From Siphonodentalium dalli (lineage: Eukaryota > Mollusca > Scaphopoda > Gadilida > Siphonodentaliidae), in NCBI GenBank assembly GCA_032622095.1, contig CP136065.1:243349474-243413473 (forward strand): a stretch of DNA of 64,000 bases, given 5' to 3'. The notes beneath the pieces are model-generated. The model was not told where the DNA came from, did no database searches, and was given only the letters and a program-made list of their open reading frames with translations. A program made the translations under genes and the position numbers. How positions within the stretch are numbered: the stretch's first letter is position 1; each line of letters begins with the position of its first letter. This document shows, one piece after another, positions 1-64,000 of the stretch.

Positions 1-686
1 CAGACTTACACCTACACTTACATTCTACAACTACTTACTCATGTACATAACTATAAATTTCAAAATTAACCCTTTCGAAAACTCGCGGCCTATGCTTACG
101 TTCCTAATTTCTAAAATTGTAACACCTAACTATGTACCACGCTCCCATCTTTTACTGAAACTACCGGTATGGGACAATCATGAAACTAAAGAATATTTTA
201 ATACTCTACGTATAACTAGTTCATTTATGATAGTGCGTGATTCTACGATACTGGTACGCATACTCTGTCATAGGTATACCTATATTTTCCAAATTTCAAA
301 ACACCAGGCATACCTCTATTATGCTCCTGTTATTAATTTTACTGACTATGGAATTGTCCAAGTGGCGCTTCGGAATGTGTACCTAGATAATGATCACCTT
401 TGTCCATGTTACCGAAGACAGGTTTACCCTTGTATTCTGTGATGTTCCCAACCCCCCCGGATCTCTATATTTTACAACACAAGTTTTGAAGGATTTTTAT
501 TGGTCGGTGGGAAATCCTCAGATAATAAGTTCAACAAACGTTCGTTTTGTTGACATTATTATCTAAGCATTTCCTAAGGGAACTACTCGTCAATGAGTAT
601 TTAGTGAATAAAGGGTTACTATCAAACAAGGCGTTTAATGTGAACTGTGTGAAACTTATCAATTGAATGTTCTCATTTTACTTCAG
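1..686. other. Presumed intron upstream of the first recognised exon
   Basis: No family-like coding segment was found. An open frame at 41-442 (133 codons, +) resembles nothing I know and lacks the cysteine spacing expected of the preceding channel exon, so it is not called. A 66-bp imperfect hairpin lies at 510-575. Confidence 0.4.
510..575. repeat. Imperfect hairpin with GATAATAAG core
   Basis: Arms starting GGAAATCCTCAGATAATAAG and closing CTTATTATC-like (…GACATTATTATCTAAGCATTTCC) pair around a very small loop. A second hairpin with the core GATAATAAGTTC occurs at 35875-35925. Confidence 0.55.
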
Positions 687-743
687 GCAACAGCAGCATA
701 TGCTCGTTCAAAGACGTACTGGAGTGCTATTTATACCACAAAG
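687..743 (+). CDS. DEG/ENaC channel exon 1 of 4 in window (thumb cysteines)
   Basis: Internal exon of 57 bp encoding 18 full codons, starting NSSIC and containing CSFKDVLEC. It follows a good acceptor (pyrimidine-rich tract, TTCAG ending at 686). It is read with two bases completing an upstream codon and one base carried over, the only phase that joins the exon at 7174. The C-x7-C spacing equals that of the ASIC segment just before the CxCxxPC motif, which supports the frame and the direct junction. NSS is a possible N-glycosylation site. The donor (AAAG|GTTCGT) is weak compared with the other two donors, so the exact 3' edge is the least certain part. The exon before it was not found in bases 1-670. 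Confidence 0.72.
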
Positions 744-802
744 GTTCGTTAAGCTTTCATTGTCACATAGCTCTCATAAATAGGAATAGTAATCCGGTCG
801 GG

Positions 803-980
803 AAATCCGAAATACACAGGTCGTTAATTCGAAATACACTGGTCGTTGATCCGAAATACACTGGTCGTTAATCCGAAATACACTGGTCGTTAATCCGGCA
901 TATACTGGTCGTTAATTCGATATACAGTGGTCGGTAATCCGAAATACACTGGTCGTTAATCCGAAACACACTGGTCGTTT
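803..980 (+). repeat. 22-bp minisatellite, about 8 copies
   Basis: Tandem units of 22 bp with core CCGAAATACACTGGTCGTTA, mostly one or two substitutions each (for example GGCATA or TTCGATATACAG variants). It lies in intron 1, 60 bp after exon 1. Confidence 0.9.
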
Positions 981-1236
981 GTTCATTGTATCCCGTGGTA
1001 AACTAATTATAGCACCGGAGCTCAGCGTGAATGTGATAATACGCGTATTAAGAGACATTACCGTTGACTATTTAATAAATAGAGAAAGGCTTGGAGTTGA
1101 CTACGTGGGTATAGTGTCGAGTGGGGTGGGTATAGTTCACGGTGCGAAGAAGTTAACAGAAACTAAGTACGTGATATATAATACCAGACCTATACTGGTC
1201 ACAACGCCGATGGAAGCACTCAAGAAATTACTCTAG
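979..1236 (+). CDS. Unrecognised 85-codon open frame in intron 1
   Basis: The frame begins where the 22-bp array ends (the first codons are inside its last unit) and runs to TAG at 1236. The peptide is balanced, with segments such as GVDYVGIVSSGVGIVHGAKK and a C-terminus of TTPMEALKKLL, which looks more protein-like than most frames here. I recognise no family. It could be chance, a decayed gene or mobile-element fragment, or a nested small gene. It has no obvious promoter and lies on the same strand as the host channel gene. Confidence 0.2.
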   Translation: MFIVSRGKLIIAPELSVNVIIRVLRDITVDYLINRERLGVDYVGIVSSGVGIVHGAKKLTETKYVIYNTRPILVTTPMEALKKLL

Positions 1237-1559
1237 TTGAATTCACTTCACTAACGTCCGTATATTTGTATCTTTAGGTATTATTTGATCAGCTGGAATG
1301 TCTTATTACATACTATTAATTAATCTTCTCCTGTCATGTCCGGCAGTAACATTTCAACACAGTTAGTAGAAATAACTGTCGTGGTCTGATGTTAAGGAGT
1401 TGCACAGTCGCATCTCGATCATATAAAACCACTGTGGAACTCGTGGCCAATGTGCGATTGAGTATTGCTCCGTTTGGATGCATGGATATTCACCATGCGA
1501 TGTTTAATTTACACTGACTTGTCTCATTCATATATATTTACATACTGAGTGTGATTATA
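1237..1559. other. Intron 1 sequence, nothing recognised
   Basis: Ordinary AT-rich sequence between the small open frame and the LINE fragment; no repeat or motif seen. Confidence 0.5.
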
Positions 1560-1592
1560 ATAATAATAATGATAATAATAATAATAATAATA
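1555..1592. repeat. TAA/ATT microsatellite (LINE tail)
   Basis: About a dozen TAA-type triplets with one GAT interruption. They form the 3' tail of the minus-strand LINE fragment. Confidence 0.85.
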
Positions 1593-2087
1593 TTTATATA
1601 GCGCTTATCACCAATAAGCGGGCCCTAAGCGCTTGGATAAACATAAACATGAAATATAAATATACACAATATCAAAGTCACTTTCTGAAACACCGCGCAA
1701 ACAAATAAGTTTTCAATGACTTTTTAAAGTCGTCAAGAGATGGTGATTCTGTTATGTTCAATGGCAGAGGATTTCATGCATTTGCGCATGTTAGTTTGAA
1801 AGATCGGTAGCCAACCGTGATCAAATTAGCACCAGATGGTGTCAAAAGAAGTTTGTCCTCTGAACGAAGTGATCGGTGTGGGACACACGGAACAAGGATA
1901 TCACTGAAGTATGCTGGAAGAGATTTTGAGTCATGGGTTGCTTGATATGCATATGTAACAAGTTTATAAATAATCCTATCTGTCACAGGTAGCCAATGTA
2001 ATTCTTGCAACATTTCATCTATGTCGTCAGATCTTTTACGACACAGAACTATCCTTGCAGCAGTGTGTTGCAGACGCTATATCCAGC
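1560..2087 (-). mobile_element. CR1/L2-like LINE, 3' end remnant (antisense to the channel gene)
   Basis: Read on the minus strand, the segment encodes the C-terminal tail of a CR1/L2-type non-LTR reverse transcriptase: LQHTAARIV, then LQELHWLPV, a HRSLRS block, and SPSLDDFKKSLKTYLF shortly before a stop at 1680-1678. These are the usual closing motifs of the group. One in-frame TGA at 1776-1774 sits where Trp is expected (ANA-W-NPLP), and another in-frame stop precedes LQHTA. The 3' end finishes in GCGCTATATAAATATT plus an (ATT)n tail, visible on the + strand as the TAATAA microsatellite at 1555-1592. The copy is 5'-truncated to about 530 bp and dead. Confidence 0.85.
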
Positions 2088-2409
2088 ATTCCGATTGGTC
2101 GGCGCCCACGTGACTAGTTGCAATTATTTCTCAGTGAACGCGCAAGAGGGTCATAATTGCAACCATAATTACATCGACGCGTCATTGATTTTGGGGAAGA
2201 AGAATGCGTAATGTTTTGGGCACATTGCACTCGCGCAGGATTGACTTAATAAAATTATCAGGTTTCAATATAAAGAGCCTCGTTTTGAAATTGTTCTCAG
2301 CTGGTTTCTGGTCGGGTGCTACGGGATATTTTGGGCTGGTTTTGTCACGATACTTTTCGATTTAAATACATTTACAAAAGTGGCTTTTTCGCTACATGTA
2401 TATCAATAT
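2088..2409. other. Intron 1 sequence, nothing recognised
   Basis: No repeat or coding signal seen; a 68-codon + strand frame ending at 2211 is taken as chance. Confidence 0.4.
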
Positions 2410-2551
2410 AAGGATTAACTGTCATGTGGACTGTTTTTATGGAGTTGTAACCGTTAGGTAAGTGGTCATAACTTGTATGTAAAACCAAGTTATGACCACT
2501 TACCTCACGGTTACATCTCCATAAAAACAGTCCACATGACAGTTAATCCTT
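2410..2551. repeat. 142-bp near-perfect palindrome
   Basis: Two 65-bp arms (2410-2474 and 2487-2551) differ at two positions and enclose a 12-nt loop. The ends read AAGGATTAACTGTCATGTGG. Its size and shape fit a hairpin MITE or a recent inverted duplication. Transcribed within intron 1 it would fold into a stable stem. Confidence 0.9.
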
Positions 2552-4010
2552 AAACACGTGTTGCTGATACTATCATGTTATATACGATGTAATCAAGTCA
2601 TCTGCTGTGACTCCAGTAGATGTTTTTAGAGAAACATAATTGTTGCAATGATGTCTTGAACACTAGTTGAATAAACTGAAACGCGCGGAATTATAACGAA
2701 CCAAAGCCGGACGCTTTGGGTCTATATAGACTATATCTGATTTTGTGACGTCACCAATTATTATCTAATACAACGCTGCTGTTTTGAATTTCGCGGGCGC
2801 TTTTGTCGCACAGTAGATGTGTGGGCTTAAAGCATTAATGTCGTAATCGGAAAATCTTGTTACTGTGTCTTTTGATATATGGTATTGCAAATGAGAATTA
2901 TGAATATTGAATTACAATGTAAGTTCATTCGTAGTGTTAGTTTACCTTTTATCGAGAAAATAAGACACAATAAATAACAACACTATTGTAACTACAGTCT
3001 ACACACATCGGGGCGAGTGAAAAGTAATCGAAATTCCTGATGTGAAATATATTAAGAATGTCATCACGAATTTACCGTTCTACTGTGCATTTAATGTACA
3101 TCATGTGGTACGGTGCAGTACTGCGCGAAACGAAATAACATATATTTAATAAGGAATTAATTGTTATCATAAGACTATATAGTACATACATGCATGTGAT
3201 AATCGATAAATATACTATTTTCTGGAATCGAAAGGAAGCACATAATTATGAACAAAGCAGAAGTTATATTCGTGCAGGTTCAGGCGAACTCGCCGGGTCA
3301 ATGGGGACAGTTACACGATGACGTTGTTCGTCGAGTTTCGTTGAAATCGACACGGTGACACCTTTGAATGAAATGCACAGCGATGAAATGGACACGCTTC
3401 TCGGTATAGTATCTCCGCCGCAGTGCTCATCCAGCGTCAAGAAAAGACATTAAATTGGTTAAATTCATTAAAGATGTTCCCGTTCCCCGGCCCCCTCGAC
3501 AAGGTATAACTATTTTCACTTTGATGTTGGTACTAGTAGTTTATAACCATGAAGCTGTCGATCAAGAGTACCCGGAAGTACGATCTGCCTAATTTATACT
3601 CGAAATTACGATTGGGGTTCATTCATTCGACGAACCCAGGAAATATAACCTTATGTGAATCTTATTTGGAGGGAATACCAGGGAATCTATAAACTGATTT
3701 TGATAAAAAGAAAAAAGAAGGAGAAAAAAAGTCACAGCTACCCTCGTGTGAGTGGTTTTGCTTTGGTTCGTTAATTACGCTAGCGTATGATCATATTAAG
3801 TTATTTTGAATGTACAAAAATCTGAAACTGTCTCTAAAGGCGATTTCAACCGATTGTTGCCACTCCGCAAGTTGACGTCTTCCGTGTGAAAAATGTGTTA
3901 ACAGTGATGATTTATTTGCATGTGTACACGCCTTAGTAAATTGGTGCATACCTTTCCGTATATGTATTATCGAGATTGTTGTTTCCGCTCATTGCTTTTG
4001 TACACGAGGG
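2552..4010. other. Intron 1 sequence, nothing recognised
   Basis: No coding or repeat signal recognised. A 10-bp palindrome GTGACGTCAC (CRE-like) lies at 2745-2754; it may be chance. Confidence 0.4.
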
Positions 4011-4225
4011 TTTTGTTTACCCTGTGCCAATGCATTCTCTTATATATGCGAGTCGACCATAGGTCGCTTCGCATATATAAGAGAATGCATTGGCCTAACA
4101 ATTTTTTATCATGTTTTTTAAATAAATGTTTCTTACAATTTTTAGGACATAAAATAAAAAAACATCCATTACCCTGCAGGGAGCCCCACACATATATAGA
4201 AGCATATAGAAGAGTTTCGTCTGCT
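4011..4225. mobile_element. Truncated copy of a palindromic MITE
   Basis: Contains the 69-bp palindrome (4026-4094) starting GCCAATGCATTCTCTTATAT, then a T-rich segment and GGGAGCCCCACACATATATA. The whole stretch is the reverse complement of about half of the element at 6659-7096. Similarity stops near CGTCTGCT (4225). Confidence 0.8.
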
Positions 4226-4396
4226 ATATTTAAAGTCATGTAGGGCAGAGTTGTCGACCAATCAGAATGCGTCATTTCTTGAGGTGAAATAAACCGTTTA
4301 TTTTCAGTAGATACTAAGGTTTGTCTTACCCGCTTGCCTGTACCAATAACTGATACCGATTTTAATAACATAACAATATTGCACAACATATACAAT

Positions 4397-4470
4397 ACAA
4401 GAAAACCATAGTCAGAAATGGTAACGCCCCCCAAGATCATATTATTAGCCATAAATATAAATTATAATAT
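4397..4470. repeat. Dispersed repeat, copy 1
   Basis: Begins ACAAGAAAACCATAGTCAG and matches 25542-25615 in the same orientation with a few changes, including an indel in the C-run. Weaker similarity continues upstream of both copies. Confidence 0.75.
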
Positions 4471-6048
4471 AAAATATATTGGTTACATTAATGCACCGCC
4501 TCAGAATTCCGTAGGGCAAATTATTACAAAAAACTACGGCTTATTACTGCAGGGTTTTCATTCACCAAACCAGAAAGCTTCTAAATGCGGATCAAAAATT
4601 GTGTTCCCGCCATAAAATTTTCAAGTGTGCATGTCCCAGCCATTGTTCATACCTAAACATCGAACGCAATTAACGCGTTCATAATAGTTACACACTGCAA
4701 CTATAAGACATCCAGCGAATACACACCACACGAAAACCCGAAATGTGTTGTCCTGCGAGATATCCCATCGCTATAGCTCAATTTGACACGGCCAGATTAG
4801 CCTTCCTACAATATCCTAAAAAAATAAAGCTTCTCAAATCATCGGCATAGTCAGTAGAACTTTCACGAACTTGGGCATTCCAACTACAGCTTTTATCGGA
4901 CTCGGGGTCGCAGTACAACTTTAACGCGTCCCAAAATAACCGGAAAAAACAATTATCTATTTATAAAATCCCCATGGGACTACAGATTTCTAAAATTTAC
5001 ACCGGTGGCGTTAATAACACTCGCGAACGGGTGCCCAGATTTCATTGACTCCTAAAGAATCTTAATTGTTGCATGCATCTGTGATAAATATTACTGTGGC
5101 TTGATTTCAGAATAATTTAAGTTAATTACACGTAATATATTATAGTATAGGAAGGTCAGATTGTGTGCGCAGCCATTGAGTGGGGTACCCCATTCATGCA
5201 TTTTCAAACCAATTCAAATATATATCATTTATGCCTTAGTAATAAAACAACACCACAGTATTAGGGATATGTTTTAATTATGTAAAACGAATGTGGTTTC
5301 AACAAAATACAAACCATGCACTTGTTTGAGGTTGGCCAGTAGAGAGTTTGACGGGAATTAGTTGCCACACACTCCATTATCTAGCTTATGAACGCAACTA
5401 GTGTATGAGTTAAGGCTACCATCTGAAATAATTACTATCTGCGAGAAAATAAATAATTATTTTTCATTGCATATTTTTTTTTGCCTAACTATTGTTTTGA
5501 CCGTCTGAAGGATTCAAAGCAACGTAAAACAACATCAATAGTATTCAAACATATTTGCAATAATTTGGCAAACATAATCACTTTATACTGATTAATCATT
5601 TAAGATATAATGTTGTTTTATGGTGATTTTTCCTACAAAAATTCGTTCAGTAAATGCTACCAAAAAACTAAAATATGCAACGAAACATATTTGATTTACT
5701 TATTTATCCAGCGAAACCCCCATAGATATTATGACAATAACAAGGATTGATTTTGATTGATTAGTGCAACTTTAATTTGCAAATATCAGTACTAATCGAA
5801 ACAAGTAATCATAAATTATCAAATAATCAGAAATACATGTATAAAACAGTACAAAAACAACCAACAGTGGGGCCAAATCGCCACAGATGCCGATTAGTAC
5901 CCTACGAGGCATCACGCCCACAAACACAAGGTAGACTGAGCACATACAATAGTTGGGTCCATAAGCTAAATAATGCAATGTGTTTTTCTCAACTATTTCC
6001 TGTCAAACTCTTTAACGGCCTATATACAAAATAGATGTTTAAATTTGT
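4471..6048. other. Intron 1 sequence, nothing recognised
   Basis: AT-rich; no repeat family or coding exon recognised. The small open frames at 5772-6034 overlap on both strands and show no family features. Confidence 0.4.
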
Positions 6049-6448
6049 TTAACCTTTTACCCAACAAACCGGCCAAAACCGGCCAAATAAAGCTTCAACA
6101 GCCTAAAATATCTTCGGTCTGTCTCAATAGAACCATACAAATATGGATATCATTGGAATCGGCTCCTTGACCACATTGTGATAGTTACAGTTATGCCCTG
6201 TGCCAATGCATTCTCTTATATATGCGAGTCGACCATAGGTCGCCTCGCATATATAAGAGAATGCATTGGCCTAAAAAACTTCTTTTTTTAACACTTTTTA
6301 CCATATTTTCTTACATTCTTTAACAATTTTAAAATATTTAATGTGTTAAGCCAATGCATTCTCTTATATATGCGAGGCGACCTATGGTCGACTCGCATAT
6401 ATAAGAGAATGCATTGGCACAGGGCCGTTCTGTTGGGTAAAGGGTTAA
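6049..6448. mobile_element. TTAA-flanked MITE (piggyBac-like ends), copy 1
   Basis: A ~400-bp non-coding element with terminal inverted repeats TTAACCCTTTACCCAACA (one change at the left end), bounded on both sides by TTAA, the target duplicated by piggyBac transposases. Inside are two 69-bp palindromes (6202-6270 and 6350-6418) in opposite inner orientation. A close copy in reverse orientation lies at 35441-35842. No transposase is present. The piggyBac label rests only on TTAA and on TIRs starting CCCTTT. Confidence 0.8.
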
Positions 6449-6658
6449 AACCACTTGTTTACATAAGAAAAAACATATCCCTCATATTGTGATCACTGAA
6501 CAGATGTTGTCATAGTACTTGAGAAATTGAGACTTTTTGACTGTCGGCAATAAAATAACATGGAAGTCGTAAAGTTATTTATCACTAAATTTTAAATTCG
6601 CGTACCAATTGCAATAAGTGCGAGAAAAATAAAACTGAGCGAACTTAAATATGTGATT

Positions 6659-7096
6659 CGCCATATCAAATCCAGTCGTAAGTCAGGATTTTTTTTACCT
6701 TGTGCCAATGCATTCTCTTATATATGCGAGTCGACCATAGGTCGCCTCGCATATATAAGAGAATGCATTCGCCTAACAATTTTAATAATTTTTTCTTTTA
6801 TTCTTTAACAATTTTATAATTTCACCCATACAGAGCCCCAGACAAACATGAGCAGACGACACTCTTCTATATGCTTATATATATGTGTGGGGCTCCCTAC
6901 AGGGTAATGGATATTTTTTATTTTATGTCCTAAAAATTGTAAGAAACATTTATTTTAAAAAAAATATATAAAAAATTGTTAGGCCAATGCATTCTCTTAT
7001 ATATGCGAGGCGACCCATGGTCGACTCGCATATATAAGAGAATGCATTGGCACAGGGTAAACAAAATACCGACTTACGACTGGATTTGATATGGCG
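6659..7096. mobile_element. Palindromic MITE with >110-bp inverted ends
   Basis: Outer arms begin CGCCATATCAAATCCAGTCG and run through the same 69-bp palindrome found in the TTAA MITEs (6704-6772 and 6983-7051). The centre contains a small inverted pair around GGGGCTC/GAGCCCC. The outer ends differ from those of the TTAA family although the inner palindromes are nearly identical. It stops 77 bp before the exon 2 acceptor. Confidence 0.8.
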
Positions 7097-7173
7097 GGTC
7101 ACCTTTACGAGTAGGTATAGCAGTTCTCATGTAATTTCCTTGCTTACTCTACATATCCTTTCTTGTATTTTAG

Positions 7174-7324
7174 ACTATTTTACCACACATGTCGAACTTC
7201 AGAAGCGTTGTGAATGCAAATATCCATGTGAGACCGACGAATACACCGCAACATTATCAACTGCATACTTTCCTAATCAAGAAACGATGACTCTCCTCGA
7301 GCCATTAAATTTTACGAACATAAG
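7174..7324 (+). CDS. DEG/ENaC channel exon 2 of 4 (CxCxxPC motif)
   Basis: Internal exon of 151 bp, 49 full codons plus split codons at both ends. The acceptor is TTGTATTTTAG (ending 7173) and the donor AAG|GTAGGT is strong. It encodes the family signature CECKYPC followed by ETDEYTATLSTAYFP, matching the C-x-C-x-x-PC ... Y ... LS ... P block that closes the thumb and enters the last palm strand in ASICs, ENaCs and FMRFamide-gated channels. An NFT glycosylation sequon lies near its end. The longer open frame from ATG 7047 runs through intron and a palindromic element and is not the real start. A 438-bp palindromic MITE ends 77 bp upstream of the acceptor. Confidence 0.9.
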
Positions 7325-8508
7325 GTAGGTATGTGTGAGCTGGACTTCAAAATGGAATTTCTCAAAAACTGTCTGGAATTTCAATATAGTACAAGCGATT
7401 ACTGTTATACAATATGTCAGAACCATCAACCCGTTGGAAATTATAATCCAATTTACTATATTGTATGGTTTGAAAGATAGTTCTAATTTCCCGGTTTTCG
7501 TGTACCAAGCGAGTCTAAGTCAGTGGTTGAGTTTGCTATGTAATGCCCACCGGTTATCACCAGGTATCCTTTTACAGTGTTTATTGTTATTGTTAACCTC
7601 CTCAATATAGGAGAGCATATATACAATTGACAAGTATATACATGTTATATAAGTATGCATGCAAATGATATACTAATCACAATATTAATCACAATATTAT
7701 TGTACAGTGTTTACGCCATGTCACACTCATGCGATCGGATTCTGACATTTTCAAGTTTCAAGTGTTAGTGAGGTCAGTGATAATCTAACATAGAATTTAG
7801 AAATGGGAAGGCATACATAGAAGTGCCTGAATACCAGTTGCCCTTTTTAAAACCTGAATAGTAATATCACATGCGTGTGACCGAGCGAAATAAAACTTCC
7901 AAATAAAATATTCACTGGACATCAACGTTGAATATTGGAACACGAGAATGTCTGTCGTCATATTACCTTATTCAGTGAAATTAGACAAAGGTTTCAGTCA
8001 TCGAATTTAGAAAGTAGCATATATCACATGGAAATGGCCTATTTAAGAACTGGAAATAAAGAATAAAGAGTTATTACCTAGGTCTACTGAACCTGGTCAG
8101 AGTTTTCCGAATCAATTAAAACAAAGAGCTACATAATTATCGTGTATAAGCGACTCCGAGATATACATGCATTCTGTAGATTGCCATGTTTGTCAACATT
8201 AATTTTATCACCACGTTTCCCTATATATGCAGTCCGGAAATATATATTTAACACAAAAAAATTCAATTTGTTACGTCTGCTGGTTGGTTTTTACGAATTC
8301 AAGGGAAAATTGTCACGAAAACGACGTAAACATAATGATGGTTAAACATGCAATATATTCTCGCACAAATACGCACATAATCTACCTATAATGTGAAATA
8401 GGTACATAAAATGTGATTATTTTATTCTGAAATAAGCAGATAATGGAGTCATATCCGCTATTTTGTTTTACGGTTGGGGCCATAACAAAACACGTTACAG
8501 AGCGAACA
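7325..8508. other. Intron 2 start, nothing recognised
   Basis: Follows the GTAGGT donor. A 91-codon open frame (7335-7610) has no DEG/ENaC features and is not needed for the splice phase, so it is regarded as intronic. Confidence 0.45.
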
Positions 8509-8658
8509 CCCGAACAGTCGTGAGTTGGCTGATTTGTGTCATTGTCCGCACATAGTCTGCTTAGAATCGACACATTCTCATTTTCAGCACATTATCGACT
8601 AAAAATGAAGCTATTCTAAACAGATTATCTACCTAAAACCATATTATAAGCAGATAAT
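8509..8658 (-). repeat. Dispersed repeat, inverted relative to 32108-32243
   Basis: The reverse complement starts ATTATCTGCTTATAAT and ends with CTCACGACTGTTCGG; it aligns along its length to 32108-32243. Shared blocks include TTTAGGTAGAT and TGTGCGG-CAATG-CACAAAT. A further short relative lies at 8380-8450. The two copies flank exon 3 in opposite orientation. Confidence 0.8.
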
Positions 8659-9254
8659 TTCCGGGAGAACAGACTGGGTTTTGTGGTCATCCGAATTATA
8701 CATGTAGCCGGCTGTTCGTTCGCCTGCTTCCGGCCAACGGGGTTCAAACGGCTAAACGAACTTGGTTCGTTCGAACCCCAAAATGATGTATTTATAATTT
8801 GGTAAGAGCTATCCGACATGCATATAGGCGGAATATTTCTGAACAAGTTAGTCAATTAGAAATTGCAAATTTAGACCGTGAGCATAAACTCCAGAGCTCT
8901 CTTCGCTTTGAAACGTTTATTTTACTACAAAATTTTGGTAATTAAAACAAAGATAACGCAGTGGGTGAGAAGTTTTTAAATAGTTTAATATTAGCAGATG
9001 CAATAACATTTTGTCGCGCTGTGTTTCGTATCCGATTCCAGAATTGCAATCAATACAAATGTCGCAATATTTGATCGGGACCCGAATATGGTGATCGAGG
9101 TTGTATTTTCCGTTACTATAATGCGTCTTGTTGCGACATTCGATGCTCACGGAAAGATAGATCGGGATATTTATCAACCTAATTACATTCAGATACCGAG
9201 AATATATCGAAAGTAAATATTAAAAGGTGGCTACAGGTGGCTTTAAGGCTGGCT
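8659..9254. other. Intron 2 sequence, nothing recognised
   Basis: Contains an imperfect inverted pair GGGGTTC…GAACCCC near 8735-8780; otherwise unremarkable. Confidence 0.4.
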
Positions 9255-9570
9255 TTAAAGGCACGGATGACCTTCGCGGTGGTATGCTATTAAAATTGTC
9301 ACTCGCGTTAAAACTAACATATATCATATTAAAATATAGATATATTTTGTTATTATACCAATCATAGATATCGCTTAAATAGCTTGTTATTGCCATGTTC
9401 GTACGCTGTATTATGTAAACAAAAACCAGGTTCTGTAACATGTTTGGCTTTTGTTTGGTATAAGAACAAACTATGTCTATATTTTAATATTCTTTCTGTT
9501 TTATGGCGGTTTTAATGGATGTGACAATTTTAGCAGCAATACCCACCGCGAAGGTCATCCGTGCCTTTAA
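9255..9570. mobile_element. TIR element, TTAAAGGCACGG family, copy 1
   Basis: Inverted ends TTAAAGGCACGGATGACCTT (28 bp identical, continuing through CGCGGTGG) enclose about 260 bp. The inner arms also show inverted similarity (AAAATTGTCAC / GTGACAATTTT and ACCGCCAT-like blocks). TTAA at both termini suggests a TTAA target. A divergent relative lies at 38792-39410. Confidence 0.8.
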
Positions 9571-10211
9571 GGTCTCAAATTATTTTACGCCTCAAATTGT
9601 ACTTAGTAATTATCGCGATTGCTACATCTTGATTCGGTACTGGAAATTGTCATCACGTCCGAGTAAATGACGGTATCTATATGCATGTATACCATGTATT
9701 TTGTATCTACATTACCTATACTGTTCCTATTTTGAGAGTCAAATGAGCGATCTCCGTTTATGCTTGCGCGGAATGCGTTCACCATGTCGTGTATGTGCGC
9801 ATTATATAGAAAACTTTAAGTTGTGTATAAAGCCAATGTTTAAGTTTATTGGGTTTTGTTGCCACCCAACCTGATAGACCATTTCACGAGCTTGTCAGTT
9901 TTATGGATTGTGGAAATGCCTCAGAGAGGATACATTTCATTGGGAAACCACCTCACCTCGAATAAAGCTTCCCCAGATACACGAATGCAGTTACCCTCTG
10001 TGTGGCGTCATAAACCCGCGCTTGTCGAGACTCAAACTATCCCCCACGCTGGGCGGCTTATGTGGTATTGTGCCACGTCTCAAACCGACTGAGCAACCGA
10101 GGCCCTTGAAAACTAATGGCGATCCGAAGTGCTTTTTAATATATACCACATGTATGTATGTACATGTATAGCATTGGCTTGGACATGAATTGTGCTGTGA
10201 TGTTTATCACA
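9571..10211. other. Intron 2 sequence before the large satellite
   Basis: Two overlapping + strand frames (9856-10092, 9908-10171) read through a somewhat GC-richer patch; neither resembles a known family. No other structure seen. Confidence 0.4.
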
Positions 10212-13200
10212 TGGATGATTCCTCATGTATCTATCTATATATGCAAGGATGATTCCTCATGTATCTATCTATATATGCAAGGATGATTCCTCGTGTATCT
10301 ATTTATATATGCAGGGATGATTCCTCGTGTATCTATCTATATATGCAAGGATGATTCCTCATGTATCTATTTATATATGCAAGCATGATTCCTCATGTAT
10401 CTATCTATATATGCAGGGATGATTCCTCATGTATGTATCTATATATGCAAGGATGATTCCTCATGTATCTATCTATATATGCAAGGATGATTCCTCATGT
10501 ATCTATCTATATATGCAAGGATGATTCCTCATGTATCTATCTATATATGCAGGGATGATTCCTCATGTATCTATCTATATATGCAGGGATGATTCCTCAT
10601 GTATCTATCTATATATGCAGGGATGATTCCTCATGTATCTATTTATATATGCAAGGATGATTCCTCATGTATCTATCTATATATGCAAGGATGATTCCTC
10701 ATGTATCTATCTATATATGCAGGGATGATTCCTCATGTATCTATCTATATATCCAAGGATGATTCCTCATGTATCTATCTATATATGCAGGGATGATTCC
10801 TCATGCATCTATCTATATATGCAAGGATGATTCCTCATGCATCTATCTATATATGCGTGGATGATTCCTCATGTATCTATCTATATATGCAAGGATGATT
10901 CCTCATGTATCTATCTATATATGCAGGGATGATTCCTCATGTATCTATCTATATATGCAGGGATGATTCCTCATGTATCTATCTATATATGCAAGGATGA
11001 TTCCTCATGTATCTATATATATATGCAAGGATGATTCCTCATGTATCTATCTATATATGCAAGGATGATTCCTCATGTATCTATCTATATATGCAGGGAT
11101 GATCCCTCGTGTATCTATCTATATATGTAGGGATGATTCCTCATGTATCTATCTATATATGCAAGGATGATTCCTCATGTATATATCTATATATGCAGGG
11201 ATGATTCCTCGTGTATCTATCTATATATGCGTGGATGATTCCTCATGTATCTATCTATATATGCAAGGATGATTCCTCATGTATCTATCTATATATGCAG
11301 GGATGATTCCTCATGTATCTATCTATATATGCAGGGATGATTCCTCATGTATCTATCTATATATGCAGGGATGATTCCTCATGTATCTATCTATATATGC
11401 AGGGATGATTCCTCATGTATCTATCTATATATGCAAGGATGATTCCTCATGTATCTATATATATATGCAAGGATGATTCCTCATGTATCTATCTATATAT
11501 GCAAGGATGATTCCTCATGTATCTATCTATATATGCAGGGATGATTCCTCATGTATCTATCTATATATGCAAGGATGATTCCTCATGTATCTATCTATAT
11601 ATGCAAGGATGATTCCTCATGTATCTATCTATATATGCAGGGATGATTCCTCGTGTATCTATCTATATATGCAGGGATGATTCCTCATGTATCCATCTAT
11701 ATATGCAAGGATGATTCCTCATGTATCTATCTATATATGCAGGGATGATTCCTCATGTATCTATCTATATATGCAAGGATGATTCCTCATGTATCTATCT
11801 ATATATGCAGGGATGATTCCTCGTGTATCTATCTATATATGCAGGGATGATTCCTCATGTATCTATCTATATATGCAGGGATGATTCCTCATGTATCTAT
11901 CTATATATGCAAGGATGATTCCTCATGTATCTATCTATATATGCAGGAATGATTCCTCATGTATCTATCTATATATGCAAGGATGATTCCTCATGTATCT
12001 ATCTATATATGCAGGAATGATTCCTCGTGTATCTATCTATATATGCAAGGATGATTCCTCATGTATCTATCTATATATGCAGGGATGATTCCTCATGTAT
12101 CTATCTATATATGCAAGGATGATTCCTCATGTATCTATCTATATATGCAAGGATGATTCCTCATGTATCTATCTATATATGCAAGGATGATTCCTCATGT
12201 ATCTATCTATATATGCAGGGATGATTCCTCATGTATCTATTTATATATGAAGGGATGATTCCTCATGTATCTATCTATATATGCAAGGATGATTCCTCAT
12301 GTATCTATCTATATATGCAAGGATGATTCCTCATGTATCTATCTATATATGCAGGGATGATTCCTTATGTATATATCTATATATGCAAGGATGATTCCTC
12401 ATGTATCTATCTATTTATGAAGGGATGATTCCTTATGTATATATCTATATATCCATGGATGATTCCTCATGTATCTATCTATATATGCAGGGATGATTCC
12501 TCATGTATCTATCTATATATGCAGGGATGATTCCTCATGTATCTATTTATATATGCAAGGATGATTCCTCATGTATCTATCTATATATGCAGGGATGATT
12601 CCTCATGTATCTATTTATATATGAAGGGATGATTCCTCATGTATCTATTTATATATGAAGGGATGATTCCTCATGTATCTATTTATATATGCAAGGATGA
12701 TTCCTCATGTATCTATCTATATATGCAAGGATGATTCCTCATGTATCTATCTATATATGAAGGGATGATTCCTTATGTATATATCTATATATCCATGGAT
12801 GATTCCTCATGTATCTATCTATATATGCAGGGATGATTCCTCATGTATCTATTTATATATGAAGGGATGATTCCTCATGTATCTATCTATATATGCAAGG
12901 ATGATTCCTCATGTATCTATCTATATATGCAAGGGTGATTCCTCATGTATCTATCTATAGATGCATGGATGATTCCTCATACATATATCTATACATGCAA
13001 GGATGATTCCTAATGTATCTATCTATATATGCAGGGATGATTCCTCATGTATCTATCTATATATGCAAGGATGATTCCTCATGTATCTATTTATATATGA
13101 AGGGATGATTCCTCATGTATCTATCTATATATGCAAGGATGATTCCTCATGTATCTATCTATATATGCAAGGATGATTCCTCATGTATCTATCTATATAT

Positions 13201-16200
13201 GCAGGGATGATTCCGCATGTATCTATTTATATATGCAGGGATGATTCCTCATGTATATATCTATATATGCAGGGATGATTCCTCATGTATCTATTTATAT
13301 ATGCAAGGATGATTCCTCATGTATCTATCTATATATGCAGGATGATTCCTCATGTATATATTTATATATGCAAGGATGATTCCTCATGTATCTATCTATA
13401 TATGCAGGGATGATTCCTCATGTATCTATTTATATATGCAGGGATGATTCCTCATGTATCTATCTATATATGCAGGGATGATTCCTCATGTATCTATTTA
13501 TATATGCAGGGATGATTCCTCATGTATCTATCTATATATGCAGGGATGATTCCTCATGTATCTATTTATATATGCAAGGATGATTCCTCATGTATCTATC
13601 TATATATGAAGGGATGATTCCTCATGTATCTATTTATATATGCAAGGATGATTCCTCATGTATCTATCTATATATGCAAGGATGATTCCTCATGTATCTA
13701 TTTATATATGCAGGGATGATTCCTCATGTATCTATCTATATATGCAGGGATGATTCCTCATGTATCTATTTATATATGCAGGGATGATTCCTCATGTATC
13801 TATCTATATATGCAGGGATGATTCCTCATGTATCTATCTATATATGCAGGGATGATTCCTCATGTATCTATCTATATATGCAGGGATGATTCCTCATGTA
13901 TCTATCTATATATGCAGGGATGATTCCTCATGTATCTATTTATATATGCAAGGATGATTCCTCATGTATCTAGCTATATATGCAGGGATGATTCCTCATG
14001 TATCTATCTATATATGCAGGGATGATTCCTCATGTATCTATCTATATATGCAAGGATGATTCCTCATGTATCTATCTATATATGCAGGGATGATTCCTCA
14101 TGTATCTATTTATATATGCAGGGATGATTCCTCATGTATCTATCTATATATGCAGGGATGATTCCTCATGTATCTATTTATATATGCAGGGATGATTCCT
14201 CATGTATCTATCTATATATGCAGGGATGATTCCTCATGTATCTATTTATATATGCAAGGATGATTCCTCATGTATCTATCTATATATGCAGGGATGATTC
14301 CTCATGTATCTATTTATATATGCAAGGATGATTCCTCATGTATCTATCTATATATGCAAGGATGATTCCTCATGTATCTATTTATATATGCAGGGATGAT
14401 TCCTCATGTATCTATCTATATATGCAGGGATGATTCCTCATGTATCTATTTATATATGCAGGGATGATTCCTCATGTATCTATCTATATATGCAGGGATG
14501 ATTCCTCATGTATCTATCTATATATGCAGGGATGATTCCTCATGTATCTATCTATATATGCAGGGATGATTCCTCATGTATCTATCTATATATGCAGGGA
14601 TGATTCCTCATGTATCTATCTATATATGCAGGGATGATTCCTCATGTATCTATCTATATATGCAGGGATGATTCCTCATGTATCTATCTATATATGCAGG
14701 GATGATTCCTCATGTATCTATTTATATATGCAGGGATGATTCCTCATGTATCTATCTATATATGCAGGGATGATTCCTCATGTATCTATTTATATATGCA
14801 GGGATGATTCCTCATGTATCTATCTATATATGCAGGGATGATTCCTCATGTATCTATCTATATATGCAGGGATGATTACTCATGTATCTACCTATATATG
14901 CAGGGATGATTCCTCATGTATCTATCTATATATGCAGGGATGATTCCTCATGTATCTATTTATATATGCAAGGATGATTCCTCATGTGTCTATCTATATA
15001 TGCAGGGATGATTCCTCATGTATCTATTTATATATGCAAGGATGATTCCTCATGTATCTATCTGTATATGAAGGGATGATTCCTCATGTATCTATTTATA
15101 TATGCAAGGATGATTCCTCATGTATCTATCTATATATGCAAGGATGATTCCTCATGTATCTATTTATATATGCAGGGATGATTCCTCATGTATCTATCTA
15201 TATATGCAAGGATGATTCCTCATGTATCTATTTATATATGCAGGGATGATTCCTCATGTATCTATCTATATATGCAGGGATGATTCCTCATGTATCTATC
15301 TATATATGCAGGGATGATTCCTCATGTATCTATCTATATATGCAGGGATGATTCCTCATGTATCTATCTATATATGCAGGGATGATTCCTCATGTATCTA
15401 TTTATATATGCAAGGATGATTCCTCATGTATCTAGCTATATATGCAGGGATGATTCCTCATGTATCTATCTATATATGCAGGGATGATTCCTCATGTATC
15501 TATCTATATATGCAAGGATGATTCCTCATGTATCTATCTATATATGCAGGGATGATTCCTCATGTATCTATTTATATATGCAGGGATGATTCCTCATGTA
15601 TCTATCTATATATGCAGGGATGATTCCTCATGTATCTATTTATATATGCAGGGATGATTCCTCATGTATCTATCTATATATGCAGGGATGATTCCTCATG
15701 TATCTATTTATATATGCAAGGATGATTCCTCATGTATCTATCTATATATGCAGGGATGATTCCTCATGTATCTATTTATATATGCAAGGATGATTCCTCA
15801 TGTATCTATCTATATATGCAAGGATGATTCCTCATGTATCTAGTTATATATGCAGGGATGATTCCTCATGTATCTATCTATATATGCAGGGATGATTCCT
15901 CATGTATCTATTTATATATGCAGGGATGATTCCTCATGTATCTATCTATATATGCAGGGATGATTCCTCATGTATCTATCTATATATGCAGGGATGATTC
16001 CTCATGTATCTATCTATATATGCAGGGATGATTCCTCATGTATCTATCTATATATGCAGGGATGATTCCTCATGTATCTATCTATATATGCAGGGATGAT
16101 TCCTCATGTATCTATCTATATATGCAGGGATGATTCCTCATGTATCTATCTATATATGCAGGGATGATTCCTCATGTATCTATTTATATATGCAGGGATG

Positions 16201-19200
16201 ATTCCTCATGTATCTATTTATATATGCAAGGATGATTCCTCATGTATCTATTTATATATGCAGGGATGATTCCTCATGTATCTATCTATATATGCAGGGA
16301 TGATTCCGCATGTATCTATATATGCAAGGATGATTCCTGATGTATCTATCTATATATGCAGGGATGATTCCTCATGTATCTATTTATATATGCAAGGATG
16401 ATTCCTCATGTATCAATCTATATATGCAAGGATGATTCCGCATGTATCTATCTATATATGCAAGGATGATTCCTCATGTATCTATCTGTATATGCAGGGA
16501 TGATTCCTCATGTATCTATCTATATATGCAAGGATGATTCCTCATGTATCTATTTATATATGCAAGGATGATTCCTCATGTATCTATTTATATATGCAAG
16601 GATGATTCCTCATGTATCTATCTATATATGCAGGGATGATTCCTCATGTATCTATCTATATATGCAGGGATGATTCCTCATGTATCTATTTATATATGCA
16701 GGGATGATTCTTCATGTATCTATTTATATATGCAAGGATGATTCCTCATGTATCTATCTATATATGCAGGGATGATTCCTCATGTATCTATCTATATATG
16801 CAGGGATGATTCCTCATGTATCTATCTATATATGCAGGGATGATTCCTCATGTATCTATCTATATATGCAGGGATGATTCCTCATGTATCTATTTATATA
16901 TGCAGGGATGATTCCTCATGTATCTATCTATATATGCAGGGATGATTCCTCATGTATCTATTTATATATGCAGGGATGATTCCTCATGTATCTATCTATA
17001 TATGCAGGGATGATTCCTCATGTATCTATTTATATATGCAAGGATGATTCCTCATGTATCTATCTATATATGCAGGGATGATTCCTCATGTATCTATTTA
17101 TATATGCAAGGATGATTCCTCATGTATCTATCTATATATGCAAGGATGATTCCTCATGTATCTATTTATATATGCAGGGATGATTCCTCATGTATCTATC
17201 TATATATGCAGGGATGATTCCTCATGTATCTATTTATATATGCAGGGATGATTCCTCATGTATCTATCTATATATGCAGGGATGATTCCTCATGTATCTA
17301 TCTATATATGCAGGGATGATTCCTCATGTATCTATCTATATATGCAGGGATGATTCCTCATGTATCTATCTATATATGCAGGGATGATTCCTCATGTATC
17401 TATCTATATATGCAGGGATGATTCCTCATGTATCTATCTATATATGCAGGGATGATTCCTCATGTATCTATCTATATATGCAGGGATGATTCCTCATGTA
17501 TCTATTTATATATGCAGGGATGATTCCTCATGTATCTATTTATATATGCAAGGATGATTCCTCATGTATCTATTTATATATGCAGGGATGATTCCTCATG
17601 TATCTATCTATATATGCAGGGATGATTCCGCATGTATCTATATATGCAAGGATGATTCCTCATGTATCTATCTATATATGCAGGGATGATTCCTCATGTA
17701 TCTATCTATATATGCAGGGATGATTCCTCATGTATCTATTTATATATGCAAGGATGATTCCTCATGTATCTATCTATATATGAAAGGATGATTCCTCGTG
17801 TATCTATCTATATATGCAAGGATGATTCCTGATGTATATATCTATATATGCAGGGATGATTCCTCATGTATCTATTTATATATGCAAGGATGATTCCTCA
17901 TGTATCAATCTATATATGCAAGGATGATTCCGCATGTATCTATCTATATATGCAAGGATGATTCCTCATGTATCTATCTGTATATGCAGGGATGATTCCT
18001 CATGTATCTATCTATATATGCAAGGATGATTCCTCATGTATCTATTTATATATGCAAGGATGATTCCTCATGTATCTATTTATATATGCAAGGATGATTC
18101 CTCATGTATCTATCTATATATGCAGGGATGATTCCTCATGTATCTATCTATATATGCAGGGATGATTCCTCATGTATCTATTTATATATGCAGGGATGAT
18201 TCTTCATGTATCTATTTATATATGCAAGGATGATTCCTCATGTATCTATCTATATATGCAGGGATGATTCCTCATGTATCTATCTATATATGCAGGGATG
18301 ATTCCTCATGTATCTATCTATATATGCAGGGATGATTCCTCATGTATCTATCTATATATGCAGGGATGATTCCTCATGTATCTATCTATATATGCAGGGA
18401 TGATTCCTCATGTATCTATCTATATATGCAGGGATGATTCCTCATGTATCTATCTATATATGCAGGGATTATTCCTCATGTATCTATCTATATATGCAGG
18501 GATGATTCCCCATGTATCTATCTATATATGCAGGGATGATTCCTCATGTATCTATTTATATATGCAGGGATGATTCCTCATGTATCTATCTATATATGCA
18601 GGGATGATTCCTCATGTATCTATCTATATATGCAGGGATGATTCCTCATGAATCTATTTATATATGCAGGGATGATTCCTCATGTATCTATTTATATATG
18701 CAGGGATGATTCCTCATGTATCTATTTATATATGCAGGGATGATTCCTCATGTATATATCTATATATGCAGGGATGATTCCTCATGTATCTATCTATATA
18801 TGCAGGGATGATTCCTCATGTATCTATCTATATATGCAGGGATGATTCCTCATGTATCTATCTATATATGCAGGGATGATTCCTCATGTATCTATTTATA
18901 TATGCAAGGATGATTCCTCATGTATCTATCTATATATGCAGGGATGATTCCTCATGTATCTATTTATATATGCAAGGATGATTCCTCATGTATCTATCTA
19001 TATATGCAAGGATGATTCCTCATGTATCTATTTATATATGCAGGGATGATTCCTCATGTATCTATCTATATATGCAGGGATGATTCCTCATGTATCTATT
19101 TATATATGCAAGGATGATTCCTCATGTATCTAGCTATATATGCAGGGATGATTCCTCATGTATCTATCTATATATGCAGGGATGATTCCTCATGTATCTA

Positions 19201-22200
19201 TCTATATATGCAAGGATGATTCCTCATGTATCTATCTATATATGCAGGGATGATTCCTCATGTATCTATTTATATATGCAGGGATGATTCCTCATGTATC
19301 TATCTATATATGCAGGGATGATTCCTCATGTATCTATTTATATATGCAGGGATGATTCCTCATGTATCTATCTATATATACAGGGATGATTCCTCATGTA
19401 TCTATTTATATATGCAAGGATGATTCCTCATGTATCTATCTATATATGCAGGGATGATTCCTCATGTATCTATTTATATATGCAAGGATGATTCCTCATG
19501 TATCTATCTATATATGCAAGGATGATTCCTCATGTATCTATTTATATATGCAGGGATGATTCCTCATGTATCTATCTATATATGCAGGGATGATTCCTCA
19601 TGTATCTATTTATATATGCAGGGATGATTCCTCATGTATCTATCTATATATGCAGGGATGATTCCTCATGTATCTATCTATATATGCAGGGATGATTCCT
19701 CATGTATCTATCTATATATGCAGGGATGATTCCTCATGTATCTATCTATATATGCAGGGATGATTCCTCATGTATCTATCTATATATGCAGGGATGATTC
19801 CTCATGTATCTATCTATATATGCAGGGATGATTCCTCATGTATCTATCTATATATGCAGGGATGATTCCTCATGTATCTATTTATATATGCAGGGATGAT
19901 TCCTCATGTATCTATCTATATATGCAGGGATGATTCCTCATGTATCTATTTATATATGCAGGGATGATTCCTCATGTATCTATCTATATATGCAGGGATG
20001 ATTCCTCATGTATCTATCTATATATGCAGGGATGATTCCTCATGTATCTATCTATATATGCAGGGATGATTCCTCATGTATCTATCTATATATGCAGGGA
20101 TGATTCCTCATGTATCTATTTATATATGCAAGGATGATTCCTCATGTGTCTATCTATATATGCAGGGATGATTCCTCATGTATCTATTTATATATGCAAG
20201 GATGATTCCTCATGTATCTATCTGTATATGAAGGGATGATTCCTCATGTATCTATTTATATATGCAAGGATGATTCCTCATGTATCTATCTATATATGCA
20301 AGGATGATTCCTCATGTATCTATTTATATATGCAGGGATGATTCCTCATGTATCTATCTATATATGCAAGGATGATTCCTCATGTATCTATTTATATATG
20401 CAGGGATGATTCCTCATGTATCTATCTATATATGCAGGGATGATTCCTCATGTATCTATCTATATATGCAGGGATGATTCCTCATGTATCTATCTATATA
20501 TGCAGGGATGATTCCTCATGTATCTATCTATATATGCAGGGATGATTCCTCATGTATCTATTTATATATGCAAGGATGATTCCTCATGTATCTAGCTATA
20601 TATGCAGGGATGATTCCTCATGTATCTATCTATATATGCAGGGATGATTCCTCATGTATCTATCTATATATGCAAGGATGATTCCTCATGTATCTATCTA
20701 TATATGCAGGGATGATTCCTCATGTATCTATTTATATATGCAGGGATGATTCCTCATGTATCTATCTATATATGCAGGGATGATTCCTCATGTATCTATT
20801 TATATATGCAGGGATGATTCCTCATGTATCTATCTATATATGCAGGGATGATTCCTCATGTATCTATTTATATATGCAAGGATGATTCCTCATGTATCTA
20901 TCTATATATGCAGGGATGATTCCTCATGTATCTATTTATATATGCAAGGATGATTCCTCATGTATCTATCTATATATGCAAGGATGATTCCTCATGTATC
21001 TATTTATATATGCAGGGATGATTCCTCATGTATCTATCTATATATGCAGGGATGATTCCTCATGTATCTATTTATATATGCAGGGATGATTCCTCATGTA
21101 TCTATCTATATATGCAGGGATGATTCCTCATGTATCTATCTATATATGCAGGGATGATTCCTCATGTATCTATCTATATATGCAGGGATGATTCCTCATG
21201 TATCTATCTATATATGCAGGGATGATTCCTCATGTATCTATCTATATATGCAGGGATGATTCCTCATGTATCTATCTATATATGCAGGGATGATTCCTCA
21301 TGTATCTATCTATATATGCAGGGATGATTCCTCATGTATCTATTTATATATGCAGGGATGATTCCTCATGTATCTATTTATATATGCAAGGATGATTCCT
21401 CATGTATCTATTTATATATGCAGGGATGATTCCTCATGTATCTATCTATATATGCAGGGATGATTCCGCATGTATCTATATATGCAAGGATGATTCCTCA
21501 TGTATCTATCTATATATGCAGGGATGATTCCTCATGTATCTATCTATATATGCAGGGATGATTCCTCATGTATCTATTTATATATGCAAGGATGATTCCT
21601 CATGTATCTATCTATATATGAAAGGATGATTCCTCGTGTATCTATCTATATATGCAAGGATGATTCCTGATGTATCTATCTATATATGCAGGGATGATTC
21701 CTCATGTATCTATTTATATATGCAAGGATGATTCCTCATGTATCAATCTATATATGCAAGGATGATTCCGCATGTATCTATCTATATATGCAAGGATGAT
21801 TCCTCATGTATCTATCTGTATATGCAGGGATGATTCCTCATGTATCTATCTATATATGCAAGGATGATTCCTCATGTATCTATTTATATATGCAAGGATG
21901 ATTCCTCATGTATCTATTTATATATGCAAGGATGATTCCTCATGTATCTATCTATATATGCAGGGATGATTCCTCATGTATCTATCTATATATGCAGGGA
22001 TGATTCCTCATGTATCTATTTATATATGCAGGGATGATTCTTCATGTATCTATTTATATATGCAAGGATGATTCCTCATGTATCTATCTATATATGCAGG
22101 GATGATTCCTCATGTATCTATCTATATATGCAGGGATGATTCCTCATGTATCTATCTATATATGCAGGGATGATTCCTCATGTATCTATCTATATATGCA

Positions 22201-24174
22201 GGGATGATTCCTCATGTATCTATCTATATATGCAGGGATGATTCCTCATGTATCTATCTATATATGCAGGGATGATTCCTCATGTATCTATCTATATATG
22301 CAGGGATTATTCCTCATGTATCTATCTATATATGCAGGGATGATTCCCCATGTATCTATCTATATATGCAGGGATGATTCCTCATGTATCTATTTATATA
22401 TGCAGGGATGATTCCTCATGTATCTATCTATATATGCAGGGATGATTCCTCATGTATCTATCTATATATGCAGGGATGATTCCTCATGAATCTATTTATA
22501 TATGCAGGGATGATTCCTCATGTATCTATTTATATATGCAGGGATGATTCCTCATGTATCTATTTATATATGCAGGGATGATTCCTCATGTATATATCTA
22601 TATATGCAGGGATGATTCCTCATGTATCTATCTATATATGCAGGGATGATTCCTCATGTATCTATCTATATATGCAGGGATGATTCCTCATGTATCTATC
22701 TATATATGCAGGGATGATTCCTCATGTATCTATTTATATATGCAAGGATGATTCCTCATGTATCTATCTATATATGCAGGGATGATTCCTCATGTATCTA
22801 TCTATATATGCAGGGATGATTCCTCATGTATCTATTTATATATGCAAGGATGATTCCTCATGTATCTATCTATATATGCAGGGATGATTCCTCATGTATC
22901 TATCTATATATGCAGGGATGATTCCTCATGTATCTATCTATATATGCAGGGATGATTCCTCATATATCTATTTATATATGCAAGGATGATTCCTCATGTA
23001 TCTATCTATATATGCAGGGATGATTCCTCGTGTATCTATTTATATATGCAGGGATGATTCCTCATGTATCTATCTATATATGCAGGGATGATTCCTCATG
23101 TATCTATCTATATATGCAGGGATGATTCCTCATGTATCTATTTATATATGCAAGGATGATTCCTCATGTATCTATCTATATATGCAGGGATGATTCCTCA
23201 TGTATCTATCTATATATGCAGGGATGATTCCTCATGTATCTATTTATATATGCAAGGATGATTCCTCATGTATCTATCTATATATGCAGGAATGATTCCT
23301 CATGTATCTATCTATATATGCAGGGATGATTCCTCATGTATCTATCTATATATGCAGGGATGATTCCTCATGTATCTATCTATATATGCAGGGATGATTC
23401 CTCATGTATCTATTTATATATGCAAGGATGATTCCTCATGTATCTATCTATATATGCAGGGATGATTCCTCATGTATCTATCTATATATGCAGGGATGAT
23501 TCCTCATGTATCTATCTATATATGCAGGGATGATTCCTCATGTATCTATCTATATATGCAGGGATGATTCCTCATGTATCTATCTATATATGCAGGGATG
23601 ATTCCTCATGTATCTATTTATATATGCAAGGATGATTCCTCATGTATCTATCTATATATGCAGGGATGATTCCTCATGTATCTATCTATATATGCAGGGA
23701 TGGTTCCTCATGTATCTATTTATATATGCAGGGTTGATTCCTCATGTATCTATTTATATATGCAAGGATTATTCCTCATGTATCTATCTATATATGCAGG
23801 GATGATTCCTCATGTATCTATTTATATATGCAAGGATGATTCCTCATGTATCTATCTATATATGCAGGGATGATTCCTCATGTATCTATCTATATATGCA
23901 GGGATGATTCCTCATGTATCTATTTATATATGCAAGGATGATTCCTCATGTATCTATCTATATATGCAGGGATGATTCCTCATGTATCTATCTATATATG
24001 CAAGGATGATTCCTCATGTATCTATCTATATATTCAGGGATGATTCCTCACGTATCTATCTATATATGCAGGGATGATTCCTCATGTATCTATCTATATA
24101 TGCAGGGATGATTCCTCATGTATCTATTTATATATGCAGGGATGATTCCTCATGTATCTATCTATTCATGCATG
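10212..24174 (+). repeat. 34-bp satellite array, about 410 units, intronic
   Basis: Uninterrupted tandem array of 34-bp units. The unit contains GATGATTCCTCATGTATC followed by a CTATCTATATATGC stretch. Two positions alternate widely (CTATC/CTATT, GCAGG/GCAAGG). A few units lack 4 bp, at 16308, 17630 and 21468. The unit is not a multiple of three and the consensus has a TGA every three units, so the 65-codon frames in it are not genes. It fills most of intron 2 of the channel gene. Edges are clean: the first unit follows TTTATCACAT and the last decays near CATGGATTATGCG. Confidence 0.97.
13873..22801 (+). repeat. Higher-order duplications inside the 34-bp satellite
   Basis: Rare variant units recur at fixed offsets. 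TAGCTATATA at 13971 and 15433 recurs at 19131 and 20593 (offset 5160). The GTGTC variant near 14987 and TCTGTATATGAAGG near 15061 recur at the same offset. From 17630 the match continues at offset 3838 (CCCCATG and CATGAATC variants near 18500 and 18650 recur near 22340 and 22487). A third offset, 1492, links the TTCTTCATG variant at 16709 to 18201. 5160 equals 152 units of 34 minus two 4-bp deletions. This points to recent block duplications of kilobase size rather than unit-by-unit slippage. Confidence 0.85.
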
Positions 24175-25541
24175 GATTATGCGTTAATAAAACTGTTGGT
24201 TAGAGTGGAAAATCCACATGACGGTCATTAGTTCACCTTCAGGTTTCCTCTCTTTGTCGATAAGACTTTTATAAACCGATGAGTCATTCTGGTTTATAGT
24301 TGGATCTCTAATAACACACATCAATAGTTTCTGATAGAAGGGTCCGATGGGAGTACAGTTGATGACAATCAGGTAATGGATCATGAATTTGTTATTAACT
24401 AATGGGCAATAATTATTAATAGTCCAACACGCTACCTGATGAAGCAATGTCGTACCATTTTATGTGTTAAGGTAGGTCAATAGTGGATGATTTATATTCT
24501 CTCCAGTTATTGTTATTTACCTACACACTGGTTCTGATGTAGATCGGTTGATTTCAAGCCGGATTTAACAATTCAATGTATATACTGAAACTGGATTTTT
24601 ATAAGAATAATTATGAGGCCCTTAAATATAGCCCAGATTGTTTGATACACTCGTCTGGTATGACCCCAATTATTTCTCGCGCTGAATTATAAAGCCAGAT
24701 TCTTCATCCCGATTTAACCCTTCCATTACTGGAGCTTCCTGAAATATTGCGATAACCTTATGCCAATGTATTTTAATATAAAGTTTATGAAAATAACTAA
24801 TTTGGTCAATATTTAGTCTAGGTAAACTACAGAACCACATAAATACATAATGTAACGTATATATATGACTCTTGGCAGACTGGTCAAGATTATTCACTAC
24901 TATATTATGGACAGCACAACGGAATGGTCCTCATTACTTATGGTATGCGAATGTGAACAATCATACTTTTGATTCTCGTGCCACATACATGTATGTGCTT
25001 TCAATTGCTGCGAAAACGTCATTGGTCATTGGGCTATAATATATACTGTTTTCGGGTATACGTGTATAGAGAGAGAACATAACGGTGTGCTGTTTTGTGA
25101 TTTCGGATTACAGGGCGAATATGGCAATAGTATAATTTATTGCCAAGTCATAAATTAACATGAAACAGGCAAAACAAAGAACATAATTATATACATAATA
25201 TACAGAAGGAATAGTTGCGTTCCCATCACGCGCATCATCACAACACATGCATGAATGCGTCAGCTGTTATATACTGTTATATACATATAATATTTATAAA
25301 TGTATGCATACATCGCACTGATGTCAGCCCCTCAACTCAGTGAGTAGAGTGGAGAATATACGTTCTCCCTAATCAGCGACAGTACTATAGTATACGTGAC
25401 ATGTTTGTATTGTCCCACACATCAGTGTCGCTTTAACAATGACACCTCTGAAATCGCACAAACAATAAAACCTTTTTGTGATAGTGTGTGGAAGCCTGTA
25501 CATAAGTAACATCGTATTCAGATAACAGAAACACATAACTA
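24175..25541. other. Intron 2 spacer, nothing recognised
   Basis: AT-rich; minus-strand frames at 24184-24447 and 24670-24897 are unremarkable. CTCAGTGAGTAGAGTGG near 25335 resembles a tRNA A-box, but no B-box or cloverleaf follows. Confidence 0.4.
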
Positions 25542-25615
25542 ACAAGAAAACCATAGTCAGAAATGGTAACGCCACCAAGATCGTATTATTAGCCATAAAT
25601 ATAAATAATAATACA
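25542..25615. repeat. Dispersed repeat, copy 2
   Basis: Same-orientation partner of 4397-4470, sharing GTCAGAAATGGTAACGCC and ATTATTAGCCATAAATATAA. Confidence 0.75.
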
Positions 25616-25794
25616 ATTATTCTATAAACTAGCTTTCAAATTTTATGCGGGAAATTTGCGTACTTCCATATTTCAAGTTTTCCCGTTTCTCGTGGCATAC
25701 ATTACTTTCATCAAACTGTCTTCTTTATTACACAAGCTGATAGGCCCGACTTCACCCGGGCTGTTTCCCATCTGCTTTCCGGTGAAAGGTGCGA

Positions 25795-26305
25795 TTTGAC
25801 CTTCAATTGACTATTTCGAAAGTCAAGGTCAGGTCAGGGTCATGATTTGTCCAGTCCAAAACACCCCCACCCGTAGAAAACTACCCATAGGTATCAAATT
25901 TCGTCGAAATCCGTCCGTTTTACCCAACTTGACCTTTAATTAACAATTTTGAAGGTCAAGGTAAGGTCAGAGTCATGATTTGACCCGTCCAAAACACCCC
26001 CCCCCCCCCCCCGACAAAAGTACCCATAGGTATCAAATTTCGTCGAAATCTATCCGTTTTATCCGAGTTGACCTTTGATTGGCCATATTGAAGGTCAAGG
26101 TCAGGCCGAGGTCACGATTTGACCCGTTCAAAACTCTCCTCGGACCAAAGTATCCCTAGGTATCAAATTTCGCCGAAATTTGTCCGTTTTACCCAAATTG
26201 ACCTTGCATTGACAGTTTTAATGGTCAAGGTCAGGTCGGGGTCACGATTTGACCCGTTCAAAACACTTCCCGGACACAAATACCCATAAGTATCAAATTA
26301 CGTTG
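25795..26305 (+). repeat. ~130-bp tandem repeat, four copies
   Basis: Each copy starts TTGACCTT (25796, 25929, 26068, 26198), then GGTCAAGGTCAGG, GATTTGACCCGT, an AAAACAC-C-rich stretch and TATCAAATTTCGTCGAAATC. Copy 2 has a run of about 15 C. The type is common in molluscan and other spiralian DNA (recollection, not a search). Confidence 0.88.
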
Positions 26306-26755
26306 AATTCTATGGAAAGCCGAGGAGGACATGTTGGTTGCTAATTGCTAGATATACGACGCGGTATTTTGAAGGTGTTTCAAACTAGGAGATAGAAGTA
26401 TTCTGCCTTTCAAATGGTGATGAATTATAGTAGTTTATTCAAATTTGATGACATAAATTGTTATTAAAACCGTATATACTATAAAAAATTAATGACTCGA
26501 AAATTAAGTGGGCCTTTAAACAAAGTCACAATTGCATTTAGGCTCATCTCATACTCGTCCATTCAGCGATATTCTACTGCGCAGTTTGTTATAGCCTCCA
26601 GTATTTATTGAGCGTTATACCCCCAACTGTTATAATTCGCCTTTAGCAGGCGTACTCTTGCCTCAGATTATTGAGATATTAGGTCACACATAATCACATT
26701 AAATCGCATCGTAACATAGCAATTGTGTGGGCTCCTTGGCGTGAATATGTAATGA

Positions 26756-27545
26756 GAAATAAGGTCATACGTAATGACATTAAACTCAAGAAAACCCTCG
26801 AAAACAAAACAAAATCACATTTAATGTTTTACGTTATTTCCTTCATAAAAAGAATCTTCGTGATAATGAACCCTCTCGTTACTTTAGAATATAGAATTAA
26901 CCTTAAAATAAAAAAAATCTTTGGAACACAGAACCTTCGGAATAACGAACCTTCTGATTGGTGAACCTTCGGAATAGCGAACATTCAGAGAAATTTCGGA
27001 ATAGTGGACCTTCGGGATAGTGAACCTTCGGAATAGAGACATGCCCCCCAATATTCATATTATATGCCCAGAGTTCAAAGGTATGGACCCATAAAATTCT
27101 AAACTTGGCCCTTAAAATATTGAACTCCAAATTGGAGCACACACAGAACACCACTTAAGTCAACTGAACCTATGTCATGTCCCAATGCGGGAGGGTCCAT
27201 ATATACCACAACATTCATAGTATATGCCAAGAATTCAAAGGTATGGGCCCACGTAATGACATAAAATCTCAAGAAAACCAGCGAAAACAAAACAAAATCA
27301 CATTTAATGTTCTAAGTTAAGTTATTTCCTCCTGTATCTGTATCGGTGTGCGCGCATGATCAGTTCGGATGTGAGCGCACACTCCATATAAAGAATCTTT
27401 GTGAAAATGAACCCTCTCAAATTAGTCTCAATACTTTAAAATATAGAATTAACCTAAAAATAACAAAAACCTTCGGAATAGAGAACCTTCGGAATAGCGG
27501 ACCTTCGGGATAGCAAACCTTCATAATAGAAGCATGTCCCCACAA
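26756..27545 (+). repeat. Two-copy tandem duplication with internal GAACCTTCGGAATAG minisatellite
   Basis: The block from about 26771 recurs from 27253: GTAATGACAT, AAAACAAAACAAAATCACAT, ATAGAATTAACC, then several ~15-bp CCTTCGGAATAG units. Copy 2 carries about 65 extra bases (around 27330-27395) with a GTGTGCGC / GCGCACAC inverted pair. Between the copies, 27054-27080 also recurs at 27213. Confidence 0.8.
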
Positions 27546-28752
27546 TTACACCGGTGACGTAAACACATGTGCCAATCTTAGTTGTACTCTCGTAATTATC
27601 GGTACGATGAAACGGTGACGGAATCTGACGAGGTTTGCCGAATGTACAATCACCCAGTGAATTATCGATCGACCATGCGATATCAAAAAACCAAAAGCTA
27701 GAAACACCACACTACGGTGGCGTAATAAACTCTACATCAAGAGCGTTCATATGCAACTCGCTTGGAACCCAATAGTTTTTAGTGCTTTATATATCATGCA
27801 TAAGCATATAATTATATATGTATATGGTAAACTCGGTACCCAATATACCGGAGGACGGGGGTGCTTTCCTGCTTATTTTATTTCAACTTTCTGACTGATG
27901 CTGAAACTGCCTATTCAGAAGGGTGCTCTGTCAGCTTTCGTTGGGCAGGACATGGTACCTCTTATCGTGGACTCAAGTGGCATTGGGCGTCCCCCTTTAC
28001 TCGTATATGTGGGTCATACAAAGCGGTGTCGATTAACGAGTACTTGACACAGTTTATCGCCCTGTAACTTTCCGAAATAACAAAACGCCGCATGGTTATC
28101 CCCATTCTAATTTTATTATAAAACGTTATTTAAAAAAAAGACTCACATACCTTGTAGTTAACGAGTTTTGCAGTCGTAGAAAACACTCAGCCAATTTACG
28201 ACTTTCATTTAATGTGCTGGATTTATATAGTGTCCCTCAATTAGCACCGCTCTTTGGTGAAAATACAGATAGAGATAAAAATTATCACGCACATAAATTG
28301 GAAATAAATATGCACACCAATTAGCTTCTGCCTATAATAATTAGTGGTGTCTTTGTCAGATTTGTAATCATATTTTCCGACAGCGATATGACCCAGATCC
28401 GCCGATTTATTTGACTCCGAACTTGAACATAATGGGAAATTGTTTTCTTATTGAAATGTGTATTTCACGCCATCTCTGGTTCGTTTCAAGAAATTTTGAT
28501 AAAATTAATGGCAATATGGTAATGTATATATGGAACTGCATTGCATTATAAGCTGTTTCTTAATTATTTTTTTTATAGTGTGATAAGCGTTATATAACTA
28601 TTAAGCGTTTGAGGCTAAATGGAGTCACGAATTAAAAATAAACACTCTGACGAGAATAGAAAGATAATTGCATTTGCTAATTACTTGTACTAAAGGATAT
28701 TTTTGGCTCAGTGCAAATCCTTCACATTGTATCGACATTGTGCGCAATGGCT
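27546..28752. other. Intron 2 spacer before the 10-bp array
   Basis: Contains the weak transposase-like remnant at 27861-28067; otherwise AT-rich with nothing recognised. Confidence 0.4.
27861..28067 (+). pseudogene. Possible decayed transposase/Fanzor-type C-terminal fragment
   Basis: Open frame of 68 codons. The segment GHGTSYRGLKWHWASPF, followed about a dozen residues later by AVSINEYLT, loosely recalls the last catalytic and zinc-ribbon approach of OrfB/Fanzor-like and some eukaryotic transposon proteins (G..S..RG…P… then VxxxEYxTS before Cys pairs). The expected CxxC does not follow in frame. This is pattern memory only and could be wrong; the frame is a fragment either way. Confidence 0.22.
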
Positions 28753-31700
28753 GCCAAACTAATACCAAACTAATGCCAAACTAATACCAAACTAATACCA
28801 AACTAATACCAAACTAATACCAAACTAATACCAAACTAATACCAAACTAATACCAAACTAATACCAAACTAATACCAAACTAATGCCAAACTAATGCCAA
28901 ACTAATACCAAACTAATGCTAAACTAATGCTAAACTAATACCAAACTAATACCAAACTAATACCAAACTAATACCAAACTAATACCAAACTAATGCCAAA
29001 CTAATACCAAACTAATGCCAAACTAATGCCAAACTAATACCAAACTAATACCAAACTAATACCAAACTAATACCAAACTAATGCCAAACTAATACCAAAC
29101 TAATACCAAACTAATGCCAAACTAATGCCAAACTAATACCAAACTAATGCCAAACTAATACCAAACTAATACCAAACTAATACCAAACTAATACCAAACT
29201 AATACCAAACTAATGCCAAACTAATACCAAACTAATACCAAACTAATACCAAACTAATACCAAACTAATACCAAACTAATACCAAACTAATACCAAACTA
29301 ATACCAAACTAATGCCAAACTAATACCAAACTAATACCAAACTAATACCAAACTAATGCCAAACTAATACCAAACTAATGCCAAACTAATACCAAACTAA
29401 TACCAAACTAATACCAAACTAATGCCAAACTAATACCAAACTAATACCAAACTAATACCAAACTAATACCAAACTAATACCAAACTAATACCAAACTAAT
29501 GCCAAACTAATACCAAACTAATACCAAACTAATACCAAACTAATGCCAAACTAATACCAAACTAATACCAAACTAATACCAAACTAATACCAAACTAATA
29601 CCAAACTAATACCAAACTAATACCAAACTAATGCCAAACTAATACCAAACTAATACCAAACTAATACCAAACTAATGCCAAACTAATACCAAACTAATAC
29701 CAAACTAATGCCAAACTAATACCAAACTAATACCAAACTAATACCAACTAATGCCAAACTAATACCAAACTAATACCAAACTAATACCAAACTAATACCA
29801 AACTAATGCCAAACTAATACCAAACTAATACCAAACTAATACCAAACTAATGCCAAACTAATACCAAACTAATACCAAACTAATGCCAAACTAATACCAA
29901 ACTAATACCAAACTAATACCAAACTAATGCCAAACTAATACCAAACTAATACCAAACTAATGCCAAACTAATACCAAACTAATACCAAACTAATACCAAA
30001 CTAATACCAAACTAATGCCAAACTAATACCAAACTAATACCAAACTAATACCAAACTAATACCAAACTAATGCCAAACTAATACCAAACTAATACCAAAC
30101 TAATGCCAAACTAATGCCAAACTAATACCAAACTAATGCCAAACTAATACCAAACTAATACCAAACTAATACCAAACTAATGCCAAACTAATACCAAACT
30201 AATACCAAACTAATGCCAAACTAATACCAAACTAATACCAAACTAATACCAAACTAATACCAAACTAATGCCAAACTAATACCAAACTAATACCAAACTA
30301 ATGCCAAACTAATGCCAAACTAATACCAAACTAATGCCAAACTAATACCAAACTAATACCAAACTAATGCCAAACTAATACCAAACTAATACCAAACTAA
30401 TGCCAAACTAATACCAAACTAATGCCAAACTAATACCAAACTAATACCAAACTAATGCCAAACTAATACCAAACTAATACCAAACTAATGCCAAACTAAT
30501 ACCAAACTAATACCAAACTAATACCAAACTAATGCCAAACTAATACCAAACTAATACCAAACTAATACCAAACTAATACCAAACTTCTACCAAACTAATG
30601 CTAAACTAATGCTAAACTAATACCAAACTAATACCAAACTAATACCAAACTAATGCCAAACTAATGCCAAACTAATACCAAACTAATGCCAAACTAATAC
30701 CAAACTTCTACCAAACTAATACCAAACTAATACCAAACTAATGCCAAACTAATGCCCAACTAATACCAAACTAATACCAAACTAATACCAAACTAATGCC
30801 AAACTAATGCCAAACTAATACCAAACTAATACCAAACTAATACCAAACTAATACCAAACTAATACCAAACTAATACCAAACTAATACCAAACTAATGCCA
30901 AACTAATACCAAACTAATGCCAAACTAATACCAAACTAATACCAAACTAATGCCAAACTAATACCAAACTAATACCAAACTAATGCCAAACTAATACCAA
31001 ACTAATACCAAACTAATACCAAACTAATGCCAAACTAATACCAAACTAATACCAAACTAATACCAAACTAATACCAAACTTCTACCAAACTAATGCTAAA
31101 CTAATGCTAAACTAATACCAAACTAATACCAAACTAATACCAAACTAATGCCAAACTAATGCCAAACTAATACCAAACTAATGCCAAACTAATACCAAAC
31201 TTCTACCAAACTAATACCAAACTAATACCAAACTAATGCCAAACTAATGCCCAACTAATACCAAACTAATACCAAACTAATACCAAACTAATGCCAAACT
31301 AATGCCAAACTAATACCAAACTAATACCAAACTAATACCAAACTAATACCAAACTAATGCCAAACTAATGCCAAACTAATGCCAAACTAATGCCAAACTA
31401 ATACCAAACTAATGCCAAACTAATGCCAAACTAATACCAAACTAATGCCAAACTAATGCCAAACTAATGCCAAACTAATGCCAAACTAATGCCAAACTAA
31501 TGCCAAACTAATACCAAACTAATACCAAACTAATACCAAACTAATACCAAACTAATACCAAACTAATGCCAAACTAATACCAAACTAATACCAAACTAAT
31601 ACCAAACTAATGCCAAACTAATGCCAAACTAATGCCCAACTAATACCAAACTAATGCCAAACTAATGCCAAACTAATACCAAACTAATACCAAACTAATA

Positions 31701-31952
31701 CCAAACTAATGCCAAACTAATGCCAAACTAATACCAAACTAATACCAAACTAATACCAAACTAATGCCAAACTAATGCCAAACTAATACCAAACTAATAC
31801 CAAACTAATACCAAACTAATACCAAACTAATGCCAAACTAATGCCAAACTAATACCAAACTAATGCTAAACTAATACCAAACTAATGCCAAACTAATGCC
31901 AAACTAATACCAAACTAATACCAAACTAATACCAAACTAATACCAAACTTCT
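28753..31952 (+). repeat. 10-bp minisatellite, about 320 units, abutting a 3' splice site
   Basis: Units of ACCAAACTAAT type (10-bp period) run for 3.2 kb. Nearly all variation is a single A/G switch (ATACC or ATGCC), with rare GCTAA, GCCCAAC and CTTCTACC variants and one 9-bp unit. A block with two CTTCTACC variants (30584 and 30705) recurs 495 bp later (31079 and 31200). The array ends in CCAAACTTCTACGCG, 27 bp upstream of exon 3. Every unit contains CTAAT, which fits the metazoan branch-point consensus. Confidence 0.97.
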
Positions 31953-31979
31953 ACGCGTCCGTATTTATTCTGCTTCCAG
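31937..31979 (+). promoter_or_regulatory. Candidate branch point and 3' splice site of exon 3
   Basis: The last CTAAT of the 10-bp array (31937-31941, candidate branch A at 31940) lies 39 nt before the AG at 31978-31979. A moderately pyrimidine-rich tract is between them. The distance fits usual branch-to-acceptor spacing. That the repeat supplies the branch point is inference. Confidence 0.45.
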
Positions 31980-32071
31980 GGAAAATTTCATTGAATTGCG
32001 TGTATATTTCGAAGCTCTAACGACAACCAGTGTTGAACAAGTGCCAGAGTTCACGTTATCGGACATTGCGG
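31980..32071 (+). CDS. DEG/ENaC channel exon 3 of 4 (last palm strand)
   Basis: Internal exon of 92 bp: one base completing an Arg codon, 30 codons, and one base carried over. It encodes ENFIELRVYFEAL, then SVEQVPEFTLSDIA, equivalent to the ASIC segment with ENILVLDIFFEALNYE that leads from the palm to TM2. The usual Asn-Tyr after EAL is replaced by Thr residues. The acceptor (TTATTCTGCTTCCAG) follows directly on the 3' edge of a 3.2-kb array of 10-bp repeats; the donor CGG|GTGAGT is strong. The exon lies between two mutually inverted dispersed repeats (8509-8658 and 32108-32243), the latter 36 bp past its end. Confidence 0.92.
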
Positions 32072-32107
32072 GTGAGTACATTCAGCCTGTCGCTCGAAAA
32101 CCAGCAC

Positions 32108-32243
32108 ATTATCTGCTTATTATAGAACATGATTTAGGTAGATTATCTGCTAATTAGTAACATTATAGACTCAAAATGAGGCGATTATTAGCAGAGTATG
32201 TGCGGTCAATGTCACAAATAAGCCAATTCACGACTGCCCAGGT
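32108..32243 (+). repeat. Dispersed repeat, inverted partner of 8509-8658
   Basis: Begins ATTATCTGCTTATTATAG and ends near CACGACTGCCCAGG, 36 bp after exon 3. See the partner entry for the alignment. Confidence 0.8.
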
Positions 32244-32480
32244 GTACGCCCACCAGACGTTATCAGGCTATCACTAAGCACACACAGTGCAGTAACTTTT
32301 CATATATTTAGTTCACAACAAGGGCAACGCCAAGCGTGGGCCAATGCACCGACTATATGCTCAATATTGGCTATATTTAGAGAGAAAATAGTGTTAGTGG
32401 ACCACTTCTCTCAGTTTAAACCCTGTACTATGAAGGACAGACGACGGTCGAACTGCATTGTATATACACTCGAATCCTCA
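32244..32480. other. Intron 3 spacer
   Basis: No structure recognised. Confidence 0.4.
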
Positions 32481-33085
32481 ATTCACAAATGTCCAAGTCA
32501 GACAAGGGCCGTAAGTGATAAAAAATGAATGGACGAAAAACGTAGTATGTGGGTAACTGTGCTATCACCATGCCAAGGGACAACGAAATCCGATTATTAA
32601 CACCCGAGATACAAGCTGAAATGTTCTTTCGGACACAACATTCACAATGTCCAAGTCAAAAAAGGGGCGCAACTCTGGAAGAAGAAACCCTGTAGTATGT
32701 GGATATCCTGTCCCCAACCTGTGCTATCACAATGCCAACGAACAACGTACAACGAAATCCAGTAATAAAGACGTCCACAGGATAACGTTTGTTATGGACG
32801 CTTTGACGCGTCCAGCAAATGACCATAACTCAGCAAAGAAAGTGCGGACAAAACCACGGAGAGATCCTTTCCACAATGCTGGTATACAGACATACCAAAT
32901 TATATCCAAAATGGACTATCGATACTTGAGCTGTGTTGTCAATGTGCGTTATATTGGTGTTATGTTTTGGACGGACGACAGGGCAGAATGACGGAAGGAC
33001 GGCAAGATGGAAAGACGACAAGACGAAAGGACGGACGGACGAATGTCTCCACTGTAAACCCCGAATCCTCATTCGGAGGGTCGAG
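32481..33085 (+). mobile_element. SINE-like or LINE-tail dispersed repeat with GGACGG tail
   Basis: ATGTCCAAGTCA occurs twice (about 32488 and 32648), each followed by related text (GTAGTATGTGG, GTGCTATCAC-ATGCCAA, ACGAAATCC), so the element is partly duplicated. It ends in GGACGGACGGACGAATGTC and CCCCGAATCCTCATTCGG. I recall similar GTCCAAG…GGACGGAC elements in molluscs but cannot assign a family. Confidence 0.5.
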
Positions 33086-33679
33086 GCATACTACTATTCG
33101 AACTTTAAGTTGATACGTTTAATACGGTTAAGTGATATTCTATATATTTTTTGCATATTAACATCTGGGTAATTCAGTACATTCTTATGGAAACTATGGT
33201 GGTTAAATCGTCAATATCGGTCCATGCAATGTAAACCAATAAGCCATATAGGTATGTTATCGCCTTCTGCAATGTGGAATATCAATGTCGCGATGTTCAT
33301 TTCATAACGGTCTTCCCCGAAAGCTATTGGGAAGTTGTCGATTTCATTAATGTACATTCATATGTGTCAGTGCTTCCAAGAACATGGCGATCCTCACACA
33401 AAATACTTCTATGATCACATTGCAGACATCGCGGAGAGGTCTGATATCATGGATAAGCGTACAATACCATTCATTCGCGACAAATGTATGCATTATGTTG
33501 TCTACCAGCAAACATGTATAACCAACCAACCTGAAGGGATCCACTCTTTCAATCTTGCACCATAACGTCGACATGAACATATTGAATCACCGAGATGTAT
33601 CGATGTAAAAAGTACATAATAACGCTTGTCCGATAAAAGTATCAACTTAAAAGTTCGAATATTAGTGTTCACTAAATAT
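33086..33679. other. Intron 3 spacer, nothing recognised
   Basis: Overlapping frames on both strands at 33335-33580 show no family features. Confidence 0.4.
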
Positions 33680-34198
33680 ATGCAAATTAGCAAACACCAC
33701 AACTGGTGTGTTTTGCGAATCCGTGGGGTATATAAAATCCATGATTTTTAGCACATTATAGTGATGTGAAATAGATGAATTACTGCAGTGTGTGTTAGAT
33801 ATTCTTGAATTATAACATCAGGCGGGCGACAAAAGCAATGTCTCCCGTCTCAGCGGGCGACAGTGTGATTTGTCGCCCGGCATGTGACATGAAATGGGCC
33901 AATCAGAAGGGTCGACAATAGGGAGGAGGGTAACAAATCTCATTATTATCCTTCATCCCATTCCACTCTCTTTTGATTTGTTGGGGGTGCGTCACGTGGC
34001 TGGCCGCATATCGCTTGCATGTTTGTTACCCTCGATGGTAACATTTCGAAACTTGTTGACCGCTCAGCGATCAACACCAAACATAGAACTACGAGGTATT
34101 CAACGTGCAGAGATTCACCCACTTCTCTCTTAAACACTCCTTCTATAAACCCGACAGCTTCGTAACAATAGCGAACTGTGGTGTTTGCTAATTTGCAT
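33680..34198. mobile_element. ~520-bp element with 22-bp inverted ends
   Basis: Left end ATGCAAATTAGCAAACACCA (33680) is matched in inverse at 34174-34198, 22 bp identical. The interior is GC-richer, contains three GGGCGAC motifs, and has no transposase. Target duplication is unclear. Confidence 0.75.
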
Positions 34199-34628
34199 AA
34201 TTATTGTTTTTACTTTGCAATTAAAACGCGTTGTGCATAAATTGTCTTATGTCTGATTTGAATCCGTCTGATGGAATAATATATAAGGTTCCTACTGGAC
34301 CTTTATATATCAATACCGTGGAACAAATAGATAAACATTACCAGTGAATATATTATGCAGTGAATATATTTTGGAGAAAATTCCACTACCGATGTGCATA
34401 TGTTTCATGTACGTTCTTGTGCCGAACTCTAACGTTAAAATAGCAGAGCTAGCGCTTTAATGTATATACATATACACTTTAATTTCTGCTATAAATTCCT
34501 CCAACTTAACCAGAACATCCTTATCCAACTCTGTTGTCAATTTCTTTTGCATGACCAATAAACAATAATGTCGTTCTTGAAATTAACATGTACATTCATT
34601 TCAAACGAAACTGAACATTTCGCCGCAT
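34199..34628. other. Intron 3 spacer, nothing recognised
   Basis: No coding or repeat signal recognised. Confidence 0.4.
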
Positions 34629-35324
34629 GTGTATACTCTACTTATAAATTGTTTTACTCCTCATTCCAACAACTTATTCCGACTATTCGACCAGCAAAAT
34701 GACCGCCAAATAACAGACTCAACGATGGATTTATTAATTAATCCACAACATGAATGGTTATTTTCTAAAAAGCGAGGATTCCAACATAAAATGAACTGGA
34801 TTAACGAATTGTCACGTGCATTTTGGCCTGTCATTATGCAGGTGTGCACACCCTTTTCGGTTAACAAAACAGTTATCGCCCTTGTTTTCGTCAGACACGG
34901 GGATTGGTCGCCGCTCTTGACATCGGAACGTCATTCCATGTCTCATCTCTCGAGCGGGCGACGAATCACGCGTGCCTCACTCAAACAGTATATTGTCTCC
35001 CTCGACAGGGGGCATCAACTGTATAATGTCCGAAACCACACGAATACATCCGTGCTATCTCGGGCTCTCTTAGCTAATAACGGCATATGTGGGTTTAATA
35101 ACATCGACCGTAGACGTGCGAGCGAGGCAAATTTTCTAGGTTGCCCTCATGTGGTATGCCGCAACCATTCAACTTCGAGATGTAGCGTTCGTGTGGCCCG
35201 TGGGGTGCCGGGCACTAATTGGTCCCACCGAGGCAGGCAGATAGCAACTCAATGTACATTTAGAAGCAAAGTCGTACGTTGCATGCCATTGTTATCAGCG
35301 ACGTTACGCTCCACAAATGTGTGA
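34629..35324 (+). CDS. Unrecognised 231-codon open frame in intron 3
   Basis: The longest frame here not assigned to a mobile element. It is rich in Ser, Arg and Asn, with no signal peptide, no clear domain and scattered Cys and His. AT-rich DNA seldom keeps 231 sense codons by chance, but the composition (many R, S and T from a locally GC-richer patch with GCGGGCGAC motifs shared with 33823-33880) suggests repeat-derived sequence. It is on the same strand as the channel gene, inside its intron. I assign no function. Confidence 0.2.
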   Translation: MYTLLINCFTPHSNNLFRLFDQQNDRQITDSTMDLLINPQHEWLFSKKRGFQHKMNWINELSRAFWPVIMQVCTPFSVNKTVIALVFVRHGDWSPLLTSERHSMSHLSSGRRITRASLKQYIVSLDRGHQLYNVRNHTNTSVLSRALLANNGICGFNNIDRRRASEANFLGCPHVVCRNHSTSRCSVRVARGVPGTNWSHRGRQIATQCTFRSKVVRCMPLLSATLRSTNV

Positions 35325-35440
35325 TTTGTCGATGAACTTTAACATTTTCTTATCCCATGCAGTTATAAAAGTATAGACGCACAACGGAAGGGTTAATACA
35401 TAATATGTATGAATGTTCAGGACTTATAAGCAGACGACAG

Positions 35441-35842
35441 TTAACCCTTTACCCAACAGAAGGGCCCTGTGCCAATGCATTCTCTTATATATGCGAGTCG
35501 ACCATAGGTCGCCTCGCATATATAAGAGAATGCATTGGCTTAACACATTAAAAATTATAAAATTGTTAAAGATTGTAAGAAAAAATGGTAAAAAGTGTTA
35601 AAAAAAGATTTTTTTTAGGCCAATGCATTCTCTTATATATGCGAGGCGACCTATGGTTGACACGAATATATATAAGAGAATGCATTGGCACAGGGCATAA
35701 CTGTAACCATCACAATGTGGTCAATGAGCCGGTTCCAATAATATCCATATTTGTATGGTTTTATTGAGACAGACCCAAGATAATTTAGGCTGTTGAAGCT
35801 TTATTTGGCCGGTTTTGGCCGGTTTGTTAGGTAAAGGGTTAA
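35441..35842. mobile_element. TTAA-flanked MITE (piggyBac-like ends), copy 2, inverted
   Basis: Reverse-complement copy of 6049-6448, with TTAACCCTTTACCCAACA ends and TTAA at both borders. Internal palindromes lie at 35471-35539 and 35619-35689; the second has drifted at its centre. Length is 402 bp versus 400 bp in copy 1. Confidence 0.82.
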
Positions 35843-36362
35843 TACAAGTGCAGAAGTATTCCTATTCATTTGTCCCAAATATTAAGATAATAAGTTCTTC
35901 TGGCCGTTTATTGAACTTATTATCTACATTTCCTCATTTCTTTTTCGTATAGTAATGGTTTTAAAACGATCACGGCACACTGTCATGCTTTATAGAGCCC
36001 ATATACAGAATGAGCAGGTGATGCCACAGTGTCCTGGGCCCACAAACAAGGTACCCCGCCTTGCTCACCGGAAGCTTATATTATGCTAATGATGAACAGA
36101 CAGTCTGCCGTAGGAGCAGTTTTAGCCAGTCAAAAATAAAAATAGTGTAAATAAAATTGTAGAGAATCCTGAATATCATGAATTGATTACACGATGGTAT
36201 ACACTTACAAAGCCCAAAATTTACAACTATAAATTCAACAACAGTCGTAGTCAGGTTATATTGTTTATATAAACATCGGAGGTGCCCTTGTTGTTAGCGG
36301 GAGGTATCGGAATCCACCGAGATCGCATCGGGCGCATACATTCCTATATTTTACATATTTCC
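35843..36362. other. Intron 3 spacer
   Basis: Holds a hairpin at about 35875-35925 with GATAATAAGTTC / GAACTTATTATC arms; otherwise unremarkable. Confidence 0.5.
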
Positions 36363-37635
36363 GCGTTATCATATGTGTATTTTACATATTAAATATAGTA
36401 TACACAAATTATGGCATCCAGGTGAGACATAAAAATCTCTCGCGGAAAACAGACGCAAACGGACGGACGGGCGGACTGACTAAACGGCAGACATTGAATG
36501 TCGGCCACAAAACGTTATCCTACATTATATATTAAATATATGTATTCGCGTCTTTTATGCGTGCAAGGAGTTGGACTGTTGGAGTCCGCAATATTTATAA
36601 CAAATAACGCTATTTAATTATATGCATATATATGTACGTGTTTACCTGCTTGTATTTTTGGGGCCTGAAGTTCCCGTCTTTGTAAAATAAGTGCGTTTAT
36701 CATGTACGCATATATACAAACCATAACCATTCATACTTGCATGGGTATGAATGTTTCACTACATATACTCAATAAAAGATATCAACATTGACAATTAATT
36801 ATCGAATAATCCACACACTATCGTGGAAGGTTATTTCGTTTCTTTGACCAAGAGAGGTCCCGTTGTTTGATTACCTATAATTCCCGTATAAAAATAAATA
36901 ACTCATAGATGAACCACTCTTTATATATAATGCAGTAGCTTAACAGTCTGGGAAACAAAGCTGATACATGTAGTAAGCATTTTTACACGACAAGACAACA
37001 TGCGTTATCATATATGTGTATTTTCCATATTAAATATCGGTATACACATGCTAATGACATCCAGGTGACTGAGGTGAGACATAAAAATATATCGCGGAAA
37101 ACAGACACAAACGGACGGACGGACGGGCGGACTGACTAAATGGCAGACATTGAATGTCGGCCACAAAACGTTATCCTACATTGTATTAAATATATATTAG
37201 CGTATTATATGCGTGCATGGAGTTGGACTGTTGGAGTCCGCAATATTTATAACAAATAAAGCTATTTAATTATATGCATAGGCCTACGTGAGTGTTTACT
37301 TGTTTGCATATTTTGGGGCCTGGAGTTCCCGACTTTGTAAAATAAGTGCGTTTAACATGTACGCATATGCAAACCATAATCATTCATACTTGGGTATGAA
37401 TGTTTTCACTTCATATACTTATTAAAAGATACCAACACTGAAAATTTTCAATTATCGAATTATCCACACATTATCGTGGAAGGTTATTTCGTGTCCTTGA
37501 TCAAGGGAGGTCCCGTTGTCTGATTACCGGTACCCATAAATCCCGTATAAAAATAAATCATAGATAAACCACTCTTTATGTAATGCAGTAGCTTTGGCTA
37601 TGCATGTAGTAAGTATCTATATATCACACGACAAC
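36363..37635 (+). repeat. ~639-bp tandem duplication
   Basis: GCGTTATCATAT at 36363 restarts at 37002, and the copies remain alignable to about 37635. Shared blocks include GGACGGACGGGCGGACTGAC, AATGTCGGCCACAAAACG, TTGGAGTCCGCAATATTTAT and TCGTGGAAGGTTATTTCGT. Small indels and substitutions separate the copies. The GGACGG text suggests a dispersed repeat was included. Confidence 0.9.
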
Positions 37636-38791
37636 TTGTATATTTTATATTTGTCATGATATATAGGGCTGTTGTCAGTAAGTAATTAAATTACAAACCT
37701 ATACATATGATATGGTAAACGCTCTTTATATACAGTATATAACAGTTATGTATATAGGGTACATCGGCTGGGATTGTGTTCAAAGTTCCAATGCATACAA
37801 TTTGTTATCGTGATAGCAGACAAAAACGTGGGCCATCCCACATACAGGTATACAATCAACCATCCATAAGTTAAATGGTTTGTTGGTTAACGGGCCCTGT
37901 TTCTAAAGTGGTGTTGACATGTGGAGCTATGTAAACATGTCATATTTACTGTATTTGGGTGTTTATTTTTTGAGTGTTTATTTTTTGACTTATCGTACTA
38001 GCTTGATAACACAGAAGGAATCAATTGTTTGGAAAATGTTTACTAAGTCCGTTCCGAAATCATATTTTTGTACCGAAAGTTGGTCCTATAAAAAAATGTT
38101 TGGCCACAACAGCTCATCAGGTACACTTCTGGTCTTTAACAAATATAAAGCAATCTGTTATTTCATATGTGGTTTCGGGAGTATAAGTGCACTTTTTTTT
38201 CTTTAACAAATATAAAGCAATCTGTTATTTCATATGTGGTAGAGTCAGAAAGGAAGGGGGAAAACCCGCGCTAAATATAAAAAATCACATACTAGTACCA
38301 ATGCGTCGCTTTCGATTATAGAATTCAATGTTTATTGCGATATTGGCTCACAACAGTCACAGGAATAACATGCCATTTCGAGTTGGGACCTTCACCTACA
38401 GCGAAGTACATTATTAACTCTTTCAGTGCCAGGGCCGATCTCATCGGCCTTAATTTACGGTCTGTAAAAAAAATTAAAAATTAAAATAAATAAAAACAAA
38501 TTTAATTTATTTTTTCTATTTTTTTGGGTTGAATTGTTTTTGGGTTGAATTTGTCATAGCAGACATGCGAAGTTACAAACGCTCGAGTATAGAACGGTAT
38601 AATACCGCACAAACACAACAAGGAGAACCACATCTCGATGTTCAATGTCAGGAATTGCTTCCAACGGAGGTGGCATTTAAAGTCACGACCTGACAAAACA
38701 ATTATAGTTATGGGATATCGATTCTATAATTGCGACATGTGTATATGTTTATCGATAATATAAATTCGTGGCCTTTTTCTTCTTGTTTCTT
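37636..38791. other. Intron 3 spacer with a 67-bp duplication
   Basis: CTTTAACAAATATAAAGCAA and the following 20 bp occur at 38133 and again at 38200. A TTAACTCTTTCAGTGCC motif at about 38413 resembles a TTAA-type transposon end, but no partner end was found. Confidence 0.5.
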
Positions 38792-39410
38792 TTTAAAGAT
38801 ACGGGCGGCGTTGGCGGTGGGTATGCTCTTCTTCTTCTTCCGCATAAGGCAAATCTCTTTTAAGAGTGTTTAAAGCCTGGCGCATGCATGATAAAAACAG
38901 TTAAAATGTGTATATATGCTGTTAAAATATTCACCTCCGTCAAAACCGCCATAAACAGAAATAATAGTAAAATATAGACAGACATTGTTCTTATACCAAT
39001 CAGAAATATGGCGTAAACAGTATGTTATTGTCAACTGTTTTTCCTTTGTTATGTAAACAAAAGCAAAAAACGTTACAGAACCTGGCATTTGTTTAGATCT
39101 GGATATGGTAAACATAAAGAGCGTTATTTGTTACTGTTTTCCTGATATGGAAGTAATAAAGAGCGTTTATATCATTTGTGTGTGATTAACCAATAGAATT
39201 GCACTGTGCAATGTAAACAGAAGCAACACTTCTGTAACACGAGCAGGCTCTTGTTTACGTACACCATCGTACGTCTTGACGACAATATACTATTTACGCA
39301 CCGATTATGTTTGGCATATGAATAAAACTATATATATTTTAATATTCCTGTTGGTGGCGATTTGAACAAATATGAATATTTCTGCAACGAACACCGCCCG
39401 TGCCTTTAAA
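38792..39410. mobile_element. TIR element, TTAAAGGCACGG family, copy 2
   Basis: Left end TTTAAAGATACGGGCGGCG and right end CGCCCGTGCCTTTAAA are imperfect inverted repeats related to the element at 9255-9570. Interior homology includes TTATACCAATCA and TTATGTAAACAAAA. Two GATATGG..GTAATAAAGAGCGTT-like motifs also occur near 54430. Confidence 0.7.
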
Positions 39411-39865
39411 GGTACTCAATCCGATCAAAGGGTCCCCATATCATCAAGATACAAGAACAACAATATTTCTTCAAAATACGCTCTAGTTATCAGAATCGAT
39501 TAATTGCAACAAAATAATGCCAACCACTGTCAACTATGGTATCAAATTTTCCAAAACGTGTTATTTATCAACATTTTCTTCAACGAAATATCGCCGTATT
39601 ATCACTTGAATATTCAAGAAATTTGGCCGTATTTACCACTTGTTTTTAGAGTTAACCACCCTCATCCGCAATTTTTACCGAGATCGTTCTTTTGACGGCG
39701 TGTTTCTGGGCCACAAACAATATATATAACAAACTTCAAAAATCGATATCTGATCACTCTGAGCGTTGGTGGATAGGTTCCTCGACTCGAATCAAATATT
39801 TGTTTACCCCCGAAGCCAAAGAAATAGTAATTTTGGGGTGTTTACTCGGATTGAGTACCTTTAAA
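39405..39865. mobile_element. TTTAAA-ended TIR element next to the terminal exon
   Basis: Perfect 20-bp inverted ends TTTAAAGGTACTCAATCCGA at 39405-39424 and 39846-39865. The left TTTAAA is shared with the right end of the preceding element, so the two elements abut at one target. The right end is 38 bp before the terminal exon. No coding capacity. Confidence 0.85.
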
Positions 39866-39903
39866 TGATGGTCAACTTCAAACGCTGTTTTTATTCATTA
39901 CAG

Positions 39904-40052
39904 GTAACGTCGGCGGGCAGTTTGGACTTTTTATAGGAGCCAGTCTACTGACGCTATCAGAATTCGTCGAACTATTCGTGTGTTGTGTGCTTTTGTTCTG
40001 GAAAAAGATTAGGAAAGACCAGACTGTTCCGTACCCTGATACATGTAAATAA
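39904..40052 (+). CDS. DEG/ENaC channel terminal exon (TM2, selectivity filter, stop)
   Basis: Terminal coding exon. The acceptor is a T-rich tract with TTCATTACAG ending at 39903. Two bases complete a Gly codon, then 48 codons and TAA at 40050-40052. It encodes GNVGGQFGLFIGAS, the most conserved DEG/ENaC stretch: the pre-TM2 glycines and the GAS filter triplet. Next come LLTLSEFVEL with the expected acidic residues, a Cys-rich hydrophobic end of TM2, and a basic membrane-exit segment (WKKIRK). The cytosolic tail is only about 17 residues and ends TCK, short for the family. No clear AATAAA signal was seen in the next several hundred bases. A TTTAAA-ended inverted-repeat element stops 38 bp upstream of the exon. 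Confidence 0.94.
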
Positions 40053-40714
40053 TACACCGGAATCGTTAATATATCATCAGAACCATCACCATAATACGTG
40101 GTTAGAACATAATTATAGTAATAATATATATATATAGACAAATTGACATGCACTATACATAAGTGACGATATAGCTATACAACACTAATCTGTACTCGAT
40201 AATGTCTTGTGTGTGTGTGTATTTAAGAAATACATTTCGATATGTGATTTACAGATAGAACTAGGGTACTAACTGTTACACGATTATATACGGCCTGTGG
40301 TCGAATTTGATGTGCTATTTGTTTTTTATTTGAGTACACATTTGACAGACTATACGTTTCTGAATGTTATTGTACACCATTGTATGGACAATGTCATCAG
40401 GATATCAAGATTCTATCTCATCCGGCTGTGTTTCTGTCTATCTCTTGTATAAAGTAACAGAGGAGGGACATCTAGACTACTCCAAAGGGGTATAACGGGT
40501 GTATCTGCTTTACGATGAAGATAATGGCGCAGGTTAATATTTTCTAAAGTGACCATGTCGGCATCAAGGTGGAAAAGGGGGTGGAACGTCGGTTTGGATG
40601 AATTTGTTTTTCTGCGACGTCCACCAAACATGCATGTATATATATATCAGATTTATGGAGGCACTGACTGACTATGGTGAACTATATGATTCGAGTGTAT
40701 ATACAATGAAACTA
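40053..40714. other. 3' UTR and flank of the channel gene
   Basis: Follows the TAA stop. No canonical AATAAA near the stop; a short TG run lies near 40210. The transcript end cannot be placed. Confidence 0.4.
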
Positions 40715-43245
40715 TATATATTCCATTCACACTTTTGGGATTCTGGCCACATTTTTAAAGGAAATGAGCAGAACTTTGAAACGGAACTGAGATGAATCAT
40801 AATCTGTGGCTATTCTGGCTCATTAGGGTAAAACATATCAACTTGATACAAGAGTGGGGTGTCCATTGAGATGTATGGGCATACAAGTAGTGGCTGTATG
40901 GTCATGTGTGAGATTAATATGTTTACAGGGGGTGACTGTATGGTTGTATGGTAATGTGTGGATGTACGGGTATACATGATGTGGCTTATTGGACCATGAT
41001 ATGGTGTGTGGATATAAGGAGAGTAGCTATATGGTCATCTCTGTGTTGTTTATGTATATGGAGTGACTGTATTTTCATGGTGGCTGTATTGTCACAGGTG
41101 TTTGCACATGTATACATGTGTTGTCTTTGTGATCATGGGTGGGGTACATGGATAAATAGGGAGTAGTTGAATGGCTATGCCTAATGTGTATAGGTGTACA
41201 TAGAATGACAGTACGGTCGTGTATTGTTATGCCTGGGCGAGCGTGTGGGCATATAGGGAGTGCCCTTGTCGTAATGGATGGGATGTATATTTATATATGT
41301 CGTGGATGTACATTGTCATTGGTGATTGTTTAGGTATACAGGGAGTAGCTGTGTGGTCATGGGTGGCGTGTATGGTTGTTCAGCGAGTGGTTGAATTGTC
41401 ATATGTGGGGAGTATATACAAGTCTGGAAGGTATGATTGGCCGTGTGTGCGAAGTATTGGTACATCTGGAAGGACCGTATGGTCATTGGTGATGTGTATA
41501 TGTACACCTGGAGTTACTCTATGGCCATGTGTGGGGTGTATATGTATATATCGAGTGGCTATATGGCCACGAGTATGTCAAATAGATATACAGGGAGTAA
41601 TGTGTGGCCATTGGTGAGATGAATATGTGTACAAGGGGTGACTGTGATCACCAATGTGGTGAATAGGTATACATGGTGTGACTATATGGTGATGGTCAGC
41701 TGTAGGAGTATACCTCGTGTGCATGTATGGTGACTCATAGCTGTATGGTCATGTGTTGTGTACGGGTATACACAAATGTGGCTGTATAGTCATGGGTGAG
41801 GGATATGTGTATAGCTAGTGTGGCTATATGGCCATTGGTGATGTGCATATCTATACCTGGAGTGACTCTATAGTCACGAGTGGGGTATATATGTTTATCT
41901 TGAGAGTGGCTATTTCGCAATGGGCGTGGCGATTAGATTTACAGGGAGTGACCGTATGGCCAATGGCGTGGTGAATATGTGTACCAGTAGGGACTGTGTG
42001 ATCATGGATGTGGTGAATAGGTATACATGGAGTTACCTGGTGTACCTATATATTGACTCATGGCTGTGTGGGGTGTATGGGTATACACAAGTGTGGTATT
42101 GTCATGGGTGAGGGATATGTGTATAAAGCGAGTAATTATATGACCATTGGTGAGGTGCATATATATACCTGGATAAGGGGTATGTGTATACAGCGAGTAA
42201 TCATATGACAATTGGTGAGGTGCATTTGTATACCTGGAGTGACTCTATGGTCATGGGTGGAGTGTATATGCATATATTGCGTGGCTATTTGGCCATTGTG
42301 TGGGAAAATAGGTACACATGGAGTGACTATGGCCAATGGTGAGGTCAATATAGGTATGCAATGATTGACACTACGATCATGAATGTGGTGAATAGGTATA
42401 CATACAGTATATATAAGTACCTGTGTGACTATATAGTCATGGTGTGGTGTATGGGTATACGCATGTGTGGTATTGTCATGGGTGGGGGGTATGTGTATAA
42501 ACCGAGTGATTATATGACCATTGATGAGGTGCATATGTATACCTGGGTGATGGGTATGTGTATAAAGCGAGTGATTATATTACCACTGATGAGGTGCATA
42601 TGTATACATGGAGTGACTGTGGTCATGGTGGAGTGTATATGCATATATTGAGTGGCTATTTGGCCACGGGTGTGGGGAATAGGTACACATGGCGTGACTG
42701 TATAGCCAATGGTGATGTCAATAGGTATACAATGAATTGGCTGTATGATCATGAATGTGGTGAATATGTATACATATTGTGACGATATGGTCATGGGTCA
42801 AGTGTAGGACGTATATCTGGTGTACTTGTATTGTTACTGGTAGGTGTATGCTGATGTGCATGGGTTTTCACAAGTATTGCTGAATGCTGATGGGTGAGGT
42901 GTGTGTGTAAACAGCGAGCGACTATATTGTCAGCTGTGTGGTGTTTATTTATATATGGTGTGACCATGTGATACTGGTGGGTTTTACATGGGTATCTTGG
43001 GTGGCTATCGCTTTCCACAATAACTCAATGATATGTTAATCGATAGAGAGGCCACATCGTAGAGTCCTCCTTCTTGGTGGCGATTATACACAATGGAGGA
43101 AATGCTAAACGACTGTCCTGACAACAGTTGATAAATGTGTATGCTAATGGGCTAGGGTAGCCACATATTATGGTCATCTCAGTTTCGTTTCAAAGTTCTG
43201 CCAATTTCTTTTCAAAAACATGGCCAGAATCACAAAAGACGTTTT
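40715..43245. repeat. Inverted arms enclosing a 42-bp tandem array
   Basis: The left arm 40715-40850 is the imperfect reverse complement of 43115-43245 (shared CATCTCAGTTTCGTTTCAAAG, TGGCCAGAATC, AGTTGATA). A third relative, in the orientation of the right arm, lies at 43880-43990. Confidence 0.75.
40850..43010 (+). repeat. Degenerate 42-bp minisatellite
   Basis: About 50 diverged units built on GACTGTATGGTCATGGGTG and GTATATGTATACATGGAGT. Because 42 is a multiple of three, several frames stay open on both strands (up to 132 codons, for example 41219-41617 + and 42136-42534 -), giving repetitive peptides such as VYMYTW. These are repeat translations, not genes. Confidence 0.88.
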
Positions 43246-44510
43246 CGCACAATTCCACACTGCATACTTTAAATGTTCACGACTCATAATGTACTGTGAC
43301 AACCAGAATACAATATTTAGTTGTCAGTCGATTAACTAACATGTCTAATAACCAAGTGAGTCACACTTTGCTACCTTTTCAGAACATCAGAGCATTATGT
43401 TCCGGATATATGTGAAAATCAACTTTTTACCCAATTTATTTGCAATTTTGGAAGCCATCTTTAGTAATTTGGTCATTAAACACCTTAGTGTGACACATTT
43501 AAGGTAGATCAAAACAATAAACACCTTTTGAAACTAAGATAGTTACATTTTGCTTGAAAAAATGGTTAAAACCTGAGAAGAGATTTTTTGCCGATATTTA
43601 TTATGTTAAGTTTGTGAAAGTAAAATCCAATATTCCCCAGTAATTTCTTTGCTACAATAGTAACAATTAACCAAAGTGCATCAAGCGTATTAGTTTTCAA
43701 TGCATAGAAGACAGAATATCTAATTCTATTCATCAACCACAACTTGTAAACGATTGCAGGTCACACGGGGGCAATATCTACCATTTACCATATTTTGGTG
43801 GCCATTTTGGTGGCCATTTTGAGCCAAAGTAACAACATTTGTTCCTATGGGTTGGAATATCGATGGGTAATGATATGCCTGACTTACATTCCACAGTTCT
43901 GCTCATTCCTTGTTGAAATATGTCTAGAAACCCAAGTGTGATTTTTGGTGAAATTTTATACCGCATTCTGTAAAATCAACATTTTGAGGGATCGGAAGGG
44001 GCTAGGAACCCAATAATTGCTTTTTTCATTACCCCAATGATAACTTAATATAAAAATACAAAAATAAGGTCACAATCCTCAACCAGTTCCAAACAGTAGA
44101 AACTGATATAGAAGATATTAGTGAAAAAACGTCATATTTTCCACTTCCGGCGGCCATTTTGAATAAATGAAATTTATTCATACATATAAATAAGGAGTAC
44201 TCAATTATCAATAGAACGACATATCGCACGACTTAATACCTCATAAACTCCCTGAGTGATTGCGAATTAAAATTTGCCAGGTAGAGATAATCAATTTTGG
44301 CGGCCATCTTGGATTCAATGGCTTCGAAACATGTGACCTTTGACTACCTATATACATCCATGTGCTCATGGAATGTTATAGAAAACTGCCCTGGCCTATG
44401 TTCTCGTGGAAAATCATGAAAACATCGGTATTGTTCATAGTTTAATTACGTTATGCATGCGTAAGTTCACATACTGTACTTTTAAAGATATATCTTCAAA
44501 ATAAATAAAA
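43246..44510. other. Non-coding region with GGCCATTTTGG motifs
   Basis: Several GGTGGCCATTTTGG / GGCGGCCATTTTGA motifs near 43797, 44150 and 44300, and a copy of the inverted-arm repeat at 43880-43990. No gene seen. Confidence 0.5.
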
Positions 44511-45460
44511 AACAAGAGGTGGCATCAGAGATGCTGTGTCTCGTTTTCGGTGGCTTACCGCCGGTGGCTACCGCCAATTGGTGTGCATCAGTATCGGTAG
44601 ACTAATTAATAGGTAAAATCGAAAAATGACTAATTAAGGGCCATAACTCCATCAAATTTTATCGGGCCAGGCTGGTTTTCGAACTCGTCCGAGATATTCT
44701 TGGGAGACACCTATAAACCAAATTTCAATCAAATCGGATAACGTTTGTTGAAGTTATCGCGCTAACGAGCTTAAAATTCGTGAAAAATGACTTAATTAAG
44801 GGCCATAACTCTATCAAATTTTATCGGACCTGAACGGTTTTCGAACTCGACTGAGATATTCTTGGGAGACACCTATAAACCAAATTTCAATCAAATCGGA
44901 AAACGTTTGTTGAAGTTATCGCGCTAAGAGCTGAAAATTCGTGAAAAATGACTAATTAAGGGCCATAACTCTATCAAATTTTATCGGACGAGGGCGGTTT
45001 TCGAACTTATCCGAGATATTCTTGGGAGACACCTATATACCAAATTTCAATCAAATCGGATAACGTTTGTTGAAGTTATCGCGCTAACGAGCTGAAAAAT
45101 CGTGAAAAATGACTAATTAAGGGCCATAACTCTATCAAATTTTATCGGACGAGGCCGGTTTTCGAACTCATCCGAGATATTCTTGGGAGACACCTATATA
45201 CCAAATTTCAATCAAATCGGATAACGTTTGTTGAAGTTATCGCGCTAACGAGCTGAAAATTCAAAGGGCCATAACTCTGTAATAAATGTGCGGACGAACC
45301 CAATTTTTTGTCTGCAGCTTACGTGCATGGATATGTACTTTTAATCCGTCAATAAACGGTTGAGTTATAAGCAAAACACGTCGCCCGCCCGTCCGCCGCC
45401 CGCCCACCGTCCCTCGTCAAACTATAAGTCGAGTTTTGGAAAAAAAACTCGACTAATAAA
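44511..45460 (+). mobile_element. SINE/MITE-like element with four 161-bp tandem repeats
   Basis: Starts AACAAGAGGTGGCATCAGAG. GGGCCATAACT marks repeat starts at 44638, 44800, 44960, 45121 and a partial 45266 (period 160-162). It ends with CGTCGCCCGCCCGTCCG and a hairpin AGTCGAGTTTT / AAAACTCGACT at 45427-45453. I associate this layout with abundant molluscan repeats. Confidence 0.75.
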
Positions 45461-45919
45461 ATAATCGGTGCCCACGACACTTATTATATACAGTTCGAAA
45501 AAAACTGTTTTGAAAAGATGCATGTAGTTTTAGTATTAAATTTGAGATAAATATTACCCCTACCCCCAATAAGGATTTTATCGCAAAAAATCATTGTAGT
45601 TTGTTGAAAATCGCTATAAAATGAAAAAGCCCCCACGTCCGAGTGGCAAACAAGCAGAAAAATGTGTGAAATACATCCGTCTATCGGAAAAACATAGTCG
45701 GCAAAAATCCGCACAGGAGGAGGGTGGCCATATGGTAGCTCACGGTCTATAAGCTGTCATGTGAGTTAGCGAGGAGTACAGTGTCATATGCATAAATAAA
45801 ATTAAGAGAAATAGTTTCAAGTAAAGTCCGGTATCAAATTCTTCTGGCACTTTAATGTAGATTCCATTGGATCCATGCTCACGAAGATGATTTTCAAGAT
45901 AATTTAGGTATATTACAAA
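45461..45919. other. Spacer before the LINE fragment, nothing recognised
   Basis: A minus-strand frame at 45740-46060 overlaps the reverse-transcriptase coding strand and is a shadow. Confidence 0.4.
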
Positions 45920-47022
45920 TAGTATCACGTCAATCCTTCTGTATAAATTACAAGCCTTGGGTTTTTCGGATGCAGCTATTTCATGGTTCGAATCATACCT
46001 AACAGGCAGAACCCAGGTGGTAGATATATGAGGCACCCTATCAGAGCCTAATTCTCTCACTTGTGGAGTCCCTCAAGGGTCGATCCTGGGTCCTTTGTTA
46101 TACCTCCTTTACGTTAATGATGCGGAGGCATCAGTCAACTGTAACCTTCTTTTGTATGCAGATGACTCAACTCTGATTGTCTCTGGCAAAAGTGTAACCT
46201 CTATTGGACAGTGTCTCAGTACAGAACTTGAAAATTTAAGCAACTGGTTGGTAGATAATAAACTATCCCTACATTTGGGGAAAACGGAATCTATTCTTTT
46301 TGGCTCACAACCTAAGATTCGTAAACAGTCAAAGCTAATAGTTAACTGTAAGGACATTTCAATAAATTCCACAACCTCAGTCAAATATCTAGGAGCAATA
46401 TTGGACCAAAATTTAAATGGAGAAATGATGGCTGAGTCAGTTTTGAAGAAAATCAATTCTCGTATTAAATATATGTATCGAAAAGCAAAATTTCTAAATC
46501 AGCACTGTAGGAAACTTATGGCTATGTCTCTTATCCAATGTCATTTTGATTATGCATGCAACTTTTGGTTTTCTCCACTTACAGTCAAAACTAAAGGAAA
46601 ACTTCAGACCTCCCAAAATAGGATGGTTAGATTTATTCTTGGTCTAGAAAGTTTCAGTCATATAAATTTAGATCACTTTCAACATCTCAAGATGTTCCCA
46701 GTAGAGAATAGGATAATTCAAAGAAAATTGATACTCATGAAAAAGATCTATGATAATAATGGCCCAAATTACCTCAATTCTATGTTTACCTTAGCAAATC
46801 CTTCCCATGACACAAGATCTGGAAAATTCAAATATAATATCCCCTCTGTTGGACCTTTTGGTTCGAAGAGTTTTATGTATTCCGGCATTAAATGCTGGAA
46901 TAATGTTGTAAAATATTTAGATCCTTCGTGTAATGAGAAACAATGGAGAGCCGACATTGTTGAAAGAATCTGGATATATATCAAACAAAGCGATGAAAGC
47001 ATTTATAAATACTTTTGAAATA
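45920..47022 (+). mobile_element. 5'-truncated non-LTR retrotransposon (jockey/CR1-superfamily RT)
   Basis: Homology starts about 45927 with a SILLYKLQALGFS segment, so the fingers and the first catalytic Asp are missing. From there to 47018 one frame encodes the rest of the RT, interrupted only by TGA at 46029-46031 (after RTQVVDI). Its 3' UTR is unclear because a 231-bp repeat begins at 47023. A possible LINE 3' tail ending CTTATCTTATCTTA lies at 52577. The clade assignment is approximate. Confidence 0.85.
46095..47018 (+). pseudogene. Reverse transcriptase C-terminal half
   Basis: The open stretch begins at a Met inside the RT palm; the true frame continues upstream through GVPQGSILGPLLY (46063-46100, motif B) to an in-frame stop at 46029. 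Visible motifs are YADD (motif C catalytic pair), LHLGKTESILFGS, KYLGAILDQNL, and a C-terminal region with QNRMVRFILGL and NRIIQRKLILMKKIYDNNGPNYL. The product would be the C-terminal half of a non-LTR RT of about 300 residues, lacking endonuclease, ORF1 and RT motif A. With those parts missing it cannot act alone, though the long intact stretch suggests recent insertion. Confidence 0.88.
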
Positions 47023-47253
47023 GGGCAATTTTGTTATCAAAATGTGTAATTTCTAAACAGGAAATATTTACTCTATAGACTATATATTACTCCGACGATA
47101 CCGGTACACTTATGTTACACGAACTATAGTGACCTTTGAACTTCCCATGATTCTCTTGGATTTCCCATAATTCTAATATCGGGTATAAAACACTTTTCGC
47201 GCCGAAAATATTCACTCGATTTCGAATTTTTCGACATGGCACTTCGATTAAGT
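47023..47253 (+). repeat. 231-bp direct repeat, copy 1
   Basis: Begins GGGCAATTTTGTTATC, contains a TATA-like GGGTATAAAAC and ends TTCGATTAAGT. It matches 51600-51830 without indels; I count two substitutions. Confidence 0.95.
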
Positions 47254-47863
47254 CCTGAATCTGTTATTACTATTGGAAGTGACATCATCTGTGACATCAC
47301 GATCTATTTATATTATTGCCATGTTTATCAGTGACGTCAATTCTATATGGACCATGCAGTGTCTACTTTCATATTGTGACATCATCGTGGAATTCAAGAT
47401 GGACATTAATGACTTATTCACTTATTGAATGTTATACTTCAAATTTTGACTTTGAATTAATTTTTTTTAATTCTAAATTTTATACATTGATATTTAATTT
47501 TTAAATGTTTTGAAATGAAATATATTTTAATTTTCTTATTCAGTCAACTTTCTCTGAAATTTCATTTGTTCTCAATTTTGAACATGTAATTTAATTTTTA
47601 TGTTTTCAATATGAACTTTTTGAGTTATGAATTTTTCAAATCGAATCTATCCTAGTTTTGACTTAGTGATTTTTGCATACCCAATATTTACTTGTCAACT
47701 TTTTAAGAAAGTTTTTAAACATTATTTTGTCAGGCGTCCGACTTTGAATAATTTAGTATTAGGTATTGCAAATATAGTTTGATAGTCTGACTTAGATATA
47801 AGTTTGGCTAGTTATCATTTTTCAATAGAGAAGTTGAACTTTGAAAATTTGGTTCTAATTTTT
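47254..47863. other. AT-rich spacer
   Basis: Contains GTGACATCA / TGACGTCA-like motifs near 47280-47340 and long T-rich text; no gene seen. Confidence 0.4.
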
Positions 47864-48318
47864 ACAAATTTCATGAAAGGGCATACATATATTACATGTG
47901 TCCGATCATAACATGGATCAATATCACTACAAATGTCCAAGTAAACTGAATAGTTGCTTTTCTCTGTATGTAGAAGTTCGGTTCTATGTAGGTTATACTT
48001 TATATTTTTGAAATTACAGAGATTATATTTTGACTTGAGCAATCTTTAAAAAAAATCTATTGGATGCTGGTTGAATTATCACATGGAGTTAACAAATTTC
48101 ATGAAATGGCATACATGTGCCCGATCATAACATGATCAATATCACCACAAATGTTCAAGTAAACTGAATAGCTGCCTTTCTCTGTATGTAGAAGTTCAGT
48201 TATATGTAGGTTATACTGAATATTATTCAAATTACAGAGCTTATATTTTGACTTGACAATCATTTTAAAATTTGGTTGGATGCTGGTTGAATTATTACAT
48301 GGAGTTAACTTTAGTGTT
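47864..48318 (+). repeat. 228-bp tandem duplication
   Basis: ACAAATTTCATGAAA starts at 47864 and 48092. Both copies carry CCGATCATAACATG, AGTAAACTGAATAG, CTCTGTATGTAGAAGTTC and TTGGATGCTGGTTGAATTAT. The minus-strand frames here are repeats of each other and not genes. Confidence 0.88.
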
Positions 48319-48837
48319 AATGTCACATACATGTATAGATTACTAAATGTCCAATACGTTATACATTGTAACAATCTCTTGTCAATGTTCATGAGTTGCT
48401 TACTATACAAAACATTGTAGCCTGCAATCCGCTCCTTGCAATCAAGTTGATCATTTTTAATTAATTATATTAATTAAAAGTAATTTTAAAATATTTTCAG
48501 TTTGCATATATATATTTATAACATGCTTGCTTAAGAAAAATGGTTTTATGTCTGCATAAGCTATATATTTTTAGTAATTTACTCTCTTGTTTTAGTACAT
48601 AAACTATATACTGTATTACATCATAAGATTATCATTATTACAGTAAAATGCTCTAGTGACTAGGTCCCCTCGCCTTTGTTTTGGAATATATATATGTGTG
48701 TGTGTAAGCATAGCTTCCTTTTGAGACATTGGCGAGTCGACTTTGTCGCTTTGAACCGACGAACTTCTTTGTCTCGGTGTCTCGAATTTGAGACATGCAT
48801 CCGATGACTTTTGGAGGTGAAATTTAAGCCATCCAGC
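48319..48837. other. Spacer, nothing recognised
   Basis: AT-rich with a short TG run near 48690. Confidence 0.4.
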
Positions 48838-49641
48838 TATGGCAATTTCGACGCCCATTGGGCAATATCGACGCCCATCGGGCAATTTCGACGCATTATA
48901 TCGGGCAACTTCGACGCCCATCGGGCAACTTTGACGCCCATCGACCAACTACGACGCCCATCGGGCAACTTCGACGCCAATCGGGCAACTTCGACGCCCA
49001 TCGGGCAACTACGACGCCTACAAGGGCAACTTCGACGCACATTTATAAGGCAATTTCGACGCCCATCGGACAACCTTTTATCGGGCAACTTCGATGCCTT
49101 TTTTCGGGCAACTTCGACACCTTTTATCGGGCAACTTCGACGCCCATCGGGCAACTTTGACGCCTACATGGGCAAATTTGACGCCTACATGGGCAACTTC
49201 GACGCCTACATGGGCAACTTCGACGCCTACATGGACAACTTCGACGCCCATTAGGCAATTTCGACGCCTACATGGGCAACTTCGACGCCTTTTATCGGGC
49301 AACTTCGACGCCCATCGGGCAACGTTGACGCCTACATGGACAACTTCGACGCCTACATGGACAACCTCGACGCCTAAATGGGCAACCTCGACGCCTACAT
49401 GGGCAACCTCGACGCCTACATGGGCAACCTCGACGCCTACATGGACAACTTCGACGCCTACATGGGCAACCTCGACGCCCATTAGGCGATTTCGACGCCC
49501 ATCGGGCAACTTCGACGCCTTTTACCGGGCAACTTCGACGCCTATCGGGCACTTCGACGCCCATCGGGCAACTTCGACGCCCACACGGGTAACTTTGACG
49601 CCAATCGGGCAACTTCAACGCCCACATGGGCAACTTCGACG
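48838..49641 (+). repeat. 20/21-bp minisatellite (GGGCAACTTCGACGCC)
   Basis: About 40 units; one class has CCCATC (20 bp), the other CCTACAT (21 bp), with TTTTATC variants. Frames are open on both strands for up to 192 codons (49094-49672 +, 49078-49509 -), giving repeats such as FDAYMGN or GVEVAHV. The mixed unit length shifts frames, so a conserved protein is unlikely. It is much GC-richer than its surroundings. Confidence 0.92.
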
Positions 49642-51383
49642 GGTGTTATTGACGTCCCACAGGTACTATTGACGTCTCACAGACAGTTTGACACCCGCCG
49701 AGCAATTTTCATGCGAAGACAATTTCGTCCCAGAAACAATGACATTACCCGTATTTTGCGATTAGATGACATATCATAATTCATATATTTTGATATGCGA
49801 CGATATCCACGTATTTTAAAAACCGTTAAGCATAAATTTTGGTAATGTACAGTTCTTAAGTTAGACTTAACAAGGCAACATATTCAGCAATACTATCAGT
49901 GTACACAATTATACCGACAATTAAATGTCACGTATAGCAATTCAAACTGTAATTATTGGACATTTATGCTTGTTTAATACTACTATCCGACTCGAAATTC
50001 CAGTTCCGAAACAACTTGTAGCCAACCTACATGTACAACATTACTTCAACAACTCGAAAGTTTTATATGGAAACTTTGTAATTGGAAAATTAACTTTGAA
50101 TCTTGAGGTACATGTACATTGTAACATTCGTACTTCTATAATAGCAAACTGTTACCCTTGTAACACTCGTACCTTGTTATGTAATTCGGAGCATCAATAT
50201 AGATATCAATATACATGTATATATAGATATATATACAATTGCAAAAGAAGTGAATGCCTCACATTGCTCTCAACTGGATCACGTTACTGACCGCAATTAA
50301 AGATACATACTCTAAATTATTTTTTAACGCTCCTAAATTTATATAATATCGTTCACAGTGGTTAACCGTATGTGTTGGCATTAAATCATACCTGACAAAA
50401 TTGATGACAACCCAACCATCTTTTGTAGAAATATTGTTAGAATCTGATGATACGCGACCACCGAATCGAATCGTCCCCTTCCAGTGCATTTTTAGCATAA
50501 ATATGGACTTTATCCTGTATAACATAAACAGTTTTTCTTTATCAGCTTACAGCTGAATCTGTATTAACTATTCAATCAAATAGAATCACTTGACCAATTG
50601 GAACATGAATTCAGGTTTAGTGATGGTGTATTCCCAAGACATGCATTTACATTGATGTAGATCAGTTCTTGGTAATATATTCAACGTACACATATATATC
50701 CTATCACATAAGTATGACGTTGATAAACAACATTGCTTTAATAAATAGTATGTTCCGCCGTTGTATCATATTTTGTTTCGTTCGAAGTCTATAATGCCAA
50801 ATTATAGGAGTAGCTGAGCATTTGTTCTCTCAGTTTACTGATATTAAGTTCTGACTTTTACAAATTGTAACTCGATTATCTCTACATTCTTACATACACC
50901 TGTTGAATTCTACCACACAAAACAAAGATACCAGGGTTTTAAAATCATCCTTGTAATGTGTGAAACATCGCATTGAATATTTAAATTTTTTATGGAATAT
51001 ATTGACAATCAGTCTGTGTGTGTAACGCTTACAGTATAAGTCTCTATTTATAGTGTACCCTTCCCCAATTGGTATTATGATGACTCTTGTCAATTAGATT
51101 GGATCATTCATTGTGCATCAAATTACGTAGAGTACTTTCTGGTAAAGGATTGAAATATATTTGCTGTTGTGGAAGTACATATTTATACTGATATATATTG
51201 AATCATGTATGACTGTTGAATTATCATATTATTTAATACTGATGTCTCCTCGAATTGTCCCTTTTAGGAGATAGTGTGAACCGCATCTCCTCCCAGAGTG
51301 ATCAGAGGCCCAGATGACTCCTCTGACCTTTGGGCCCCTCTCCAAGAATGCATCATTATGAATTTCTGGTGGCCGTTGGCTTG
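49642..51383. other. Non-coding region, no gene supported
   Basis: A + strand frame at 49925-50290 (121 codons) and a minus frame at 50259-50525 (88 codons) resemble no known family. See the low-ranked finding on the latter. Confidence 0.4.
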
Positions 51384-51599
51384 GCAGAAGTTGGAGAATT
51401 CATAATCATTTCATGTGTAAAAGGTAGAGTGCAAGCATGAGGAGGAGATAAAAGTGAGAGTAAGGTTTCATTATTGTTCACATGTTTAATGTATGTTTGT
51501 TGGGAGATCAGATCTCAATAAATAATATTATGGCCATTCCGTCTTAGTCATAATTTCCAAATGGAGTGGTTCTAATTAATAGTGAAGGGCATAGTAATT
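51384..51599 (+). repeat. 216-bp direct repeat A, copy 1
   Basis: GCAGAAGTTGGAGAATTCAT to GGGCATAGTAATT; recurs at 51987-52202 with about three substitutions. Confidence 0.93.
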
Positions 51600-51830
51600 G
51601 GGCAATTTTGTTATCAAAATGTGCAATTTCTAAACCGGAAATATTTACTCTATAGACTATATATTACTCCGACGATACCGGTACACTTATGTTACACGAA
51701 CTATAGTGACCTTTGAACTTCCCATGATTCTCTTGGATTTCCCATAATTCTAATATCGGGTATAAAACACTTTTCGCGCCGAAAATATTCACTCGATTTC
51801 GAATTTTTCGACATGGCACTTCGATTAAGT
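51600..51830 (+). repeat. 231-bp direct repeat, copy 2
   Basis: Partner of 47023-47253. It lies exactly at the right edge of repeat A copy 1. Confidence 0.95.
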
Positions 51831-51986
51831 TTTCCCACCCACCCTATTCTCCTTTTTTCTAATTTAGATAAGTTTTAGATGATTGTTCACGGTAATTCGC
51901 TTACCGCTAGAATAATGTTTATTTCTTGAGATTTTGTCTTGTTCTGATTACATAATATTAATAATATGTGTTATATATTTATGTGG

Positions 51987-52202
51987 GCAGAAGTTGGAGA
52001 ATTCATAATCATTTCATGTGTAAAATGTAGAGTGCAAGCATGAGGAGGAGAGAAAAGTGAGAGTAAGGTTTCATTATTGTTCACATGTTTAATGTATGTT
52101 TGTTGGGAGATCAGATCTCAATAAATAATATTATGGCCATTCCGTCTTAGTCATAATTTCCAAATGGAGTGATTCTAATTAATAGTGAAGGGCATAGTAA
52201 TT
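51987..52202 (+). repeat. 216-bp direct repeat A, copy 2
   Basis: Second copy of repeat A; together the copies bracket 387 bp that begin with the 231-bp repeat. Confidence 0.93.
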
Positions 52203-52578
52203 AGGTTGAATTAAGCAAATCCCCCTTTGATTGATCATTTTTGGCATTTACATAGTATATATAGTTGGAAGCAATTTTCATGGTGTGGTCGAGGAGTCAT
52301 GTGATCTGAAGTCAGCAGGGTCCACAATGGAATCAAATTGGCTATGCCAGCTTTTTGTGCAACCCTGTTGGCTCTAGATCTCATGAAACTTGTCCCACTC
52401 TGTGACATGTCACACTGAATCTGCTTATACTTATTTTATTACTGATTCCATTTATACTCTACAGTCACATCTATATTCTATTTACAACCTCATATAACAC
52501 ATATACATATGTTACCTATTCTTACTCTGTTACAATGTTTCATGATTCAAGAGCCAATAAACTTATCTTATCTTAAGT
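52203..52578 (+). mobile_element. Possible 3' end of a non-LTR element
   Basis: Ends GAGCCAATAAACTTATCTTA with a short (CTTAT) tail, as many invertebrate LINEs do. It may be the displaced 3' end of the LINE at 45920, but no coding part is attached, so the link is a guess. Confidence 0.35.
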
Positions 52579-52675
52579 ATCACGTCGAGTTGAAGAGGTC
52601 AGATCGCTGGATCAAACGAGCCGCCGCAGGCGTCGAGTTTGATCCAGCGATCTGATCTCTTCAACGAGACGTGAT
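52579..52675. repeat. 97-bp hairpin
   Basis: Arms ATCACGTCGAGTTGAAGAGG… and the inverse ending CTTCAACGAGACGTGAT enclose a GC-rich loop (GCCGCCGCAGGCG). It lies directly after the CTTAT tail. A smaller hairpin, CATCGGATCA / TGATCCGATG, is at 52811-52841. Confidence 0.85.
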
Positions 52676-55068
52676 GCGAAGCCCAGATCAATTCACTGCA
52701 GCGATAACAGGTTTATTATGTGACATGTTTTTTATTTAAAAAGCACAATTAATTATGAAATGAAACCACATGTTGGCCACTAGTAACAAGAATAGAGAAG
52801 GGTGGTATGACATCGGATCAAACTGTAGCTGATCCGATGGTCGGGAAATGATCGCTTTACTATAGTGGTATTGGGGAAAGAAAAACGATAGTCATATAAT
52901 AAATAAATAGATGACATGAAGTCAGTTCCATTGTACAGGGACTCTAAAGTGACATCGGTGCGTATTCAGGGCGGAGAGAGGAACGTCGGCGCGTGTTCAT
53001 GGACAGGAACACCTAATATAGACCAAACATTTTTATCGTGGATTTTCTCCAAACGTATATAAAGAAGAAAGTCATTAAAGACAGTTCCGTGATATACGAA
53101 ACTTAACGGTGTAGTTTAAAGTAGCACCATTCAGTTCAGGACAGGGGATTCGGAGATCACCGCAATTAATAAAACATCTTTTCGCAGATGTTCCTACAAA
53201 CATACATAGCGAAGGGTGGATCCATGACATCGGGAATAAAATCAAGTTCCCAACTGGTGATGTCCAAGTCAGGAAATGGATACCAACAGTGCAGGGGCAC
53301 CAACATTGTAGGGAAACGGGCCAATCTTTGACATTAATTAATTGTTGCCCAACTATTCAGCCATAATTATGCTTATGTATATATTTGTTAACCGATAGAA
53401 AACATAAACAAATATGGTTCCTTATAATTTCTGACAACCCTGCTTGTTTATTATGCACTGCGAAAATATTTTTCTCAATAAGAAAACAATTACTTGAAAC
53501 AAGAAATATTAAGAAAATAAATCATATTTTGAGAACATATTCCCTTCAGGTCTGTTACGTTAAGAACACTTAAAAATATCCCATAAGGCAAGAGATAGTT
53601 TTCTAAAATATGATAGATTTAATCGTGAAACCTGAAAAAAAGTTAGAAATAAATCTTTCATTTGAGAAACCATTTTCTTAATAAGAAAATGTTTTCTGAA
53701 ATGAAAATTTATTTCTTAATTTGTTCTTGTTTCAAGATTTTTTTTAAAGCTAAGAAATTTGTTCTTCAAATTTGAGAAATTTTGTCGACATAACAAAAAA
53801 TCTATCAAAAAAAATAACATCATTATTGAGAACAAAATAATGTAACAAAATTTAAATTGTATCGGCTAAGCTATTGGGTCATTATATATCAAAATAACCC
53901 ATAATATTTGGGCCTTAAATTTGACCGATATACCTTTATATGTATGACTCTTTTTGTTTCTCACGTTCTGGGGATCAATGTAGGTCAATATATACGATAG
54001 CAACTCATTCCACGGACACAACATTATATAGAAAGGCTTAAAAAGGTGACAGAAATGTATTAACTGTTTCAGGTCCGCACTTGAACGCTCTTCAGTTAAC
54101 ATTATCATGTAGCAATCTCAACGAACGCTCTTTATTGATACGTTCTGAACAGGGTTTACGCTGGACGAAAATTAAAGCCACATGGCGGTTTGGCGCTCCA
54201 AAATACACATACTGTAATATTATTCGCTTTTGAATTTTTCTCGCTATCGAAATATGTCGATACATATCTGAACTAACTTTCTACGAGCATTATGTAACAC
54301 AAAAAAACGCATTGAATTAATGTAAAATACAACTGTGAATACGGCGTTTGTGTCCCAAACAAAAAACCGCCATTTGCTCGACATGGAACAGAAAAGAGCG
54401 TTCAGTCGTAGTCTATTCCTGATATGGTAGCAATAAAGAGCGTTTGTCTGACTTCTGGCGAAAAGTTCAAAACGGCTGAAAAATGGCTATGACTTTGGCA
54501 AGTGTAGTTCAGAGCATATGAAGCCAGTATATCAATAGTTCGTTTATTTATCGACATATAGTATCCGTCACTCTAAATTACGTCAAAAACAATTTGGAGG
54601 TTCGAATGAGCCATGTCCGTTTAATATGCATTGTTACAATGACTACATGCGTCCACAATACAAACGGACAAAGGGAGGATTAACTGTCAAAACAAATTAA
54701 TAATTACATTTTGTGGTATCAACATTGATATCATGTCACAAAGGGGTACCCGTTACAAAGTACACACAACAGCCTCAATGGAATATTTACAGAACGTCGC
54801 ATTTTACACTCACATTTTAACCACGGTCGATTAGCTGTTTGATGAAAATTTTATTATGACATAAAGATGAGATTACCGTTTTGTGAAAACTAAAGAAGAT
54901 TACATATAACTGTCAACATAACACTGCTGCATGACTGCGCTACATGTAAATTGATACATTCTTGTTTTGGATTCCCATTGTATTGTCTGTAATTCGGCAC
55001 ACATAATGAATAACCTACGTTCGATGTTTTATGACTCGATAGTTCACATCCCATAATTAAAAACTCAC
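52676..55068. other. Non-coding region, no gene supported
   Basis: AT-rich, with runs of AAGAAA/TTTCTT near 53450-53780. A segment near 54395-54460 shares AATAAAGAGCGTT and CCTGATATGG motifs with the element at 38792-39410. Confidence 0.4.
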
Positions 55069-55145
55069 TTGCCAAAATTTTTGCCAAATGAGAATATTTT
55101 TTGCCAAATGAAAATATGTTTGCCATTTGCAAATTTGGCAAGCGG
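55069..55145 (+). repeat. TTGCCAAAT short tandem repeat
   Basis: Three to four ~20-bp units based on TTTGCCAAATGAGAATAT, ending in the inverse AAATTTGGCAAG. Confidence 0.75.
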
Positions 55146-55909
55146 CAGCGAGAACCCTGGTGCTGAAAATGGACCATTTTTTCTCATCCACAAACAGTCC
55201 ACTAATCATGCACAGCTCATGTATACTACAAGTATTCCATGTATTTATCGTTGATGTTGGTCCCTGGAACGTGTCAAGCCCAGATACATAGGCAACCATC
55301 AAGTCACATTCGAAGACTGAGTATTAAGTGTCGCTTCAAGTATAATCTTGTTGTGAGTCTATGAAAAAGAACTTGGGACATTATACTCTATATCTCTCTC
55401 CCATATTATAGATTTGGGGGTACCATTATGTTATCAAAACTTGCATGACACTATAGAACGACATGTTATTTAACTCGCTCAGAACTCGGACACGTAAACA
55501 TATTTTTCAGTGTGTGAAGAAAAATTGCAGCTTCCGTTTTAGTCAAGCCATGTGACTTACAATGCGTTTGAAATCGGTGAAACCAGGATTAATGACATAC
55601 ATCCAGAGACGTGGCGACAGGTGGTGGTTTTGTGGGGTGGGGGGGGGGGGGGGGGGTAGACACAACATTAGTTGGAAAATCACACCAACAATAAGCTGAA
55701 ATTGTTCTTGTAGTTTGATTTTCCAACTTGTGACAATTTATTAGAGTGGAATTTTTTTAGACTAACATTTGCTCATGTTCCTACTTTTAGTCAACAGTTT
55801 AGACTGAAATGGCCATCAGTTGGAAAATTTCCAACCCTTGGGAGGTTCAGATTGGAAATTTCCAACAGTTGGAAAGCTTGTGTCCATGTCCCTCCACCGC
55901 GGTCACTAT
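55146..55909. other. Spacer with a poly-G run
   Basis: Near-pure G run at about 55632-55657. TTGGAAA/TTTCCAA motifs repeat at 55815-55875. No gene seen. Confidence 0.5.
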
Positions 55910-56100
55910 GAATACCGAACACAACCGAAAACAAGTTAAAATAGGAAATGTAACAAATAAAGTGTATAGGGGTGTGTAGGTAGATGTAAGGTAGCGATAT
56001 GTGAAGTTTGATACAATTTGGGCGATTAAAAGTTACGTTAATGGTAGTTTTATGTAATTTTTCGCCGTCGGCGCATAAGCCAGAGTCCGGCGAGATGGCG
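55910..56100 (+). repeat. GCCGTCGGC dispersed repeat, copy 1
   Basis: GAATACCGAACACAA, then GATATGTGAAGTTTGA, CAATTTGGGCGATTAAAAGT, CGCCGTCGGC and GGCGAGATGGCG. It abuts the left end of the foldback element. Confidence 0.82.
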
Positions 56101-59100
56101 CACCCCCGTGTACGTGGTATCGCCAAGACCGAGGGTATCGCCAAAACCGAGAATATGGGAAAGTCATTTTCACGTATATGATATGGGGATATGTTTGTTT
56201 CTCACCGTAATACAGATATCGAGCATCGTATGTGTATGTCCACACGAAGCATGAGTATTTATCCACCAGTTGTCAATCAGTTTTCCCACATCAGACCATT
56301 AATTTTTTTTTGGCGATTTTTGTCAATGGTGTTTTTGCTTTTGCTCACTCAAATTTTCGAGAACAACCATTCACTAGTATAGTTCCTGGACTTCCACGCT
56401 TCCAAAACAAATACCGGTATATAGTTGAATCTGTCAATGAAGCATAGGATTTGACAGAATTTAATAAATCCTTGTCGTTCTCAATATCCGCGCGATATGA
56501 AGGGACCACTGTCGGTCCAGAAAGATGCGAACGGCACAGATGAAGATGCGCCAAACGCCGAGTTTCTGTGCAGTAAATATGCGTATTACTTAAGGAGTTC
56601 TGATGAGTTTTCGAGTGTTTTTATGTGTATCTGAGACTGATCAATTGGACGGCGAATGTCAACTGAAATATGAATCCATAACATATTCGAAATAATGTGT
56701 GCATATTATATTATGAATGTATTTCAATTGAAATTAATTGAACATCCATCTCAGAATTCAGATTTGCGATCTCAATAACGTGAATGAATGAAACGCGATG
56801 CCTTTATCACACGCACGTGAATGCTGCCGTTCACATGCATGCAGCTAATCGGATATTCGTTTACTATTAACATGCTTGGAGTTTGTATATAGACCACAAA
56901 TGCCGGACGACACGCTACGGCGTATCAACGATTTGTTATAATCATGTTTATTTTACAGACTTTATGACTCGTTGCCACTCGAGTAGACCGTTACGCGACA
57001 ATGAAACCGAATCATCTTATCGAATATACATATATCGTATTGCTCCAAATTATGCAATTCTGGCTTTTTTAAGAGTCATTAGATCAAATAGAAATTACAG
57101 CAACGTCCAGCGCAATATGACCACGCCTATAAAAAGTGTGCCTAAAATGTACATGATAACTCTTAGATACTTCCTAAGATATAAAAGGGAATCCACTTGT
57201 TGCATCATCATTGCTTCGGGTAGTACTGCCCTGACAATACCAAGTACCAAGATATTTCAACACGTGCATATTATTGAAATTGAAACAAACAACTTGTGAT
57301 ACAGTCGAAATAAACAAGACAACGTGTTGCAAATGTTGATCAATTGAACAGTGCGTGCATATATACAGGTTCACTGGCCAATCAACCTCGACGAACTTAT
57401 GACGTTATTTGATTGAACGATAATGTGATTGTTTTGAGTGACAACGTGTCACAACGGCTGTATATGACTTGGTTGTCGGAAATAATATCAAACTTTGCGG
57501 TCGTTTTAATTGTACTGTCTACTTTGGCGGTTCTCTTGTGAAATAACGCGTGGCATTATAAGAAATAAATATTCATATTAGGCCTATGCAGTTATAAGAC
57601 AAATTTACCATTAACCGGCTGTGCGTTGTATAATTTGTTTTCAAACTTTTCGGTTATAACTGCAGACCATTAATCGAAACAAGAGTCATTTCTGACCTCG
57701 TTAAACTAAGAATGATAACGTTAAAATATTGAATCTACCAAAACAATAACACATGTATGTCCCGTACGATGACCTCATGTAATAGTTCCCAAGATGATGG
57801 AGATTTATGCATAATTTCATTTAGATTGTTGTGTGCAAATCTTAGCTATATTACTTTTTTTCAAAATAAGTGAAAAAGAATAATTCTAGAACTTAACAAG
57901 CCGAAAACTAAATCTGCGAACAATACGAATTGAAAGTCATCGTGACGCTGAACATCCATAACAATTTTGGTTAGAACCATAAACCAAACTCAGGACGGAG
58001 ACCCTGATAAGATAAGATTCATTTCGGTTAAAAATACATATCAATTACAGTATATGCAACCTATACGATAACATAATGAAGTCTTGTGTAAATATTATGC
58101 CCACATAATATGTGGTCCGATGGGCTAAATTAGAAAAGTTATAAACTATTGTGTAATTTACATGTGCACATAACAATCATGGCAGTATACACATGTTCCA
58201 CAGTGAAGTGTTTATTATAAATAGCAGTAACTTTGTTGTGTGTTTGTTCATATATGTTCGGATGTTTAGTGTGTTAACATAGAATCGTTTCAATTTTATC
58301 TGACGACTCTTAAAAAAGCCAGAATTGCATAATTTGGAGCAATATTATATATATATATATATATTCGATAAGATGATTCGGTTTCATTGTCGCGTAACGG
58401 TCTACTCGAGTGGGAACGAGTCATAAAGTCTCTAAAATAAACATGATTATAACAAATCGTTGATACGCCGAAGCGTGTCGTCTGGCATGTGTGGTCTATA
58501 TACAAACTCCAAGCATGTTAATAGTAAACGAATATCCGATTAGCTGCATGCATGCGAACGGCAGCATTCACGTGCGTGTGATCAAGGCATCGCGTTATCA
58601 TTCATTCACGTTATTGAGATCGCTAATCTGAATGCTGAGATGGATGTTCAATTAATTTCAATTGAAATACATTCATAATATAATATGCACACATTATTTC
58701 GAATATGTTATGGATTCATATTTCAGTTGACATTCGCAGTCCAATTGATCAGTCTCAGATACACATAAAAACACTCGAAAACTCATCAGAACTCCTTAAG
58801 TAATACGCATATTTACTGCACAGAAACTCGGCGTTTGGTGCATCTTCATCTGTGCCGTTCGCATCTTTCTGGACTGACAGTGGTCCCTTCATATCGCGCG
58901 GATATTGAGAATGACAAGGATTTATTAAATTCTGTCAACTCCTATGCTTCATTGACAGATTCAACTATATACCGGCATTTGTTTTGGAAGCGTGGAAGTC
59001 CAGGAACTATACTAGTGAATGGTTGCTCTCGAAAATTTGAGTGAGCAAAAGCAAAAACACCATTGAAAAAATTCGCCAAAAAATAATTAATGATCTGATC

Positions 59101-59289
59101 TGGGAAAACTGATTGACAACTGGTGGATAAATACTCATGCTTCGTGTGGACATACACATACGATGCTCGATGTCTGTATTACGGTGAGAAACAAACATAT
59201 CCCCATATCATATACGTGAAAATGACTTTCCCATATTCTCGGTTTTGGCGATACCCTCGGTCTTGGCGATACCATGTACACGGGGGTGT
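56099..59289. mobile_element. 3.2-kb foldback element with ~1-kb inverted arms
   Basis: The left arm (about 56099-57085) is the reverse complement of the right arm (about 58303-59289) with high identity (few substitutions, e.g. an AT microsatellite expansion near 58345). Ends read CACCCCCGTGTAC / GTACACGGGGGTG. Mirrored frames 56345-56554 (-) and 58835-59044 (+) encode the same 69-residue peptide with five changes; I recognise no family. The 1.2-kb centre (57086-58302) shows no transposase. Confidence 0.88.
57086..58302. other. Unpaired centre of the foldback element
   Basis: AT-rich with no open frame of note and no recognised motif. Confidence 0.5.
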
Positions 59290-59304
59290 GGCGGCTAACT
59301 ATAT

Positions 59305-59497
59305 GAATGCCGAACACAAGTCCAAATAAGGCGTATATAAGGGAAATATAAAATAAAGTTTATAATGAATAGTATGTATATGTAAGTTAGTGATATGTGA
59401 AGTTTGATGCAATTTCGGCGAGAAAAAGGTTTCGTTATTGGTAGGTTTATGTACAATATTACGCTGTCGGCGTAAACCAGAGTTCGGCTAGATGGCG
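59305..59497 (+). repeat. GCCGTCGGC dispersed repeat, copy 2
   Basis: Same orientation as copy 1 and directly after the foldback element (GAATGCCGAACACAAGTCC … GGCTAGATGGCG). A partial copy (GAATACCGAACACAAGTCC) is at 59815-59870. Confidence 0.8.
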
Positions 59498-60710
59498 GCT
59501 AACAATATAAATTTTTTGTTTAAACATATTTTATTGTAATATAATATTACAAGAGGGATCGGGGCACAAGTTTTAACAACTTAAATCCGCCCCTCTCCCA
59601 TTAACATTTTAACAAATACAACTTAGATGACGAACATAACATATATACAGGATGATGTATGGTGTGGTTTTGATTGCTGTCAGTCCTATCCTGCTTTTGA
59701 AATTTCATCTGAGGTAGTCAACATTTGTAACGCAAAGGAGGATCTCGCCTATATTTGTTAGCGGAGGGGGCCTAATTAAAGCGTTTCGTTGATGAAATGT
59801 ATGAAAAACAATATGAATACCGAACACAAGTCCAAATTAGGCGAAAACAGGAAAATATATTAAACTAGAATGCACTCTCTGGAGCTGCCTATACTTGCGC
59901 CCATCACACATTTGGCATGTTTTGTGGCGTCTTACCAACAACAGTTTGAACCACGGGTGCTGGCCTCTCGTTTGAGAGATCGATAACAAATCTCAGTTCA
60001 CCCATCGCAGAAATAGTTGTGTGTGCGGACAGTGATACGTACGAGTTGTTCGACATATTTATAGAAAGGGTGTGAAAATGATTGGTTGCCTATGATGCTA
60101 TATTATATACCTATTGGGTTAAATTACTAGTTTGACGAGAATCACATAATTACAAATACCGACACAATTAAATAAAAGACACGCGACCATTGGCTAGTCT
60201 TTGATTAACATTGTGTCAATGGGAACGTTCCCTCATTAGCAACTGATCTACAATCTTCGGGAACATACCATCAAAATGCCTATATATTGCGTTGAGAATG
60301 AGAAAGCTTGTTTCCCCGGTCAATTAATAAGGCATTTTAATAATCCATGTTTCTGTGCACATTCACATTTTTCAGTGCAATTGTTTTTCAATTGAACCAC
60401 GCGCTCGACTGTTTGGCCGGACACGATTTATATGCACCAGGATCTTTCGAAAATGTTTTGAACTTTCAAGAAATATGTTGGCAGTTGGCACCTCACTGTC
60501 TCTGCGAAAAAAAAGAACGATTCCGCACGCTTTTTTTTATACTTGATCTTAACTCATTTCTTCGAGTTTCAAGTTACATAAAATAGACTTCTAATGGGCA
60601 GTACTATTGCCCACTTTTGTTTCCATGCAATATATAAATATTTATAATAATAAAACACGAAGTTGTTGGCAGATGGAATGGTTTAGCCAGTCCGTGTAAT
60701 ACGAGTCTAA
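59498..60710. other. Spacer, no gene supported
   Basis: Contains the partial repeat copy at 59815. Overlapping frames at 60347-60586 show no family features. Confidence 0.4.
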
Positions 60711-63280
60711 TAGTCCAGGCACATTAGACATGGAAGTGGAAAAGTAAGGAAATAAATCGGGGAAAGCTGATTTTTTTTTATTATTTTGGCCATAACATCG
60801 CGGACGCGTCACGAAAAGTCCCCTAAAATCCGAGTTGAGCTTTCTGAGTTACATCATTTTTTCCATATAATTAAACAAAACAATATTTTTCACAATGATG
60901 GAAATAATTGGATGTTGTAACAATTTTTCAGCCGAAACGTATACAAAAAGCACTCAATATTGTTCGATATACAATTCTCGAACCAACGACACCCATTCAA
61001 AGGGAAATATCGAATGAATTTCGCATATATAGATATGAAATAAAACACTGAGCCAAAATACTGACGATTTTGAAGACAAACTGATGTATTCGATGTCGGA
61101 TTTCTCAGGCTTCTCAAAACATAGGCGCAAGCTATCTATTTTAAAAACTGCACAGACACCACCCCGTCGCTATAATAGGCAGAACTAGCGAGTACGCACA
61201 TCATAAGTTGTCAAAACTTGTAAAAACATAACCCTACCCCCGAAACTGGTTGTCAACGATCTGGTCGTATTTTGATATTCTATTTTGTCTAAGCTAGTCA
61301 TATGCATTACTAAGTTATACCAGTATATGTGAAATATGAGTACGAGAGCGAATATAGTGACACGATCAGAATACTACACACGCGGTCATGAAATGGCTGT
61401 CAAAATGGCCGCAACCACCAAGCTAAGCCGAAATGATGGCAACTTATTATATAACCACCTAGTAGGTAAAATACGTATTAACAATATACAAGTCTGTTGT
61501 TAAATATCTTTAAAGGTACACAGTTCATTAAAACAGGCCCATGTGGAGGATTTATCGGCCATTGCAACGCAGGTCAAACCCAATGAATTACGTCTTTAAA
61601 ATTTCGGGTTTTCTGTTTACAGTCGGGGCCAAAAATAATAATTTCGGGCATGCAACATACGAAGTAATGTTTCGCCACACAGTGTATGGTAGTTTCATTC
61701 GGCGTGATGATAAATTATTGAATGGAACGCAGAAACTTAAGTGCATATCCTTGCGGTATAAATAGTAGTTACATTTCCGGATTGTTCATCACTGTACATG
61801 ATAATAAACCACACACGTATGTTGCAATTCTTATTATATTGCAAAGAAACCGCCACCTCTTCAAAAGATTAGCACTGCATCACACCTGATCAAATAGACA
61901 GCACATCGTACATTTGATATACGACTAATTTTCGTGCTGCTTCCAAACCGGTCTCTTAGTAAACAATTTGTTCAACTTACTTCAGTCGGCAAATTGCAAC
62001 TGGAATATGCTATTACGCAATGTACAATATTAGTTTTCCGTATTTTGTTGTTTGAAAATATCTTGCCAAAACCACCCATGAACTTGTGCAAAATATCAGG
62101 TGATCATCGTTTAAAGCTGTTATTTCAGCGTTGAACATTGACTCAATGTTGCTAGTTATGGTTGTTAGTTCAGCAGATATGTGTAACATTAGGGAGAAGG
62201 GATACACACGGTAATGCGGTTGCAGAAAACATAGTACCCTTCGCGTATATGTGACCTTGGTGAATATAACCAAATATTATTTCCAGGTGTAAAGACAGTC
62301 TCTGTCACAGAGTATGTGGGCAATTTTGGTCAAGTTTAGATTTTTTTAAAGAAAGTATATGGTACTCCTTTGTGTTTTGATAAATTGCTTTCATAGTATA
62401 CCACCATGCATTCTTGTGATAACAGCGAAATATTCGTGTTTTATTACTTATTCTTAGGCAAAAATTACTAATATTTTAAGACACGGAGAATATAATCTAC
62501 ACAATTCACCCATTACTCTATGAATATCTCTCATACTGCTCTATAGCAGTGTATTTCGAAAGGTTTGATGGTGTATATATCAAAAGAAACGATGACCGGT
62601 CACATTAGTGATACTGCTATGAGCACATATATTTCGGCTTCTATGAAAGGTCACAGAATCAATTCTTCGCTATTAAATTTCATTTTACAGTGTAGTGTAC
62701 ATATATATCACACGATTCAAGATAAATAGTGCAGAAAAATTTGCCTTATTCTCCCGTTTCTTTGCGGTTAAAAAGTCCAGATTTAACCATTTTATGAGAC
62801 CTTGCTTTTCGCTATATCTCTCGCGATATATATTAGAGATAATTCGCACATACCCGATAAAATGTTTCTCTTATTCTCTGCAATCATTCTTCCTCACATA
62901 TTTCGAGCGTGTTGTCACTCTTATGGGACTAGCTATTCAATTATGCATAAAATGTAAATTTCATTCTATTTTGGCCATTTTGGCGGCCATTTTGGGACTT
63001 CAATTCAACTTATATGGTTCACGGCTAAGCATTGTTTGTATGTATGTCAATGTATTATGAATTTGGAATTAATTGATCTACACATGACTGCATTCCCATA
63101 TGGCCTGATGGAGATGCTTCAGAATTTGAACCATTCCGAAAAATCAAGATATCTCAAAAAGCTCAACTCGGATTTTAGGGGACTTTTGACACGTTGTTCA
63201 TAAACATGTTCTTATTGATCCCTGAAAAAATCAGTTTTCCCCGATTTTTTACACTAGTGAAACCTTATGTGCCTGGACTA
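60711..63280. mobile_element. 2.57-kb element with ~155-bp terminal inverted repeats
   Basis: Ends TAGTCCAGGCACAT and the inverse ATGTGCCTGGACTA. The arms stay alignable for about 155 bp (AATCGGGGAAA-CTGATTTTT, AAAAGTCCCCTAAAATCCGA, GTTGAGCTTT-TGAG). Both sides are flanked by TAA, a 3-bp direct repeat compatible with the TWA target of PIF/Harbinger transposons. The interior has only short unrelated frames (61541-61765, 61934-62134, 62695-63060), so it is non-autonomous or decayed. Confidence 0.78.
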
Positions 63281-63639
63281 TAAGCTGTCTGGACATCGAC
63301 GCAGTCATGTCTGGTGTTTTGCGCGACCATGTAGCTCGTGACGTCCTTATGTGCGTCGTGACGTCACGATCGGTTTCCAGGAAGAAATCATTCAAAATTG
63401 TTCATTTATGAACGATTTATTATCAAAATAAAACCAGATAACGATGCAAATTAAGAATATATGTGGATTTAAATTACAATTGATGCAATCATCTCATATT
63501 AGCGTGTGCATTATTTACAGTATGTACTTCCGGTATGACGTAACATATTCGCGGAAGGACAAATAAACAGACAAAGATCCGGATCGAAAACATTACTTGC
63601 GTCCAGCATGGACTGGCGCAAGTAATAAAAGTTTATTGT
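63281..63639. other. Spacer with a small hairpin
   Basis: ATTACTTGCGTCCAG / ACTGGCGCAAGTAAT arms at 63592-63626; GTGACGTCAC-like sites near 63340-63370. Confidence 0.5.
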
Positions 63640-63985
63640 GATATGTATATATATGTTACTTATAGTGATATGTGAAGAAGTTTGAAGCAATTTTGGACAA
63701 TTAAATATTATTATTAAGTTATATTATTAAGTTTTATACTGTAACGCCGTCGGCACGCAAGCCGGCGAGAGTTCGGTGAGGATTTCTATGAATACCTAAC
63801 ACAAGTCGAAATAAGGGATGATTAAGACAAATTTAAGAAAATAAATATAGGGATATGTATGTAGATGTATGTTGGTGATTTGTGAAGTTTGGTGCAATTT
63901 GGGCTATTGAAAGTTATGTTATCGGCATTTTTTTTTCTAATAGTTTTACGCCGTCGGCAAAGCAAGAACTCGGCAATGCAGTATC
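63640..63985 (+). repeat. GCCGTCGGC dispersed repeat, two tandem copies (3 and 4)
   Basis: Copy 3 (about 63640-63780) has GATATGTGAAGAAGTTTGAA and ACGCCGTCGGC. Copy 4 (about 63788-63985) has GAATACCTAACACAAGTCG, TTTGTGAAGTTTGGTGC and TTACGCCGTCGGC. Same orientation as copies 1 and 2. Confidence 0.8.
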
Positions 63986-64000
63986 TATACACTCTTGTGT

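Follow-up and report, generated by a model that had tools for sequence, protein, structure and literature searches.

An 11-bp ACTAAT minisatellite next to a 3′ splice site of a DEG/ENaC gene, present as 291 and as five units in two gene copies of Siphonodentalium dalli that are probably alleles

RESULTS

A DEG/ENaC gene with a confirmed exon e

The window, that is, the whole 64,000-nucleotide stretch of contig CP136065.1 that was analyzed, carries exons c to f of a gene whose six coding exons found splice in phase into an open frame ending in a stop (Table 1). The joined frame matches the Pfam ASC family (PF00858) with an E value of 2.3e-76 over profile positions 22 to 455 of 455. This ASC domain of nearly full length identifies the gene as a member of the DEG/ENaC family, and the best solved structural relatives of the encoded protein are ASIC1 (acid-sensing ion channel 1). 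A run of 5,000 N (C5:243344474-243349473) stops exactly at the window start, within intron b-c of this gene copy.

Exon e, the exon that follows the array described below, is well supported. A search of the genome with its peptide matched 14 places, and an AG is found at the homologous position in all eight of these loci that were fetched, the window's own included. Together with the AG at 31978-31979, the in-phase frame, and the PF00858 match, this bears out the first-pass annotation, made from the letters of the window alone, which had proposed a real DEG/ENaC exon spliced at 31979. A spurious exon e is ruled out by the homologous loci, the in-phase open frame, and the Pfam match.

Two other parts of the window stand out in composition or copy number. 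The segment 41001-43000 has a strong G-over-C skew of 0.47-0.48 and contains 65-bp and 374-bp tandem repeats. At ~52199-52576 lies a high-copy repeat of ~376 bp, 96 to 99% identical to many genomic copies; it may be absent from the second gene copy (copy A, below), where the listed match starts just past the repeat.

TABLE 1 Positions, in the window, of the gene parts and repeats discussed in the text
Feature	Position	Strand	Basis
Exon c (a 5,000-N run separates it from exons a and b, which precede the window)	687..743	+	
Exon d	7174..7324	+	
Intron d-e, 24,655 bp (copy A: 9,688 bp)	7325..31979	+	
Second array in intron d-e, 34-bp unit, 411 copies (copy A: 4.0)	10213..24177	+	
Minisatellite array, 291 units, 286 with ACTAAT	28754..31953	+	TRF and phased count
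Array segment duplicated exactly at 30865-31358	30370..30863	+	Letter comparison
Nearest CTAAT adenosine, candidate branch point, −40	31940..31940	+	
Final unit, variant CCAAACTTCTA, common to copy A	31943..31953	+	Sequence; copy C match aligned by eye
Nonrepeat intron end, 26 bp, CGCGTCCGTATTTATTCTGCTTCCAG; TTTAT adenosine at −13 (TTTAC in copy C)	31954..31979	+	
Exon e, 92 bp, DEG/ENaC gene; in phase with its neighbors, exons d and f	31980..32071	+	
Exon f, last coding exon found, carries the stop codon	39904..40052	+	

Anatomy of the array

Intron d-e ends in a minisatellite, a head-to-tail array with units in the ~10- to 60-bp range. Its 11-bp unit is CCAAACTAATR; phasing by script gave 291 units on the forward strand, and Tandem Repeats Finder (TRF) reported 28754-31949, period 11, and 290.6 copies. 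The phased units fall into a few classes, namely, 184 CCAAACTAATA, 91 CCAAACTAATG, 7 CTAAACTAATR, 3 CCCAACTAATA, and 5 CCAAACTTCTA, with one further unit missing a single base. ACTAAT is present in 286 of the 291 units, nearly all sites being 11 nt apart, and TTCTA replaces CTAAT in the other five, the final unit among them. The first-pass annotation had described about 320 units of about 10 bp, a length and a number that TRF and the phasing both correct. Its statement that every unit holds CTAAT is true of most units but fails for the five TTCTA units, including the last. It was right that the array runs up to the 3′ splice site, since the array ends 26 bp before the exon, and that the last CTAAT adenosine lies 39 nt from the AG; this adenosine is at position −40, with 39 intron nucleotides after it. 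Further CTAAT adenosines of the array follow upstream at −51, −62, −73, −84, and −95.

Neither AG nor GT occurs anywhere inside the array (28754-31953), and the AG-free zone upstream of the exon e splice site starts at 28710 and is 3,267 nt long. Within the array, the 494 bp at 30370-30863 recur letter for letter at an offset of 495 bp. Such an exact copy is what block amplification would leave, and we read it as a recent block duplication.

Specificity of the array and of its motif

An exact three-unit pattern matched the genome 251 times on the forward strand and not once on the reverse strand, and the window alone accounts for all 251 matches. This search misses shorter or more diverged arrays, for example that of copy A; the array in its present form is, on this pattern, unique to the locus. 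An origin from a dispersed satellite or transposon is rejected as regards close copies, as there is no exact three-unit match outside the window.

Chance does not account for the array itself, but the likeness of its motif to a branch site counts for little as evidence, because yUnAy is common both in random 11-mers and in other tandem arrays. Among random circular 11-mers at the local base composition, 25% hold yUnAy on a given strand and 3% hold CTAAY. In tandem arrays sampled from 300 kb, yUnAy was found on the forward strand in 20 of 47 and CTRAY in 2 of 47, the window array counted and some of the 47 coming from related loci and thus not independent. Apart from the five TTCTA units, ACTAAT shows no substitutions in the 291 units, and other unit positions vary. 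This invariance could be constraint; it rests on about four independent changes, too few for a test. The invariance and the rarity of CTAAY and CTRAY in these samples weigh against the plain expansion that we favor below.

RNA structure was also considered. In the array RNA, no pairs were predicted over the final 174 nt, and the segment 31780-32071 folds worse than its shuffled versions (z of 2.09; 198 of 200 shuffles equal or better it). A structured RNA was rejected on these two results.

A nearly identical gene copy has five units

A second copy of the gene (copy A) lies on the same strand, upstream of the window copy (copy B) by 163 kb at exon a, which was matched at C5:243171606, to 191 kb at exon e. 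The two coding sequences differ at 8 of 1,296 nt, corresponding to 4 amino acids, and the colinear blocks of the two copies are 83 to 98% identical. At its intron end, copy A has the same 3′ splice site and five eleven-bp units (counted by eye; TRF gave 4.4 copies), and the CTAAY adenosines at −40, −51, −62, and −73 are common to both copies. In the one assembly analyzed, the two gene copies, probably alleles, have 5 and 291 units at this intron end. The 34-bp array in the same intron shows a parallel contrast, with 4.0 copies in copy A (L020:4966-5101) versus 411 in the window.

Two other features were seen around copy A. Its intron d-e contains a 10-bp array, AAGGTGGCTA, of 40.9 copies (L020:2387-2801), for which TRF found no counterpart in the window. 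The segments C5:243225000-243227999 and C5:243245639-243246839, some 20 kb from each other, have matches of 99 to 100% identity at shared sites on C1, C2, C4, and C8, which suggests that the contig of copy A contains a mobile element longer than 20 kb.

An older relative, copy C (C5:142806035 onward), has the homologous exon and AG, and its intron ends in TTTAC-TCTGCTTCCAG, where copies A and B read TTTAT-TCTGCTTCCAG. The last 200 nt of the copy C intron contain no CTAAY and no such array. In the five other homologous introns that were fetched, the distance to the nearest CTAAY varies by locus (−54, −70, −449, or beyond). Since copy C is without the array and the nearest CTAAY of the other introns lies at varied distances, the array would most simply have arisen after the split from copy C, and its expansion would most simply be a change in copy B. 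AAACTTC of the final unit also precedes the equivalent splice site in copy C, as aligned by eye, and the final unit variant CCAAACTTCTA is probably an old edge sequence.

Are copies A and B alleles or tandem paralogues?

Several observations bear on the relationship of the two copies. First, a run of 100 N is found between them, at C5:243256874. Second, the sequence on either side of this gap resembles the far flanks of the two copies. The sequence 3 to 5 kb before the gap matches C5:243418279-243420060, downstream of B, at 96 to 98%, and a piece 13 kb past the gap has a 1.8-kb match of 99% identity to C5:243072615-243074405, which lies upstream of A. The latter piece also matches C8:134652563-134655211 at 94 to 96% and is thus not single-copy, for which reason we set the likelihood of alleles lower. 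The sequence directly past the gap has no match upstream of A, a DNA search with it returning only itself and repeats, and two DNA searches with sequence between copies A and B likewise gave self and repeat matches only. A further point against alleles is the 5,000-N run of copy B that ends at the window start. The flank matches would be equally expected after a tandem block duplication, which leaves the gap and the pattern of the CCT genes, described next, as the only evidence for alleles.

CCT genes are expected to be single-copy. In a search with PF00118, the matches form nine intron-bearing loci, and four of the nine have exons duplicated 37 to 169 kb apart on one strand; the duplication is incomplete in three of these four, as judged from matches at E 0.001. 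Runs of 100 N stand beside incomplete CCT copies in both of the two places examined, C7:133441996 and C1:68390614, and no further 100-N runs were seen in the other fetched loci or in the window. Exons duplicated nearby in this way are expected where two haplotypes stay uncollapsed, and the pattern suggests that the assembly holds uncollapsed haplotypes. One published study reportedly describes false duplications of this kind in assemblies. Genes expected to occur once form nearby same-strand pairs, signs of uncollapsed haplotypes, at C7:133433378/133489158, C1:54104851/54270895, C1:68370935/68539505, C8:26613240/26650366, and C1:268979450/269215728.

On this evidence, copies A and B are probably two alleles misassembled in tandem. 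That they are instead true tandem paralogues, with the array expanded after a recent gene duplication, seems unlikely to us. The DEG/ENaC family does have local clusters, the 83 to 98% identity of the colinear blocks is low for alleles, and a block duplication would also account for the flank matches; however, a scaffold gap sits in the very junction between the copies, 100-N runs accompany two of the four duplicated CCT loci (both that were examined), and the coding sequences are nearly the same.

Branch-like motifs near exon e and in other introns

Metazoan branch points fit yUnAy with the adenosine ~18 to 45 nt before the exon, and a single array unit, that with its adenosine at −40, lies in this range; the next is at −51. 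Two CTAAY sites are found within 60 nt of exon e and six within 100 nt. For comparison, 30 CCT-family loci were cut out, of which 28 (L027-L054) were used; without six second copies and L031, which has no usable 3′ splice site, 21 other introns remained. Their splice sites were predicted by a simple score, and a stricter score cut kept 13 of 22 CCT-family loci. CTRAY occurred at −15 to −44 in 3 of the 21 introns, compared to 4, 4, 2, 1, 1, and 6 of 21 in six 30-nt bins upstream, so there was no enrichment at branch distance. For yUnAy, the count was 15 of 21, compared to 15, 12, 15, 9, 9, and 9 upstream, which is not clearly an enrichment. In this small sample with predicted splice sites, the species gives no sign of a strong CTRAY rule.

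DISCUSSION

As a sequence, the array looks like an ordinary minisatellite expansion. We think it probable that a minisatellite specific to this locus, lying where a DEG/ENaC intron ends, expanded in copy B from about five initial units. Slippage or unequal exchange within the locus would have brought these to 291 units, and the other copy, most likely an allele misplaced in tandem by the assembly, would have kept the short form. Recognition of exon e would depend on the exon's own AG and short tract of pyrimidines; the branch adenosine would be that of a unit near the end of the array (−40 or −51) or some other adenosine close by, and the units farther upstream would be too distant to matter. 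The expansion may have been tolerated because the unit is without AG, GT, and predicted RNA structure and would add no cryptic splice site. The proximal units are alike in the short and the long copies, and the added upstream units should therefore not alter branch choice. The sequences, the five-unit form, the shared proximal sites, and the open frame of the gene are observed; branch use, neutrality, and the direction of the change are inferred.

A more active role for the array is conceivable. It might bind a QKI-like protein or SF1 in cis and, as a local sink, repress exon e or slow the removal of the intron. Repression or a sink effect of the array is possible, but we hold this explanation to be decidedly unlikely. 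In RNA, the ACUAAU of the unit fits both the QKI core, NACUAAY, and the branch motif bound by SF1, and a UAAY half-site comes 11 nt on in the next unit. QKI binds the bipartite sequence NACUAAY plus UAAY (PMC2697983), and by motif match the array, with its 286 ACUAAU units and the next UAAU mostly 11 nt away, has the sequence of a QKI response element. In human RAI14 intron 10, ACUAAC sites at −34 and −43 can each be used as a branch site, and when both are present they bind QKI and splicing is repressed (PMC13004596). SF1 binds the UACUAAC repeats of Gomafu, and in vitro these repeats inhibit splicing (PMC3116199). The genome also has matches to domains of such proteins, one to SF1-HH and two to STAR_dimer, the latter of equal score and 236 kb apart, perhaps another haplotype pair. 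On the other hand, the five-unit copy already has dual sites at −40 and −51 so that the expansion need not change the arrangement, and the final unit and the intron end of copy C are without the motif. If the array did act in this way, its effect would be repression and not buffering, and the five-unit copy might show it already. The fuller claim, that the 291-unit ACUAAU array is a cis platform for QKI/SF1-type proteins and that its allelic length (5 versus 291 in one individual) alters exon e inclusion or intron removal, is in our judgment very unlikely. If true, minisatellite expansion would have produced in nature a counterpart of the RAI14 dual-site switch whose action is graded by length.

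The idea in the first-pass annotation of an intron end with hundreds of equivalent branch sites did not survive comparison with the other copies. It would have many units serve as interchangeable branch points, with array length buffering or tuning exon e splicing. The last units do stand at −40, −51, and onward, and a branch formed at any unit would meet this AG first because the 3,267 nt upstream are free of AG. However, the five-unit copy A keeps the same proximal sites, copy C has the homologous exon without a CTAAY in the last 200 nt of its intron, only two CTAAY sites lie within 60 nt of exon e, and the 21 other introns show no excess of CTRAY at branch distance. Branch points hundreds of nucleotides from the AG are, moreover, unusual. 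As the units within branch range are alike in both copies, the extra sites probably do not matter, and we regard the idea as highly improbable. Least probable of all is that the 291-unit length is an assembly error. Long arrays can be missized, and false duplications are probably among other faults of this assembly, but the array has ordered variants and an exact internal duplication, and at 3.2 kb it should be within the span of long reads.

The minisatellite expansion that we favor has partial parallels. The Drosophila genes kl-3 and kl-5 are said to have large, satellite-bearing introns and are, like the gene in the window, protein-coding genes in which tandem arrays have lengthened an intron; unlike those arrays of megabases, the one in the window measures kilobases, has ACUAAU in its unit, and ends at a splice site. 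The minisatellite of the human gene 6-16 (G1P3/IFI6) reportedly consists of splice donor sites, and there, too, the unit is a splicing signal, a donor site instead of the branch-like site of the window. Closest in arrangement is RAI14 intron 10, with tandem ACUAAY just before the 3′ splice site (−34/−43, compared to −40/−51 in the window); it has two sites and demonstrated QKI repression, whereas the 286 sites here are known from sequence alone (PMC13004596). Gomafu/MIAT shares the repetition of a branch-like motif in RNA but is a noncoding RNA with seven repeats, for which SF1 binding has been shown (PMC3116199). In canine LHX3 intron 5, the copy number of a seven-bp repeat affects splicing; the effect is attributed to a 75-bp intron becoming too short, a situation unlike that of the 24.7-kb intron in the window (PMC3223203). 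An intron ending in an array of branch motifs was not found in the literature searched, to which subscription papers mostly did not belong, so that its absence is unproven.

For this species, the suggestion that uncollapsed haplotypes are present means that gene counts from the assembly need care. The value of the locus lies in a near-identical gene pair (8 of 1,296 nt) with the same splice site and the same proximal branch candidates but 5 versus 291 units. If the two copies are alleles, RNA-seq of heterozygotes would compare both forms in one cell and give a clean test of what extra branch-like or QKI-like sites do.
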